Shown here one piece after another: positions 1-53,896 of a stretch of DNA of 53,896 bases (position 1 is the stretch's first letter; each line of letters starts with the position of its first letter). A model generated the notes under the pieces. It was not told the origin of the DNA. It ran no database searches and saw nothing but the letters and a program-made list of their open reading frames with translations. Position numbers and translations under genes: made by a program. Source of the DNA: a virus; IMG/VR virus record IMGVR_UViG_3300032282_004021, positions 1 to 53,896 of that record; one strand, given 5' to 3'.

Positions 1-1383
1 CCGGATTTGAAGCCAGTTCTATGGGCAGATGGAGTTATAGTAAAGATAGGTGATGAATACATATGTAGTAAGAGGACGTTGGCAGACATTCTAAACTCTA
101 ACAACCCACACTACGATATAGCAGAGAATGGTAGGGTACTGAATCGACCAATGGGTCGTTCCGTTCCAATCATTCAGATAGACACAACGAAGTTAAAGCA
201 GATGGGTGATGCCAGAGACCGGATAAACCGATACGCTGGTGTAAAGAGTGTAGATTACTTAAATGAATCTGAACTGGTACCGGGTACTAAGATACCGCAA
301 GGACTTCTTAATCAAATAAACTGGACCTTAGTGGATGGTTTAGAACGATACCCTGACCGTTTTGAGGTATGGGATATACTGGCTTCACTGCAAGCGAACT
401 ATTCGGTACAATCCCTGGTTACTAATACTACGCAGGAAGATGGTAAGTTGGATAAGGTAAAGTTGGAAGTATTTCTCGTGGGTATGGACGAGAGGTTGCG
501 ACTAATCCGCAGTGATTTTAACTCTATAAAGCGTATGTTCTATAACGGAGACCCACCACCGGGTACCGTCGCTACTCTCAAGTACGTAAGGGTTGCTAAA
601 ACTATTGATCCGGAGGAAGAGGGCAGTAAAAACTCTACGGTATTTAAAGAAACCGAATTGGTTGGTGTTCAAGAAATGCCGATTACTAAAACTGCAAATG
701 CTATTAATGCGGATATACTGGAAACGAAATCTACGGCCGCAGGCGATGGCAAAAATGTAGGAACGGATAGTGTTACGGGAGCCGGTATACGTGTACAACC
801 ACCGGATCAATCGGCTACTCAAGTGGCAAAGTGGCAATCGTATGGTTGGACAGTAGAGGAAGCGGAATACTTAAAGAGAACATCGATTCTGGAAGTAGAA
901 AACCCACCCGTTAGGGCGGCAGAGTTTATTCCTCGTAAGATAGCGGCAGCAGGTATTATTAACAATCCGCCGAGCTGGACATACTATGGAGTGAAAGATA
1001 CTACTACGGATCGTATTACGGGTATAAATCGGGTACGTTGGACACCGGCTATGCTGGAAAAAGGTAAGATATTGGACCCTTTACCTAAGACTTGGGGAAA
1101 TACTACAACAAACCTATATGGAACGGCCAATCCGGTAATAAATAGTATAGCTCAAAACCGACTTACTGAATTATATGGAACTCCGCCTGCTGGGGCTGCT
1201 TATACAAGTGCTAATAAACGTGAATACTGGTGGATTGATGCGAATAATCGTCGTCAAGCGGAGATAGTGAACCTGGCGTATAACATACATAAGATTGAAT
1301 TGGAAACGGGTAAAGCGATACCTGTTGCTCCTACACCAACTGCTCCTGTTGGGAATCCGGCAATACATAGAGCTGCATTGTAA
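1..1383 (+). CDS. Unrecognised protein, 5' end outside the window
   Basis: The frame is open from base 1 (Pro-Asp-Leu-Lys) to a TAA at 1381-1383, giving about 460 residues. The first start-like codon is only a TTG at 7, so the true start is most likely to the left. I do not recognise the family. The C-terminal third is rich in Pro, Ala, Thr and Asn and ends in a PVAPTPTAPVG-type tail, which suggests an extended or surface-exposed end. There are no membrane segments or Cys clusters. The gene uses visibly more G+C-rich codons than the genes that follow, so it may belong to a different module or have a different origin. A virion or replication role cannot be assigned. Confidence 0.75.
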   Translation, partial: PDLKPVLWADGVIVKIGDEYICSKRTLADILNSNNPHYDIAENGRVLNRPMGRSVPIIQIDTTKLKQMGDARDRINRYAGVKSVDYLNESELVPGTKIPQGLLNQINWTLVDGLERYPDRFEVWDILASLQANYSVQSLVTNTTQEDGKLDKVKLEVFLVGMDERLRLIRSDFNSIKRMFYNGDPPPGTVATLKYVRVAKTIDPEEEGSKNSTVFKETELVGVQEMPITKTANAINADILETKSTAAGDGKNVGTDSVTGAGIRVQPPDQSATQVAKWQSYGWTVEEAEYLKRTSILEVENPPVRAAEFIPRKIAAAGIINNPPSWTYYGVKDTTTDRITGINRVRWTPAMLEKGKILDPLPKTWGNTTTNLYGTANPVINSIAQNRLTELYGTPPAGAAYTSANKREYWWIDANNRRQAEIVNLAYNIHKIELETGKAIPVAPTPTAPVGNPAIHRAAL

Positions 1384-1412
1384 TCAATAAAAAATTCCTT
1401 TCTTAACGACTT

Positions 1413-1456
1413 CCCCCCCACGAAAAATTTTTACTACTACCCCCAACCCCCTCCCC
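1413..1456. other. C-rich tract; possible G-quadruplex on the minus strand
   Basis: The 138-base gap between the first two genes carries four C runs: C7 (1413-1419), C5 (1440-1444), C5 (1447-1451) and C4 (1453-1456). The minus strand therefore has four G runs with loops of 1, 2 and 20 bases. The long loop contains the palindrome AAAAATTTTT (1423-1432). That arrangement fits a G-quadruplex with a hairpin loop. Such runs are conspicuous in an AT-rich genome. Function is unknown. Confidence 0.5.
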
Positions 1457-1485
1457 TGCGATTTTACGATAAATGGGATAAATAG

Positions 1486-1516
1486 TTTGTAAATTCATTT
1501 ATTTTTCGTATATTTA
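1486..1516 (+). promoter_or_regulatory. Host-type promoter (TTTG-N19-TATATTTA)
   Basis: A TTTG at 1486-1489 is followed after 19 bases by TATATTTA at 1509-1516, matching the Bacteroidota -33/-7 pattern TTTG/TAnnTTTG. The ATG of the next gene lies five bases after the -7 element, so the predicted mRNA has almost no leader. Confidence 0.6.
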
Positions 1517-1521
1517 ATTAT

Positions 1522-1845
1522 ATGAATATAAAGGCGTTAAATAAATTAGAGTCCGGTTGGATAAAATTGGATTGGTCTGAATGGCTTAATAGAAAACCAC
1601 TTAAAGATGATGACCTCATGTCTATTGTCGATATTATTGATATATTCAAATCAAATCGTCAGGCAAAGGAAGTGGTGATAATGAAACTTAAATTCATACC
1701 AGCGTATGTAACTATCCGTAAAGAAGAATATGTGGAGTTATTAGATAATATATGTCAAATAATGATTGATAGAGAATTATATGAAGGTTGTAATAGAATA
1801 ATGAAGATAAAAGAAAAGTTATGCTCAAATTTGAAGAAATCCTAA
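1522..1845 (+). CDS. Hypothetical protein, 107 aa
   Basis: This is a small, charged, mostly helical protein that I do not recognise. It contains no Cys pairs or transmembrane stretch. The ATG at 1522 directly follows a host-type promoter, which supports this start. Its 3' end overlaps the next gene by 25 bases, so the two are probably translated from one message. It is the first gene of a run of small accessory genes (1522-2404) that resembles an early region of a T4-type phage. Some conserved positions may exist in the segment around residues 60-95, but no function can be proposed. Confidence 0.65.
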   Translation: MNIKALNKLESGWIKLDWSEWLNRKPLKDDDLMSIVDIIDIFKSNRQAKEVVIMKLKFIPAYVTIRKEEYVELLDNICQIMIDRELYEGCNRIMKIKEKLCSNLKKS

Positions 1846-2078
1846 AAGCTTGGATTATAAAATATAACCCAACAGAAAAACAAAAGGAACTGGCCCTAAA
1901 GCGATTGGATATATGTAACGAATGTCCATCCCGTAAAGAAAAGACTTTTAATAGTACAACCTTGATAGTTTATTGTGGTGAATGTGGATGTCCGTTAGAA
2001 GCCAAATCACATTCACCAAAAAGGAATGGTGCATGTCCACTAGGTAAGTGGGATGCATTAGATAAAAATTTCAAATAA
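1821..2078 (+). CDS. Small zinc-ribbon protein
   Basis: The 85-residue protein has a CNEC pair near residues 32-35, a CGECGC cluster near residues 52-57, and a final Cys-Pro before a Gly-Lys-Trp. This Cys arrangement is typical of small phage zinc-ribbon proteins of unknown role. The ATG at 1821 lies inside the preceding gene (25-base overlap), but the Cys-rich body is downstream of the overlap, so the call does not depend on the exact start. The likely property is zinc binding and possibly nucleic-acid or protein contact. Nothing in the neighbourhood identifies a specific target. Confidence 0.7.
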   Translation: MLKFEEILKAWIIKYNPTEKQKELALKRLDICNECPSRKEKTFNSTTLIVYCGECGCPLEAKSHSPKRNGACPLGKWDALDKNFK

Positions 2079-2083
2079 CCGAT

Positions 2084-2404
2084 ATGATAATACTACCAGA
2101 AACCCCCATAACTGATGCATCCTTTGATAAATGGAAGTCGCATCGTATTGATGTTGAAGAAGGAGAAGAAAGTTATTATTACTTTGTTATTCCTCTTATA
2201 GATGTAGATGAAAAGGAATTAGAACGTATAGAGGAAATCCCTGCACTATTTTCATCAGAGTCCGATAACTTTATAGATTCTGAATCGGGTAAGACGGTAT
2301 TCACTGTACGCATGTTTGATGAAGACCTTCCCGAATTAACAACTGAGGAAGAGGTTGAAATTCTATATAAAATACTTACAAAAAAGGAATTATTTTGTAG
2401 ATAA
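2084..2404 (+). CDS. Acidic hypothetical protein, 106 aa
   Basis: This is a short, strongly acidic protein, rich in Glu and Asp across its whole length, with no Cys cluster and no hydrophobic segment. The ATG at 2084 lies five bases after the previous stop, consistent with co-transcription from the 1486-1516 promoter. I do not recognise it. Small acidic phage proteins can be DNA mimics or inhibitors of host enzymes, but that is speculation here. Confidence 0.6.
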   Translation: MIILPETPITDASFDKWKSHRIDVEEGEESYYYFVIPLIDVDEKELERIEEIPALFSSESDNFIDSESGKTVFTVRMFDEDLPELTTEEEVEILYKILTKKELFCR

Positions 2405-2420
2405 CCCATATAAAAATAAG

Positions 2421-2452
2421 TTTGGTAATTTCAGGTATTTTTCGTATATTAG
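2421..2452 (+). promoter_or_regulatory. Host-type promoter (TTTG-N20-TATATTAG)
   Basis: TTTG at 2421-2424 and TATATTAG at 2445-2452 are separated by 20 bases. The sequence around it (TTTGGTAATTTC, then ATTTTTCG just before the -7 element) is shared with copies near 4642 and 27880. It would drive the HD-domain gene starting at 2470. Confidence 0.65.
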
Positions 2453-2469
2453 AGTATAAAACCTAAAAT

Positions 2470-3117
2470 ATGAAACAAAAATCAGAAAAAGAATTACAAG
2501 CTAATTACGAAAAATTTATTGCAATCGTTAAAAAGTATTTCACAGGCGAAAGACTTGAACGATTGCTACATATGTATTCCGAATCGGAATTAGGAATTAA
2601 TCTTGCTGTTTCACCAGCAAGTGGTAACGCGGGTTATCATAATTGTTATACTGGTGGTTATATAGACCATATATTCAATGTATGTCGGAATGCACTTAAA
2701 GTAAAAGCAATGTTTATTGAATTGGGTGGTAAGCCTGATTTTACGGATGAAGAATTAATCTTTTGTGCACTTCATCACGATATAGGTAAATTGGGTACAA
2801 AGGGTAAACCACATTATATCCCCAATGATTCCGATTGGCATGTAAAGAATAAAGGTGCTATGTACAAAACTAATACCGATAATGTTTATATGACAATTAC
2901 TGATAGAACATTTTTTACTTTACAAGATTATGGTGTAAAGCTTTCAGAAGCGGAGTATTTCGGTATTAAACTAACTGATGGTCTTTATGATGAAGATAAT
3001 CAAAAGTATCTTAAAGTATTTGATTCATCAAAAAGAATGCGTTTTAAAATTCCATACGTAATGCATTGGGCTGACCATATGAGTACAGTAATTGAATCAC
3101 AAGAAAATACAATATAA
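2470..3117 (+). CDS. HD-domain phosphohydrolase
   Basis: The 215-residue protein carries the elements of an HD-superfamily metal-dependent phosphohydrolase. There is a His in the segment YHNCYTGGYIDH (residues 56-67), the HD doublet in ALHHDIGKLG (H103-D104), and a C-terminal Asp in MHWADHMS. Known members hydrolyse nucleotides or cyclic nucleotides; the substrate here cannot be read from sequence. The gene has its own host-type promoter with a 17-base leader. It ends two bases before the GMP reductase/IMPDH-like gene, which hints at a joint role in purine nucleotide turnover. That link is inference from adjacency. Confidence 0.75.
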   Translation: MKQKSEKELQANYEKFIAIVKKYFTGERLERLLHMYSESELGINLAVSPASGNAGYHNCYTGGYIDHIFNVCRNALKVKAMFIELGGKPDFTDEELIFCALHHDIGKLGTKGKPHYIPNDSDWHVKNKGAMYKTNTDNVYMTITDRTFFTLQDYGVKLSEAEYFGIKLTDGLYDEDNQKYLKVFDSSKRMRFKIPYVMHWADHMSTVIESQENTI

Positions 3118-3118
3118 T

Positions 3119-4174
3119 ATGAAACTGGCATTAACTTACGATGATATACAATTAGTTCCCGCATATTCGGAAATAACTTCTAGAAAGAATATACGATTAG
3201 AAACATTATTTACAACACGATATGGATTAATTCGTCCACTAGTTGCCGCACCAATGGATACGGTATGTAGTTCCGAAATGGCAATAGCTATGATGGAACT
3301 TGGTGGAGTTGGAATAATTCATAGATTCATGTCAATAGATGAACAATGTGCGGAAGTAGCCAAAGTTAAATCCGCTTGTAATATGGAAATGTATGAAAAA
3401 TGGGGAGTGATGTATGATGATTGGCATTCCGATATTAAAGATATACCCTTATGTGCAGCAGTTGGTGCTAATGGTGATTTTTACGAAAGAGCAATTGCAT
3501 TAGTTATGGCCGGTGCAAATGTAATCCTTATTGATGTTGCACATGGGCATCATAAAAACGTAAAGAATGCAATATCAGAAATTAAAAGTATAAAATCTAC
3601 AATAGATGTAATAGCCGGTAATATCGCAACAGCCAAAGCTGCCGAAGACCTAATCGCTTGGGGAGCAGATGGATTGCGTGTTGGTATTGGTGGTGGTAGT
3701 TTATGTACGACTAGAGTTAAGACCGGATTTGGTATTCCTAATGTAACGTGTATTGAAACTATATGTGATATGGCAGATGTGCCTGTAATCGCTGATGGTG
3801 GTATAAGGAGTAGCGGTGATATAGCAAAGGCTTTGGCTTTAGGAGCATCAACGGTAATGGTTGGGTCACTAATCGCAGGAACGGAAGAAGCGCCCGGTTC
3901 TATTATTGAAAAACCAAACGGATTATATAAAAGATACAGAGGTGCTGCATCACTTGAAACCAAAATAGCACATGGACAAGAAGAACGTAACGTAGAAGGT
4001 GAATCAACAGTCATTCCCTACAAAGGCGGAGTGAAATATATCGTAGAAGGATTATTGGATGGTGTTCGCTCGGCCCTTTCATACGCAGGTGCAAGTTCAT
4101 TACAACACTATGCACCGGCTTATATTCAGGTTACAAACGCCGGACAAAATGAAGCAGGACCACATTTATTATGA
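3119..4174 (+). CDS. GMP reductase / IMP dehydrogenase family protein without CBS domains
   Basis: The chosen start is the ATG at 3119 (MKLALTYDDIQLVP), giving 351 residues; an upstream in-frame start would overlap the HD gene. The protein is a TIM-barrel of the IMPDH/GMPR family: YDDIQLVP at the N-terminus, APMDTV near residue 44, VAHGHHKN near 140, and the catalytic loop GGGSLCTTRVKTG at 191-203 with Cys196. The CTTR-x-KTG form of the loop is typical of GMP reductase, whereas IMPDH normally has ICIT. No CBS pair interrupts the barrel and the length matches GMPR. The likely reaction is GMP to IMP with NADPH, salvaging purines during infection. IMPDH activity cannot be excluded because the C-terminal flap also resembles IMPDH. 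Confidence 0.85.
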   Translation: MKLALTYDDIQLVPAYSEITSRKNIRLETLFTTRYGLIRPLVAAPMDTVCSSEMAIAMMELGGVGIIHRFMSIDEQCAEVAKVKSACNMEMYEKWGVMYDDWHSDIKDIPLCAAVGANGDFYERAIALVMAGANVILIDVAHGHHKNVKNAISEIKSIKSTIDVIAGNIATAKAAEDLIAWGADGLRVGIGGGSLCTTRVKTGFGIPNVTCIETICDMADVPVIADGGIRSSGDIAKALALGASTVMVGSLIAGTEEAPGSIIEKPNGLYKRYRGAASLETKIAHGQEERNVEGESTVIPYKGGVKYIVEGLLDGVRSALSYAGASSLQHYAPAYIQVTNAGQNEAGPHLL

Positions 4175-4192
4175 CGATTTGTCAGATTTTTT
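4172..4192 (+). terminator. Weak possible terminator after the GMPR/IMPDH gene
   Basis: A four-base-pair stem (TGAC 4172-4175 with GTCA 4181-4184) is followed by a run of six T. The stem is very short and begins at the stop codon, so efficiency is doubtful. Confidence 0.25.
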
Positions 4193-4194
4193 GG

Positions 4195-4226
4195 TTTGGT
4201 ATAGTAGTTGATTAATAGTAGTATAA
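4195..4226 (+). promoter_or_regulatory. Possible weak host-type promoter upstream of hsp20
   Basis: TTTG at 4195-4198 and TAGTATAA at 4219-4226 are separated by 20 bases. The -7 element departs from TAnnTTTG, so this is a weak candidate. The start codon of the Hsp20 gene lies 30 bases downstream. Confidence 0.3.
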
Positions 4227-4256
4227 AAATTATTATTAACAACAAAACAAACAATT

Positions 4257-4646
4257 ATGAACAAAACAACATTCGATGCACTATTTGATGATTTTTTCTT
4301 TAACACCCTTTATACAAAGAATAAAAACAATTATTCTTATCCGCCAACAAGATGTGCGGTTGATTCGCAGGATGATAAATTAGAACTGGCATTTTCGGTT
4401 ATAGGACATGACCCTAAAAATATAGAGGTGAATTTGACTACTGATAAAATTCATATTAAAGCAAAAAAAGATTCCGATGATAAATCCATATCAGGTCAGT
4501 TAATAAAAGATATTGATGAAACCCTATATCTGACAAAGGAATTTGATGGGCTTACTGCTAAAGCACAAATCAAAAATGGTGTTCTATCAATTTTGGTCGA
4601 TAAAAAAGAAGACCAAAAACCAAAAAAATTATCTATTAAATTTTAG
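4257..4646 (+). CDS. Small heat-shock protein (Hsp20 / alpha-crystallin)
   Basis: The 129-residue protein has the layout of Hsp20. A short N-terminal part (FDALFDDFFFNTLY) precedes an alpha-crystallin domain with the strands ELAFSVIGHDPKNIEVNL, KIHIKAKK and LTAKAQIKNGVLSILVDKK; the GVLSI segment is the usual conserved G-x-L pattern. The C-terminus ends in KKLSIKF, with an I-x-I-like tail shortened to S-I-K. T4-type cyanophages and other marine phages often carry hsp20. The role is ATP-independent holding of unfolded proteins, possibly during capsid assembly. An intrinsic terminator follows about 30 bases after the stop. Confidence 0.9.
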   Translation: MNKTTFDALFDDFFFNTLYTKNKNNYSYPPTRCAVDSQDDKLELAFSVIGHDPKNIEVNLTTDKIHIKAKKDSDDKSISGQLIKDIDETLYLTKEFDGLTAKAQIKNGVLSILVDKKEDQKPKKLSIKF

Positions 4647-4674
4647 GTAATTTCGGTTATTTTACTTATATTTT
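4642..4674 (+). promoter_or_regulatory. Degenerate host-type promoter abutting a terminator
   Basis: TTTA at 4642-4645 and TATATTTT at 4667-4674 with a 21-base spacer resemble the host-type promoters elsewhere, including the GGTAATTTC stretch after the -33 element. The next base starts a terminator hairpin. Any transcript starting here would be a tiny hairpin RNA, so it may be a remnant or a regulatory site. Confidence 0.3.
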
Positions 4675-4708
4675 AAGGGTAGGGTAATTCCTACCCTTAT
4701 TTTTTTAT
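4675..4708 (+). terminator. Intrinsic terminator after hsp20
   Basis: AAGGGTAGG (4675-4683) pairs perfectly with CCTACCCTT (4690-4698) around the loop GTAATT, followed by a T-rich run (ATTTTTTTATT). It is a nine-base-pair hairpin plus U-tract and separates the hsp20 unit from the next unit. Confidence 0.85.
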
Positions 4709-4712
4709 TACT

Positions 4713-4722
4713 AATATTTATA
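4713..4722 (+). promoter_or_regulatory. Late-type motif AATATTTATA
   Basis: This copy of the recurring AATATTTATA motif lies just downstream of a terminator and four bases before the ATG at 4727. It is the only match between the terminator and the gene, so it is the best candidate promoter for 4727-6006. Confidence 0.5.
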
Positions 4723-4726
4723 ACAT

Positions 4727-4906
4727 ATGGTTTACAAACAAAAAGCAATGGTCCTTTTAGAAAGCCTTGAAGGAAAATTAAGATTAATTGAAAACGTTTC
4801 AAATGGTTCATTAAATATGGATGCGGAGCAAGTGGATCAATTAATTCAACAAACAAAAAATATTAGGGAGCAACTTGCTAACCTAATCAGTATAGAGAGA
4901 GACTAA
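4727..4906 (+). CDS. Small hypothetical protein, 59 aa
   Basis: An ATG at 4727 opens a 59-codon frame ending in TAA at 4904-4906. The protein begins MVYKQKAMVLLESLEGKL and continues as an amphipathic, mostly helical chain (DQLIQQTKNIREQLANL). It overlaps the ATG of the next gene by one base (TAATG), the usual sign of translational coupling. The late-type motif sits four bases upstream. The even charge pattern and heptad-like Leu/Ile spacing suggest a coiled coil. It may be a partner of the membrane coiled-coil protein encoded next; no known family is recognised. Confidence 0.7.
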   Translation: MVYKQKAMVLLESLEGKLRLIENVSNGSLNMDAEQVDQLIQQTKNIREQLANLISIERD

Positions 4907-6006
4907 TGAATTGGTTAAAATACCTGGTGGGATTTTCGGCATTAATTATAGCCGGATGTGCAGCTTATTTCTCCGTAACGGGATTAGGTGTGCTGTTTTC
5001 GGGTGCGTCTGTTTCGGTAATGATAATGGCGGGTTCATTGGAGTTCGCAAAATTAGTTGCAGCAACATACCTAAAGCAAAAATGGGAAAACATACGTGGA
5101 TTTAATAGGATTTACCTTACACTTTCGGTAGGTATTCTAATGTTAATCACTTCTTTAGGTATTTTTGGTTATCTTTCAAATGCTTTCCAACAACAAAATC
5201 TACGATTAGAGCAAGTTCAACGGGAAATAGGGGTTTGGGATGGTAAAATTAAGCAAAATAATGAACAAATCGCTCAATTATCCGAACAAACAAAACAATA
5301 CAATCAAAATCAGGGTAAAATACTTGATAATAGTAAAGTAAATAATCGTGTTCTTCGTTCCATTGATAATAGGGATAAGAAAATTACCGAAATTAACGGA
5401 AAAATCGGTGTCCTACAAGATAGTACCCTAAAATACAACGAAAAAATTAATGAAATCAAAAATAATAATATTGGACTTGAAAAAGAAATAGGTGGGTTTA
5501 GGTTCGTTGCGGAGGCTTTTAACTGGCCTTTGAACACAGTAGTAAAGTACTTCATACTTTTGATAGTAATCGTATTTGACCCCCTTGCAATTGCTCTGGT
5601 CATAGCTTTCAACGGACTTCTAACTAAAAAAGTAGAGAAAACCGAAGAATCCAATAATCAACCTGAAAAAAATTATGAGATTTATGGTGAGAAACCGGTT
5701 ATAGTGGAAAATTTTATACAAAAACCAGAAGATAGTGGAAAATTTTCTACAGAAATGGAAGAAATACCGGTTATAGTGGAAAATTTTCCTACGGAGGAGC
5801 CAGAGGTTGAATTTATACCAAACAATGAAAATCATTCTACAAATTTTGATTGGAAACCATATATGCATCCCGAATTTCCGTGGCATAAACCCGAAATGTG
5901 GTTAAATAATGATCATGCGGTTAATTATTGGTTAAAGAACAATAATGATAATAGGAAGGGATTAAAACAAATTCGTAAAGAGTACGAAAATATAAAAACT
6001 TACTAA
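4906..6006 (+). CDS. Membrane protein with coiled-coil segment
   Basis: The 366-residue protein starts with two hydrophobic segments (about residues 5-45, including GLGVLFSGASVSVMIMAGS), then a third (about 66-90). A long Gln/Asn/Lys-rich coiled coil runs from about 95 to 195. A further strongly hydrophobic stretch follows (VKYFILLIVIVFDPLAIALV, about 210-230). The hydrophilic C-terminal tail contains a duplicated PVIVENF motif, and the end has conserved-looking Trp/Pro/His residues (HPEFPWHKPEMW). The coil between membrane anchors suggests an envelope protein acting in the periplasm or cytoplasm, perhaps in superinfection exclusion or lysis control. No enzymatic motif is seen. It overlaps the preceding 59-aa gene by one base. 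Confidence 0.75.
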   Translation: MNWLKYLVGFSALIIAGCAAYFSVTGLGVLFSGASVSVMIMAGSLEFAKLVAATYLKQKWENIRGFNRIYLTLSVGILMLITSLGIFGYLSNAFQQQNLRLEQVQREIGVWDGKIKQNNEQIAQLSEQTKQYNQNQGKILDNSKVNNRVLRSIDNRDKKITEINGKIGVLQDSTLKYNEKINEIKNNNIGLEKEIGGFRFVAEAFNWPLNTVVKYFILLIVIVFDPLAIALVIAFNGLLTKKVEKTEESNNQPEKNYEIYGEKPVIVENFIQKPEDSGKFSTEMEEIPVIVENFPTEEPEVEFIPNNENHSTNFDWKPYMHPEFPWHKPEMWLNNDHAVNYWLKNNNDNRKGLKQIRKEYENIKTY

Positions 6007-6008
6007 TA

Positions 6009-6040
6009 TTTGGTATTTCCAAAAAAAAGTTGTATATTAC
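6009..6040 (+). promoter_or_regulatory. Host-type promoter (TTTG-N20-TATATTAC)
   Basis: TTTG at 6009-6012 and TATATTAC at 6033-6040 are separated by exactly 20 bases. The ATG of the UvsE-like gene begins at 6045, only four bases after the -7 element, predicting a leaderless message. Confidence 0.65.
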
Positions 6041-6044
6041 TCCT

Positions 6045-6944
6045 ATGAATATAGGATATGCTTGTATAAACATGACAATGGGTAAGAAAGTTACCACAAA
6101 TCGTTCAATGGTCAAAAGAACATTCAACGCCAAAGGTTTGGACTATGTTTCCGAACTAACTCTACTAAATGCAAAAGATATTATTAAGATTTTAGAGTGG
6201 AATAAATACAATAAAATCAATTTCTTTCGTCTTTCTTCGGCAATCGTTCCTTGGGGTGATAAGTTAGACCTTACACAATTAAAAGATTACGAAGCAATAA
6301 AATCAGCACTTAAAGAAGCCGGCGATTATGCAAAAGAGAATGGTATTCGTATCACATCACATCCCGGTCCGTTTGTTGTATTAACTTCTCCAAAAGAAAA
6401 TGTAGTTTATAACTCAATATGTGATTTGGAATTGCATGGTAAGATATTTGATATGATGGGATTGGAGCAATCACCTTACAATAAGATTAATATACATTGT
6501 AACGGAGTTTATGGCGATAAAATAAAAGCAATGGATAGATTTTGTGAGAACTTCGGAAAGCTCTCTAAATCAGTTCAAAGTAGGCTTACAGTTGAGAATG
6601 ATGATAAGGCATCAATGTATTCAGTAAGAGATTTGATGTATCTACATGATAAGATAGGTATTCCGATTGTATTTGATTATCATCACCACACATTTAACAC
6701 AGGCGATTGGACAGAAGAACAAGCATTAAATGCAGCAGCTTCAACGTGGCCTTTTTATCCAAATTATATTACACCGGTAGTACATTATTCCGAATCAAAA
6801 GCAATCCACGAAAATAATAACAAACTTAAACCACAAGCTCATTCCGATTATATTACATCACTCCCCAATACATACGAATTGGATGTGGATATTATGGTTG
6901 AAGCAAAAGCAAAGGAATTGGCAATTTTACCATTTATAAAATAA
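6045..6944 (+). CDS. uvsE: UV damage endonuclease (UvsE/UVDE family)
   Basis: I choose the ATG at 6045 because the upstream in-frame TTG (6030) lies inside the promoter. The 299-residue protein matches UvsE closely: MNIGYACINMTM at the N-terminus, RLSSAIVPW, HPGPFVVL, HCNGVYGDK, TVENDD, FDYHHHTF, HYSES, AHSDYI and the final VEAKAKELA. These include the metal-binding Glu, His and Asp positions of the TIM-barrel. The enzyme nicks DNA 5' to UV photoproducts and starts an alternative excision repair pathway. T4 uses the unrelated DenV for photodamage, so this is a different solution. The gene leads an apparent operon with peptide deformylase and the late sigma factor. Confidence 0.9.
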   Translation: MNIGYACINMTMGKKVTTNRSMVKRTFNAKGLDYVSELTLLNAKDIIKILEWNKYNKINFFRLSSAIVPWGDKLDLTQLKDYEAIKSALKEAGDYAKENGIRITSHPGPFVVLTSPKENVVYNSICDLELHGKIFDMMGLEQSPYNKINIHCNGVYGDKIKAMDRFCENFGKLSKSVQSRLTVENDDKASMYSVRDLMYLHDKIGIPIVFDYHHHTFNTGDWTEEQALNAAASTWPFYPNYITPVVHYSESKAIHENNNKLKPQAHSDYITSLPNTYELDVDIMVEAKAKELAILPFIK

Positions 6945-6950
6945 AAATTT

Positions 6951-7589
6951 ATGAAAATTATTACAGACAAAAAAAATAACGGATTAACTAATCCAGAATT
7001 TAAAGAACATTTATTAACTCCGGTCCCTAAAACCGAATTCACTACGGCTGAAATGGATGAACTCCATAAAAAGCTTTCGGAAACACTTAGTAAGCTTGAA
7101 GGAATTGGTGGATTAGGTCTTTCAGCAAATCAAATTGGAATTCGTAAAAGAGCATGCCTGATAAAGGTTGATGGAGATGAATTATTTTTAGTAAATCCAT
7201 ATATAACATATAGAGATACAGAAGGTTTTCTTTTTTACGAAGGATGTCTTTCTATTCCTAAAACTATGGAAACTCCAATTAAAACTATTCGTTCAAATAG
7301 TATTAAAGTTCAAACGGATAATATGGGTGAAATTGAATTTGCTATTAACCGTGATGGAGATGGTGAATCAATATCACCCGAAACACTTAGGACAGTTGTA
7401 ATACAACATGAAATTGACCACTTAGACGGGATAACCATTCGTGATAGGATATATTCGACTACCGTTAAAAAAAGAATTAATTATGGACGTAACGAAAAAA
7501 TTCTTATGAAATCCCCACAGGGTGAATTTGTTGAAGTGAAATACAAAAAAGCAAATGATTACTTTTTAAAAGGATATGAAATAATATAA
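6951..7589 (+). CDS. def: Peptide deformylase
   Basis: All three peptide deformylase motifs are present: GLGLSANQ (54-61; usual GxGLAAxQ), EGCLS (97-101) and QHEIDH (152-157). The Cys99 and the two His of HExxH are the expected metal ligands and Glu154 is the catalytic base. The enzyme removes the N-terminal formyl group from nascent proteins. At 212 residues it is longer than short phage deformylases because of an N-terminal extension of about 40 residues and a C-terminal tail of about 45 residues. The gene begins seven bases after uvsE. Phage deformylases are known from marine T4-type phages, where they may favour particular host or phage proteins. Confidence 0.93.
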   Translation: MKIITDKKNNGLTNPEFKEHLLTPVPKTEFTTAEMDELHKKLSETLSKLEGIGGLGLSANQIGIRKRACLIKVDGDELFLVNPYITYRDTEGFLFYEGCLSIPKTMETPIKTIRSNSIKVQTDNMGEIEFAINRDGDGESISPETLRTVVIQHEIDHLDGITIRDRIYSTTVKKRINYGRNEKILMKSPQGEFVEVKYKKANDYFLKGYEII

Positions 7590-7591
7590 TT

Positions 7592-7852
7592 ATGATATAC
7601 AACATACTGATAGGAATTATTATAACCATATTGTGTTATTCTAATCTGAATCTTCTTCGTAAATTAGAAAGATATGAAGATGTTATTGAAGAAAATGATA
7701 AATTCATTGAAGATGAATTAACAAGAAACGAAGCATTACTGGAAGCGTTAAGGCAGATTGATAATCGCCAAATGTTTGAGAAGGATGATGAAGTAGGTTC
7801 TATATTTTATCAAATTAAAGAAACAATCGAAAGATTTAAAAACCAAAACTAA
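7592..7852 (+). CDS. Small single-span membrane protein
   Basis: The 86-residue protein begins with one hydrophobic segment (IYNILIGIIITILCYSNLNLL, about residues 2-22) followed by a charged, helical, probably coiled-coil tail with no Cys pairs. It starts three bases after the deformylase stop and ends three bases before the sigma-factor gene, so it is part of the same operon. The topology (short N-terminal anchor, cytoplasmic or periplasmic coil) gives no specific function. Confidence 0.65.
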   Translation: MIYNILIGIIITILCYSNLNLLRKLERYEDVIEENDKFIEDELTRNEALLEALRQIDNRQMFEKDDEVGSIFYQIKETIERFKNQN

Positions 7853-7854
7853 GT

Positions 7855-8544
7855 ATGCCACGTAAAAAAAACTCAAAACAATATTTTACAAAAGAAACAG
7901 AAAATGCTATTGTATTATATAATGAATTAGAAAATCAAAGAGAAAAAGATAAAATATACAAAGAGCAAATTAAACCAGCGTTTGATAAGTTGGCAGAGAT
8001 TGTATATAATAAGTGGGGATTTACGTATTTTGATGATGAACCAAAGGATGTAATGTGTGAGGTGGTTGCATTTATGATTGAAAAAATACATATGTACAAA
8101 AATGGTAAAGGGAAAGCATTCTCATATTTTACTATTGTGGCCCGTAATTATCTTATTCTTAATAATAATGCTAACTACAAACGTTATAAAGATACAGATA
8201 TACTTTCTAAAATGCCGGATAGCTGGGACACTGAAAATAACTTTAGAGAAGAAGTTCGTAATGATGAACATCGTACATTTAATAAACGTATGTTAGTATA
8301 TTGGGATAAACACCTTGAAACATTTTTTACAAAAAAGAGAGATATTCAAATTGCCGATGCACTTTTAGAATTATTCAGAAGAGCACAATATATTGAAAAC
8401 TTTAATAAAAAATCATTATATCTACTTGTTAGAGAAATGACAGGTTACCCCACACACTATATAACAAAGGTTGTCAACAAAATGAAACAAAAACAAATGG
8501 AATTATACAATGAATTTGACCGAGTAGGTGATATTGCTGTATAA
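7855..8544 (+). CDS. gp55-like late-transcription sigma factor
   Basis: The 229-residue protein resembles the T4 gp55 family of small, highly diverged sigma factors. A basic N-terminus is followed by a region-2-like helix set: the segment KGKAFSYFTIVARNYLIL (about residues 83-100) is the best conserved part and corresponds to the core-binding and -10-recognition region. A second helical segment ends in a helix-turn-helix-like stretch (REMTGYPTHYITKVVNKMKQ). In T4, gp55 directs host RNA polymerase to TATAAATA late promoters with the gp33 co-activator and the gp45 clamp. Here it likely serves the ATATTTATA motifs found before structural genes. The gene belongs to the operon starting at uvsE and sits directly before the tail block. 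Confidence 0.8.
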   Translation: MPRKKNSKQYFTKETENAIVLYNELENQREKDKIYKEQIKPAFDKLAEIVYNKWGFTYFDDEPKDVMCEVVAFMIEKIHMYKNGKGKAFSYFTIVARNYLILNNNANYKRYKDTDILSKMPDSWDTENNFREEVRNDEHRTFNKRMLVYWDKHLETFFTKKRDIQIADALLELFRRAQYIENFNKKSLYLLVREMTGYPTHYITKVVNKMKQKQMELYNEFDRVGDIAV

Positions 8545-8584
8545 AACTATCATTTTTGATAATTATTATTAAAGATTATACTTT

Positions 8585-8989
8585 ATGAGTACAGAGTTTC
8601 AATTATTTGATGGTAAAAGTTTATCATCATTATTCAGAGATATATACGATAATCAGGTTAATAAAAAGAAAAACATTTCCGAACTTATTGAATCCTTGCG
8701 TAAATTAATAAAAAACGTAGGTGAAGCTACAGTAATTGCTCCTATTATCAAAGACCTCATTGAAGTTTCTGTTAAGAATGATGAACATCTCGTCAAACTT
8801 GCAACTATTGCTCAACGTCTTGCAGCCGCAGAAGCTAAGGGTATTGGTGAGGATGGTTGGTTAAGTGAAGCAGAGAAGAATCAATTACTTATGGATATGG
8901 AAGATACAATCAATGCGGTTGAGGAAAAAAATAAAGAAAAAATAACCGATATTGAAATTGAATTAGAGGATATAAAAAAGAAATTATAA
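8585..8989 (+). CDS. Hypothetical acidic helical protein
   Basis: The 134-residue protein is mostly helical with a Lys/Glu-rich coiled-coil C-terminus. It contains no Cys and no membrane segment. It starts 41 bases after the sigma factor and overlaps the gp5-like gene by one base (TAATG), which ties it to the tail operon. It could be a small virion or assembly protein, or a transcription accessory factor given its neighbour. The sequence does not resemble T4 gp33 clearly enough to call it that. Confidence 0.6.
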   Translation: MSTEFQLFDGKSLSSLFRDIYDNQVNKKKNISELIESLRKLIKNVGEATVIAPIIKDLIEVSVKNDEHLVKLATIAQRLAAAEAKGIGEDGWLSEAEKNQLLMDMEDTINAVEEKNKEKITDIEIELEDIKKKL

Positions 8990-10239
8990 TGTCAAATTTT
9001 GAATTAGATAATTTTAAAATATTTTTAGCGTCAGTTAAAAAAGTTCTTTTAACAGAAAATGATTTTTTGGAATTAAAAACCAAAACCGATTATATTAAAA
9101 TATATAATGATAATAAAAATTTTGGAGAAAAAGATTCCAGATTTTTAGGTTCTATTATATTTCAGGCACATGGTTCAACTCTTAATTTAGAGAATTATGC
9201 ATTTCCTATTGATAAAAATATAATGACATTTCCAATTCAAGGTGAAAGTGTTTTAATATTAAAATATTCGGATGAATATTATTGGTTACCATATACTGTA
9301 ACACAATATCCAAATTATAGAGAAGATTATAAAACTTCCGAAGCCACAAAGGAAAGAACATTACAAAAATCAGAAAATAAAAATGATTCATATAAAAATG
9401 TACAATCTACCGGTACACCAAACAATCAAACCAATCAATCTGATTCACAAAAGAAAAAATATATTGTAAAAGAGAAAATTAAATTTCTTAAACCTAAAGA
9501 GGGCGATACAATATTACAAGGAAGAGTTGGTAATAGCATAAGACTTTCGGAATCATTTTTAGTACCCGAAGCTGATTCAAAAGATGCATCTCCTTCTATA
9601 ATAATTCGTAATCGTCAAAGTGAAGATGCGACTAATAAAAAGATTGGAGAATTGGTGGAAGAAGATATAAATAAAGATGGTTCATCAATTTATATAGTAT
9701 CTAATAAAGTAAAAATACCATATAATCATAGTACAATTAAAAAAGAAAAAATCGGATTCAAAGATTATCCAAAGGATTCGGATTTTACCGGTGATAGAAT
9801 ATTCATAAACACCGACCAAATACTCCTAGCATCAAAATCTAGAGAGTTTATCATCACGGGTAAAGGTAATACGGGTATAATAACCGATGGTAGATTTTCA
9901 GTAGATGCGGCAAAAGAAATATACCTACATAATGAAAAAGATATAACATTACATTCAAAAGGAAGTAATAAGATATTTCTTAATTCAGATAATGGTGGTA
10001 AGATTTATTTAGGTAAGAATACTGGTGAAGGTGCTGCAGGAGCAGCTGTACAAAAAATGGTATTGGGTGGGGAATTAGTAAAAATATTAGGACAACTCAT
10101 TGATGCTATAAACCAACAAGTCTATGCGACACCCGTAGGTCCTACAACTCCCGGCCCTACTAATAGAGCAGCATTTACAGCAATTAAAGGGCAACTTAAT
10201 ACGTTATTATCAGCAAGAAATTATTTAAGTAAAACATAA
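8989..10239 (+). CDS. Baseplate hub / central-spike protein (gp5-like, no lysozyme domain)
   Basis: The 416-residue protein has an N-terminal part that reads as an OB-fold typical of gp5/VgrG proteins (LGSIIFQAHGST, TFPIQGESVLILKYSDEYYWL). A low-complexity linker rich in Ser, Asn, Gln and Lys (about 120-160) follows. A second segment has the GDTILQGRVGNSIRLSES pattern common in phage spike proteins. The region from about 270 to 345 shows short alternating strands (ILLASKSREFIITGKG, EIYLHNEKDITLHSKG, KIFLNSDNGGKIYLG) like the beta-helical needle of T4 gp5. No lysozyme domain is present. In the virion it would form the trimeric needle under the baseplate hub. The C-terminal 60 residues form a helical tail not seen in T4 gp5. 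Confidence 0.75.
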   Translation: MSNFELDNFKIFLASVKKVLLTENDFLELKTKTDYIKIYNDNKNFGEKDSRFLGSIIFQAHGSTLNLENYAFPIDKNIMTFPIQGESVLILKYSDEYYWLPYTVTQYPNYREDYKTSEATKERTLQKSENKNDSYKNVQSTGTPNNQTNQSDSQKKKYIVKEKIKFLKPKEGDTILQGRVGNSIRLSESFLVPEADSKDASPSIIIRNRQSEDATNKKIGELVEEDINKDGSSIYIVSNKVKIPYNHSTIKKEKIGFKDYPKDSDFTGDRIFINTDQILLASKSREFIITGKGNTGIITDGRFSVDAAKEIYLHNEKDITLHSKGSNKIFLNSDNGGKIYLGKNTGEGAAGAAVQKMVLGGELVKILGQLIDAINQQVYATPVGPTTPGPTNRAAFTAIKGQLNTLLSARNYLSKT

Positions 10240-10245
10240 CACAAT

Positions 10246-11070
10246 ATGTGGGCAAGGTATAGAATAAATGTATTAAAGGCATTTGCTTCTGGTAGATTTG
10301 CGAATGATACCGATGCCGCAGCTGAGTTTATTGCAGACCAATTTGATAAAGCAATTAAATCAGGCGGAGATTTTATATATGGAGTTCCTGTTTTAAATGC
10401 CAATAAAAAGGGGTTTGCAGATGTACTTAAAAGAGCTTTTAAAAAAGGACAACGGAGTGATGGTGAAAACTTTAATCTTCTTAAAGAGATTTGCCCATCT
10501 GCATTTGATGCATATTGGATGGGTGCAGAGATGTCACCATTTCCTAATCCTCTAATAAAACCGCTTGGGTGGGTTATGACTCCACCATCGCCGGGAGCAG
10601 TTATGAATATTTCTCCTAATCCAATATCACTTGCACAATCAGCAGCAACAAATAAAATACTGGCAGCTGCAGCATTGGTGGTATTGAAAGCATTAGAAAC
10701 TATTGAACTTGAAGATACGGAATGTGGTAAATTTAAACCATTTGAAGTAGCTACAAAATTAAGTAAAGGTAAGAAGGTACCTACTCATTTGGCAAAACTA
10801 CCAGCCGTTATTGCAGCAAAAGAAGCAATATCTTTATATAAAGTTTTAAAAGACCGGAAACCATCTATAGGTCCGCAATTCAAACCATCTATTAAGATTC
10901 CATTTCCTCCACTTCCAAAACGAAAAGATATTATTAAAAAATTAACTGACAAATTAAAAGAGGAAGCCAAAAAAGAATTAAAGAAGCAATTGGAAGAAAC
11001 AGCAAAAGAATTTGTTATAACTGCTATAACTACTGAATTTATGACAAAACTACAAAACCATAATAAATAA
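10246..11070 (+). CDS. Putative virion/baseplate protein
   Basis: The 274-residue protein has an N-terminal helical region (MWARYRINVLKAFASGRF), a central part with many Pro and Gly (WVMTPPSPGAVMNISPNP), an Ala-rich hydrophobic helix (about 126-145) and a long Lys-rich helical C-terminus (KLKEEAKKELKKQLEET). I do not recognise the family. Its place immediately after the gp5-like gene and before a proline-rich protein suggests a hub or baseplate role. The next gene follows after two bases, so these are co-expressed. Confidence 0.6.
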   Translation: MWARYRINVLKAFASGRFANDTDAAAEFIADQFDKAIKSGGDFIYGVPVLNANKKGFADVLKRAFKKGQRSDGENFNLLKEICPSAFDAYWMGAEMSPFPNPLIKPLGWVMTPPSPGAVMNISPNPISLAQSAATNKILAAAALVVLKALETIELEDTECGKFKPFEVATKLSKGKKVPTHLAKLPAVIAAKEAISLYKVLKDRKPSIGPQFKPSIKIPFPPLPKRKDIIKKLTDKLKEEAKKELKKQLEETAKEFVITAITTEFMTKLQNHNK

Positions 11071-11072
11071 AA

Positions 11073-11804
11073 ATGGTTAATCAACTTAACATAAGTGAAG
11101 ATGTTGTAAAACAATATATAAAAGATAAGTTGGATGGTAAAAGCCCTACATCACCATTTCCTGCAGATTTTCAAGAACCTAATATACCTACAAAAGAAGA
11201 ATTTGACCAAAAAGTAAAAGCAAAAATACCAAGTGATGCTGAAATAGATAATTTAGTAGCTCAAAAAATAATGGGGAAAATTCCATTTGTACCAAATATA
11301 CATTTCATAGCACCAAGTCTTAAATTTAATTCAAAAACAAATATATTAATTGACCCGTTCATAAATTTTGCTAAAATACATTTATTAAGTAGAGGTGGGA
11401 CTATGATGGTAATGGCACAATACCCACCACCGGCACCACCTGCTCCGGGTATTTTAATGTGGCAAGGTTATAATGTTAGAAACGGGCCACCAATACCACC
11501 AATGCTTCCGAAGTTTGGTATACCAATGGGTTTAGGTAAATTTCTTAACCCAGAAAAGGGTGCTAAATTGCCGGAAGATGCGCAAAAAGAATTAGAAGAT
11601 AAATTAAATCCACCACAACCAATTACAATAGGAAACGTAACATTACTACCTACAACAGGTCTTATTTTGCCAACAACTCTATCAGGCGCGAGAATTGTTA
11701 ATATACCCTTACCAAGTAATACTAATACGATTTCTATAACAGGTGGACAAACTATAAACGATAAAACAAACGCACAAAACAATATTAATAACAATAAGTG
11801 CTAA
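11073..11804 (+). CDS. Proline-rich putative structural protein
   Basis: The 243-residue protein has a charged helical N-terminus and a central proline-rich part (PPPAPPAPGILMWQ, GPPIPPMLPKFGIPMG). The C-terminal half shows short beta-type segments (ITIGNVTLLPTTG, ARIVNIPLPSNTNTISITGG) and a final Asn-rich tail ending in Cys. The pattern is compatible with a spike-tip or baseplate accessory protein near the gp5-like needle, but no PAAR signature is visible. It belongs to the same transcription unit as the two genes before it. Confidence 0.55.
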   Translation: MVNQLNISEDVVKQYIKDKLDGKSPTSPFPADFQEPNIPTKEEFDQKVKAKIPSDAEIDNLVAQKIMGKIPFVPNIHFIAPSLKFNSKTNILIDPFINFAKIHLLSRGGTMMVMAQYPPPAPPAPGILMWQGYNVRNGPPIPPMLPKFGIPMGLGKFLNPEKGAKLPEDAQKELEDKLNPPQPITIGNVTLLPTTGLILPTTLSGARIVNIPLPSNTNTISITGGQTINDKTNAQNNINNNKC

Positions 11805-11849
11805 TATTTATTAAATTTTAACTTTCGATATTTATTAAAAAGTATATTT
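11803..11849 (+). promoter_or_regulatory. Cluster of late-type motifs
   Basis: Three overlapping variants lie between the stop at 11804 and the ATG at 11850: AATATTTATT (11803-11812), GATATTTATT (11827-11836) and a weaker TATATTTATG just before the start. The middle copy is 13 bases from the ATG. Together they suggest a promoter for the 11850-18577 baseplate genes. Confidence 0.5.
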
Positions 11850-12341
11850 ATGAAATCAGATATTTTATTGACACTGATTAAGGAGGTTGTTAAGAACGAA
11901 GTAAAACAACAAGTAAAAGAAGAAATCGCCAAATTGATTAAATCTGGCCGTATAACTTTAAACAATTCAACCGGAACATCCGTTAAAAAGATGATACCCG
12001 TTAGTGAATCATTCAAACCAAAACAATCAGTTACAAAAACAGAGCAACCACAATTTAAACAACCTGTAAAGCAAATTACAAAGAATCCAATGATAAATGA
12101 GATTCTAAACCAAACTACACCATTCAGTGCATCCGAAAGAGTAGAGGGTGGAGCAACAGGAGGGAGCATATTAGATGCTATACAACCAAACGTATCAATG
12201 GAAGGTGATTGGGAAACGATGGATTATAGAGGAACTGAGATACCTCAACAGCAAATCCCTACAGCAGATAATGCTGGTGTTGATGCATTAACAAAAGCAT
12301 TGAGCAGAGATTATAGTGAATTAGTAAAAAGATTTAAGTAA
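11850..12341 (+). CDS. Hypothetical protein preceding gp25
   Basis: The 163-residue protein starts with an amphipathic helix (LTLIKEVVKNEVKQQVKEE) followed by a low-complexity, Gln/Pro/Thr-rich middle and a short helical C-terminus (LTKALSRDYSELVKRFK). This linker-like architecture fits a small assembly or scaffolding protein of the baseplate. It overlaps the gp25 gene by one base (TAATG), so it is translated with the baseplate wedge proteins. I do not recognise a family. Confidence 0.6.
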   Translation: MKSDILLTLIKEVVKNEVKQQVKEEIAKLIKSGRITLNNSTGTSVKKMIPVSESFKPKQSVTKTEQPQFKQPVKQITKNPMINEILNQTTPFSASERVEGGATGGSILDAIQPNVSMEGDWETMDYRGTEIPQQQIPTADNAGVDALTKALSRDYSELVKRFK

Positions 12342-12778
12342 TGGCCATAAATTTAGGTAGGGTTAATGTAACCGATTTAGAAGAAAATGCTTATAAAATT
12401 TTAGGCATAGGAATAAATCAATCATCTAATACAGGTGGTGCTTTTAGTGTGAATTATACTACTATCCAACAAGCCAAAAACAATTTAATAAATTTAGTTC
12501 TTACTAAAAAAGGTGAAAGAGTAGCACAGCCTGATTTTGGTTGTGATATATGGAAATTACTATTTGAACAAATTGTAGAAGATGAGATTGATTCTAGAGT
12601 TGAACAAACGATAATGGATGCCGTTTCAGTATGGCTTCCTTATATTGAAATCACTCAAATCTTTTTGGAATATGATGAAAACGATATAGACAGGAACGGA
12701 TTTACTGTTGAAATTAATTTTGCTCTTAAATCTAATCCGAATATAAGAGATAATATAACCGTAAATGTAAACGCATAA
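12341..12778 (+). CDS. Baseplate wedge protein, gp25-like
   Basis: The 145-residue protein has the length and signature of the GPW/gp25 family. The conserved segment TKKGERVAQPDFGCDIWKLL matches the family pattern (K-G-E-R-x-x-x-P-x-[FY]-G). The remaining part has the expected helix-strand pattern (IDSRVEQTIMDAVSVWLPYI). In T4, gp25 with gp6 and gp53 forms the wedge core that contacts the tail sheath. One-base overlaps with both neighbours and the adjacent gp6-like gene reproduce the usual gp25-gp6 gene order of contractile phages. Confidence 0.9.
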   Translation: MAINLGRVNVTDLEENAYKILGIGINQSSNTGGAFSVNYTTIQQAKNNLINLVLTKKGERVAQPDFGCDIWKLLFEQIVEDEIDSRVEQTIMDAVSVWLPYIEITQIFLEYDENDIDRNGFTVEINFALKSNPNIRDNITVNVNA

Positions 12779-14799
12779 TGGCAATAAAGAGTAATAAAAA
12801 AAATTGGGGAAATAATAAAACAATAAATTATGTTGGTAAAGACTTTGGCCAGCTAAGACAAAATCTTATTGATTTTACTAAATCATATTTTCCAAACGTA
12901 TATTCGGATTTTAATGAGGCCTCACCTGGTATGGTCTTCGTTGAAATGGCAGCATATGTGGGCGATGTGTTATCTTTTTACCAAGATACACAATTAAAAG
13001 AATCTCTATTGATGCATGCAACTGAAAGAAAGAATTTAGTTGCATTAGCACAAGCTATGGGATATAAACCAAAAATCTCAACACCTGCGGTAACAAACTT
13101 AACTGTTTATCAGCTTGTTCCTGCCAAAACGGTAGGGTCAACTACAGAACCAGATGAATCGTATTATCTTAAAATAAAAGATGGATTGGAAGTATCTGCT
13201 ACATCTAATTCAAATATAGTTTTTAGAAGTGTAGAAAGTGTAGATTTTGCAAATCCTAATAATAGAGAAACGTCCGTTTATAGTAGAGATACCACAACAG
13301 GTCAACCAACATTTTATTTAATTACAAAAAGAGTAAAAGCAATATCCGGAAGACAAGTAGAAACTACGGTAACTGTATCTAATGCATCAAAAGAATATCC
13401 AACTATTAGTTTAGGAGATAAAAATTTTATTGAAATAATATCAATAACCGATACTAACACAAATGAGAGGTGGTACGAAGTTCCGTATTTGGCACAAGAA
13501 AGTATATTTATAGAAAAGCCAAATACAAATGCCAATGGACAAGTTTCCGAATATGTAGCAGAGGTTCCTTATATTCTTGAGGTTCAAAAAGTTCCAAAAA
13601 GATTTTCAACAAAAGTAAATTCTGATAACACAATAGAAATTCAATTTGGTAGTGGTGATTCTAATTTGGATGATGATATAATTCTACCTAATACAAAAAA
13701 TGTAGGATTAGGAACAACAAATGCAATTAAAAGATTAAACTCATCAATTGACCCATCTAATTTTCTTAAAACAGGAACATTTGGTATAACTCCGGCCGGC
13801 CAAACATTAAATATAAAATACCTAATCGGTGGCGGCGTTGAATCTAATATTAATACATCTGATTTAACAAATATAACTCGTATAGAATTTGAAGAAGATT
13901 TGATGTCGGTTGCAAACCCAGCTACTTATAATGCAACAAAATCATCAGTAGCTGTGGAGAACCTTGAACCGGCGATTGGTGGTAGGGGCTCGGAACCAAT
14001 AGAAGAAATTAGGCAAAATGCATTAGCAACGTTTGGTTCACAAAATCGTGCAGTAACTAGACAAGATTATATTGTTCGTGCATTAAGTATGCCTGAAAGA
14101 TATGGTAGCGTAGCAAAAGTTCACGTATCAGCTGATATGGAAGCAGATAATGCAACAGCCGATTCCATTCTATCAAATCCAAAGGTTCTTACTGAATTTA
14201 CAAATTTGGTAGATAGGATTAAAGAATTAGATAGAGGACAAATTCAACTAGAATTGAGCAAATTTATAAAAGAAAAAAAATCAAATGTAAATCAAACAAA
14301 TAATCCATTTGCAATTAATATGTATATTTTATCATATGATAGTAATAAAAAATTAACTATGGCAAATGATGCATTAAAAGAAAATATTAAAACATACCTA
14401 TCAGAGCATAGAATGATTACCGATGCTGTTAATATAATTAATGGATTTATTGTTAATGTTGGTTGTGATTTTGATATAATGGTTTATTCAAATTATAATA
14501 AAAGAGAAGTTCTTGCTAATTGTTTAGTAGAAATTCAAAATTATTTTAATATAGATAATTGGACATTTAATAAACCAATAAATCTTTCAGAAATAGAATT
14601 AATATTAGCAAATGTGGAAGGAGTAATGAGTGTTTCAAAAGTTGAAATAACTAATCTATGTGGTGGTGATGGTAATTATTCACCAAATCGTTACAATATA
14701 CAATCAGCAACGGTTGGTAAAATAATTTATCCTTCTTTAGACCCTTGCGTTTTTGAAGTTAAATATCCAAATAAAGACATAAAAGGACGAGCACTATAA
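12778..14799 (+). CDS. Baseplate wedge protein, gp6-like (BppJ family)
   Basis: The 673-residue protein begins with the typical gp6/gpJ entry region: YVGKDFGQLRQNLIDFTKSY, FNEASPGMVFVEMAAYVGDV and SFYQDTQLKESLL, followed by ATERKNLVALAQAMGYKP. Its length matches T4 gp6 (660 residues). The later part contains the AVTRQDYIVRALSMPERYG segment and a C-terminal domain with a helix-strand pattern (INLSEIELILANVEGVMSV) as in other baseplate J proteins. In the virion it forms the dimeric ring that links the wedges. It overlaps gp25 by one base. Confidence 0.9.
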   Translation: MAIKSNKKNWGNNKTINYVGKDFGQLRQNLIDFTKSYFPNVYSDFNEASPGMVFVEMAAYVGDVLSFYQDTQLKESLLMHATERKNLVALAQAMGYKPKISTPAVTNLTVYQLVPAKTVGSTTEPDESYYLKIKDGLEVSATSNSNIVFRSVESVDFANPNNRETSVYSRDTTTGQPTFYLITKRVKAISGRQVETTVTVSNASKEYPTISLGDKNFIEIISITDTNTNERWYEVPYLAQESIFIEKPNTNANGQVSEYVAEVPYILEVQKVPKRFSTKVNSDNTIEIQFGSGDSNLDDDIILPNTKNVGLGTTNAIKRLNSSIDPSNFLKTGTFGITPAGQTLNIKYLIGGGVESNINTSDLTNITRIEFEEDLMSVANPATYNATKSSVAVENLEPAIGGRGSEPIEEIRQNALATFGSQNRAVTRQDYIVRALSMPERYGSVAKVHVSADMEADNATADSILSNPKVLTEFTNLVDRIKELDRGQIQLELSKFIKEKKSNVNQTNNPFAINMYILSYDSNKKLTMANDALKENIKTYLSEHRMITDAVNIINGFIVNVGCDFDIMVYSNYNKREVLANCLVEIQNYFNIDNWTFNKPINLSEIELILANVEGVMSVSKVEITNLCGGDGNYSPNRYNIQSATVGKIIYPSLDPCVFEVKYPNKDIKGRAL

Positions 14800-14815
14800 A
14801 AAATATTAAACAATA

Positions 14816-15925
14816 ATGCATAAATTTTATACATCAAAATACGATGCTTCGGTATATCTACAACAGCCAACACAAAATGCTGGTCGAGATCCTATTTTAG
14901 AAATTGGAAAAATATATTATGGAGAACTAAGAGATGTTTATAGAACTCTAATTAAGTTTGATATTACAAATCTTTCCGCGTCAATTGCTTCAGGTGAAAT
15001 AACCGGTGATTGGGATGTGTATCTAAACCTTAAATCTACCAAATCCGAAGGATTGCCATTAGATTATACAATATATTGTAATGCGGTATCAGAAAGTTGG
15101 GATATGGGACAATTCTCCAAATTCCAAAACATGTCAGCCAGCCTCAATCTATCAGCTAGTGTTCAACAGGGTGTTAGTTGGAGATATCGTGATGGTGTAA
15201 ACAAATGGCAAGAAAACACCGTTGGTGGTAGTGCTGTTTACGCACTCAATGTAACGGGTTCAGCAAATGCGGAAGGCGGAGTATGGTATACGGCATCCGA
15301 AGCATCTCAAACATTTTCATATGAGCCGGATGATATTCGTATGAATGTTACAGATATTTTAAATATGTGGTTGAATGGCTCCGTTGTAAATAATGGATTT
15401 ATTTTAAGACATGGTTTGAATAATGAAATTGATTCATTAGATTATGGTGTATTAAGATTTTATTCAAAAGAAACCGGAACAATATACGAACCAACATTAG
15501 AAGTAGTTTGGGATGATAGTACATTTAATACGGGCAGTCTTTTACCTGTGGTAGGTGAGGCCTCCGAAGATTTTAAAATTTTACTAACAAATCTTAAATC
15601 AAAATATTTTAAAGATTCAAAAGTTAAAATAAGAGTAAAGGGACGTGATATGTACCCTGCAAAAAGCTTTGGTACAACATTTGCTTACGACCAATCAAAA
15701 TATCTTCCAGCAACTACTTATTATCAGTTGGAAGATTACATAACAGGTGAACCATATTTTCCATTTGGAGAATATACGAAGATAAGTTGTGATTCGACAA
15801 GTAATTATTTTTATTTAGATTTAAGTACACTTCCAATTGGAAGATTTTATAAATTAAAATTAAAAATAGTTAAATCAGGAACAACAACATTGGTAGATAA
15901 CAACTATATATTTGAAATAGTATAA
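14816..15925 (+). CDS. Baseplate/tail protein with DNRLRE-like beta domain
   Basis: The 369-residue protein has an N-terminal segment that resembles DNRLRE-type beta-sandwich domains: SKYDASVYLQQPTQNAGRD, then RTLIKFDITNL, AVSESWDMGQF and MNVTDILNMWLNG. The C-terminal third is also beta-rich. Such domains occur in large surface proteins and in phage structural proteins. Its position right after gp6 and before a coiled-coil protein suggests a wedge periphery or short-fibre attachment role, comparable in position, but not demonstrably in fold, with T4 gp7/gp8. It overlaps the next gene by one base. Confidence 0.65.
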   Translation: MHKFYTSKYDASVYLQQPTQNAGRDPILEIGKIYYGELRDVYRTLIKFDITNLSASIASGEITGDWDVYLNLKSTKSEGLPLDYTIYCNAVSESWDMGQFSKFQNMSASLNLSASVQQGVSWRYRDGVNKWQENTVGGSAVYALNVTGSANAEGGVWYTASEASQTFSYEPDDIRMNVTDILNMWLNGSVVNNGFILRHGLNNEIDSLDYGVLRFYSKETGTIYEPTLEVVWDDSTFNTGSLLPVVGEASEDFKILLTNLKSKYFKDSKVKIRVKGRDMYPAKSFGTTFAYDQSKYLPATTYYQLEDYITGEPYFPFGEYTKISCDSTSNYFYLDLSTLPIGRFYKLKLKIVKSGTTTLVDNNYIFEIV

Positions 15926-17037
15926 TGAAAGTACAAACATCATTAGAATCAATTGCCCAAAAACTGGAACAAAAAAAGAGTGAAGAACTTGAAGATATTC
16001 TAATGCGTTCAGGTTCGATGGCATCCAAAAAGAACGATTATGGTATAACCATAGTTGATGATGTGGATAGTGCATCTTCATTAGTATTCAAATCAATCAA
16101 TAGACCTAAGTTAGATAAAGATGAAATAACAAAGGCAATTGATATAGAGATAAAAGAATTAAAACCAAACATACCAACTGTAAGGAGAGATTTGGTTCCA
16201 AAACCACTTTATGATGAGCAAGTGGTATTAGTGGCTGATTTGTCAAATCAAGTTAGACAACTCAATGAACAAATATCGGATTTGAATTCACAAATAAGTT
16301 CTTTAGAAGCTCAGGTGGAAACGGAAGTAAATAACCGATTAACTATTGAGCAAACAAACGATGCTCTCTCTAATCAACTGGCATCACTCTCAAAAACGAT
16401 TGAAGACTTTGCAAATCAAATACAATCTGCAATTCAAAAGTCGGTAGAGGAATCTATTCTTCGTGCATCTTTACAATCTCAAAACGCTGGGTTCAGAGTT
16501 CAGGTTGAAGCGCTTATTAAACAAATAGATTCATTAAACTCAATTATTGAAGGATTGCAAGCACAACTTGGCGCAGTTCAACAGCAACAAGCTATTCAGC
16601 AATCCACAACTAATTTGGCAGCGGCTACGGGTGGTACTGTAATGAACAGTGTTGTAATTGTTGATTTTAATCCTCCGGGGCCGAAAACTGAACCCAAAAT
16701 CCACGCGACTTGGGCGAATGGTAGTGGTCATGAATGGAGATGGGATAGAGGTAGTTCAATTAAGTTTACAAATAATGATAAACAACCGGTTGAAATACAA
16801 TTAGAGCACACTATGAATGAAGGGTATTTCTTTAAGTTTCCAAAAACACAATTTACTATACAGGGTGGTGAATCCGAAGATATTGAATTACAATTTGAAT
16901 ATGCATTGCCTTATGATTTTAAAGGCCATAGTCAGGATCGTAATGGTGCATTGGTGATATCTGTAAAAAGATATGATGGGTCTGTAGATACTAAGAAGTT
17001 CCTAACAAGATGTCGTGAACAATATAAAGAGCTATAA
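15925..17037 (+). CDS. Coiled-coil structural protein with C-terminal Ig-like domain
   Basis: The 370-residue protein has a helical N-terminus, a long coiled coil from about residue 95 to 225 (QLNEQISDLNSQISSLEAQV and later QIDSLNSIIEGLQAQL) and a Gln-rich hinge. The C-terminal beta domain (about 245-360) carries sequences such as IQLEHTMNEGYFFKFPKTQF and SEDIELQFEYALPYDF, which look like an Ig-like sandwich. The shape (trimeric-type coil plus globular tip) fits a baseplate-anchored fibre or a wedge connector. The gene is tightly packed between two other tail genes. No specific T4 counterpart is claimed. Confidence 0.65.
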   Translation: MKVQTSLESIAQKLEQKKSEELEDILMRSGSMASKKNDYGITIVDDVDSASSLVFKSINRPKLDKDEITKAIDIEIKELKPNIPTVRRDLVPKPLYDEQVVLVADLSNQVRQLNEQISDLNSQISSLEAQVETEVNNRLTIEQTNDALSNQLASLSKTIEDFANQIQSAIQKSVEESILRASLQSQNAGFRVQVEALIKQIDSLNSIIEGLQAQLGAVQQQQAIQQSTTNLAAATGGTVMNSVVIVDFNPPGPKTEPKIHATWANGSGHEWRWDRGSSIKFTNNDKQPVEIQLEHTMNEGYFFKFPKTQFTIQGGESEDIELQFEYALPYDFKGHSQDRNGALVISVKRYDGSVDTKKFLTRCREQYKEL

Positions 17038-17050
17038 TAGATAGAAAAAT

Positions 17051-18577
17051 ATGAGTATTAAAAAATATACGAACTTTGAGAAGATAAATCAAAAAACGGA
17101 CAATGAAGGCAAATTCATTCAGGATAAGGATTTATTTATCGTTTCCAAGTCAGAAATAGAAGATTCTGATTTTGGAGATTGTAAGTATGATGTTATGGAA
17201 GTATCTGTTTATGATATTAATAATAATCTTCTTCCGCAAAAATCAGGTGAAACCGTTGCATATATAAAAAGTGGTGAAATAAAAGAATATGTATATAATG
17301 TAACTAATACTCGTGGGAAAAAAGAAGTTGCTATTGATGTTGAAAAACTACTTAGTGATTTAGGATTTACAAATGGAATATTACGTGTTAATTTTAATTT
17401 TATTCGTAATAGAGTTGGTAGTGAAAATGAAATTCGTAGAGCTTGGATTCAAGAAATATCAGCAACTCGTAATGAAATCCGAATAATTCCACTTAAAACT
17501 ACCAATGAATTTATAAATGATCAAAACGCAAAGGATTTAGATAATCTTTCTAATCTGAATAGGGATTTTAAATATTATAGAAAATCAATATTGGATTCTC
17601 TTTATTCATTTGAAGGAATTTTTATGGATAAAATAAAATCAAGTTTAGAATCAAAATATGGTAAAGATTATTTCAATTTAATTCGTAAGGATTTTGGATT
17701 AAGGGATTTTGATAAATTAGCAACAACAATATACGAACAATACAGGGATTCGGTAACATATTATCTTACAAATCGTAATTACGATATAACTAGTTCAGCT
17801 TTTGGACTTCAATCGGGAATTCGTTTTGAAGATTGTGACCAGTATGATTTTGACCCGATGGTTAATGAAATGGAAAATATTTTAAGAAATGTTATTGAAG
17901 TAAATACATCATTTCTTAAAAGACGTGATTTTCGTGTTGAAGAAACACCAGAGGAATTTAAAGCAGTTGAACAATCTAAACAAATTCAAAATAATTTGGA
18001 TTCATTCCAAACTGCACGGGTTGATGTATTAACGACATTCCCTACTATTTTACCAACACCAACACCAATGCCACCGCAAATTCAAGTACCTAATGCTGTT
18101 GGCCATTTTCATTATACACTTAAAAATAATAAAAATAATGGTTCTCTAACATTTACATTTATAGATGTAAGTGGACAAAAAGTTGAAAAGAAAGTCGCAT
18201 CAGGTCAATCGTTTACAGTTTGTGCAAAAGAAGGAACGGTTTCAACTACGGCAGGATTATCAAATCGTAGTAAATTAGCAAATGGATTGATAACTGCCGA
18301 TGATGTTAAAGCTGGTAGGGTTCCGAAACGTGAATGGAATATAACAAAAGGAAAAGTATGTCAAACTATTGATACGAGAGATATAGCACCTATGCCTGTG
18401 TCGGATTTGATACCGGAAAGGGGAGCATTACCTACTAAATCAACAAAAACAAATATTGAAATTCAACCAAATACAAATACTTCCACAAATACAACAGCTG
18501 CTAGAGGAACATCTAGAGCACTAGTAAATAGAGGCGATACCACATCACCAATAAATTCTTTAGATACTGGGATGTGA
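17051..18577 (+). CDS. Putative baseplate/tail structural protein
   Basis: The 508-residue protein begins with a beta-rich N-terminal part (about 1-150; KYDVMEVSVYDINNN, LRVNFNFIRNRVGSENEIRR). A helical middle (about 170-320) contains the segment SLESKYGKDYFNLIRKDFGL. A short Pro-rich linker (TPTPMPPQIQVP) precedes a beta domain with HFHYTLKNNKNNGSLTFTF and a Thr/Asn-rich tail. It is collinear with the rest of the baseplate operon and ends before a late-type motif at 18608, so it is likely the last gene of that unit. I do not recognise the family. Confidence 0.6.
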   Translation: MSIKKYTNFEKINQKTDNEGKFIQDKDLFIVSKSEIEDSDFGDCKYDVMEVSVYDINNNLLPQKSGETVAYIKSGEIKEYVYNVTNTRGKKEVAIDVEKLLSDLGFTNGILRVNFNFIRNRVGSENEIRRAWIQEISATRNEIRIIPLKTTNEFINDQNAKDLDNLSNLNRDFKYYRKSILDSLYSFEGIFMDKIKSSLESKYGKDYFNLIRKDFGLRDFDKLATTIYEQYRDSVTYYLTNRNYDITSSAFGLQSGIRFEDCDQYDFDPMVNEMENILRNVIEVNTSFLKRRDFRVEETPEEFKAVEQSKQIQNNLDSFQTARVDVLTTFPTILPTPTPMPPQIQVPNAVGHFHYTLKNNKNNGSLTFTFIDVSGQKVEKKVASGQSFTVCAKEGTVSTTAGLSNRSKLANGLITADDVKAGRVPKREWNITKGKVCQTIDTRDIAPMPVSDLIPERGALPTKSTKTNIEIQPNTNTSTNTTAARGTSRALVNRGDTTSPINSLDTGM

Positions 18578-18607
18578 GTGTTAGTAAATTGATTTATTAT
18601 TAAATAA

Positions 18608-18617
18608 AATATTTATA
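18608..18617 (+). promoter_or_regulatory. Late-type motif AATATTTATA
   Basis: AATATTTATA lies in the 52-base gap before the 1789-residue gene, 12 bases upstream of its ATG. It is one of about a dozen copies in the window, nearly all directly before structural genes. Confidence 0.55.
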
Positions 18618-18629
18618 TAAAACCAATAG

Positions 18630-21600
18630 ATGCCAATAAGAGCAATAGACGTAGAAGGAAATCCAACAATAAGACAATCGGAGCAACAATCTGATGGTGG
18701 TTATAGTGGTGCTAATATCTATACAACGGCTACTGGAATGGGTGGAGCTCCCATAAACCCCGCATATGTTCCACCATCATATTCTAACAATGGTGGTATA
18801 AAAATAAATCTTATAGCGGATTCAGTTGTTTCATTTAATGAAGATAAAACTGCCGTAGGCATTGGTAAAAGTGTAATTCTAAATAGGAATTATTATTCAT
18901 TTGGTACACAAAAAACATATCAGGCGGTAATTAAAGGAAAGCAATCCAAAAATTACTTTGTTGTACAAATAGAAAAAACATTTAGTAATTCCGCAGATTA
19001 CAATACCACAAATACACAAACGGATGGTGTTACATCTGCGCCCGCATCAATGCGGACCGCAATAGCAAATACATTTCATTTTACATATAATTCAACCGCA
19101 GGTGGAGCCACTAAACCACCAAGCGCGCTTGATTATCTACATAGAGAAAATATTCTAATAAAAGAATATGAATTAGATAATGAAGGAGGAAGACGTCGTG
19201 GCTTAGTATCAAGTCCAAAATATAAATTCAAATCAGAAAGGAGAGTTCAATCTACAGCTGGTGTTGTTGATTTAAGATTTGAATTTGGTGATGCAAAACT
19301 TGAGTTGGATATAGAAACAAAATCAGATTCTCAAAAATTAGAATATGAAGTTAATTTTAGTTCTAATTTACAAAATGAATTAGGTGATAAAGTATATCTT
19401 GAATATAAAATAGTAACACCATCAGGACAATTTCTAAAAGAAGGTAGTATAAAGTTATCCGATAATAATAATGATTTAGAAACAATAGAATCTCTTAATG
19501 CAAAAGATGCAGAAGTGCACTTTAAAATTTCCGGTGATATTGGTGATGATTATCATGTAAATTTTATAAGATATTCAACAAATTCACCCAACAGAAGGCC
19601 TTCAAAAACAAAAAATCTACTTTCTGGTTTGAATTTTGAAAACGATGTATTTGAAGGAATCGGTACTATTGCTAAAAAAAGTAATATCATAGTAAATGAT
19701 GATGGGTTATCATTGGTTCATGGCCTTACAATTAAAAGCGACTCTATTACTGCTAAAAACATAAGAGATGCCAATAATAGAAGACTACCAATAATTCCAA
19801 CCGATAAAACTACGGAAAATTGGAAAGAGGTTGGATTAGAATTTACAGCTACAGCAAAAGAATTATTATCACATATTCATATTCATATTGAATTTGAAAA
19901 GGTAATAACTTATCCAAAGCCGGAATTAGCATTAGGTGGTCTTCAATTTGAAAAAGAAATAAAAGATTCAGATACAGATGGTATATTCAATCTGATGTTT
20001 GGATCTACAAATGCCGACGTAGTTAATGTATATCTTACAACTGATAAGATAATAAAAGTAGAGCCTGCAAAGGGATTTGTAGAACTATCTTTTAAAAAGG
20101 ATTTCAATGGGGTGTATGGCACAAAACGAATTATATTAGTACCTGAAAGCAATGAGTATGGTACGGGTGAACGATATGAAGTTACTTTAAATTTCAAAGC
20201 AGTAAACGATTTCCCATCCGTTGTTGGTATACTACACCCTCAAACAATAGATATACCGTCATTTTCCGATGGTAATATTGAGTGGGATGTAGAATATGAA
20301 ACATTTGCAGCAACAAGTGTTGATGTGGATTTGATTTTAAAAGATAAAACAAAAGTATCTCTTTATAAAAGTTTAACCCCAAAAGGTTCATTCAAAATTA
20401 ATATAAGGGATTTAGCAGTTAAATTCTCACAATGGAATGGTAATGATAATGTTACCCTTATATTCAAACCATATAATAGAGGTGGAGCTGTAGAATTAAT
20501 AGGTAATGATTATGAGATTTCTACTCAAATCATTTATCCATTGGTAAAGTTAGATGAAGATATTATTCGCAAATCTATCTACGATGCTTTCATTGAAAAA
20601 ATAGGATTTCAAGAGCCAGAAAAGGAAAGTAAAAATCTTACACACTTAGTTAATTTTGGTAACGATGAACATGTACTAATTTCTTCTTGGGAAAATGATA
20701 ACTGGACTCTTTCAGAAAAAGGAACCGATGAGTTTGATAACGAAATTGTAACTAAAGAAGTTAAATCAGTAATTCTTAAACTTTATACGCCACTACCTGA
20801 GGGAGTACAACCTAATCAAACTATATGGGTTAGTAAGTTAATGACTAATCCGCTTGTTGAAACAATTATTCTAAATGAGCAAGCTTTACTTGAATGTCCT
20901 CCAATAAAGGGCCCTAATTTTGATATAGATATTGATTATGTAATGGGTAAAGGTACCGATTATGAATCTCTTGATAATCTTATATTAAGTTCTTCAAGTT
21001 CCACTAATCTCATACAAACATATCTAAGTCAATCAAATTTAGACACCGCAACGCTAAATATAGAATATGCAACCGGAGAAATCGTAAGTGGTACTACGGA
21101 ATATCTTTGGGATAATTTTGTACATTTTAGTTCGGCCGGAGAACGTGTTAATAACTTTATCTATAAGGTACAATTAATAGAGAATTATGAAACACTTTTA
21201 GTAAGCGCTTCTTTTGGTGCACAAACAGCATCTTTGGCCGGACAACAAGAAATAGAAAGACAAAAAGCCAAAAAATCATCATTAATACAGGGGTTTGACG
21301 GGTTTGAAACATTCCTTTATACATCATCCTCAATATGGTCCTCTACTGGTAGTGAGTCAATGACATGGCCTTTTAGTAGTTCTGTTAGACTACCTTCAAC
21401 AAATAGTAAAGTTATTAATTGGTATGATAGAGTAGTTGGATTGGCTGAAAAATATGATTTAGAAAACCAAAATTGGTTAATCAATAACATACCACAATAT
21501 ATCAGAGTAAACCCTGAGAATGAAAACTTCTTATTATTCTTCTCAATGGTAGGACATCATTTTGATAATATCTACTATTATACAAAAGCAATTGAACGTA

Positions 21601-23999
21601 GTAGGGGATTGGGTTATAAGAGTGAGGCCGGTGTTGCTGATAAACTACTATACGATTGGTTAAAGGGATTTAGTTGGGATGCAATTCCGCTTGGTGCAGA
21701 CTCCAAACTTTGGGATTATGCATTTGGAGAAGATGAAAATGGTAATACAAAAGAGGTAACATCTTCAAAAAAACGTTCAAATGAAGTATGGAGACGTATA
21801 ATAAACAACTTACCATATCTACTAAAACATAAAGGTACACGTAAAGGTATTTATGCTCTTATGGCATGTTATGGGGTTCCTTCATGTAATCTTTCAGTAA
21901 TGGAATTCGGGGGGCCTGAAGCAACTGATGAATTTAAGAATAAAGTTCTTATAGATAATTGTAGTTATGCTGTTACGTTAAATGGTAGTTCAAAAATTGG
22001 TATAGGAAATAGTGCAACAAAAGCTATTGAAATATTTTTTAAACCGGCATATGCACAAAATAATGCATATTTGATATTCAAAACATCAGGCGGACAACAT
22101 TTAATAATAAGTGGTTCCACTGGAGACCAATATGGTAAATTAAAATATGGTTCTTTAGAAACATCATTATTACCACTTTTTAATGGTAAGTTTACAGGTG
22201 TATGTATTTCAGATAATGGTTCTCAAACAGAATTAACTACGATGCAAACCGAAGGAGATCGAGTAATATTTTATGAATCAATCTCAGGATCGGCCGGGGT
22301 TCCAACTACATTATTTATAGGATATGATAATGTTGGGTTTAGTGGAAGTGTAGATGAATTTAGGATGTGGAATACACATCTAAGTAGTAGTGTATTTCGT
22401 GATCATGTTTTTTATCCAGAAATGATAAATGGTAATCATATTTCGGCATCAATTACCGATTTAGATGTTAGACTTGATTTTGAATATCCAAAACAAATGT
22501 TAGGTGGTGGGGTCACACGTTTTATAAATGTTGCGCCTATTATAAGTTTAGGAACTAATAGTAGAAATTATTATGAAGATAATAATACATCAACCGGTAT
22601 TACTACCGGCCGGACTGGTGTTCCTCTTATAACTACAAACGGAACAACATTTAATAACCCAATCCCAACAGTCTGGCCGTATCAATTTGAAGCAATAGAT
22701 AGAAACTCTTTAATTGAAATGCCTGATATTGGCGTTTCAAGATATTCAAGTAACAAAGTAAGATTTGAAGAACAATCACTAATTTCCGATTTATCACCAA
22801 GGCATAGGGCAACCAAAAAAGCAATTCAAACGGGCCCTCTTGATTCCAATCGTGTAGGATTATTCTTCTCACCTACAAAGGAATTAAACTTTGATATAGC
22901 AAAATCAATGGGCGCAGAATCACTTAATGAATTTATTGGTGACCCATCGGACAGATATAAACCAACATATAATAAGTTAGGTGGTTTAAGAAATTATTAT
23001 TTTGATAGAATAAAGAATAGAAACATTTACGAATATATTGACCTTGTCAGAATGTATGAGAGGGCAATGTTTGATGATCTTAAGAAAATGTTACCAGCTA
23101 GAGTAAGAGTAACAACCGGATTATTAATTGAACCACATTTTTTAGAGAGAAGTAAATATCAATACGAAAAACCAACCGGTTCAAACAATTACTATGAAGG
23201 AAATGTATCATCAACTGTAGTTACTTTGGGTGAAAATGATCAATACGAAAGTACAATTACGTTGGAGTGGCCAGTAGAAGCTGAAAATAATCAATACGAA
23301 AGTACAATAACTTTTGATTGGCCGGTGGAAGCTGAAAACGAACAATATGATGGATTAATAAATGCAAATGATAATGTAACTCCATCAGCTGAATCGGAAA
23401 ATTATGAAACAATTATTGATGCTAAGTTTGAAAACCCCACTATAACAGGAATAGCTGATGATAATGCAGAAAAATTATTAGTTCAATCAAATCCATATGT
23501 TGATATTGGGTTTGGAATTTATTGTCAAAATGGATCAGCTATTAGAACTTATTTCGATCAATATAATCGTTTAAAAAAAGAAAGAATACAGGCATATTTA
23601 GTAGTAGAAAAAAATATAAAGTATTTTGATAAATATGCAGTTTTATTACCAAGTGGAATGGGAGATTCGAGAGGTGGATTTATCACAACATCTTCATACG
23701 ATTATGAAACTAAATTAGTAATACAATCATTTGATAGCGCATCGGTAGCAACACCAGCACCTTCCGCAAATAACAATATTATTAGTGTTATAAACGTAGA
23801 TGGATATTTACCAACACATCATAGAAATACAAGTGATTTAACTACAGGTTTACAAAATTCTTATTATAAAGGTTCTAAAAATACGGCTGGTACTACGTTA
23901 GATGGCGCAGAACCGGTTGAAACATTCTCTACTAATCCAAATACTATAAGAGTTAATTTGACAAGAGATTCTTCTGAACCAATTTTAGAAGTAGAATAA
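18630..23999 (+). CDS. Giant baseplate/tail protein with LamG-like domain
   Basis: The 1789-residue protein is the largest of the tail block. The N-terminal 900 residues are beta-rich and repetitive in style (Ig-like segments around DADTDGIFNLMFGSTNADVV and FKPYNRGGAVELIG). From about 985 to 1090 a helical region (WLKGFSWDAIPLGADSKLWD; NNLPYLLKHKGTRKGIYALM) resembles the core of phage tail protein I/gp7-type baseplate proteins. A LamG/concanavalin-type domain follows at about 1112-1255 (SYAVTLNGSSKIGIGN; TTLFIGYDNVGFSGSVDEFR). Near 1535 there is a short tandem repeat, and a C-terminal part of roughly 190 residues ends the protein. The likely role is a wedge arm combined with carbohydrate binding at the host surface. 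T4 gp7 (1032 residues) is the nearest positional analogue. Confidence 0.7.
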   Translation: MPIRAIDVEGNPTIRQSEQQSDGGYSGANIYTTATGMGGAPINPAYVPPSYSNNGGIKINLIADSVVSFNEDKTAVGIGKSVILNRNYYSFGTQKTYQAVIKGKQSKNYFVVQIEKTFSNSADYNTTNTQTDGVTSAPASMRTAIANTFHFTYNSTAGGATKPPSALDYLHRENILIKEYELDNEGGRRRGLVSSPKYKFKSERRVQSTAGVVDLRFEFGDAKLELDIETKSDSQKLEYEVNFSSNLQNELGDKVYLEYKIVTPSGQFLKEGSIKLSDNNNDLETIESLNAKDAEVHFKISGDIGDDYHVNFIRYSTNSPNRRPSKTKNLLSGLNFENDVFEGIGTIAKKSNIIVNDDGLSLVHGLTIKSDSITAKNIRDANNRRLPIIPTDKTTENWKEVGLEFTATAKELLSHIHIHIEFEKVITYPKPELALGGLQFEKEIKDSDTDGIFNLMFGSTNADVVNVYLTTDKIIKVEPAKGFVELSFKKDFNGVYGTKRIILVPESNEYGTGERYEVTLNFKAVNDFPSVVGILHPQTIDIPSFSDGNIEWDVEYETFAATSVDVDLILKDKTKVSLYKSLTPKGSFKINIRDLAVKFSQWNGNDNVTLIFKPYNRGGAVELIGNDYEISTQIIYPLVKLDEDIIRKSIYDAFIEKIGFQEPEKESKNLTHLVNFGNDEHVLISSWENDNWTLSEKGTDEFDNEIVTKEVKSVILKLYTPLPEGVQPNQTIWVSKLMTNPLVETIILNEQALLECPPIKGPNFDIDIDYVMGKGTDYESLDNLILSSSSSTNLIQTYLSQSNLDTATLNIEYATGEIVSGTTEYLWDNFVHFSSAGERVNNFIYKVQLIENYETLLVSASFGAQTASLAGQQEIERQKAKKSSLIQGFDGFETFLYTSSSIWSSTGSESMTWPFSSSVRLPSTNSKVINWYDRVVGLAEKYDLENQNWLINNIPQYIRVNPENENFLLFFSMVGHHFDNIYYYTKAIERSRGLGYKSEAGVADKLLYDWLKGFSWDAIPLGADSKLWDYAFGEDENGNTKEVTSSKKRSNEVWRRIINNLPYLLKHKGTRKGIYALMACYGVPSCNLSVMEFGGPEATDEFKNKVLIDNCSYAVTLNGSSKIGIGNSATKAIEIFFKPAYAQNNAYLIFKTSGGQHLIISGSTGDQYGKLKYGSLETSLLPLFNGKFTGVCISDNGSQTELTTMQTEGDRVIFYESISGSAGVPTTLFIGYDNVGFSGSVDEFRMWNTHLSSSVFRDHVFYPEMINGNHISASITDLDVRLDFEYPKQMLGGGVTRFINVAPIISLGTNSRNYYEDNNTSTGITTGRTGVPLITTNGTTFNNPIPTVWPYQFEAIDRNSLIEMPDIGVSRYSSNKVRFEEQSLISDLSPRHRATKKAIQTGPLDSNRVGLFFSPTKELNFDIAKSMGAESLNEFIGDPSDRYKPTYNKLGGLRNYYFDRIKNRNIYEYIDLVRMYERAMFDDLKKMLPARVRVTTGLLIEPHFLERSKYQYEKPTGSNNYYEGNVSSTVVTLGENDQYESTITLEWPVEAENNQYESTITFDWPVEAENEQYDGLINANDNVTPSAESENYETIIDAKFENPTITGIADDNAEKLLVQSNPYVDIGFGIYCQNGSAIRTYFDQYNRLKKERIQAYLVVEKNIKYFDKYAVLLPSGMGDSRGGFITTSSYDYETKLVIQSFDSASVATPAPSANNNIISVINVDGYLPTHHRNTSDLTTGLQNSYYKGSKNTAGTTLDGAEPVETFSTNPNTIRVNLTRDSSEPILEVE
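23232..23360 (+). repeat. In-frame 51-base tandem repeat in the giant tail gene
   Basis: Two adjacent 51-base units (23232-23282 and 23283-23333) each encode 17 residues of the pattern EN-x-QYESTIT-xx-WPVEA. A third, decayed copy follows (ENEQYDGLI). The two full units differ by several synonymous and conservative changes, so they are an old duplication rather than a recent slip. They lie between the conserved core and the C-terminal part, as expected for a length-variable linker. Confidence 0.8.
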
Positions 24000-24013
24000 T
24001 TTTTATAAAATCT

Positions 24014-24022
24014 ATATTTATA
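24014..24022 (+). promoter_or_regulatory. Late-type motif ATATTTATA
   Basis: ATATTTATA is located in the gap between the giant tail gene and the gene at 24046, with 23 bases to the ATG. Confidence 0.5.
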
Positions 24023-24045
24023 ACAAACGATAATAATACAACACT

Positions 24046-24678
24046 ATGGGATATTTAGATAACACTACACTAACAGTCGATGCTATTCTCACAAAAAAAG
24101 GTAGAGAAAAGTTAGCATCAGGTCAGGGATTAAACATTACACAATTTGCGTTGGCAGATGATGAGATTGATTATTCTCTTTATGAACCAGCACATCCTCT
24201 TGGATCGGCATATTATGATACAATAATAAAAAATATGCCTGTATTGGAAGCTAATCCGGATGAAACTCAGGTAATGAAATATAAATTGGTAACTCTTCCA
24301 AAAAATACAACACGTATTCCGGTTGTAGAATTTGGTGTTCCAAACATTTCAGTAAACCAAAGAAGTGGTGAGGTTGCGCTTTCTCCTACTACATCGCCAG
24401 CAGGTAATAGAAGTTTAGGATATACAATAATCCTTTCTAATAAAAATGCAGGTGATATTATCGGCGAAGGAGTAACTTCTGATGTAGGAACTGTTCCAGT
24501 ATTCATTGGTGATGATGTATCAGCAACAGCTGCTATCGCTAAAGGTTTAAGCTTTAAGTTTATTCCTAATCCATCTCTCACATCAACCATAAGAACAACT
24601 ATAACTGTTTATGGTAATGAAACCGGTGGTTCACAAACTATTCCAGTAACAGTAACATATGTAAACTATACAAAATAA
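24046..24678 (+). CDS. Putative tail/virion structural protein
   Basis: The 210-residue protein opens with GYLDNTTLTVDAILTKKGRE, then ITQFALADDEIDYSLYEP. This N-terminal pattern recurs in structural proteins of large contractile phages, often beside fibre and baseplate genes. The rest is beta-rich with an Ig-like C-terminus (TTITVYGNETGGSQTIPVTV). It begins a three-gene run with two larger structural proteins. A collar, connector or fibre-attachment role is possible; no T4 counterpart is recognised. Confidence 0.65.
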   Translation: MGYLDNTTLTVDAILTKKGREKLASGQGLNITQFALADDEIDYSLYEPAHPLGSAYYDTIIKNMPVLEANPDETQVMKYKLVTLPKNTTRIPVVEFGVPNISVNQRSGEVALSPTTSPAGNRSLGYTIILSNKNAGDIIGEGVTSDVGTVPVFIGDDVSATAAIAKGLSFKFIPNPSLTSTIRTTITVYGNETGGSQTIPVTVTYVNYTK

Positions 24679-24687
24679 TAATATACA

Positions 24688-25911
24688 ATGGCAATAATTA
24701 GAGATAATAGAGGAGCCCTTTTAGCAAGCAACCTTTCAAAATATTTAGCAGGAGCAGCTAATACAGCAGGTACACCAATAGATACCAATGAAATGGTTAA
24801 AATTGTAAATCAATTCCTTGGTCAAAATGAACAAATTAGTTCCGATATGAATACTATATCAAATGGTATTTATAAAAGATTTTTGACTAATGATAAGATT
24901 ACAAATAAAACCGAAGTAGTAACAACTGGAATTTGGAGTGGAGATACTGGTTCATTGGGAATACTTTACACATCAACCAATCAAATAAATAGTAATAGTG
25001 GTAAATATTATATAGATGTATATAATAAGGCCACTTCATCAAGCGATGCAGAAGTTCAATTCTCTGTTGCATTTGGTGATGTAAGGGGATATGGTTCGCC
25101 ATCAATAGCAGATGATGAAAACTCTGTTGTAGCTAGTAAAGCTGTTTATAATCAATTCAGAAATGTATTGTTGGGTTCAACAGATCCATATTTTACTGTA
25201 TACAGTGGTTCAACACCAAACGCATATGATGTTCAACAAATATACGCAATCAATGTAAATCGTGCAAGGTATAGAGAAAGATTGGATCCGGGAAATATTT
25301 CAATAGATATGGGGACCTATAATTTAATAGATGATAGTGGTGGTACAGATGAATCTGTAACGACTGCAGGTAGGATTTATAATATAGTAGAAGGCGATTT
25401 GAATATAGGAACTGCAGGAGGTGCAACTATCACATCATATACTTCATCTAATGGACAAGGATATGGTTTATTTTATCCGGATTTTGGTGTTATAATTCTA
25501 AATGCTGAAGCAATTAGTAGTAAATCTTCTTTAGCAAATTTAGTATCAGCAAATACATCATCTGCTGGGGTTTATTTTAATAATACCGCAGGATCTGGTA
25601 GTAGATTACTAATATCAACAATTAGTACCGGTGCTGATTTTCAAGCTCGTAGAACTGAAAACGTATCTACCTCACATTATTTTATAAGAGCAAACAATAG
25701 AGAATTTAATTTCTCAAATAACCCAACATTCGTAACAGGATCGACTGGTCAATTTGTTCAGGGTGCTTTTGAAAGAGACCCGCATGTTTATATAACTACA
25801 GTTGGACTTTACGATGATGCAAATGAGTTATTGGCAGTAGCTAAAACAAGTAGACCTATAGAAAAAACTTTTGATAAAGAAGTAGCAATAAAAGTAAAGT
25901 TGGATTTCTAA
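24688..25911 (+). CDS. Structural protein, paralogue A
   Basis: The 407-residue protein has a helical N-terminal arm (RDNRGALLASNLSKYLAGAA) and a beta-rich body. Its last 45 residues (YITTVGLYDDANELLAVAKT and onward) align with the end of the protein encoded at 25982, which reads ITTIGLYDDNMDLVAVAKLP. The two genes are therefore related at least in their C-terminal domain. Such ends are seen in abundant virion proteins of large phages. The gene is followed by a strong intrinsic terminator, so it ends its transcription unit. Exact function is not recognised. Confidence 0.65.
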   Translation: MAIIRDNRGALLASNLSKYLAGAANTAGTPIDTNEMVKIVNQFLGQNEQISSDMNTISNGIYKRFLTNDKITNKTEVVTTGIWSGDTGSLGILYTSTNQINSNSGKYYIDVYNKATSSSDAEVQFSVAFGDVRGYGSPSIADDENSVVASKAVYNQFRNVLLGSTDPYFTVYSGSTPNAYDVQQIYAINVNRARYRERLDPGNISIDMGTYNLIDDSGGTDESVTTAGRIYNIVEGDLNIGTAGGATITSYTSSNGQGYGLFYPDFGVIILNAEAISSKSSLANLVSANTSSAGVYFNNTAGSGSRLLISTISTGADFQARRTENVSTSHYFIRANNREFNFSNNPTFVTGSTGQFVQGAFERDPHVYITTVGLYDDANELLAVAKTSRPIEKTFDKEVAIKVKLDF

Positions 25912-25932
25912 AAACAATAACCAATATATATT

Positions 25933-25957
25933 AACCCACCCAAGCTGGTGGGTTTTT
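25933..25957 (+). terminator. Intrinsic terminator
   Basis: AACCCACC (25933-25940) pairs with GGTGGGTT (25947-25954) around the loop CAAGCT, and the T run continues to 25957. It is a GC-rich eight-base-pair hairpin in an AT-rich region, placed 21 bases after the stop of the preceding gene. Confidence 0.9.
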
Positions 25958-25966
25958 AGTTAGAAG

Positions 25967-25976
25967 GATATTTATA
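25967..25976 (+). promoter_or_regulatory. Late-type motif GATATTTATA
   Basis: The motif lies between the terminator and the ATG at 25982, which is only five bases downstream. Because the terminator closes the preceding unit, a promoter is expected here, and this is the only candidate. Confidence 0.6.
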
Positions 25977-25981
25977 AGTGT

Positions 25982-27196
25982 ATGTTAAAAAGAATACCAA
26001 AATCAGATATTTCAATTCGTCCTTTTAAGGCATATAAAACTTGGACATTTGTTTCGGGTTCAACCGATGTTTCCGTATTAAGTGCTTTTGAAGCTGATTA
26101 TACTTCGACACTTACAGCATCAGCTAATGGTTTATCGTTTTATCAAAATGCTCTTTATGGTCAATTAAGGGCACAATTTTATAATGGAACAGAAGATAAT
26201 GTATTTATAAGGAGTGGTTATAAAACAAATGTTTATAATGCAGATAGTCCGCTAACAACCGAAAGGTTTTTAAGTGGTAGTGCAACAATCATATCAATTC
26301 CACAAAGATTTGTTGGTGATGGTATTAAACCCGGATCAGTTAAATTAAATGCTAATGGGACTATATATGTTGATGATGGATTTAGTAATATTGGTTATGA
26401 TTATCTTGATATAATCGATGTAAGCCTTTTAGATTTTAATACCGGTGAGTTTAACTTTACAAATTATTATACTGGTACACCATATTCGTGTTCGGTTGAA
26501 TCAACTACTTGGGATATGAATACAGGTCAAGTAGTAGTAACTTACCCAGCATATAGTGTAAACCCATCAGATCAATATTCGGCTATGATGTATAGCTGGG
26601 ATTCTAATGCAACACCTTCTCTAATGTATATTCAAAATCTTCCTTTTTTAGATAGCCCACCTACTGGATTACAAAAAGGAAATGTTTTTTATAATCAAGG
26701 ACTCATAGTTTTAACAAGAGATACAACGCAAGTATTACAATCTAGTTGGAGTTTGGAGTATAAATCAACCGAAACAATATATGAACATGAATATCTTTGT
26801 GTTGTAAATGAACAAGAATTTAATACTTCAACAAATCCTACCGCAGTTATTAGTACTGGAGCTGAAACTGAATGGTTCCAAACTACATACGAAGGTAATG
26901 TAAAGGTTATAACAAAGCCAGGTGTAAAATATGTTCGTAAAAGACAAGTATTAAGTCAAGATGGTTTAATGGATTATGCATATATAAGTTCAGTAAATTC
27001 GGCAGTTTCAGGTGGTTTTGAACAATGGGAAGCATACGAAAAATCAGACCCCACAGGCTCTTACCTAATGCCAATGATAACCACAATCGGACTTTATGAT
27101 GATAATATGGATTTAGTTGCGGTGGCAAAATTACCTAAACCAATAAAATCCATGCATAATATGCCCGTAAACTTTTTGGTTCGTTTTGATATGTAA
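25982..27196 (+). CDS. Structural protein, paralogue B
   Basis: The 404-residue protein starts MLKRIPKSDISIRPFKAYKT and has a beta-rich body with many Tyr, Ser and Thr. Its C-terminus shares the TT[VI]GLYDD-x5-AVAK-x2-[RK]PI pattern with the gene at 24688, so the C-terminal domains are homologous. The start at 25982 is the only Met near the N-terminus and no upstream alternative exists. It is the only large gene in its unit, flanked by its own late-type motif and the next one at 27209. It is probably an abundant virion protein; a sheath or tube identity cannot be shown. Confidence 0.65.
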   Translation: MLKRIPKSDISIRPFKAYKTWTFVSGSTDVSVLSAFEADYTSTLTASANGLSFYQNALYGQLRAQFYNGTEDNVFIRSGYKTNVYNADSPLTTERFLSGSATIISIPQRFVGDGIKPGSVKLNANGTIYVDDGFSNIGYDYLDIIDVSLLDFNTGEFNFTNYYTGTPYSCSVESTTWDMNTGQVVVTYPAYSVNPSDQYSAMMYSWDSNATPSLMYIQNLPFLDSPPTGLQKGNVFYNQGLIVLTRDTTQVLQSSWSLEYKSTETIYEHEYLCVVNEQEFNTSTNPTAVISTGAETEWFQTTYEGNVKVITKPGVKYVRKRQVLSQDGLMDYAYISSVNSAVSGGFEQWEAYEKSDPTGSYLMPMITTIGLYDDNMDLVAVAKLPKPIKSMHNMPVNFLVRFDM

Positions 27197-27208
27197 TTCT
27201 AATTTTTT

Positions 27209-27218
27209 AATATTTATA
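27209..27218 (+). promoter_or_regulatory. Late-type motif AATATTTATA
   Basis: AATATTTATA occurs 15 bases upstream of the ATG at 27234, in a 37-base gap after the preceding gene. Confidence 0.55.
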
Positions 27219-27233
27219 TAAAAATATAACACT

Positions 27234-27455
27234 ATGGCAGCTCAAGCACAAAGTCTTTTAGACATATACGCACAAAGGAAATCAGAATTAGGTGTAGATA
27301 AAATCACTTACGCTGTAGGACGTGCACGGGAAACTCCTTATAGCACAGATGACTTACAAAAAGCTGATGAACAAGTTCTTACTGCAGACAAATTCAAAGT
27401 TGGTAGACTCGGTGAAATCAACAATGTAAAATATTCTGATACAGTTAAGAGATAA
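27234..27455 (+). CDS. Small putative virion protein, 73 aa
   Basis: The short protein begins MAAQAQSLLDIYAQRKSELG and has no Cys, no membrane segment and a hydrophilic body. It follows a late-type motif and precedes the endonuclease I gene by nine bases. Expression with late genes suggests a virion or assembly protein. No family is recognised. Confidence 0.6.
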   Translation: MAAQAQSLLDIYAQRKSELGVDKITYAVGRARETPYSTDDLQKADEQVLTADKFKVGRLGEINNVKYSDTVKR

Positions 27456-27464
27456 ATTAATATC

Positions 27465-27875
27465 ATGTTCAAAAAAGTTACAAAAAAATCAGCCAAATGG
27501 GTAGCCCGTGCGAATGGGTTCAAATCTGGGCTTGAAGAAACAATATCCAATCAAATAGATAGCAAAGGAATTAAAGTAGAATATGAAACCGAAAAGGTAC
27601 CATATTCTATTCCTGCGTCCGAACACACATACCACCCCGATTTTCTACTTCCTAATGGAATATTTGTTGAAACGAAAGGTAGGTTTGTATTAACAGATAG
27701 AAAAAAACACCTTTTAGTAAAGCAACAGCATCCTGAATTAGATATTCGCTTTGTATTTACCAATTCCGGTAATAAAATCAATAAAAAATCCAAAACAACC
27801 TACGCCGATTGGTGTAAGAAATATGGGTTTAAATACGCAGATAAGCATATACCGGAGGATTGGTTTAACGAATAA
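27465..27875 (+). CDS. T7-type endonuclease I (Holliday junction resolvase)
   Basis: The 136-residue protein has the catalytic core of phage T7 endonuclease I. Glu24/Glu25 lie in SGLEETISNQ, Asp59 in TYHPDFLL, and Glu69 and Lys71 in the FVETKGRF segment, matching E20, D55, E65 and K67 of the T7 enzyme. The length is close to the T7 protein (149 residues). It would cut branched DNA and Holliday junctions before packaging, the job done in T4 by the unrelated gp49. Genes for a primase and the SbcD-SbcC fusion follow, so the region is a small DNA-metabolism island. Confidence 0.9.
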   Translation: MFKKVTKKSAKWVARANGFKSGLEETISNQIDSKGIKVEYETEKVPYSIPASEHTYHPDFLLPNGIFVETKGRFVLTDRKKHLLVKQQHPELDIRFVFTNSGNKINKKSKTTYADWCKKYGFKYADKHIPEDWFNE

Positions 27876-27879
27876 ATCG

Positions 27880-27911
27880 TTTGGAAATATCAAATATTTT
27901 TCGTATATTAC
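27880..27911 (+). promoter_or_regulatory. Host-type promoter (TTTG-N20-TATATTAC)
   Basis: TTTG at 27880-27883 and TATATTAC at 27904-27911 are separated by 20 bases, with the shared ATTTTTCG just before the -7 element. It lies right after the endonuclease stop and would drive the primase and the SbcD-SbcC genes. Confidence 0.65.
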
Positions 27912-27915
27912 ATAT

Positions 27916-28857
27916 GTGTTAAGTATAAATGATAAAAATAAGGTAGTAACTACCCTATACTCCGTATTGGGTACACATTCTACATTAAGAGGAAATGAAC
28001 TGGCTTTTTACTGCCCGTTTTGTCACCATCATAAACAAAAGTTACAGGTTAATACCGAAACTCAAAAGTGGCATTGTTGGACTTGTAATAGTGGCGGTAA
28101 AAAATTAACATCACTACTTCGTAAATTGGATGTTGATAAAAAAACAATCTCAATCATTCGTGAAATCTATGGTGATTCAAACTATAATCCGCAATCGGAT
28201 GATTCTGATGCTAAAGTATTTATAAATCTTCCAAAAGAATTTATATCATTAGCAGAAGAGCCAAACGGATTTAATCCTGAATATAAACAGGCTGTACACT
28301 ACTTAACTCAAAGAGGTATTGGATTAAAAGAAATTGTAAAATATTCCATTGGGTATTGTAAGGACGGAATTTACGCGAGGCGTATTATAGTTCCTTCTTA
28401 CAACTCTGATGGGTCTCTAAATTATTTTATTTCTCGTTCATATTACGCTGATGAAAAGATGAAATATAAAAACCCACCAATCAGTAAAAATATTATTTGT
28501 TTGGATTCACAAATTAATTGGAAAGAACCAATTATACTTTGTGAGGGAGTATTTGATGCTATTACAATTCGTAGAAACGCAATTCCATTACTCGGTAAAT
28601 TTCCATCAAAGAACTTAATTGAAAAGATATTTTTAAATGGTGTAACCGATATAATCATTTCATTGGATAACGATGCAGTCACCGAAGCACTACGGGCTTC
28701 CGAATGGTTAAGGAAGCAGGGTATTAATGTTAAGTTAATGATGATGCAAGATAAAGATGCAGCTGAAATGGGTTACGAAGCATTTTATGAAGAACTAAAG
28801 AAAACTAAAGAATTCTCTACGGAGGATTTATTATTAAATAAGATATTAAACTTATGA
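27916..28857 (+). CDS. DNA primase, gp61/DnaG-like
   Basis: The frame is open back into the endonuclease gene, but the promoter at 27880-27911 and the zinc-finger position favour a start near the GTG at 27916 (313 residues; T4 gp61 has 342). The start is the least certain part. A CHC2-type zinc finger is visible: CPFC (Cys33, Cys36) and CWTC (Cys54, Cys57). A TOPRIM core follows with CEGVFDAI (Glu210) and SLDNDA (Asp251, Asp253). The enzyme makes RNA primers for lagging-strand synthesis together with a replicative helicase, which is not in this window. It overlaps the next gene by four bases (ATGA). Confidence 0.85.
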   Translation: MLSINDKNKVVTTLYSVLGTHSTLRGNELAFYCPFCHHHKQKLQVNTETQKWHCWTCNSGGKKLTSLLRKLDVDKKTISIIREIYGDSNYNPQSDDSDAKVFINLPKEFISLAEEPNGFNPEYKQAVHYLTQRGIGLKEIVKYSIGYCKDGIYARRIIVPSYNSDGSLNYFISRSYYADEKMKYKNPPISKNIICLDSQINWKEPIILCEGVFDAITIRRNAIPLLGKFPSKNLIEKIFLNGVTDIIISLDNDAVTEALRASEWLRKQGINVKLMMMQDKDAAEMGYEAFYEELKKTKEFSTEDLLLNKILNL

Positions 28858-31800
28858 GCTTAAAAAGAATATTTCACATTGCTGACATACATATTCGTAA
28901 TGTAAAACGACACAAAGAATATAGAAAAGTATTCCAAAAGATGTTTGAGGAAATACGTAAATATGATACGAAAGATTCAATTATATATTTAGCAGGCGAT
29001 ATTGCTCATGCTAAATTGGAAATGAGTCCAGAATTAGTTAGTGAGATTGTTTGGTTATTTACAGAATGTGCTAAAACATGTCCTACAATTCTTATAGCAG
29101 GTAACCACGATTGCAATATGAATAATTCGGATAGACTAGATGTACTTACTCCGATTGTTACAGCACTTAATTTAGATAATTTTATTTACTTAAAAGATAC
29201 ACAAGTTCATTCTATTGGTGATGTTGATTTTGCTGTATTCAGTATTTTTGACAACAAAGATAACTGGCCTAAAGCCGATACTCTAACTGGCAAAACAAAA
29301 ATTGCTCTATTTCACGGACCAGTTGATAACTCACAAACCGATATAGGCTATGTAGTTAGTAGCCGACATTTTACAACGGATATATTCGATGGTTATGATT
29401 TGGCTCTATTAGGTGATATACATAAACGTCAGGAGATGATTAGTCCTCAAGGATGTAAAGTAGTTTATGCAGGCTCCCTCATACAGCAGAACTTTGGCGA
29501 AACACTTGATAAGCACGGATTTTTAGTTTGGGATGTGGAAACAAAGGAATATGAGGCGATTGATATTCAAAACGATTATGGTTACTATACATTAGATATA
29601 GATAATGGTGTTGTACCGATTGTAACCGATATGCCAAAACATCCACGTCTTCGTGTTCGTATATCCAATACCGATACTGCCGATACAAAGCGTGTAATGA
29701 CCGAAATTAAAATGAGATATGGTGTAGATGATTTTACTATCATTCGTACCGATTCTCTTTCTAAATTGAAAACCGGCAATCGTGCTAACAAATTGGATTT
29801 TGAAGATATATCAGATATTAATTATCAAAATTCACTTATCAATGATTATGTGACAAGAATGATGCCTTTCGTAACCGAAGAAGACCTTAATGGGTTAGAA
29901 TCCATAAATAGAGATATTAATAGCCGGATAACGCAAGATGAAATTCAAAGAAACATATTTTGGAAACCGATAAAGTTTACATTTGAAAATATGTTCAGCT
30001 ATGGTGAAGCTAATACTATTGATTTCTCAAAAGTAGGTGGGTTGATGGGGTTATTTGCACCAAACGCTACAGGTAAATCCTCACTATTTGATGCTATATC
30101 ATTTTGTCTTTATGATAAATGTAGTAGGGCATTCAAAGCACAAAATATTCTAAACAATCGTAAAACAACATTCTATTGTGAATTACATTTTCAAATAAAT
30201 GGAATGGATTATCATATTCGTAGAGAAGCAAAGACCATTAACAAAGGTAAGAATGTTAAGGTTGATGTACAATTTTGGAAAACGGAAGGTGGTATAGCAG
30301 TTTCTCTTAATGGAACGGAAAGACGTGATACCAACACTGCTATTGAGCAATATGTTGGTACTTACGAAGATTTCATTCTAACTGCTTTAAGTTTGCAAGG
30401 TAACAATGCACTATTCATTGATAAATCTCAATCGGAAAGGAAAGAACTTCTTGCTCAATTTATGGGATTGAATGTATTTGATAAATTATATGAAACAGCA
30501 ACCGAAGATATTAAAGAGGTTAGTGTTCTTGTTAAAAACTTTAAGCGTACCGATTTCACATCTGAACTTGCCGATAAAGGCACTGAATTGAAATCAAAAC
30601 GTAAAGAATTAAAAGAATTACAAACCCTATTAGATAGTGCAAATGATGTTAAGAATGGTGTATTAGAAAATATACTTACACTTACAAAAGAATTGGCACC
30701 AATTGATTCTACATTAGATTTGGGTAAGTTAGAAAAAACAAAAACCGATATTGAAGGTAACACTCTAAATATACAAATTGAAAAAGCAAATAAGGTAAAT
30801 AAAATTGGGGAATATAATAATCTTTTATCGGAAATATCACAATCCATAGAAGAAAAGAAAACTATAAATAATAAATCCATTGAAGTAGCAAAAATTGAAT
30901 GGGATGAATATAAGCGTAATATAAGTGATACCGAACATCAGATTGAATTATTAGAACAATCAATAAATTCAAATAGAGAAAAACTTTCACACTTAGAAGA
31001 ACATGAGTACGACCCAAATTGTAACTTTTGTATGAATAATGTATTTGTAAAAGATGCTATCGCTACAAAAGAATTAGTTGAAAAACAAGAAACAGAATTA
31101 GATGAATTGGGTAATAAACATCAATCTCTAATTCAACAAGCAAGTTATATCGCAGATGTTGAAGACCAGTGGGATGAGTTAGTAGAATTAAAATCCAAAT
31201 ATCAAAAAGCAATTATTATTAAAGAAAAAGCTGATGTTGAATTAAAAGGATTACATACAAAAGAAGAATTATACTCAACTCAATTAGAAGGTGTTAAAGC
31301 GGATATTAAAAAGTATAACGATAATGAAGATACTATTAAACGTAATAAACAAATACAATCGGATATTCAGGGACTAGAAACTACTAAAGCCGGAATAGAT
31401 ACAAATATAAAAGAATTAGGTAAGAGTATAACCACACTCAATGGTTCTATTGGTTCTCTGGAGTCGTTTATAGAGGGTATTAAGAATAAGATGATGGAAG
31501 TTAAGGACTTGGAGGAAAAAGGACGCCTATACACCTATTATATAGATGCGGTTAAGCGTGATGGTATTCCCTACGAACTAATTTCTAAAGCACTACCCGT
31601 AATTGAAACCGAAGTAAATAATATTCTTGCACAGGTTGTAGATTTTGGATGTGTAATGGAAGTTGATGGTAAATCTATTAATGCAAAGATTGTTTATGAT
31701 GACCAAGAATGGCCATTGGAAATGTGTAGTGGTATGGAAAAGTTTGTAAGTGGACTTGCTATCCGAGTTGCATTGATTAATATATGTAATCTACCTCGTC

Positions 31801-31997
31801 CAAACTTCCTTGTCATTGATGAAGGGTTTGGTACATTGGACTCTGATAATCTTTCATCTCTCTTTATGATGATGCAATATCTTAAAACTCAATTTGATTT
31901 TATTTGGGTTATTTCTCACTTGGAACAAATGCGTGATATTGTTGATGGACTTATTGAAATTAAGAAAATAGATGGATTTAGTAAGATTGATTTTTAA
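28854..31997 (+). CDS. Fused SbcD-SbcC (Mre11-Rad50; T4 gp47-gp46) recombination protein
   Basis: One continuous 1047-residue frame carries both subunits. The N-terminal 330 residues are the Mre11/SbcD nuclease: DIH (11-13), AGD (Asp49), GNHD (83-86), FHGPVD and GDIHKRQ. From about 375 the Rad50/SbcC ATPase begins: Walker A APNATGKSS (Lys408), a long coiled coil with the zinc hook CNFC (Cys723, Cys726), the signature MCSGMEKF (957 onward) and Walker B NFLVIDEGFG (Asp989, Glu990). T4 and most bacteria use two separate genes. The product resects DNA ends for recombination-dependent replication. The frame is clean with no stop or shift between the halves. Its 3' end overlaps a convergent minus-strand gene by 20 bases. 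Confidence 0.93.
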   Translation: MSLKRIFHIADIHIRNVKRHKEYRKVFQKMFEEIRKYDTKDSIIYLAGDIAHAKLEMSPELVSEIVWLFTECAKTCPTILIAGNHDCNMNNSDRLDVLTPIVTALNLDNFIYLKDTQVHSIGDVDFAVFSIFDNKDNWPKADTLTGKTKIALFHGPVDNSQTDIGYVVSSRHFTTDIFDGYDLALLGDIHKRQEMISPQGCKVVYAGSLIQQNFGETLDKHGFLVWDVETKEYEAIDIQNDYGYYTLDIDNGVVPIVTDMPKHPRLRVRISNTDTADTKRVMTEIKMRYGVDDFTIIRTDSLSKLKTGNRANKLDFEDISDINYQNSLINDYVTRMMPFVTEEDLNGLESINRDINSRITQDEIQRNIFWKPIKFTFENMFSYGEANTIDFSKVGGLMGLFAPNATGKSSLFDAISFCLYDKCSRAFKAQNILNNRKTTFYCELHFQINGMDYHIRREAKTINKGKNVKVDVQFWKTEGGIAVSLNGTERRDTNTAIEQYVGTYEDFILTALSLQGNNALFIDKSQSERKELLAQFMGLNVFDKLYETATEDIKEVSVLVKNFKRTDFTSELADKGTELKSKRKELKELQTLLDSANDVKNGVLENILTLTKELAPIDSTLDLGKLEKTKTDIEGNTLNIQIEKANKVNKIGEYNNLLSEISQSIEEKKTINNKSIEVAKIEWDEYKRNISDTEHQIELLEQSINSNREKLSHLEEHEYDPNCNFCMNNVFVKDAIATKELVEKQETELDELGNKHQSLIQQASYIADVEDQWDELVELKSKYQKAIIIKEKADVELKGLHTKEELYSTQLEGVKADIKKYNDNEDTIKRNKQIQSDIQGLETTKAGIDTNIKELGKSITTLNGSIGSLESFIEGIKNKMMEVKDLEEKGRLYTYYIDAVKRDGIPYELISKALPVIETEVNNILAQVVDFGCVMEVDGKSINAKIVYDDQEWPLEMCSGMEKFVSGLAIRVALINICNLPRPNFLVIDEGFGTLDSDNLSSLFMMMQYLKTQFDFIWVISHLEQMRDIVDGLIEIKKIDGFSKIDF

Positions 31998-32157
31998 TAT
32001 CAATTTTAGTCACTTTACCAGTTATTGGTTTAGTTGTATTAATATGCTTTTTAATTAGATTTTCAACAAGAGAACCCATTTTAAACCCATGCTCTTCACA
32101 ATATTTTTTCAAAAGTATGTGTGTTTCTTTTTTTATTTGTAACATTGAATATTTCAT
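31978..32157 (-). CDS. Small ribbon-helix-helix-like protein, 59 aa
   Basis: On the minus strand an ATG at 32157-32155 opens a 59-codon frame that stops with TAA at 31980-31978. The protein begins MKYSMLQIKKETHILLKKYC and continues EEHGFKMGSLVENLIKKHI. This strand-helix-helix pattern, with K-[KE]-E-T-H near the start and G-x-[KL]-V-E-N-L-I later, is typical of ribbon-helix-helix DNA-binding proteins. It is the only minus-strand gene I can support. It is preceded on its own strand by the late-type motif (32200-32191), 33 bases upstream. A role as a transcription repressor, perhaps of the divergent promoter pair, is inference. Confidence 0.75.
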   Translation of the reverse strand: MKYSMLQIKKETHILLKKYCEEHGFKMGSLVENLIKKHINTTKPITGKVTKIDIKNQSY

Positions 32158-32190
32158 AACTCTTTAGTTTATTTTAGTTTTCTATATACA

Positions 32191-32200
32191 TATAAATATT
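32191..32200 (-). promoter_or_regulatory. Late-type motif AATATTTATA on the minus strand
   Basis: On the minus strand the sequence reads AATATTTATA toward the small ribbon-helix-helix gene. It faces away from the plus-strand copy at 32221, making a divergent pair separated by 20 bases. The inverted orientation in front of the only minus-strand gene supports the motif being a directional promoter. Confidence 0.6.
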
Positions 32201-32220
32201 GGATAGTTTATTTTTTTGAA

Positions 32221-32230
32221 GATATTTATA
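32221..32230 (+). promoter_or_regulatory. Late-type motif GATATTTATA
   Basis: The motif lies 17 bases before the ATG of the gene at 32248. It is the plus-strand half of a divergent promoter pair. The 250-base gap 31998-32247 is thus explained by the minus-strand gene plus these two promoters. Confidence 0.6.
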
Positions 32231-32247
32231 GAAAACGACTATATTTA

Positions 32248-35109
32248 ATGGCAATTATTAAGAAAAGTTTATTTCCTCAAAATTTAGATAGGGTAGCTAC
32301 ATATATAATTGATACCGATGTAAATAGTAGGTATTTGAAAATATCACAATTAGGCGATACTTTTACTGGTGGTAAAAATGCTTTTCTTATTCAAGGTACT
32401 TATGAATTGGCACCAGGAAGTAGAATATGGATTGAAATAAAAGATGCAAAAGGAGATATAATTTATAATGAACCGGGTGAAGGTACTCCAAAAGAATACT
32501 ATGAAGGTAATTCAAAACCTGTAGCAGTTTATATATACGAAGATACTGCTTTTGGCCCTGCAACAATAACTATATTGGCCGAATTGGCTGAATATGAAAT
32601 TGATGGTAAAAAATATACTATACCAGAAGAATGGAAGGGCAGGCCTAATATGAAATGGCAAAAAGTTGTAAATGCACATCCGGAAATGGCCAATATAACG
32701 CCTATAAGATTTTATAAACGTCCAAAAGTAAACATTACTGAATTAGGGTTACCAATTTTTGAAAGAACTAAAACAACAATTAAAGTTTCTGGTTCAATAA
32801 GAGGTAGAGCAATATCTCCTGTTGCAGGTACAGTATATACCGGCCAAAGTGTAATATATGAATTGGAATCTATAAACCCTGCATCGGCTAGTTTTACTAA
32901 TGGTGTACATTTACCGGATTCACCTGCAACAATTATACCAGCAGCTTTAGTAGGTTTAGAAATAAATGTGGCCGGAATTTCGGGATCCAATGGGCAGAGA
33001 TTTTATGTAAGAGAAGGACAGCAATCACCCACCGAGCTGTATCAACCGCCACCACCTGATACTACAACTTACACATATTATACTACATTTAATTCAACCA
33101 TAACTGAATGGCTATCACAATATAAGATTCATACTTTAACGCCATTTGTAGTACCGCAGCAGTTGACAAATACAGTATTTAGTAAACCCTTCAGATTCTA
33201 TTTCAGTAAAGGGCAGAATTTAATACAAGATTTTGAATATGGTTCATTCACTGCATCATATGATACATTCATTTGGGCCGATACGGGAATATCATCATCA
33301 TATGCGAATATTAAAATTACGGATATGGAAACTTTTAGCGGAGATGTTTACCGAATAAAAGTTTTAGCAGATAGTAAAAGTGATTTACAAGGATATCGTC
33401 CACTTGAAGATATAGTTTTGGAAAATAATGAACTTTTACAAGAACCATATTATCTAAATACATTAAATAAAAAAACAGGAATATTTGATACAGAGCTTTT
33501 GACAGATTCGAACAATCCTGATCAGCAAAGATGGGTTATTGATACTTTAGCTACAACGGGTACTTCAACAATGGATTTAAATGCTAATGACGTAACTTTA
33601 GTACCTGATACTGATATTACTGGTTCAAATGGATTATTTAGATTTTATTATAATAAAAATCTTACATTTGAAAAAGCTACAGAGTATTCATTACGATTTA
33701 CACCTACGTTTGAAAGTATAACAAATCCAATAGGATATTTGGATATATATTTAACAGGATCGTGTTTCAATGATACTAATCCAAATATAGGATATGGTAA
33801 AAAAATAGGTACGCTAACTGATAGTACTTATAAAAAATATTCAGAACAAACTATAAACTTTTATCCGGATAATGATGGTACCGGTAGTGTTTCTTTTATA
33901 GTTAGAAATGGTAAATGGAAGTTAAAAGATATTAGTATACAACCATCACATCAAACGGCATTTTCACCAAATCAATATCAATTTATAACAAAACCACCCA
34001 TTCAAGTTGTAAGTGAATCATTTGATTTTAGATTTGATTTTTTTGATATTAATTATAATTATGTACCTATAAAAATTTATAAACAAGTACAATTTTTGGG
34101 TGGAAATGATTTACCTCAACGATTAATTGTATCTGCAAGTAGTTTATCTTTTAATACAATATATTCACCAACAATAACACCGCCAACGATAGATATTTAT
34201 TATGAAAAACAATTCTTAACAGATGATATTATATTCATAAGTACATCAAATGATAATACTGCTGGCGCTTATGACCAATATAACACATTCTTAAACCCTC
34301 CAGGTGCACCATCACCAGATACAACCATTTATCCTGGAAAACTTACTAATATACATCCGCAAGGAGCTGGTTTTGTAGGAACTTTAACTTGGGATAATTT
34401 CACAGGTTCAGTTAATGATCCTGCAAGATATACTAATAGATTAACTTATACAATTGTGTGTGGTCCGTTGAGTAAAACATTAACTATTAATAGAATTAAT
34501 GCACCGGTAACAACTACTACTACAACCACGACAACGACAACTACAACTACTAGCACTACAAGTACAACGACTACTGTAGCTCCTTCATATGCTGGTAGAT
34601 TATACGTTAGAAACTGGACACCATATTCTGGATTGAGATTGACTTCTGTTCTTGTAAATGGTTCTTCTCCAAGTTGGATATACCCAACAGGTCCAGGTGG
34701 AATATATTCTATTGGTCAGCAACATGGTATAGGCATTGGTAGTGGCGACGCTGTTAATTATAGTAATGCATCATATCTATCACCAACATCAATAAAATTT
34801 TATGATAGAACGAGTGGTTACCCAGGTGTAGAATATGATTACCCGGCCAATATTTCAGCGGGAACAGGTTCTATTCCGGGGTTAAATCAGACTTATACTT
34901 TAACTTTAAACTTTAATAATCCCGATCTTGTAACTCATTATTTAACTTTTAATACTACTTGTACAATGAACCCAGTTATTAGTGGTACACCTACAACAAC
35001 TGGTAGATTTATTCCGGCCGCATTGAATTCTACAAAAACGTATACGGTTACTACACCTGTTTCAGGAAATCCTAATATTGATATAATAATCTATAGCTTC
35101 AACACATAA
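32248..35109 (+). CDS. Large structural protein with poly-threonine linker
   Basis: The 953-residue protein begins MAIIKKSLFPQNLDRVATYI. The long N-terminal part is beta-rich, with segments such as TFTGGKNAFLIQGTYELAPG and Ig-like stretches (FRFYYNKNLTFEKATEYSLR). At residues 755-776 there is a run of 22 codons with 20 Thr and 2 Ser. The final 175 residues form another beta domain. The architecture is typical of an elongated fibre or decoration protein with a flexible, possibly glycosylated linker. Two glycosyltransferase genes follow directly. It has a late-type motif at 32221. The family is not recognised. Confidence 0.7.
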   Translation: MAIIKKSLFPQNLDRVATYIIDTDVNSRYLKISQLGDTFTGGKNAFLIQGTYELAPGSRIWIEIKDAKGDIIYNEPGEGTPKEYYEGNSKPVAVYIYEDTAFGPATITILAELAEYEIDGKKYTIPEEWKGRPNMKWQKVVNAHPEMANITPIRFYKRPKVNITELGLPIFERTKTTIKVSGSIRGRAISPVAGTVYTGQSVIYELESINPASASFTNGVHLPDSPATIIPAALVGLEINVAGISGSNGQRFYVREGQQSPTELYQPPPPDTTTYTYYTTFNSTITEWLSQYKIHTLTPFVVPQQLTNTVFSKPFRFYFSKGQNLIQDFEYGSFTASYDTFIWADTGISSSYANIKITDMETFSGDVYRIKVLADSKSDLQGYRPLEDIVLENNELLQEPYYLNTLNKKTGIFDTELLTDSNNPDQQRWVIDTLATTGTSTMDLNANDVTLVPDTDITGSNGLFRFYYNKNLTFEKATEYSLRFTPTFESITNPIGYLDIYLTGSCFNDTNPNIGYGKKIGTLTDSTYKKYSEQTINFYPDNDGTGSVSFIVRNGKWKLKDISIQPSHQTAFSPNQYQFITKPPIQVVSESFDFRFDFFDINYNYVPIKIYKQVQFLGGNDLPQRLIVSASSLSFNTIYSPTITPPTIDIYYEKQFLTDDIIFISTSNDNTAGAYDQYNTFLNPPGAPSPDTTIYPGKLTNIHPQGAGFVGTLTWDNFTGSVNDPARYTNRLTYTIVCGPLSKTLTINRINAPVTTTTTTTTTTTTTTSTTSTTTTVAPSYAGRLYVRNWTPYSGLRLTSVLVNGSSPSWIYPTGPGGIYSIGQQHGIGIGSGDAVNYSNASYLSPTSIKFYDRTSGYPGVEYDYPANISAGTGSIPGLNQTYTLTLNFNNPDLVTHYLTFNTTCTMNPVISGTPTTTGRFIPAALNSTKTYTVTTPVSGNPNIDIIIYSFNT
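34510..34575 (+). repeat. Poly-threonine/serine linker (22 codons)
   Basis: Twenty Thr and two Ser codons follow one another. All four Thr codons (ACT, ACA, ACC, ACG) are used, so the run is not a simple trinucleotide slippage product; selection for Thr at the protein level is more likely. Val-flanked ends (PV before, VAP after) mark it as an inter-domain linker. Confidence 0.9.
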
Positions 35110-35116
35110 TAAAATA

Positions 35117-36076
35117 ATGAAAAAGTTACAATATATTTGCGTTCAACCACGCCTTATTTACTATGCTTGGCAAGTCGAAGTAATGATAAATAATTTTATT
35201 CGTAATGGCATAAATCCAAACGATATTAATATACTTGTCGCGTGGAATCCAAATGATTTAACAAATTCAGAAGAAAACATAAAAGATTGGAAGAGGTTAT
35301 ATGAAAGATATTCCGATGTACGTTTTTTTGAATACGAAGATATAAGACAACTACCAATTCATTACATATCATCAGTACGGCCTAATATACTAAAACAACA
35401 TTTTCTAAAATATCCAGAATTATCAAATGAAGTATTTTTTTATCACGATTGTGATGTGGTATTTACTAAACCGATTGATTTTTCTGAATTACTAAATGAT
35501 ACTATTTGGTATTTAAGTGATACAAATTCATATATCAATTACGATTATATAAAATCAAAAGATTATGGAGTTTATGAAGAAATGTGTCGCATAGTCGGTA
35601 TAGATGAAGAATTACCAAAAAGATATAATGAAGCTTCAGGTGGCGCACAATATATAATGAAAAATTTAACATCGGAATATTGGGAAAAAGTTGAAAGAGA
35701 TAGTGAAGAATTATTCAAACAAATAACTGATAAAAATAATCGTATAAAACAACAAATACCATTCTATCATGAACTACAAATATGGTGTGCTGATATGTGG
35801 GCTGTACTTTGGAATGCTTGGTTATTTGGACATGAAACAAAAGTTGTTTCAGAATTAAACTTTTGTTGGGCTACCGATACAGTCGATATGTGGGATAAAT
35901 GTAATATATTTCATAACGCAGGCGTAACAAACGATTCAATTGGTTATTTTTATAAATCAAATTATATGAATAAACAACCATATAATATTAATATAAACAA
36001 TTTTGATGCAGCTTATTGTTCATACAAATATACTCAAGAGATTATAAAAACAATAGAGGTATCATGTCTAAAATAG
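35117..36076 (+). CDS. Glycosyltransferase-like protein with DXD motif
   Basis: The 319-residue protein has an N-terminal Rossmann-like pattern and the segment EVFFYHDCDVVFTKPIDF with a DXD motif (Asp111-Cys112-Asp113), typical of GT-A nucleotide-sugar transferases. Later segments (EASGGAQYIMKN, HELQIWCADMWAVLWNAW, FCWATDTVDMWDKCNIFHNA) supply the Trp-rich acceptor-side pattern of this group. The donor sugar is unknown. The gene starts seven bases after the poly-Thr structural protein and overlaps the second glycosyltransferase by 13 bases, so the three genes form one unit. Modification of the virion protein is the simplest idea; modification of DNA or host surface glycans is possible. Confidence 0.75.
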   Translation: MKKLQYICVQPRLIYYAWQVEVMINNFIRNGINPNDINILVAWNPNDLTNSEENIKDWKRLYERYSDVRFFEYEDIRQLPIHYISSVRPNILKQHFLKYPELSNEVFFYHDCDVVFTKPIDFSELLNDTIWYLSDTNSYINYDYIKSKDYGVYEEMCRIVGIDEELPKRYNEASGGAQYIMKNLTSEYWEKVERDSEELFKQITDKNNRIKQQIPFYHELQIWCADMWAVLWNAWLFGHETKVVSELNFCWATDTVDMWDKCNIFHNAGVTNDSIGYFYKSNYMNKQPYNININNFDAAYCSYKYTQEIIKTIEVSCLK

Positions 36077-36783
36077 GAATTACAATACTAGCAACTAATG
36101 CATACTTTGTTTTAGGAATACGATTCATAAAAAAATTTATGCATCATTATAAGGGTAATTCTGAAATAACTTTTTATTTCTTTTCAGATACCAATCCTTC
36201 CGATTATTTATCAGATAACATAAATGTAAAATACTACCACACAATACATAATAATTGGGTAGAAGGTACTAATGATAAATTTAATAGTATATTATCATTG
36301 AAAGAAGAAGATATTGATTACCTATACTATTTTGATGCTGATACAAATATAACTAAAGACTTTACAGAAGAATGGTTTATAGGTGATTTAGTAGGTGGTG
36401 AACACTATGGTAATCGTACTTGGTTAGCAAACGGTGCAGGGTTTGACCGGTTTGTGAAATCTAAAGCTTATGTACCAATAGATAGTCCTCTACCATACAC
36501 ATATCATTATGGAGCATTCTTTGGTGGTAAATGTGATACAGTTATAGATTTTTGTAAAACCCTTAAAGAATGGCAAATAGAAGATAAAAAAATACCTTAT
36601 GAGCCAGTTGTTAATGATGAAAGTTATATTAATGCATATTTTCATTACAATCCTCCTACCACCATACTTTGTGAAAAATTTGCATTTGATATAAGTGATA
36701 AAGGTGGTATAGGAGAAACCAGAGATACTAATCTGAATATTGATTATTACAAAAAAATATTATTAGATGGAAATATTTGGTAA
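36064..36783 (+). CDS. GT6-family (ABO/alpha-1,3-Gal type) glycosyltransferase
   Basis: The ATG at 36064 (MSKIGITILATNAYF) is preferred to an upstream in-frame start that would lie deep in the previous gene. The 239-residue protein carries GT6 features: YYFDADTNI with Asp91-Ala92-Asp93, HYGAFFGG (148-155) and VNDESYINAYFHYNPPTT, corresponding to the acceptor and catalytic loops of the ABO/alpha-1,3-galactosyltransferase family. Vertebrate GT6 enzymes use a DXD, most bacterial ones an NXN; this phage protein has DXD, as reported for the cyanophage P-SSM2 member. The reaction is a retaining transfer of Gal or GalNAc in an alpha-1,3 link; donor and acceptor are not known. It overlaps the previous glycosyltransferase gene by 13 bases. 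Confidence 0.8.
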   Translation: MSKIGITILATNAYFVLGIRFIKKFMHHYKGNSEITFYFFSDTNPSDYLSDNINVKYYHTIHNNWVEGTNDKFNSILSLKEEDIDYLYYFDADTNITKDFTEEWFIGDLVGGEHYGNRTWLANGAGFDRFVKSKAYVPIDSPLPYTYHYGAFFGGKCDTVIDFCKTLKEWQIEDKKIPYEPVVNDESYINAYFHYNPPTTILCEKFAFDISDKGGIGETRDTNLNIDYYKKILLDGNIW

Positions 36784-36807
36784 AATCAATAATTTTTTGT
36801 ATGTTGT
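36776..36807 (+). promoter_or_regulatory. Possible host-type promoter into an intergenic region
   Basis: TTTG at 36776-36779 (last codons of the GT6 gene) and TATGTTGT at 36800-36807 have a 20-base spacer. A transcript would start near 36811 and run through two direct repeats before the next gene. Confidence 0.4.
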
Positions 36808-36821
36808 GTAAAAAGATCAGC

Positions 36822-36885
36822 ACTGACAGCACTAAAGCTAAGAAAAGTTAAAAATAAAAAGTAAAAACTCCTAACTGACAGCACT
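36822..36885 (+). repeat. 12-base direct repeat ACTGACAGCACT (two copies)
   Basis: The 153-base gap 36784-36936 has exact copies of ACTGACAGCACT at 36822-36833 and 36874-36885, 52 bases apart. A third partial copy, CAGCACT, lies at 36818-36824. The sequence between is A-rich. After the second copy, ACAG (36878-36881) can pair with CTGT (36887-36890) before six T, a weak terminator-like end. The region could be a small RNA or a protein-binding site. No gene is seen. Confidence 0.6.
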
Positions 36886-36908
36886 TCTGTTTTTTATACT
36901 TTAAACTG

Positions 36909-36933
36909 AATATTTATTTAAGAAATATTTATA
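36909..36933 (+). promoter_or_regulatory. Double late-type motif
   Basis: AATATTTATT (36909-36918) and AATATTTATA (36924-36933) occur in tandem. The ATG of the 1619-residue gene is three bases after the second copy and 18 bases after the first. Confidence 0.55.
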
Positions 36934-36936
36934 TGT

Positions 36937-39900
36937 ATGAATTTAATAAATGAGGTAGATAAACCAACTGTAAAAAAGATAATTGTAATTTATTCTGGTA
37001 GATTTCAACCATTTCATAGAGGACACTATGCATCTTATCAAAAATTGGTATCAAAATTTGGTAAAGATAATGTATATATTGGAACTTCAAACGATACAAG
37101 CGGCCCCAAATCTCCTTTTAACTTTAAAGAAAAGAAGCAGGTAGCTACCACAATGTTTGGTATTCCTTCTAACCGATTCGTTCAAATCCAAAACCCATAT
37201 CAGCCAATTGAAATACTTAAAAAATTTGATGGTAAAACTACTCAATATATTGCAGCAGTTGGAGAAAAAGACGCAACACGACTTCATGGAAAATATTTTA
37301 AACCATACAAAGGCAAGCCAGGATATGGGTACGATGAAATAGGTTATGTATATGCGGTACCAGCTGAACCAAACCCAATATCTGGAACCGATGTTCGTAA
37401 AGGGCTTGGTAGTGGTAATGCGGAAACAAAAAAGAAATTCTTTTTAAAAGCATATCCTAAAATGGATAAAGATATATTCAAAATGATTACTACTAAAATA
37501 GGTAAACTAAATGAAGCCGGACCACTTCAGGGAGCAGGTATGGCAGTTGATTTCGGACCGAATCCACTATCACATAAAAAAGATGATGAGAAGGATGGTG
37601 TAACCGAAGATGGATTTCCAGGTGGAGTATTTACGGGATTAGTTTCACCCGGTGGATATATTAATGGAGCTCCACAACCAAAAGATGTAGCAAAGTTAAG
37701 TAAAAAAATTCATAAAAAAGATAATACTAAAACTAATAAGGATTATGTATATGATCCAATATCTGAAATAATTCACAAAATATTATTTGAGGAAGAAGCT
37801 CCAAATACTGTAATGGATAAAGAAATATCTTATAAAGCAACGGATGGTAGTGAAAAAAAGATTACAGTCCGAAATGCATTAAGATTATCAAAAGACCACC
37901 CTGCACATATACAAGCAAAAAAATTAACCGGAAAAGAAGAACCGAAAGCTGAAAAGCCAAAAGAAAAAGGTGAAAAAGATTCTAAAAAGGGAGCAAAAGA
38001 AATACCAGCCGAAAACCCAAAAGCTACTGAGCCAAAAGGGCCAGCTCCTATTAAACTAAGTGGTGCAGAACTAAAATCTGATGCTGAAAAATCTCCTGAA
38101 GAAAAACATCAAGAAAAATCCAAAATGGAATTGGATTCAAAAATGAAAGAGGTTTCACCGGAAGATGTAAAAGCCGGTAAAGAAATGAATGATACTAATT
38201 CGCCGGAAAGACAGGAGATGAAGAAAAACTCACAAAACTGGTTATCTAAAATGGGTAACAAAATGTGGGAAGGTGCAAAGAAGTGGGGTAATGAGAAAAA
38301 AGAAATGTTAGCCGGAACCGGAGCAGCTATAAAAACACTTGCATCAGGCGGAAAAGTAGGTAGCATAAAAGGAACAGATGGCAAATGGGTACACCATACG
38401 GATTTTAAAATCAAAAGTGAAGAACTAGATACTAAAACGGGTAAAAATAAAACTGTATGGAAAGATAAATCTGATTTAACACCCGAACAACAATCGTTAA
38501 AGAAAAAATCAGAACATGAAGACCACAAACAAAGACACGCACTAAAACATACCGCAAAGGATGTTGGATTATTAGCACTTTCAATGGTAGGTGCCGGTGC
38601 TATTGGTGGAGCAATAGGTGGTATGGTTACACATGGTGCAGCCGGAATAGTACATGGTGCCGCACATGGTATTACATCAATAATTGGTCATGGTGCTGCG
38701 GGGTTTGGTACTCATGTGGCCAAAGACATAGCAAAACATTCTGCATTTGAAGCAATGGGACTTGGTGGACATCATGCCGCCGGAGCAACAGCGGCAATGG
38801 GTGCAATCGGACATTTATTAGAAGGTGATGATGAACAAGAAGGACAATCACATGAAAAATTTGTAGATACACTTCTTAAAAAGACTATCCAAATAATGAT
38901 GGATAAGACCCTTAGTGATGAACAAATGTTAAGAGCGGTAGAAACATATCAAAAAGAAAGTGGTGATACTAATCTAAAAAGTTTAGCTAAAACAATAGAT
39001 GAATCAGCAATATCTAAATCAAAAGTTCAAAATATTGCAGACTTTGTAGGATATGCTACTAAGAAATTAAAACTCAAAGATAAACCAAAAATTAAACTCA
39101 TACTTGGACAAGATTATTCAAAACAAAATTCTACATTAGGTGGATATAGTCCAGATACAAAAGATATAGTTGTTGTTATACCAAATCGTATGACAGCTGA
39201 TATATGTCGTACCATTGGACATGAATTGGTACATCGTAAGCAAGATGAATTGGGGTTAATAAAAAATAGTAATACAGCAGGTACTACTGGTTCACCAATA
39301 GAAAATCAGGCAAATTCAGTAGCAGGAATACTACTTCGTGATTATGGCAAAATAAATAAAGAAATATATTCCGAAGGTAAAATTTTATTAGATGAAACAA
39401 GCTACATGTCTACAGATGGCGATGACCAACCGAATGGTGCATGGCTTCCAAAGGGCGCACAAAGAGTACTTGGAGCAGATGATGGTGTAAACAAATCGGA
39501 TTATTGGTTTCATAACGGAGGATATATTCAATTAGAATTTCCTGAAGCTGATAAAATATTAGGAGATGAAGATGAGAATCAGATATATGTTCAATATATA
39601 ACTAAAAATGTACCCCGTCAATCAGGCCCAAAGACTGTATTTAATAAAAACCCTGAAAAAGCAAAAATAATTTCTGAGATGGGTAAAGGTGATATTCATT
39701 TCAAAAATATATTTCAACATTGGAGAGATGGCGATGCTAAATTGAAACAAAAAATAGCAAATTTAGTTACCGGAAATAAATACGCAAAATCAAAAGAAAT
39801 TGTAAAAAATCTACTTGATTTGGATATAACCGATATTGAATGGGTTGAAGATGAAATTGGTATTACTCTGTTTGAAACTATAAAAAAAGTAGGAAGTAAA

Positions 39901-41796
39901 TATGTGGTTTATCCAAAAAAAGGTGGAAAGAGATTAGGAACACATGATTCATTAGTATCGGCAAAGAAGCAACTTTCAGCAATTGAAATAAACAAAGAGG
40001 ATATAAATGTTAATGTAAATCCAGGTGATGTAGTTTTAATGGGCAAATTCAAAAACAAACGTGTAAAAATAAAAGATATAGGTGAAGACCCACACGGTAT
40101 GCCAACTATAAATGGTAAACAAGCAACAACATTCCGAAAGGTTAATGAAGTATCACTTTTAGATAAATGGATTGATGATAATATTGAAACATACTTAAAA
40201 GAAGGCAATTTTGTAGCATTATCATTTGGTGAAGACCAATCATTTCGTTCACCATATCTGAAAAAATGGGAAGAATGGGATATGTGTGGAAAAGCATTAG
40301 CCGATATAATTGGATTTGAAGTTTATGGACATACTTCGGAGTCATTTAAAGAAAAGGGTGAAGGAAAAGTTCTACCAACAAATAATCCAACGGAAGAAAA
40401 CGGACCAGGTAAAAGATGGATGCACCCCTCAAAACCAAAAGAGTACGCAGAAGATAAAAAAGTAAAATGGGAAATGTACCCATTCAATTCCAGACCAGCT
40501 GCATATCAACCACCACCTGATATTGGAACGCAAGTTGATGTTTTCAAATACGATAAACCATCAGTAATAAAAGAGAATATTCAAGAATGGAATCAATTAC
40601 TATTAGAAGGTGGCGCATATGGACATATGTCACATCCATTTGATGATATGGATTTAACATTTGGACAACTTAAAGATATTATTACAAGGGCATTAGATGG
40701 TAATTTGGGTGTAGTAAGAGAAAAAACCGATGGACAGGCATTAGCAATAAGTTGGAAAAAAGGAAGATTAATTGCAGCACGTAATAAAGGGCATTTGGAA
40801 AACGCAGGAGCAAACGCAATGGGGATAAATGATGTAGCATCTAAATTTCAGGGACGTGGTGGACTTACTGATGCATATAATTACGCAATGCAAGACCTTA
40901 ACGCAGCAATAAGTGGTTTATCAAAGGGTCAACGTGATAAAATATTCAATGAAGGTAAATGCTTTATGAATATAGAAGTAATCTGGCCAACTTCTGTAAA
41001 TGTAATTCCTTATGGACAAGCTCTATTAATATTTCATAATACAACTTGTTACGATGAAAAGGGAACGGCAATAGGAGCTGACCAATCCGCAGCTAGAACA
41101 TTAGCAGGAATGATAAAACAAGTAAACGCAGATGTACAAAGTAAATATACAATTCAAGGCCCCCCAATAACTTCAATTCCAAAAAATGAGGATTTAAGTT
41201 CATTAAAGGGTGGGTATCTTTCAAAACTTTCAAAACTACAAAACGAATTTGGTTGTAATGATTCCGATACTATGGCAGTATATCATCAGCTTTGGTGGGA
41301 AAATTTTATAAATAAAAAAGCACCTGCAAAAGTTGACAAAATTACAAAAGATGCACTTATAAGAAGATGGGCATTCGGAGATAAATCTTTTAGATTAAAT
41401 ACTATATCAAACCCTGAATTACAAAAATGGGCAATTCAAAATGATAAAGTAAATGTTCAGAAACAACAAAAAGATAATATGCGTCCATTTGAAGAAATCT
41501 TTTTAGGAGTTGGTGCAGATGTACTTTCATTTGTAAGTTCGGTACTAACTGTACACCCTGATAAGGCTATTCGTAATATGAAGGATAGATTAAAATCAAC
41601 AGCAGATCAAGTTCGTAAAGCTGGGAGCCCTGCTCAAATACAAAAATTAAAATCAGAATTAGAAAGATTAAATAATTTAGGCGGAGTGGATAAGATAGTA
41701 GCATCCGAAGGTTTAGTATTCTTTTATGGTGGAAAGACTTACAAGTTGACCGGAACTTTTGCACCTCTAAATAAAATTATAAACATATTTTGGTAA
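36937..41796 (+). CDS. 1619-aa multidomain protein: nucleotidyltransferase + metalloprotease-like + ligase-like domains
   Basis: Residues 14-180 form a cytidylyltransferase/NMNAT-type domain: YSGRFQPFHRGH (19-30) and ISGTDVRK (148-155). A charged, Pro/Lys-rich linker follows (about 330-530). Then comes an Ala/Gly/His-rich stretch (about 538-630, GAGAIGGAIGGMVTHGAAG) that reads like a glycine-zipper membrane segment. Residues 700-800 contain TIGHELVHRKQ with HELVH at 762-766, a zinc-metallopeptidase motif. A short VYPKKGGKRLGTH element is near 985. The C-terminal 400 residues contain REKTDGQALAIS with Lys1263, resembling the adenylated Lys of ATP-dependent ligases. It sits before the packaging genes and may be an injected virion protein. 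No stop or frameshift interrupts it. Active-site assignments come from motifs only. Confidence 0.75.
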   Translation: MNLINEVDKPTVKKIIVIYSGRFQPFHRGHYASYQKLVSKFGKDNVYIGTSNDTSGPKSPFNFKEKKQVATTMFGIPSNRFVQIQNPYQPIEILKKFDGKTTQYIAAVGEKDATRLHGKYFKPYKGKPGYGYDEIGYVYAVPAEPNPISGTDVRKGLGSGNAETKKKFFLKAYPKMDKDIFKMITTKIGKLNEAGPLQGAGMAVDFGPNPLSHKKDDEKDGVTEDGFPGGVFTGLVSPGGYINGAPQPKDVAKLSKKIHKKDNTKTNKDYVYDPISEIIHKILFEEEAPNTVMDKEISYKATDGSEKKITVRNALRLSKDHPAHIQAKKLTGKEEPKAEKPKEKGEKDSKKGAKEIPAENPKATEPKGPAPIKLSGAELKSDAEKSPEEKHQEKSKMELDSKMKEVSPEDVKAGKEMNDTNSPERQEMKKNSQNWLSKMGNKMWEGAKKWGNEKKEMLAGTGAAIKTLASGGKVGSIKGTDGKWVHHTDFKIKSEELDTKTGKNKTVWKDKSDLTPEQQSLKKKSEHEDHKQRHALKHTAKDVGLLALSMVGAGAIGGAIGGMVTHGAAGIVHGAAHGITSIIGHGAAGFGTHVAKDIAKHSAFEAMGLGGHHAAGATAAMGAIGHLLEGDDEQEGQSHEKFVDTLLKKTIQIMMDKTLSDEQMLRAVETYQKESGDTNLKSLAKTIDESAISKSKVQNIADFVGYATKKLKLKDKPKIKLILGQDYSKQNSTLGGYSPDTKDIVVVIPNRMTADICRTIGHELVHRKQDELGLIKNSNTAGTTGSPIENQANSVAGILLRDYGKINKEIYSEGKILLDETSYMSTDGDDQPNGAWLPKGAQRVLGADDGVNKSDYWFHNGGYIQLEFPEADKILGDEDENQIYVQYITKNVPRQSGPKTVFNKNPEKAKIISEMGKGDIHFKNIFQHWRDGDAKLKQKIANLVTGNKYAKSKEIVKNLLDLDITDIEWVEDEIGITLFETIKKVGSKYVVYPKKGGKRLGTHDSLVSAKKQLSAIEINKEDINVNVNPGDVVLMGKFKNKRVKIKDIGEDPHGMPTINGKQATTFRKVNEVSLLDKWIDDNIETYLKEGNFVALSFGEDQSFRSPYLKKWEEWDMCGKALADIIGFEVYGHTSESFKEKGEGKVLPTNNPTEENGPGKRWMHPSKPKEYAEDKKVKWEMYPFNSRPAAYQPPPDIGTQVDVFKYDKPSVIKENIQEWNQLLLEGGAYGHMSHPFDDMDLTFGQLKDIITRALDGNLGVVREKTDGQALAISWKKGRLIAARNKGHLENAGANAMGINDVASKFQGRGGLTDAYNYAMQDLNAAISGLSKGQRDKIFNEGKCFMNIEVIWPTSVNVIPYGQALLIFHNTTCYDEKGTAIGADQSAARTLAGMIKQVNADVQSKYTIQGPPITSIPKNEDLSSLKGGYLSKLSKLQNEFGCNDSDTMAVYHQLWWENFINKKAPAKVDKITKDALIRRWAFGDKSFRLNTISNPELQKWAIQNDKVNVQKQQKDNMRPFEEIFLGVGADVLSFVSSVLTVHPDKAIRNMKDRLKSTADQVRKAGSPAQIQKLKSELERLNNLGGVDKIVASEGLVFFYGGKTYKLTGTFAPLNKIINIFW

Positions 41797-41823
41797 AATA
41801 ACCTGTTAATTTTTATAAATTTT

Positions 41824-41833
41824 CATATTTATT
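41824..41833 (+). promoter_or_regulatory. Late-type motif CATATTTATT
   Basis: A variant of the late-type motif lies three bases before the ATG of the GIY-YIG gene. Confidence 0.4.
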
Positions 41834-41836
41834 AAT

Positions 41837-42643
41837 ATGATAATCTATAAGTGTACAAATAAAAAAACAGGAAAGGTTTATATAGGGCAAACTATAAAAT
41901 CTTTAGATAAAAGAATCACACAACACCATAAGGTTGCTAAAAAATCAAAAAGTAAATTTCATAAAGCATTAATTTCATATGGTTTTGAAAATTTTGATTG
42001 GGATATTCTAAAATCAGCCACATCTAAACAAGAATTAAATGAATTAGAAATTCATTATATAAATGAATATGATTCAATAAATTCAGGATACAATATGATA
42101 GAAGGTGGAACCGGAGGGTATAATGAATTTGCTGTTATAAAAAATAAATTAAAAATCGGCAAAAGTTGGGAAGAGATATATACACCAACTGGTTTAGAAA
42201 AAATGATTTTAAGTAAAGGAAAAAACTCAAAATTTTTAATAGACTATAATAAAAATTTATCAAAAGAAGAAAAAATAAGAAGAGCAAAAATAGGCAATGC
42301 AGCCAGAACACTTAATGGGTATAAACATTCGGAAACAACAAAACAAAAAATTTCAAATTCAAATAAGGGTAAAATAGTAACAATAGAACAACGAAAAAAA
42401 ATATCAGAAAAAACAAAAGAAGCAATGCAAAATGTAGATAAGGAATTGCTTGGAAAAAAATCAGTTGAAGCTCGTAAGCCATATTGGGATAAAAAACATA
42501 AAGAACAAAAGGAAAAAATAATAGAATTAAAAAACAAAAAAATCCCAATTAAAAAAATAATAGCAGAATTAAACATATCAACACCTACATATTATAAATT
42601 GTGGAATGATATAAAATGTAATATATATTTAAAACAGTTATAA
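41837..42643 (+). CDS. GIY-YIG homing endonuclease with NUMOD-type repeats
   Basis: The 268-residue protein starts with a GIY-YIG nuclease domain: IIYKCTNKKTGKVYIGQT (IIY at 2-4, YIG at 15-17), an Arg at 26, a Glu in ELNELEIHYI and an Asn in GYNMIEGG. A DNA-binding part follows with NUMOD3-like segments (GYKHSETTKQKISNSNKGK; TIEQRKKISEKTKEAM). A C-terminal helix-turn-helix comes last (NKKIPIKKIIAELNISTPTY). This is the layout of free-standing Seg-type endonucleases of T4-like phages. The gene is exceptionally A-rich even for this genome, a sign of separate history. It lies between the 1619-residue gene and the packaging genes, whose intron-less homologues are likely targets. Confidence 0.92.
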   Translation: MIIYKCTNKKTGKVYIGQTIKSLDKRITQHHKVAKKSKSKFHKALISYGFENFDWDILKSATSKQELNELEIHYINEYDSINSGYNMIEGGTGGYNEFAVIKNKLKIGKSWEEIYTPTGLEKMILSKGKNSKFLIDYNKNLSKEEKIRRAKIGNAARTLNGYKHSETTKQKISNSNKGKIVTIEQRKKISEKTKEAMQNVDKELLGKKSVEARKPYWDKKHKEQKEKIIELKNKKIPIKKIIAELNISTPTYYKLWNDIKCNIYLKQL

Positions 42644-42653
42644 AAATAATAGT

Positions 42654-43319
42654 ATGGCAAAAAGAACAAGCTTTGACCAAAAAGCAAAAGGAATTCACAA
42701 ATCACGTCAAAAAATAATTGATACTGTATTTGGTAGAACTGATAATAATAAATCTTTATTTGGATATGCGGGTGAGGTAGAAGAAAAGAAAAATGAAGGA
42801 GATATTTGGACTGATAAAGATGGAAAGACTTGGGAACAAAAAGAAGGTTATAAAATATCAGTTACAAAATTTGATGAAATACGTGATTATCTTAAAAAAG
42901 TAACAACCTGTTCTTCTGCAGATTGTAAAACAAATGAATATATACATGCTGATAAAAAGGCCATAGCAAAGACGGGTATGTGTATATCTTGTCTTAGAAA
43001 CTATGAACAAGCTCTACGAGAAGATGGTACCTGGCCGTTTTATGAAGATTACAAATTAACTTGTAACAAAATAGGATTTGGTACGGAGTTACAACAACAA
43101 TATGAAACCGCACTCAATGATATACGGGGTACATACGAACAAGTAAATGAAAACGGAAGTATATCGGAATGGGTATGGGATATTGATATTGAAAAAGTAA
43201 AAGGAGATATTCAAACCGATATTGATGATGTTATAAGTGCACTAAAAAAACTTAAAAGCCGAAAAACTCGATTAGAAAAAAAATTAAAAGAATTAGGACA
43301 TCCTGAAATAATAAGATAA
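42654..43319 (+). CDS. Zinc-finger protein upstream of the packaging genes
   Basis: The 221-residue protein has four Cys (Cys86, Cys91, Cys110, Cys113) in the layout C-x4-C-x18-C-x2-C, suggesting a zinc finger. The N-terminus is basic (MAKRTSFDQKAKGIHKSRQK) and the last 40 residues are a Lys-rich coiled coil (VISALKKLKSRKTRLEKKLK). It sits three genes before the large terminase. A small-terminase role is conceivable from position, but the zinc finger is atypical for gp16-type proteins. I do not recognise the family with confidence. Confidence 0.6.
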   Translation: MAKRTSFDQKAKGIHKSRQKIIDTVFGRTDNNKSLFGYAGEVEEKKNEGDIWTDKDGKTWEQKEGYKISVTKFDEIRDYLKKVTTCSSADCKTNEYIHADKKAIAKTGMCISCLRNYEQALREDGTWPFYEDYKLTCNKIGFGTELQQQYETALNDIRGTYEQVNENGSISEWVWDIDIEKVKGDIQTDIDDVISALKKLKSRKTRLEKKLKELGHPEIIR

Positions 43320-43320
43320 T

Positions 43321-43665
43321 ATGAAAACAGTAAAAACAATAATAATTACTGCCTTTGTTTTATTTATGGCATATTGGATAATATTTGTATTAACACCATC
43401 TTCAAAACTTGCCGAAGAAACTTACAAAAAAATTGATTCATTAAATCATAATATAGATTCATTACAAAAAGCAAATAAAATATTAGATAGTACGTTAATT
43501 AAGTATACAAATGAAATATCTGAAATTAATAAAAGTATAGAAAGAATCAAAAACGAAAAAACAATAATAAAAGAAATATATCATGAAAAGATTACTAATG
43601 TCGACCATTATGATAATAATCAGCTTGACAGCTTTTTCACAAACCGATACTACCCCCACAATTAA
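43321..43665 (+). CDS. Candidate inner-membrane spanin (Rz-like)
   Basis: The 114-residue protein has an N-terminal anchor (TIIITAFVLFMAYWIIFVL, about 6-24) and a periplasmic-type coiled coil (IDSLNHNIDSLQKANKILD and onward). This is the topology of i-spanins such as lambda Rz. Its last 83 bases overlap the next gene in another frame. That next gene encodes a signal-peptide protein, reminiscent of overlapping Rz/Rz1 pairs. No lysis gene is seen nearby, so the assignment is topological only. Confidence 0.5.
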   Translation: MKTVKTIIITAFVLFMAYWIIFVLTPSSKLAEETYKKIDSLNHNIDSLQKANKILDSTLIKYTNEISEINKSIERIKNEKTIIKEIYHEKITNVDHYDNNQLDSFFTNRYYPHN

Positions 43666-43996
43666 ATGTTTTCCAATACCGGTAGTTAAAATGATTGCTA
43701 AAGACCTATTAATCGGGGATTCAGCCAAGGCTTTACTTAAACTAACCGAACAGCAATTAGATTCTACAATTAAAAAAACTTATATTCAGGATTCTATTAT
43801 TGGCGTTCATATTCAAAAAGAAGTAAACTTTAATAATATTATAGGATATGAACGTGATAAATTTAGTACACTTCAAACATATACTAATAAAATAGAAATT
43901 AATTTGAAAAACGAAAAAACTAAAAGTAAATTATTACGTTGGTCAAATTATGGATTGATTGCAGTATTGGGAGTAGTTGCATTTATACTAAAATAA
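43583..43996 (+). CDS. Secreted coiled-coil protein with C-terminal membrane anchor (possible spanin partner)
   Basis: The 137-residue protein has a signal peptide (MKRLLMSTIMIIISLTAFSQ), then a segment CFPIPVVKMIAKDLLIGDSA, a Gln/Lys-rich helical region and a C-terminal hydrophobic stretch (NYGLIAVLGVVAFILK). A Cys at residue 29 lies after the signal peptide but not in a clear lipobox. The CFPIPV-x-KMIAKDL pattern recurs, as I recall, in Bacteroidota phages in a similar position. The overlap with the previous gene and the topology suggest a two-component envelope-disruption system; unlike classical o-spanins it ends in a membrane segment. Confidence 0.55.
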   Translation: MKRLLMSTIMIIISLTAFSQTDTTPTIKCFPIPVVKMIAKDLLIGDSAKALLKLTEQQLDSTIKKTYIQDSIIGVHIQKEVNFNNIIGYERDKFSTLQTYTNKIEINLKNEKTKSKLLRWSNYGLIAVLGVVAFILK

Positions 43997-44000
43997 AATT

Positions 44001-45608
44001 ATGTCAGTACAAGGACAACCAAAAAAGACACTAAAAGAAATTATAGCAGATGAATATCGTAAATGCGGCCAAGACCCTATTTACTTTATGAAAAAATACT
44101 GCATCATTCAACACCCGACTCGTGGTAAAATACCATTTCACCTATACCCATTCCAAGAACAATGTCTAACCGATTTTAAAGATAATCGTTTTAATATTAT
44201 TCTTAAATCACGTCAACTTGGTCTTTCAACACTTTCCGCAGGATATATTCTTTGGAAAATGTTATTCAATCAGGATTACAATGCACTCGTTATTGCAACA
44301 AAAGTAACGGTAGCAAAGAACTTGGTTGAGAAAGTAAGAGTAATGCATGACCTTCTTCCTATATGGTTAAGAGATGGAGGTAATAGTTCAGTTGAAGATA
44401 ACAAATTATCACTCAAATTAAAGAATGGTTCACAATGTAAAGCAATCGCATCTTCACCTGATGCCGGACGTTCGGAGGCACTATCACTATTGGTTGTGGA
44501 TGAAGCCGCATTCATTAGAGATATTGATGAAATCTGGCTATCAGCACAATCAACACTATCTACGGGTGGTGCGGCAATCGTATTATCAACTCCAAATGGT
44601 GTGGGTAATTGGTTTCATAAAATGTGGGTTGATGGTGAAAGTGGAGCAAATGGTTTTCACAATATTAAATTACATTGGACTATTCATCCAGAAAGAAATC
44701 AAGAATGGAGAGATGAACAAAGTAGAATTTTAGGAATAAAAGGTGCAGCGCAAGAATGTGATTGTGATTTTGTGAGTTCAGGTGATACCGTAATAGACCC
44801 ACAATTATTATTGTGGTATAAAGATACCTATGTAATGGACCCGGTTGAAAAACGTGGGTTTGATGGAAACTTATGGGTATGGGAACATCCAAATTACAAT
44901 CGCCAATATATGGTTGTAGCGGACGTTGCACGTGGCGATGGTTCGGATTATTCAACAGCACAGGTAATTGATATTGAAGATAGTTCACAAGTAGCAGAAT
45001 ACAAAGGAAAAATTGAAACAAAAGATTTTGGAAACTTTCTTGTAGCATTATCAACAGAATATAATAACGCATTACTTGTTGTGGAAAATTCAAATGTTGG
45101 TTGGGCATCAATACAGCAAATTATAGACAGAGGGTATGGTAATCTATTCTATATGAGTAATGACCTTAAATATATAGATGTTGAACGCCAAATGACTAAT
45201 AAACATTATAGAGATGAACGTCAACTTGTAGCTGGATTTTCTACCACATCAAAGACCAGACCATTAATTATATCTTCATTGGATTCATACATACAAAATA
45301 AAGACATTCTAATTCGTTCAGTAAGACTCATAGATGAGCTATTCACATTCATTTGGAATGGTGGTAGAGCAGAAGCTATGAAGGGTTACAATGATGACCT
45401 TACGATGGCATTAGCAATTGGACTGTGGGTAAGAAACACAGCATTACGATTAAAACAAGAGGGAATTGACTTAACAAAAAATATGTTAAATGCTGCTCAT
45501 ATATCTAAACACGATGGAGTTTATACTCAAAATTCTTTTCAACAAAATCCATACGAAATGAAAACTCAAAATGGTGATACGGAAAATCTACATTGGTTAT
45601 TAGGTTAA
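44001..45608 (+). CDS. Terminase large subunit, gp17-like
   Basis: The 535-residue protein has a full ATPase-nuclease layout. The Walker A-like segment is KSRQLGLST (69-77), with Leu75 in place of the usual Lys. Walker B is LLVVDEAAF (Asp167, Glu168), followed by a LSTPNGVGNWF coupling motif. The RNase-H-type nuclease shows VVADVARGDGSDYS (Asp308), LLVVENSNVG (Glu362) and YNDDLTMAL (Asp465, Asp466). The protein pumps and cuts DNA during head filling at the portal encoded two genes downstream. Variant Walker A motifs of RQLGxST form occur in other phage terminases, so activity is expected. A weak terminator-like GGTTAAACC with T-run follows the stop. Confidence 0.93.
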   Translation: MSVQGQPKKTLKEIIADEYRKCGQDPIYFMKKYCIIQHPTRGKIPFHLYPFQEQCLTDFKDNRFNIILKSRQLGLSTLSAGYILWKMLFNQDYNALVIATKVTVAKNLVEKVRVMHDLLPIWLRDGGNSSVEDNKLSLKLKNGSQCKAIASSPDAGRSEALSLLVVDEAAFIRDIDEIWLSAQSTLSTGGAAIVLSTPNGVGNWFHKMWVDGESGANGFHNIKLHWTIHPERNQEWRDEQSRILGIKGAAQECDCDFVSSGDTVIDPQLLLWYKDTYVMDPVEKRGFDGNLWVWEHPNYNRQYMVVADVARGDGSDYSTAQVIDIEDSSQVAEYKGKIETKDFGNFLVALSTEYNNALLVVENSNVGWASIQQIIDRGYGNLFYMSNDLKYIDVERQMTNKHYRDERQLVAGFSTTSKTRPLIISSLDSYIQNKDILIRSVRLIDELFTFIWNGGRAEAMKGYNDDLTMALAIGLWVRNTALRLKQEGIDLTKNMLNAAHISKHDGVYTQNSFQQNPYEMKTQNGDTENLHWLLG

Positions 45609-45620
45609 ACCCAATTTTTT

Positions 45621-45630
45621 TATATTTATA
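45621..45630 (+). promoter_or_regulatory. Late-type motif TATATTTATA
   Basis: TATATTTATA lies 17 bases before the ATG at 45648, in the gap after the terminase gene. Confidence 0.55.
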
Positions 45631-45647
45631 GATTGAAAACTACAATA

Positions 45648-46751
45648 ATGCAAGAAGATTTAAATAAGTGGTTTAAAGAAAAGTGGGTAAATATAGGAAA
45701 AAAAGTAGATGGTAAGCACCCGCCATGCGGAACTTCTGGTGAAAAAAGTGGATATGCGAAATGTGTTCCTGCAGCAAAAGCAGCTGGAATGAGTAAGAAA
45801 GAAAAAGAAAGTGCAACTAGAAGAAAACGTGCAGCACAAAATAAAGCAGATAGGGGTGGAAAAAGTAGTAGTGGCCAAGGTAAAACACCGATATATGTTT
45901 CTACTGATAAAAAAAATGAAGATTGGAGTCAAAAATATAAAAATAGTATAGATTGTAATAATCCAAAAGGTTTCTCTCAAAAAGCACATTGCCAAGGAAA
46001 GAAAAAAAATGAAACTATGAACATTGAAGAAAAATTAAACCTCTTTTTAGAGAAAAATTGTCCTACCGATAAAGCCAAATGGGCAGCATCTAAATCAGCA
46101 GCTAAATCTAAATTTGATGTATATCCCTCCGCATATGCAAATGGATGGGCAGCCAAAAATTATAAAGGTAAAGGTGGTGGCTGGAGAAACTGTAGTGAAT
46201 CTGTAAATGAAATTGAAAATTGTTCAGAATGTTGGGATGATTGCGAAGGAGAACGTGATGAAAATGGTAATTGTTGGGAAGCTGAACCACCACGATATCC
46301 AAGCGATTCAATGGCATATAGGGAAATGAATGAAGAAGCGCCTATGAACCCTGCAGGAGGACAACCTGGTGGATTCTATGGAGATACATATGGAATGGAA
46401 GAAGATGATGAGGAATATGATGTAGAAAACGAAGATGATGTTAAGGAGTTCATCAAATTTATGAGGGAATATAATCAAACCTTATCTGAAGCAACTTGTC
46501 CGTGTCTATTGGAATCAGAGTATCAGGGACGAACTGTAAAGTTAGGTAAACCAATGCAAGGTGATGTTAAAAAGTTTAAAGTGTATGTTAAGAATGATAA
46601 AGGTAATGTGGTTAAAGTAAACTTCGGTGACCCTAATATGAGAATCCATAAATCAAATCCAAAAAGACGTAAATCATTCAGAGCAAGACATAATTGTGAT
46701 AATCCAGGACCTCGTTATAAAGCAAGATATTGGAGTTGTAGAAAATGGTAA
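45648..46751 (+). CDS. Cys-rich modular phage protein (DUF5872-like segment)
   Basis: I start at the ATG at 45648; an upstream TTG (45633) lies almost inside the promoter motif. The 367-residue protein is a chain of short Cys-containing modules. It begins with DLNKWFKEKWVNIGKKVDGK and KHPPCGTSGEKSGYAKCVPA followed by a Lys/Ala/Arg-rich stretch (the pattern I know as DUF5872). Next come GFSQKAHCQGKKKN, CPTDKAKWAASKSAAKSKFD with WAAKNYKGKGGGWR, and an acidic linker. The end is KSFRARHNCDNPGPRYKARY. The modules occur separately in many T4-type phage genomes. Lying between terminase and portal suggests a head or packaging role. Basic modules alternate with acidic parts, consistent with DNA or protein contacts in the head. 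Confidence 0.65.
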   Translation: MQEDLNKWFKEKWVNIGKKVDGKHPPCGTSGEKSGYAKCVPAAKAAGMSKKEKESATRRKRAAQNKADRGGKSSSGQGKTPIYVSTDKKNEDWSQKYKNSIDCNNPKGFSQKAHCQGKKKNETMNIEEKLNLFLEKNCPTDKAKWAASKSAAKSKFDVYPSAYANGWAAKNYKGKGGGWRNCSESVNEIENCSECWDDCEGERDENGNCWEAEPPRYPSDSMAYREMNEEAPMNPAGGQPGGFYGDTYGMEEDDEEYDVENEDDVKEFIKFMREYNQTLSEATCPCLLESEYQGRTVKLGKPMQGDVKKFKVYVKNDKGNVVKVNFGDPNMRIHKSNPKRRKSFRARHNCDNPGPRYKARYWSCRKW

Positions 46752-46753
46752 AA

Positions 46754-46785
46754 TTTGGTAATGTAAAATTTTTTACTTATCTTTT
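46754..46785 (+). promoter_or_regulatory. Host-type promoter (TTTG-N20-TATCTTTT)
   Basis: TTTG at 46754-46757 and TATCTTTT at 46778-46785 have a 20-base spacer; the -7 element matches TAnnTTT well. The ATG of the portal gene is 18 bases downstream. It is the one structural gene in the window with a clear host-type promoter. Confidence 0.6.
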
Positions 46786-46803
46786 AATTTATAAATTAAT
46801 AAA

Positions 46804-48525
46804 ATGGCAGAAAAAACAATATTTAGTAGGTTACAAAAACTATTTTCAACTAATACAATAGTTCGCAAAACATCCAAAGGAACAAAAGTAATTGATACAG
46901 ATGAGTATCAAAATATGACTACGAATCTGGTTGACAGGTTTATGAAATTAAAAGTTACAAACTATGCATCTGGCCAGATAGATTCATCACTTGCATATCA
47001 GCAAGTTCGTATTGACCTTTTTAGAGATTACGATTCAATGGACCAAGACCCAATTATATCATCAGCACTTGATATTTACGCAGATGAATGTACTGCAAGA
47101 AATGAATTTGGAAGTGTTCTTAAAATACATCATGAAGATGCCAATATAAAACAAATACTTGAAAACTTATTTTTTGATATTCTTAATGTTGAATTTAATC
47201 TTTGGCCTTGGACAAGAAATCTTGTTAAATATGGTGACCTATTTCTTCAACTTGAAATAGCAGAAGATGCGGGTATAGTAAATATATTTCCATATTCTTC
47301 ATATGAAATAACACGTGTTGAACAATTTGATCCGGCAAATCCACAAAGAGTTAAATTTGTATATGCACCATACCAAAACCCATTGGGAGCATATGGTATG
47401 AGTTCTAAAAAAGATTTTGAAAATTATGAAATAGCACACTTCCGATTAAATTCAGATTCAAACTTTTTACCATATGGTAAATCAATGATTGAAGGAATTA
47501 GACGTATTTGGAAGCAATTAATGTTGATGGAAGATGCTATGTTGATACATCGTATAATGAGAGCACCTGAAAAAAGAATATTCAAAATTGATGTAGGTAA
47601 TATCCCACCAACAGAAGTGGATAATTACATGCAGAAAATCATTAACAATTCTAAGAAAACTCCATTCGTTGATGAAAAAACTGGTGAGTATAACTTAAAA
47701 TACAATATTCAAAACCTTATTGAAGATTTTTATCTACCTGTTCGTGGTAGTGATACCGGAACTTCAATAGATACTATAAAGGGATTGGAATATAACATGG
47801 TAGAAGATATTAACTATCTAAAAGGAAAGTTAATGGCCGGACTTAAAATACCAAAAGCATATTTGGGTTATGAAGAAGATATAAATGGTAAAGCCACTCT
47901 TGCAGCTCAAGATGTTCGTTTTGCAAAAACTATTGAAAGAGTACAAAGAGTAATAGTTTCAGAATTTACAAAAATAGCAATCATTCACTTATACGCTCAA
48001 GGAATACAAGATGAACGATTAACTGATTTTTCTCTTGAATTAACACTTCCTTCAAAAATATATGAGCAAGAGCAGGTTGAATTATATACATCAAAAGTAG
48101 GATTAATTCAACAAATGCAACAAACAAAAATGTTCTCAAAAGAATGGATGTATGAAGCAATTATGAAAATGGCAAAAGATGAGCAGGATGAACAAACTCT
48201 TTCTGTATTAGAAGATACTAAACAAGCATTCAGATTACAATCAATAGAAACGCAAGGCGTAGACCCAGCAGCTGCACAACCCGAACAACCAACTAATGTA
48301 GAAGAGGAATTACAAAGATTAAAAACTGAATTAGAAGAAGATGGTAAAGTGGGCAGACCAAAAGATCCAGTAAGATATGGTAAAGATGACCACCCTATGG
48401 GACGTGACCCACTTGGTATAAAAACACTTAAACAAAAAGAAGGTTCTGTAAAATACAAACCAAGAAATAATTACCAAGAAATATTCAAAGATATGGATGG
48501 TAATAAAAAGAAACTTCTTAGTTAA
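46804..48525 (+). CDS. Portal vertex protein, gp20-like
   Basis: The 573-residue protein matches gp20-type portals in length (T4: 524) and pattern. Segments include RIDLFRDYDSMDQDPIISSA, LDIYADECT, NLWPWTRNLVKYGDLFLQLE, FLPYGKSMIEGIRRIWKQLM, EDAMLIHRIMRAPEKRIFKI, YNLKYNIQNLIEDFYLPVRG and LMAGLKIPKAYLGYEEDINGKA. The last 80 residues are an acidic, Gln-rich tail. The portal ring is the DNA entry gate, the docking site for terminase and neck, and the start of head assembly. Together with the terminase gene two positions upstream, it places this region in the head/packaging module. Confidence 0.93.
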   Translation: MAEKTIFSRLQKLFSTNTIVRKTSKGTKVIDTDEYQNMTTNLVDRFMKLKVTNYASGQIDSSLAYQQVRIDLFRDYDSMDQDPIISSALDIYADECTARNEFGSVLKIHHEDANIKQILENLFFDILNVEFNLWPWTRNLVKYGDLFLQLEIAEDAGIVNIFPYSSYEITRVEQFDPANPQRVKFVYAPYQNPLGAYGMSSKKDFENYEIAHFRLNSDSNFLPYGKSMIEGIRRIWKQLMLMEDAMLIHRIMRAPEKRIFKIDVGNIPPTEVDNYMQKIINNSKKTPFVDEKTGEYNLKYNIQNLIEDFYLPVRGSDTGTSIDTIKGLEYNMVEDINYLKGKLMAGLKIPKAYLGYEEDINGKATLAAQDVRFAKTIERVQRVIVSEFTKIAIIHLYAQGIQDERLTDFSLELTLPSKIYEQEQVELYTSKVGLIQQMQQTKMFSKEWMYEAIMKMAKDEQDEQTLSVLEDTKQAFRLQSIETQGVDPAAAQPEQPTNVEEELQRLKTELEEDGKVGRPKDPVRYGKDDHPMGRDPLGIKTLKQKEGSVKYKPRNNYQEIFKDMDGNKKKLLS

Positions 48526-48552
48526 TTTATATTCTCATATTTGATTTTTGAA

Positions 48553-48562
48553 GATATTTATA
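48553..48562 (+). promoter_or_regulatory. Late-type motif GATATTTATA
   Basis: The motif lies in the 98-base gap after the portal gene, 61 bases before the fibre ATG at 48624. A 13-codon ORF (48577-48618) sits between them. Confidence 0.5.
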
Positions 48563-48623
48563 GTTAAACTATAAGTATGTCTATTTTTCCACAATTTTAT
48601 CAAATCACGTTAATCTAATATAG

Positions 48624-51600
48624 ATGTCTGGTATATTACAAATAAAACGTGGTACGGTAGATCCTTCGGTATTACAAAGTGGTGAATTTTATGTAAAAAC
48701 TAATTCCTGTAAAGTTCAAATTGGAACTCAAAACGGGGATATATTAACGCTTGTACCACTAAATTGTGTTGCAATAGGTGATATTACATTAATAGGTACA
48801 ATCACAGCAACAAGTTTCGTAGGTAATTTAACAGGTAATGTTACTGGAAATCTAACAGGCCTGGCAACAAACGCAACATCAGCTTCTTGGGCAGATAACG
48901 CAGGAAACGCAAATACAGCAACTTCTGCTTCTTGGGCAGATAATGCAGGAAACGCAAATTTTGCAACAAACACAACATCAGCTTCTTGGGCAGATAATAG
49001 CGTACATGCTAATACAGCAACTTCTGCTTCTTGGGCAGATAATAGCGGACATGCTAATACAGCAACTTCTGCTTCTTGGGCTGATAACGCAGGACATTCC
49101 TTAACATCCACATCAGCTTCTTGGGCAGATAATAGCGGATATGCAAATACAGCAACTTCTGCTTCTTGGGCAGATAACAGCGCTCATTCAATTAATTCAG
49201 ATACAGCATCATATATTGGTGTCGCCTTATATACAGCATCGGCAAACTTAAATGTAATAACATTTACAAAGGGAAACGGCAATCAGTTCAATGTAATATT
49301 AGATACTGGTTCAATAATACAAACCGATTTATTAGTAGGCACAACTCAGGGACAAATACTGTATAATAGTGGCGGTAAGATTGGTAGTATATCATCATTG
49401 ACTTATGATGGAACACTTTTAAGAGCAACAGGTTCATTTAGTGGTTCATTTTTTGGAACTTTAAGTGGAAGTTTATATGGAACAGCAAGCTGGGCTTATT
49501 CAGCATCACAGGCCTTAACGGCATCATATGTATTAACGGCGAAAACCGCATCATACATAAGTAGTTCAAATGTTTGGGGGCCACATGGTTGGGATTCAAT
49601 ACAAACCGCATCTTTAGCACTTACGGCATCGTTTGTAACTGCATCAAATGTTTGGGGCCCATATGGAACTTCATCTGTTTATAGTGCTTCGTATTCGGTA
49701 TCATCTTCATATGCAGAGGTATCATCAAGAACATTATTTTGTGAAGTAGTTTCATCATCATATCCATTTGATGTAACCGGTAGCACAATTTTTAGTTATA
49801 ATACGGAGGCATTGGATGGTACTTCTAATTTAATAATTGGAGATAGTGCTGGAAAATATACATCTGCAGAATATTCATTATTATTTGGAGGTGGATCGGG
49901 ATTTAATTCTAAAAATTTAAGCAATGCAATTTTTATAGGATCATCTGCAGGAAACAAAACATCTGAGGTTATAAATTCTAATTTTATTGGGTACCAAGTT
50001 GGAATGTATACAAGTGCATCATATTCTAATTTTATAGGAAGTGAAACAGCCTATAATAGTAAAGGTGCACAATATTCTAATTTTATTGGTTATAATACGG
50101 GTAAAAATACATTTAGTGCATCATATTCTACGTTAATAGGGTATCAAGTAGGATATAAAACTACGCAAACTTCAGGTCGTGGAATTGGTGATAATAATAT
50201 AATAATCGGAACAAATATTACACTTCCACAAACGCAATCAAATTCAATTAATATTGGTGGTATATTATTTGGATCGGGAACATATTCAGATACAACATCA
50301 GATCCGTATGAAGGATCAGCAAATGGTAAAATTGGTATTAATATAGTAAATCCTGAATATACTTTAGACGTTTCCGGTTCAGAACAACTATACAACTACT
50401 TAAAATTTTTAGAAAGTGGTTCAGATCCAGGAACACAAACCGGAGCAAACGCAAAATCAACTTATCTATTTACTAGCGCATCAAACAACCAAAATGGTTC
50501 TGACCTTTATATTAGACATGCTGATAATTTAACCAAATGGAAATGGCTTGAAGGAAAATTAAATACAGGATTATTATATGGTGGTGTATTATCTTATAAC
50601 AACGGCCAAAATGGGTTTACAATGTCAGCAGGAGCTGGAATCATTGTTAATCATAATGCAACCACATCATCTGAACATACTCCCGTTATAACATATGTAA
50701 ATTGGCCTGAAACATCCCAACCTATAACAAATATATCAACCGAAGCCAATACATATGTTTACGTTGGAACTAATGGAACGATAACTCAACAAACTGAATT
50801 TTTCTCACCGGATCAATATCGTCAACTAATACCAATAGGCAGAATATCTCATTATAATAGACAATCGGTAAATGGTGTAGCTACTCATATTAATACAGCA
50901 TATGATGTAGACCGACAACAAAATATAGCCCTTCGTGTTTTAGGTCCTCTAAAAATATCCGGATTTGATACAACCGCATCTGGTTCATCATTAAAATTTG
51001 GTTTAAGTACTGGTGAAGCATTTGTATTAGGTGATTATTATAAAGAAGACCCTAACAATCCAAGTTACTATAAAAATAATACTACATATCAAAGTGCAAG
51101 TATAGTTCGTATTTGGAAATCGGGCTCATCTTTTACGTTTGATAATAATGGTGGAAACTATTATACCACAATAGACCCATCACAATATAATATTACGGCA
51201 ACCGGAACAACGGCATCGGTAGCAAATAATGATTGGAGTGTACAACGCGTAATGGTAAACCCAGTTAGTGGACGTGCGCATGTTTATTACGGGCAGGCTA
51301 CATATGGTACTAAAACGGAGGCTGTGGCAGCAATCAGTTCCGAAGCCTTTGAAGAAGATACATCAACAGCAAACTCATATGTTCTTTCCGCATATATTGT
51401 TGCTAGAGGTGCCGCCTCAAATTTAAGTGATACGGTTGATGCAAAAATAGTAAAAGCCGGTATATTCCGTTCAACGGCTGGAGGAGGTGGAGCTGGTGGA
51501 GCTACCGCATTGGCACAATTAAGTGATGTAAATTTGGGCACACTATCAAATGGACAGGCTTTAGTATATAATTCAACTTCAACAAAATGGGAAAATAAAA

Positions 51601-51836
51601 CTTTAATAAAAGCAGCATCAGGATCTACTACTGATTTTACAGGCCTACCATATACGACATCTGTATCATTCGGATCAGCATTTACTGATAATTTATATTC
51701 AGTAACAGTTACAGGTGAAGACCTTAGAGTTTGGAGTATACAAAGTAAAACATCCGCCGGATTCACAATAAATTCAAATTCATCTGTAAAACCAAATGGA
51801 ACTGTCTATTGGATAGCATCATCATTTAATTCGTAA
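48624..51836 (+). CDS. Tail-fibre / adhesin protein with SASWADN and YadA-like repeats
   Basis: The 1070-residue protein begins with a short attachment-type domain (MSGILQIKRGTVDPSVLQSG). Seven SASWADN repeats follow (about residues 87-190, 15-residue period), then TASY/TASW-type repeats. A run of NFIG-x-x-xG repeats (IFIGSSAGNK, NFIGYQVGMY, NFIGSETAYN, NFIGYNTGKN, about 430-510) resembles the left-handed roll of YadA-like heads. The central beta domain (around SAGAGIIVNHN) and the C-terminal part (LAQLSDVNLGTLSNGQALVY) are of types often seen in phage fibres. The protein probably forms trimers and recognises the host surface. Fibre variation is expected within the repeats. Confidence 0.8.
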   Translation: MSGILQIKRGTVDPSVLQSGEFYVKTNSCKVQIGTQNGDILTLVPLNCVAIGDITLIGTITATSFVGNLTGNVTGNLTGLATNATSASWADNAGNANTATSASWADNAGNANFATNTTSASWADNSVHANTATSASWADNSGHANTATSASWADNAGHSLTSTSASWADNSGYANTATSASWADNSAHSINSDTASYIGVALYTASANLNVITFTKGNGNQFNVILDTGSIIQTDLLVGTTQGQILYNSGGKIGSISSLTYDGTLLRATGSFSGSFFGTLSGSLYGTASWAYSASQALTASYVLTAKTASYISSSNVWGPHGWDSIQTASLALTASFVTASNVWGPYGTSSVYSASYSVSSSYAEVSSRTLFCEVVSSSYPFDVTGSTIFSYNTEALDGTSNLIIGDSAGKYTSAEYSLLFGGGSGFNSKNLSNAIFIGSSAGNKTSEVINSNFIGYQVGMYTSASYSNFIGSETAYNSKGAQYSNFIGYNTGKNTFSASYSTLIGYQVGYKTTQTSGRGIGDNNIIIGTNITLPQTQSNSINIGGILFGSGTYSDTTSDPYEGSANGKIGINIVNPEYTLDVSGSEQLYNYLKFLESGSDPGTQTGANAKSTYLFTSASNNQNGSDLYIRHADNLTKWKWLEGKLNTGLLYGGVLSYNNGQNGFTMSAGAGIIVNHNATTSSEHTPVITYVNWPETSQPITNISTEANTYVYVGTNGTITQQTEFFSPDQYRQLIPIGRISHYNRQSVNGVATHINTAYDVDRQQNIALRVLGPLKISGFDTTASGSSLKFGLSTGEAFVLGDYYKEDPNNPSYYKNNTTYQSASIVRIWKSGSSFTFDNNGGNYYTTIDPSQYNITATGTTASVANNDWSVQRVMVNPVSGRAHVYYGQATYGTKTEAVAAISSEAFEEDTSTANSYVLSAYIVARGAASNLSDTVDAKIVKAGIFRSTAGGGGAGGATALAQLSDVNLGTLSNGQALVYNSTSTKWENKTLIKAASGSTTDFTGLPYTTSVSFGSAFTDNLYSVTVTGEDLRVWSIQSKTSAGFTINSNSSVKPNGTVYWIASSFNS
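48880..49190 (+). repeat. Seven-copy coding repeat (SASWADN, 45-base period)
   Basis: Seven copies of a unit encoding SASWADN lie in frame, mostly 45 bases apart, with one 54-base interval. The GCTTCTTGGGCAGATAA core is nearly identical at DNA level in most copies, so recombination or slippage can change the number. The repeats build a regular stalk in the fibre. Confidence 0.9.
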
Positions 51837-51842
51837 TCAGTT

Positions 51843-52763
51843 ATGTCAGTACAAATAAACAGACAGGCCCAAATTAATATTAATCATCAATCGAGTATTA
51901 ATATTAATCATGATTATTCTCCACTAGCTTTAATATTAGAATTAACGTATCCTCCGAGTAGTGATGTTAATTATTGGAATAGTTTTTTTAATTTACCCTC
52001 ATCTGGTAATCCATTTACATCAGCAGAAGTAGATGGAAATATCTTAAGATTATATGGAGCATCAAATATAACAATCCCAGCATATGGGCAATTCAGAAGT
52101 AATTATGATATTGTTTCTATATTAGATGATATAGGGTGTATAGTGACTGCTGAAGAAGCAGCATTTCAGGATTGCGGAAATTTAGTAACAGTTAATTTAC
52201 CAGTATTACTTACTGCTGGTAATTATTGTTTTGATTCTTGTTATAATTTAGCAAATATTTCATTACAAAATCTTACAATTGCAGGTGAGTTCTGCTTCTC
52301 TACTTGCATAAATTATTTAACAACATTATCATTACCAAGTCTAACAACTGCTGGTACTGCTTGTTTCTACAATTGTCCATCGCTAACATCAATATCATTA
52401 CCACTTTTAACAACTATTCCATACAGTAGTTATTTATTTCTATACTGTTATAGTTTATCATCCGTATCACTACCAAGCATAGTATCAATACCAGATAATA
52501 GTATATTTTACCTGGCTGGATATAATTATAACCCAGGTATTTCGTATTTAGATATTTCATCGTGTACTGATTTAGGGGGAAGCCAATATGATGATGGTAT
52601 ATTTAATAATTTTATAACCGGAATTGCACCCACATTCACATTAATAGCAAACGATTATTTACGAACAAATAACTCTGGTGGAGGATCATATAATTGGCCG
52701 GATGCAGATGGGGATATAGCTTATTTAGATAGTAGTTCTACACTTAACGTAACTTGGGTATAA
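51843..52763 (+). CDS. BspA-type leucine-rich-repeat adhesin
   Basis: The 306-residue protein has a polar N-terminal leader (MSVQINRQAQININHQSSIN) with a duplicated ININH motif, a short beta domain, and LRR_5/BspA-type repeats from about residue 105 to 230. Repeats read VNLPVLLTAGNYCFDSCYNL, ISLQNLTIAGEFCF, LSLPSLTTAGTACFYNCPSL, ISLPLLTTIP and VSLPSIVSIP. Several repeats carry a Cys at the same position. BspA repeats are typical of surface proteins of Bacteroidota and their phages. The gene begins seven bases after the fibre stop, so it likely encodes a fibre tip or accessory adhesin that binds host surface structures. Confidence 0.8.
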   Translation: MSVQINRQAQININHQSSININHDYSPLALILELTYPPSSDVNYWNSFFNLPSSGNPFTSAEVDGNILRLYGASNITIPAYGQFRSNYDIVSILDDIGCIVTAEEAAFQDCGNLVTVNLPVLLTAGNYCFDSCYNLANISLQNLTIAGEFCFSTCINYLTTLSLPSLTTAGTACFYNCPSLTSISLPLLTTIPYSSYLFLYCYSLSSVSLPSIVSIPDNSIFYLAGYNYNPGISYLDISSCTDLGGSQYDDGIFNNFITGIAPTFTLIANDYLRTNNSGGGSYNWPDADGDIAYLDSSSTLNVTWV

Positions 52764-52781
52764 CTAAAATAAAACCTTAAC

Positions 52782-52791
52782 GATATTTATA
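52782..52791 (+). promoter_or_regulatory. Late-type motif GATATTTATA
   Basis: GATATTTATA occurs seven bases before the ATG at 52799. Confidence 0.55.
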
Positions 52792-52798
52792 AATAACA

Positions 52799-53896
52799 AT
52801 GGCAATATTTTACACAGACTCTGCAAGTTTTTTTGAATTAAGTGTTACTGGTAGTACAATACTATCATCATCAAATAGTTCGACTATACCTTTACAAATA
52901 ATAGGTACAGGATCAACAATACTTTCTGTATCAGGTAGTGTTGGTGAAATATTAAATATATCAGATACACAAGACACAACAAATCTATTTTCAGTATCGT
53001 TGGGATCTGAAAAGATATTCGATGTTCAAAATAATAAAACAGTAACAATAAGTGGAAGTAATTATATATACAAAGATAATACAGACTATACTAACACAGC
53101 TGGAGCAAATTCTCATATAATATTAAATAATCCAAATGCTGGTGGTCAAACTGTAATATCATCCGTAATAAATGGAACTTTAGTTGGAAAAATAAGAAGT
53201 GATTATGTAGGTAATATGACTTACGTAGCAGGAGGTTTAGGTATTCATGATTTTTGGACAGGAGGAGATTATGGAATAGGGACTCACAGAATGAGAATTG
53301 CTAATAATGGTAATGTAGGTATAGGAACATCAAGTCCATCATATAAATTAACTGTAGCTGGTGATGTAGCATTTCCTAACTTAACCTCCACAGCTCAAAC
53401 AAATGTATTAACTTATAATTCATCAACAGGACAATTATTTTATACTGCTTCATCTGCTATTGGAGGAACTTCTTTTCCATACACAGGTAATGCTGTTATA
53501 ACAGGTAGTTTATTAATAAGTGGAAGTGGATTAACAATAACCGGTTCATTAAAAGTTAGCGGTAGTATAACAGGATCATTATTTGGTACAGCATCATATG
53601 CTACAACAGCATCATATGTTAGCGGATCAATTTTTACCTCTACTAATCCTGCTTTAAGTGCATCCTACGCTTTAACAGCATCATATGTTTTAAATTCAAA
53701 TCCATCTTCTTTAATATATAGTGGTAGTGTAACTGCTAGTGTAAATGTAGGAACAACATCATTTCAATTAATAAGTGGTAGTTCTACATTTATGTATGTT
53801 AGTAGCAGTGGTAATGTAGGAATAGGAACAACAACACCACAAGCAAAATTAGATGTTACTGGTTGGATTAACGCAAGTTCAGGAATTGTAGTAGCA
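52799..53896 (+). CDS. Tail-fibre protein, 3' end outside the window
   Basis: The ATG at 52799 opens a frame that remains open for 366 codons to the last base of the window. The protein begins MAIFYTDSASFFELSVTGST and contains two NVGIG-T-[ST]-x-P-x-x-[KL]-x-[VL] units (GNVGIGTSSPSYKLTV near 178 and GNVGIGTTTPQAKLDV near 342). TASY/TGSL-type repeats lie between them (ITGSLLISGSG, TASYATTASYVSGS). NVGIG segments usually precede a C-terminal intramolecular chaperone (endosialidase-type) domain in fibres, which would lie outside the window. It is the third fibre-type gene in a row. Confidence 0.8.
   Translation, partial: MAIFYTDSASFFELSVTGSTILSSSNSSTIPLQIIGTGSTILSVSGSVGEILNISDTQDTTNLFSVSLGSEKIFDVQNNKTVTISGSNYIYKDNTDYTNTAGANSHIILNNPNAGGQTVISSVINGTLVGKIRSDYVGNMTYVAGGLGIHDFWTGGDYGIGTHRMRIANNGNVGIGTSSPSYKLTVAGDVAFPNLTSTAQTNVLTYNSSTGQLFYTASSAIGGTSFPYTGNAVITGSLLISGSGLTITGSLKVSGSITGSLFGTASYATTASYVSGSIFTSTNPALSASYALTASYVLNSNPSSLIYSGSVTASVNVGTTSFQLISGSSTFMYVSSSGNVGIGTTTPQAKLDVTGWINASSGIVVA

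Follow-up and report, generated by a model that had tools for sequence, protein, structure and literature searches.

A phage polyprotein family joining an NMNAT-like domain to an RNA-ligase-like domain, and its possible role as a packaged RNA repair kit

Introduction

Several described phage systems resemble parts of the locus reported here. Polyvalent proteins (Iyer et al. 2017, PMC5512222) are chains that hold several enzyme domains, with a recurrent zincin, exchangeable domains and a portal-terminase setting; their 2H domains are reported by these authors never to occur together with RNA ligases. In T4, the protease gp21 cleaves after L/I-X-E, and capsid targeting sequences stand at the N-termini of the internal proteins (PMC9026906). 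The RNA ligases of known phage RNA repair are accompanied by functions such as CCA addition, 5' phosphorylation of RNA and trimming at the 3' end (compare PMC7824862, PMC9503650). Phage NAD salvage is also known, and every NadM phage reported has NadV (PMC9503650).

Here we describe a gene of an uncultured bacterial virus. It lies in a 53,896-base IMG/VR virus record (the whole stretch is called the window below) that is probably a fragment. An original prediction, made from this DNA alone, had proposed that the gene joins nucleotidyltransferase, HELVH protease-like and ligase-like domains. We find that the gene is real and marks an unrecognised family of RNA-ligase-like polyproteins. The family is a variant of polyvalent proteins and T4-type internal proteins and no new category. 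Its chains carry at least two unrelated effector domains that are exchangeable, in portal-terminase phages. The passages of PMC5512222 that were searched contain no core of NMNAT and RNA-ligase-like domains combined with modules of the CCA-adding or PNK-like kind, and a literature search for an NMNAT-RNA ligase fusion returned nothing.

Results

The proposal that all parts lie in one chain was borne out, since the 1619-aa frame is open throughout (Table 1). All quoted motifs were recovered, with GRFQPFHRGH starting at residue 21, ISGTDVR at 148, HELVH at 762 and KTDG with its lysine at 1263, and so was the Ala/Gly/His-rich stretch. These motifs are not chance occurrences: there are full-length relatives (L002, L003 and L007, with ~61-79% identity to the window protein over the whole length), the N- and C-terminal signatures are invariant or nearly so, and HExxH and a downstream Glu are invariant. 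The predicted place ahead of the packaging genes was likewise confirmed. In the window, terminase lies ~2.2 kb and the portal gene ~5 kb downstream, and of 124 testable loci 122 have the gene for the large terminase subunit downstream of the family gene in the same orientation, with a median gap of 1350 bases. We found no tRNA genes in the window.

Table 1 Features of the polyprotein gene and its packaging context in the window. A slash marks a predicted cut.
Feature	Position	Residues	Strand	Basis
Whole polyprotein gene	36937..41796	1619 aa	+	Single open frame, ATG start
Putative N-terminal leader MNLINE/, [LI]xE end, capsid-targeting-like	36937..36954		+	N-termini of relatives
NMNAT-like (NadM-type) adenylyltransferase domain, HRGH and ISGTDVR	36979..37491	15-185	+	Pfam, PHROG, PDB profile matches
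[LI]xE motif LNE/A just after the NTase domain	37507..37515	191-193	+	Motif scan
Ala/Gly/His-rich low-complexity segment	38554..38856	about 540-640	+	Read from translation
Zincin metallopeptidase-like domain	39004..39396	690-820	+	AF2 core, fold neighbours; [LI]xE flanks at 689, 820
HELVH motif	39220..39234	762-766	+	Translation
YPKKGGKRLGTH module, phrog_3684 (unknown function)	39865..40002	977-1022	+	PHROG match
GDVVLMGKFKNK...TINGKQATTFR module	40003..40134		+	Common to 89 family members
[LI]xE motif LLE/GG immediately before the ligase-like domain	40600..40608	1222-1224	+	Kept in relatives
RNA-ligase-like covalent nucleotidyltransferase domain	40609..41793	1225-1619	+	AF2, VIA, invariant motifs
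Predicted nucleotidyl-accepting Lys1263, motif I (EKTDG)	40723..40725	1263	+	Motif alignment
Terminase large subunit (context)	44001..45608		+	phrog_2, E 3.8e-47
Portal protein (context)	46804..48525		+	phrog_213, E 4e-66

Other genes of the window were noted in passing. Directly 3' of the polyprotein gene lies a GIY-YIG homing endonuclease gene (41837-42643; phrog_314, phrog_7168). The two genes 5' of it (35117-36783) match phrog_4417, of unknown function, and a glycosyltransferase (phrog_3317), and are unlike packaging genes. Further upstream (27751-31997), a primase is followed by a 1047-aa frame that fuses SbcD-like and SbcC-like parts (gp47/gp46 type). A C-terminal signature, K(S)FRARHNC...YWSC, is common to proteins encoded at 45633-46751 of the window and in two relatives (L193, 10417-10818; L090, 6175-6630); the proteins of these phages that carry it are encoded near terminase or the NTase.

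We next turn to the C-terminal domain, which, going by its modelled fold, is a member of the covalent nucleotidyltransferase superfamily outside Rnl1 and Rnl2, with predicted activity. The superfamily motifs I (KxDG), Ia (R), III (E), IV (EGxV) and V (K) occur in order, and the corresponding residues K1263, R1282, E1347, E1591 and K1603 are invariant in 165/165 relatives. The domain was modelled with AlphaFold2 from 36 homologues (pLDDT 84). RNA ligases took the top places in a Foldseek search of the PDB, where the E-values were weak (7.7e-3 at best; prob 0.91). The VIA comparison returned RNA/tRNA ligases or close relatives in all of rows 1-35 (Z 8.7 to 6.2), among them Naegleria RNA ligase (8.7 over 188 residues), T4 Rnl1 (8.0), the trypanosome editing ligase (7.8), fungal Trl1 (7.4) and T4 Rnl2 (7.3). 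The proposed ligase-like C-terminus with a nucleotidyl-lysine thus holds at the level of fold.

The domain shares its fold (VIA Z 7-9) and the motif order I, Ia, III, IV, V with T4 Rnl1 and Rnl2, Naegleria RNA ligase and Trl1, but differs from them in sequence and layout. No Pfam or PHROG family covers residues 1225-1619, no RNA ligase model of Pfam or PHROGs matches them at E up to 10, and two ligase-domain profiles searched against PDB sequences found no ligase significantly. Matches of such a profile to eS6 (PDB, E 0.003) were judged to be chance. Rnl1 and Rnl2 have a Lys-x-Lys in motif V and a helical domain C-terminal to it. Both traits are absent here: motif V reads YKLTG, the chain stops 16 aa after it, and an insertion of ~200 helical residues separates motif III from motif IV, which departs from known RNA ligases. 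Because of this insertion and the early chain end, we call the domain RNA-ligase-like, not Rnl1 or Rnl2. A likeness between an HxxHPFDD...LTF stretch and LigA's NMN-binding domain Ia was considered and set aside, as the stretch lies at an unsuitable distance from motif I.

The nucleotidyltransferase guess for the N-terminus also proved sound and could be narrowed to the NMNAT type by profile. The domain matches Pfam CTP_transf_like (PF01467) above cut-off (E 9.5e-5, aa 18-155) and phrog_395, 'cytidyltransferase' (E 1e-9). When a 29-sequence profile was searched against all PDB sequences, archaeal NMN adenylyltransferases ranked first; E-values were 1.8e-9 for MJ0541, 8.6e-8 for the M. thermautotrophicus NMNAT and 1.6e-7 for the NMNAT 2qjt, and NMNATs outranked most NaMNATs as well as the phosphopantetheine adenylyltransferases. 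NMNATs are therefore the closest PDB family, and the NadM-type signatures GRxQPFHxGH and ISxTxxR are present. Across 89 sequences, GRFQP, the second His of HxGH and SGTxxR are near-universal. The window protein keeps HRGH; xxHH (GPHH) replaces HxGH in 27/91 NTase domains, and with the first catalytic His absent in ~30% of relatives, this clade may have moved away from the original reaction. The family resembles NadM-type enzymes in its GRFQPFHxGH and ISGTxxR signatures and in profile E-values of about 1e-9 to 1e-7, but differs in the fusion to a ligase-like domain and in mostly lacking a NadV partner.

These matches raise the question of NAD supply, in which the NMNAT-like domain would rebuild NAD+ against host NADase defences and the ligase-like domain would be secondary. 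The NMNAT profile matches would suit such a role, as would the Nudix domain of some relatives, Nudix being a known NMNAT partner. We nevertheless consider it improbable, given that NAMPT/NadV, which NAD salvage would normally require (PMC9503650), was found in 1/10 records (several of them fragments), that the first catalytic His is lost in so many relatives, and that the ligase-like domain is better conserved and nearly always present. The earlier suggestion of a counter to NAD depletion was accordingly not upheld. The proposed RNA-end chemistry agrees with the fold of RNA ligases and with the CCA-adding and PNK-like modules that relatives carry, as described below. Of all parts of the polyprotein we understand the NMNAT-like domain least, and any role given to it here is putative.

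In the middle of the chain, HExxH and the downstream Glu are invariant in a 28-sequence alignment. The AlphaFold2 model of this region has an overall pLDDT of 67 with a confident core (model residues about 50-173), in which a helix and three strands are followed by the helix of HExxH and by one more helix that holds the invariant Glu. Its fold neighbours are Wss1, selecase, IrrE and ArdC, so that the metallopeptidase-like guess for HELVH survives by fold; a zincin profile found no match among PDB sequences. The zincin occurs mainly in the window's neighbourhood of the family. A stand-alone zincin of the window type was seen in S-SRM01 (L011, 5863-6261), directly 5' of a cytidyltransferase gene with a leader, MKNFHQFITEA. 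The remaining middle includes low-complexity sequence and two short modules also found in other family members (Table 1). Taken together, we regard the three domain identities (NMNAT-type, zincin and RNA-ligase-like) as well supported and hold them with high confidence.

Scans of viral contigs confirmed 580/600 candidate stretches, which puts the family at 580 IMG/VR stretches at least. A cellular origin was rejected: 84,980 bacterial and archaeal genomes gave only 3 matches, all on MAG contigs of 4-13 kb. The NTase lies upstream in the same chain in 80/86 complete frames with the ligase domain. Among the six unfused frames, two are one frame split by an in-frame TGA (L092), one has its NTase encoded by the next gene and not fused to the ligase-like domain (L010), and one probably reflects a frameshift (L059). 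In L092 (IMGVR_UViG_3300022821_000315), in-frame TGA breaks the frames of the ligase-like polyprotein, terminase and portal (2-3661, 6554-8146, 8164-9654). Reading TGA as Trp (table 4) makes these frames single, and this phage therefore probably uses TGA as a recoded stop. In L010, the gene after the stand-alone ligase-like gene (9247-11217) encodes a C-terminal HIGH NTase, and its N-terminal half has an ENLDG motif and resembles a second domain of the ligase type that lacks the lysine.

Exchange among relatives affects the middle or the part ahead of the NTase. Microcystis phage Mel-JY01 has a compact form (WWT39297.1) with the N- and C-terminal domains only and a site IAE/GG ahead of its ligase domain. 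The existence of this form suggests that NTase and ligase-like domain form the core and that the middle is optional. A PNK-like P-loop kinase is present in 24 family frames, a CCA-adding nucleotidyltransferase in 3 (phmmer against PDB, E 1e-31), RNase T in 2 and Nudix in 1, and HD is also among the modules; one relative (L066) has both zincin and CCA-adding parts. The best PDB matches of the kinase profile are weak (4mde and 4gp6, E about 1e-3); we take both to be the polynucleotide kinase domain of Clostridium thermocellum Pnkp. Some members also match the polynucleotide kinase phrog_505. Ordinary Rnl-type RNA ligases are encoded by several of these phages as well, so a ligase in the polyprotein would be an additional one, perhaps acting early.

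An inert head or scaffold protein that took up degenerate enzyme domains would also sit in the head gene cluster and could have a low-complexity middle. Such a protein is hard to reconcile with ligase catalytic residues that are invariant in every relative, zincin residues kept in 28/28 aligned sequences and accessory modules that are other enzymes, and we consider it highly unlikely.

To characterize how the chain might be processed, we examined the distribution of [LI]xE motifs. Such a motif lies within the first 25 aa in 29/32 distinct N-termini, compared to 8.4% of sequence windows inside domains. Relative to the expectation from composition in 34 proteins, [LI]xE was enriched 3.4x at N-termini and 1.6x in linkers and fell to 0.5x in the ligase domain; the control motifs [LI]xD, [LI]xK, [LI]xQ, [VF]xE and AxE did not show this pattern. 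Immediately before the ligase domain, [LI]xE/G is found in 135/168 relatives with a freely varying middle residue, and one clade has LLLM/GG at this boundary instead. The window protein has 14 [LI]xE motifs, none inside the three domains and each domain bracketed (6; 193; 689 and 820; 1224); taken alone, this absence from the domains is marginal (joint P 0.02). Peptidase_S77, the gp21-type protease, was found in 5/5 relatives' records searched, and gp23-type major capsid proteins in relatives' records carry an [LI]xE/A site. With sites at the N-terminus and between domains and a depletion in the ligase domain, the protein looks like a head-packaged polyprotein that is cut during maturation.

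Judging from these sequence patterns, we consider cleavage and packaging by the prohead route probable. The proposed injected virion enzyme fits this prediction, with a gene upstream of terminase and portal, a capsid-targeting-like N-terminus, sites of the prohead-protease type and the S77 protease of relatives. T4 IPI-III and Alt are alike in having a leader ending in [LI]xE, an S77 protease in related genomes and a head gene neighbourhood; they differ in being small single-function proteins or, in the case of Alt, one enzyme, whereas the window encodes a polyprotein with several predicted internal cuts. With respect to polyvalent proteins, the prohead protease motif accounts for the predicted processing of the window protein better than the zincin alone would.

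A related cassette in cultured phages bears on how far packaging might extend. By tblastn, 469 phage records have DUF6267 and 529 have the NTase, most of them from T4-like cyanophages, and phrog_455 covers both. In most regions examined, the two genes are direct neighbours or have one small gene between them; exceptions are S-CRM01, where the next genes are different, and Xanthomonas XaC1, where they lie about 3.5 kb apart. In pelagiphage HTVC008M (AGE60461-AGE60464), genes whose ends touch or overlap stand in a row: DUF6267, with a KWDG motif, then a small gene, the kinase known from our family and a HIGH NTase. The cassette (PF19782; phrog_455, phrog_395) thus pairs a KxDG covalent-nucleotidyltransferase-like protein with a HIGH-type NTase as the window family does, and DUF6267 has the same motif order, HxxH..D-KxDG-NxIxY-H-EGxV-K-FxxxN. 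It differs in its separate genes, its replication neighbourhood and in GRFNPPTxGH versus GRFQPFHxGH in the window.

We compared the two groups further. Membership of the window domain in DUF6267 was rejected: hhalign gave a probability under 1% in several modes, which is not significant, and we therefore claim shared motif order alone. A regular expression for this order, built after both families had been seen, matched 130/174 family frames, 7/8 DUF6267 rows and no non-family frame among 5236. The window-type domain was found in 0/8 DUF6267 phages searched, and PF19782 was above cut-off in none of the records with the window-type domain; since the two were not found together, they may replace one another. 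A literature search on DUF6267 returned nothing.

The cyanophage cassette sets limits to the packaging claim. Here, DUF6267 and the HIGH NTase adjoin primase-helicase and MazG among replication genes, DUF6267 often begins MAKNTHLEHLED, without a leader, and several cassette proteins are leaderless. For this reason packaging may not be general, and we limit the claim to the window's family. The same observations, together with the clade that lacks [LI]xE before the ligase domain, could mean that these enzymes act only in the infected cell, unpackaged, and that the linker motifs reflect flexible-linker composition or are cut incidentally. This account seems somewhat unlikely for the window's family, where the [LI]xE excess peaks at N-termini and is not shared by five control motifs, where the site ahead of the ligase domain varies in its middle residue but not in [LI] and E, and where the gene so consistently lies next to terminase.

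Discussion

The reading that we prefer is a polyprotein of enzymes made for delivery with the phage genome. An N-terminal leader would send it into the prohead, where cuts after [LI]xE by a T4-gp21-type prohead protease would free three separate enzymes: the NMNAT-type adenylyltransferase, the zincin metallopeptidase and the RNA-ligase-like one. Once injected, or within the infected cell, the ligase domain would become adenylylated at Lys1263, transfer this AMP to the 5' terminus of a broken RNA and seal the break; the likeliest substrate would be tRNA that a host defence has cut. In relatives, kinase, CCA-adding or RNase T modules would make RNA ends ready or rebuild them, and the NMNAT-like domain may handle a nucleotide cofactor. 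We infer each of these steps, from cleavage, packaging and injection to RNA repair and the NMNAT-like role.

RNA repair as the purpose of the polyprotein is plausible and falls slightly short of an even call. The combined reading of an RNA-repair polyprotein that is packaged in the head and cut by the prohead protease is a computational prediction; because its steps are not independent, we hold it at most tentatively, a little below RNA repair by itself. Several observations weigh against it: the LLLM/GG clade, the marginal statistics of the window protein, the leaderless cyanophage cassette, the other RNA ligases of these phages, the weak Foldseek E-values, the helical insertion and the xxHH form of the NTase. 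A more specific variant, a virion-borne RNA repair kit activated by the prohead protease, that enters with the DNA, in which the NMNAT-like domain supplies an NAD+-using RNA ligase by turning the NMN set free in every adenylylation into NAD+ again and tRNAs are mended before phage gene expression, is very improbable.

These data point to a large phage enzyme family of an RNA-ligase-like fold that Pfam and PHROGs miss and that is nearly always tied to an NMNAT-like domain. The family links to unexplained DUF6267/cytidyltransferase genes in hundreds of cultured marine T4-like phages. If packaging holds true, RNA repair would join restriction inhibitors and ADP-ribosyltransferases as phage activities carried in the head. 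In conclusion, relatives of the window protein swap in other RNA-mending parts, which suggests that the viruses of this family may bring along a ready-made kit for RNA repair.
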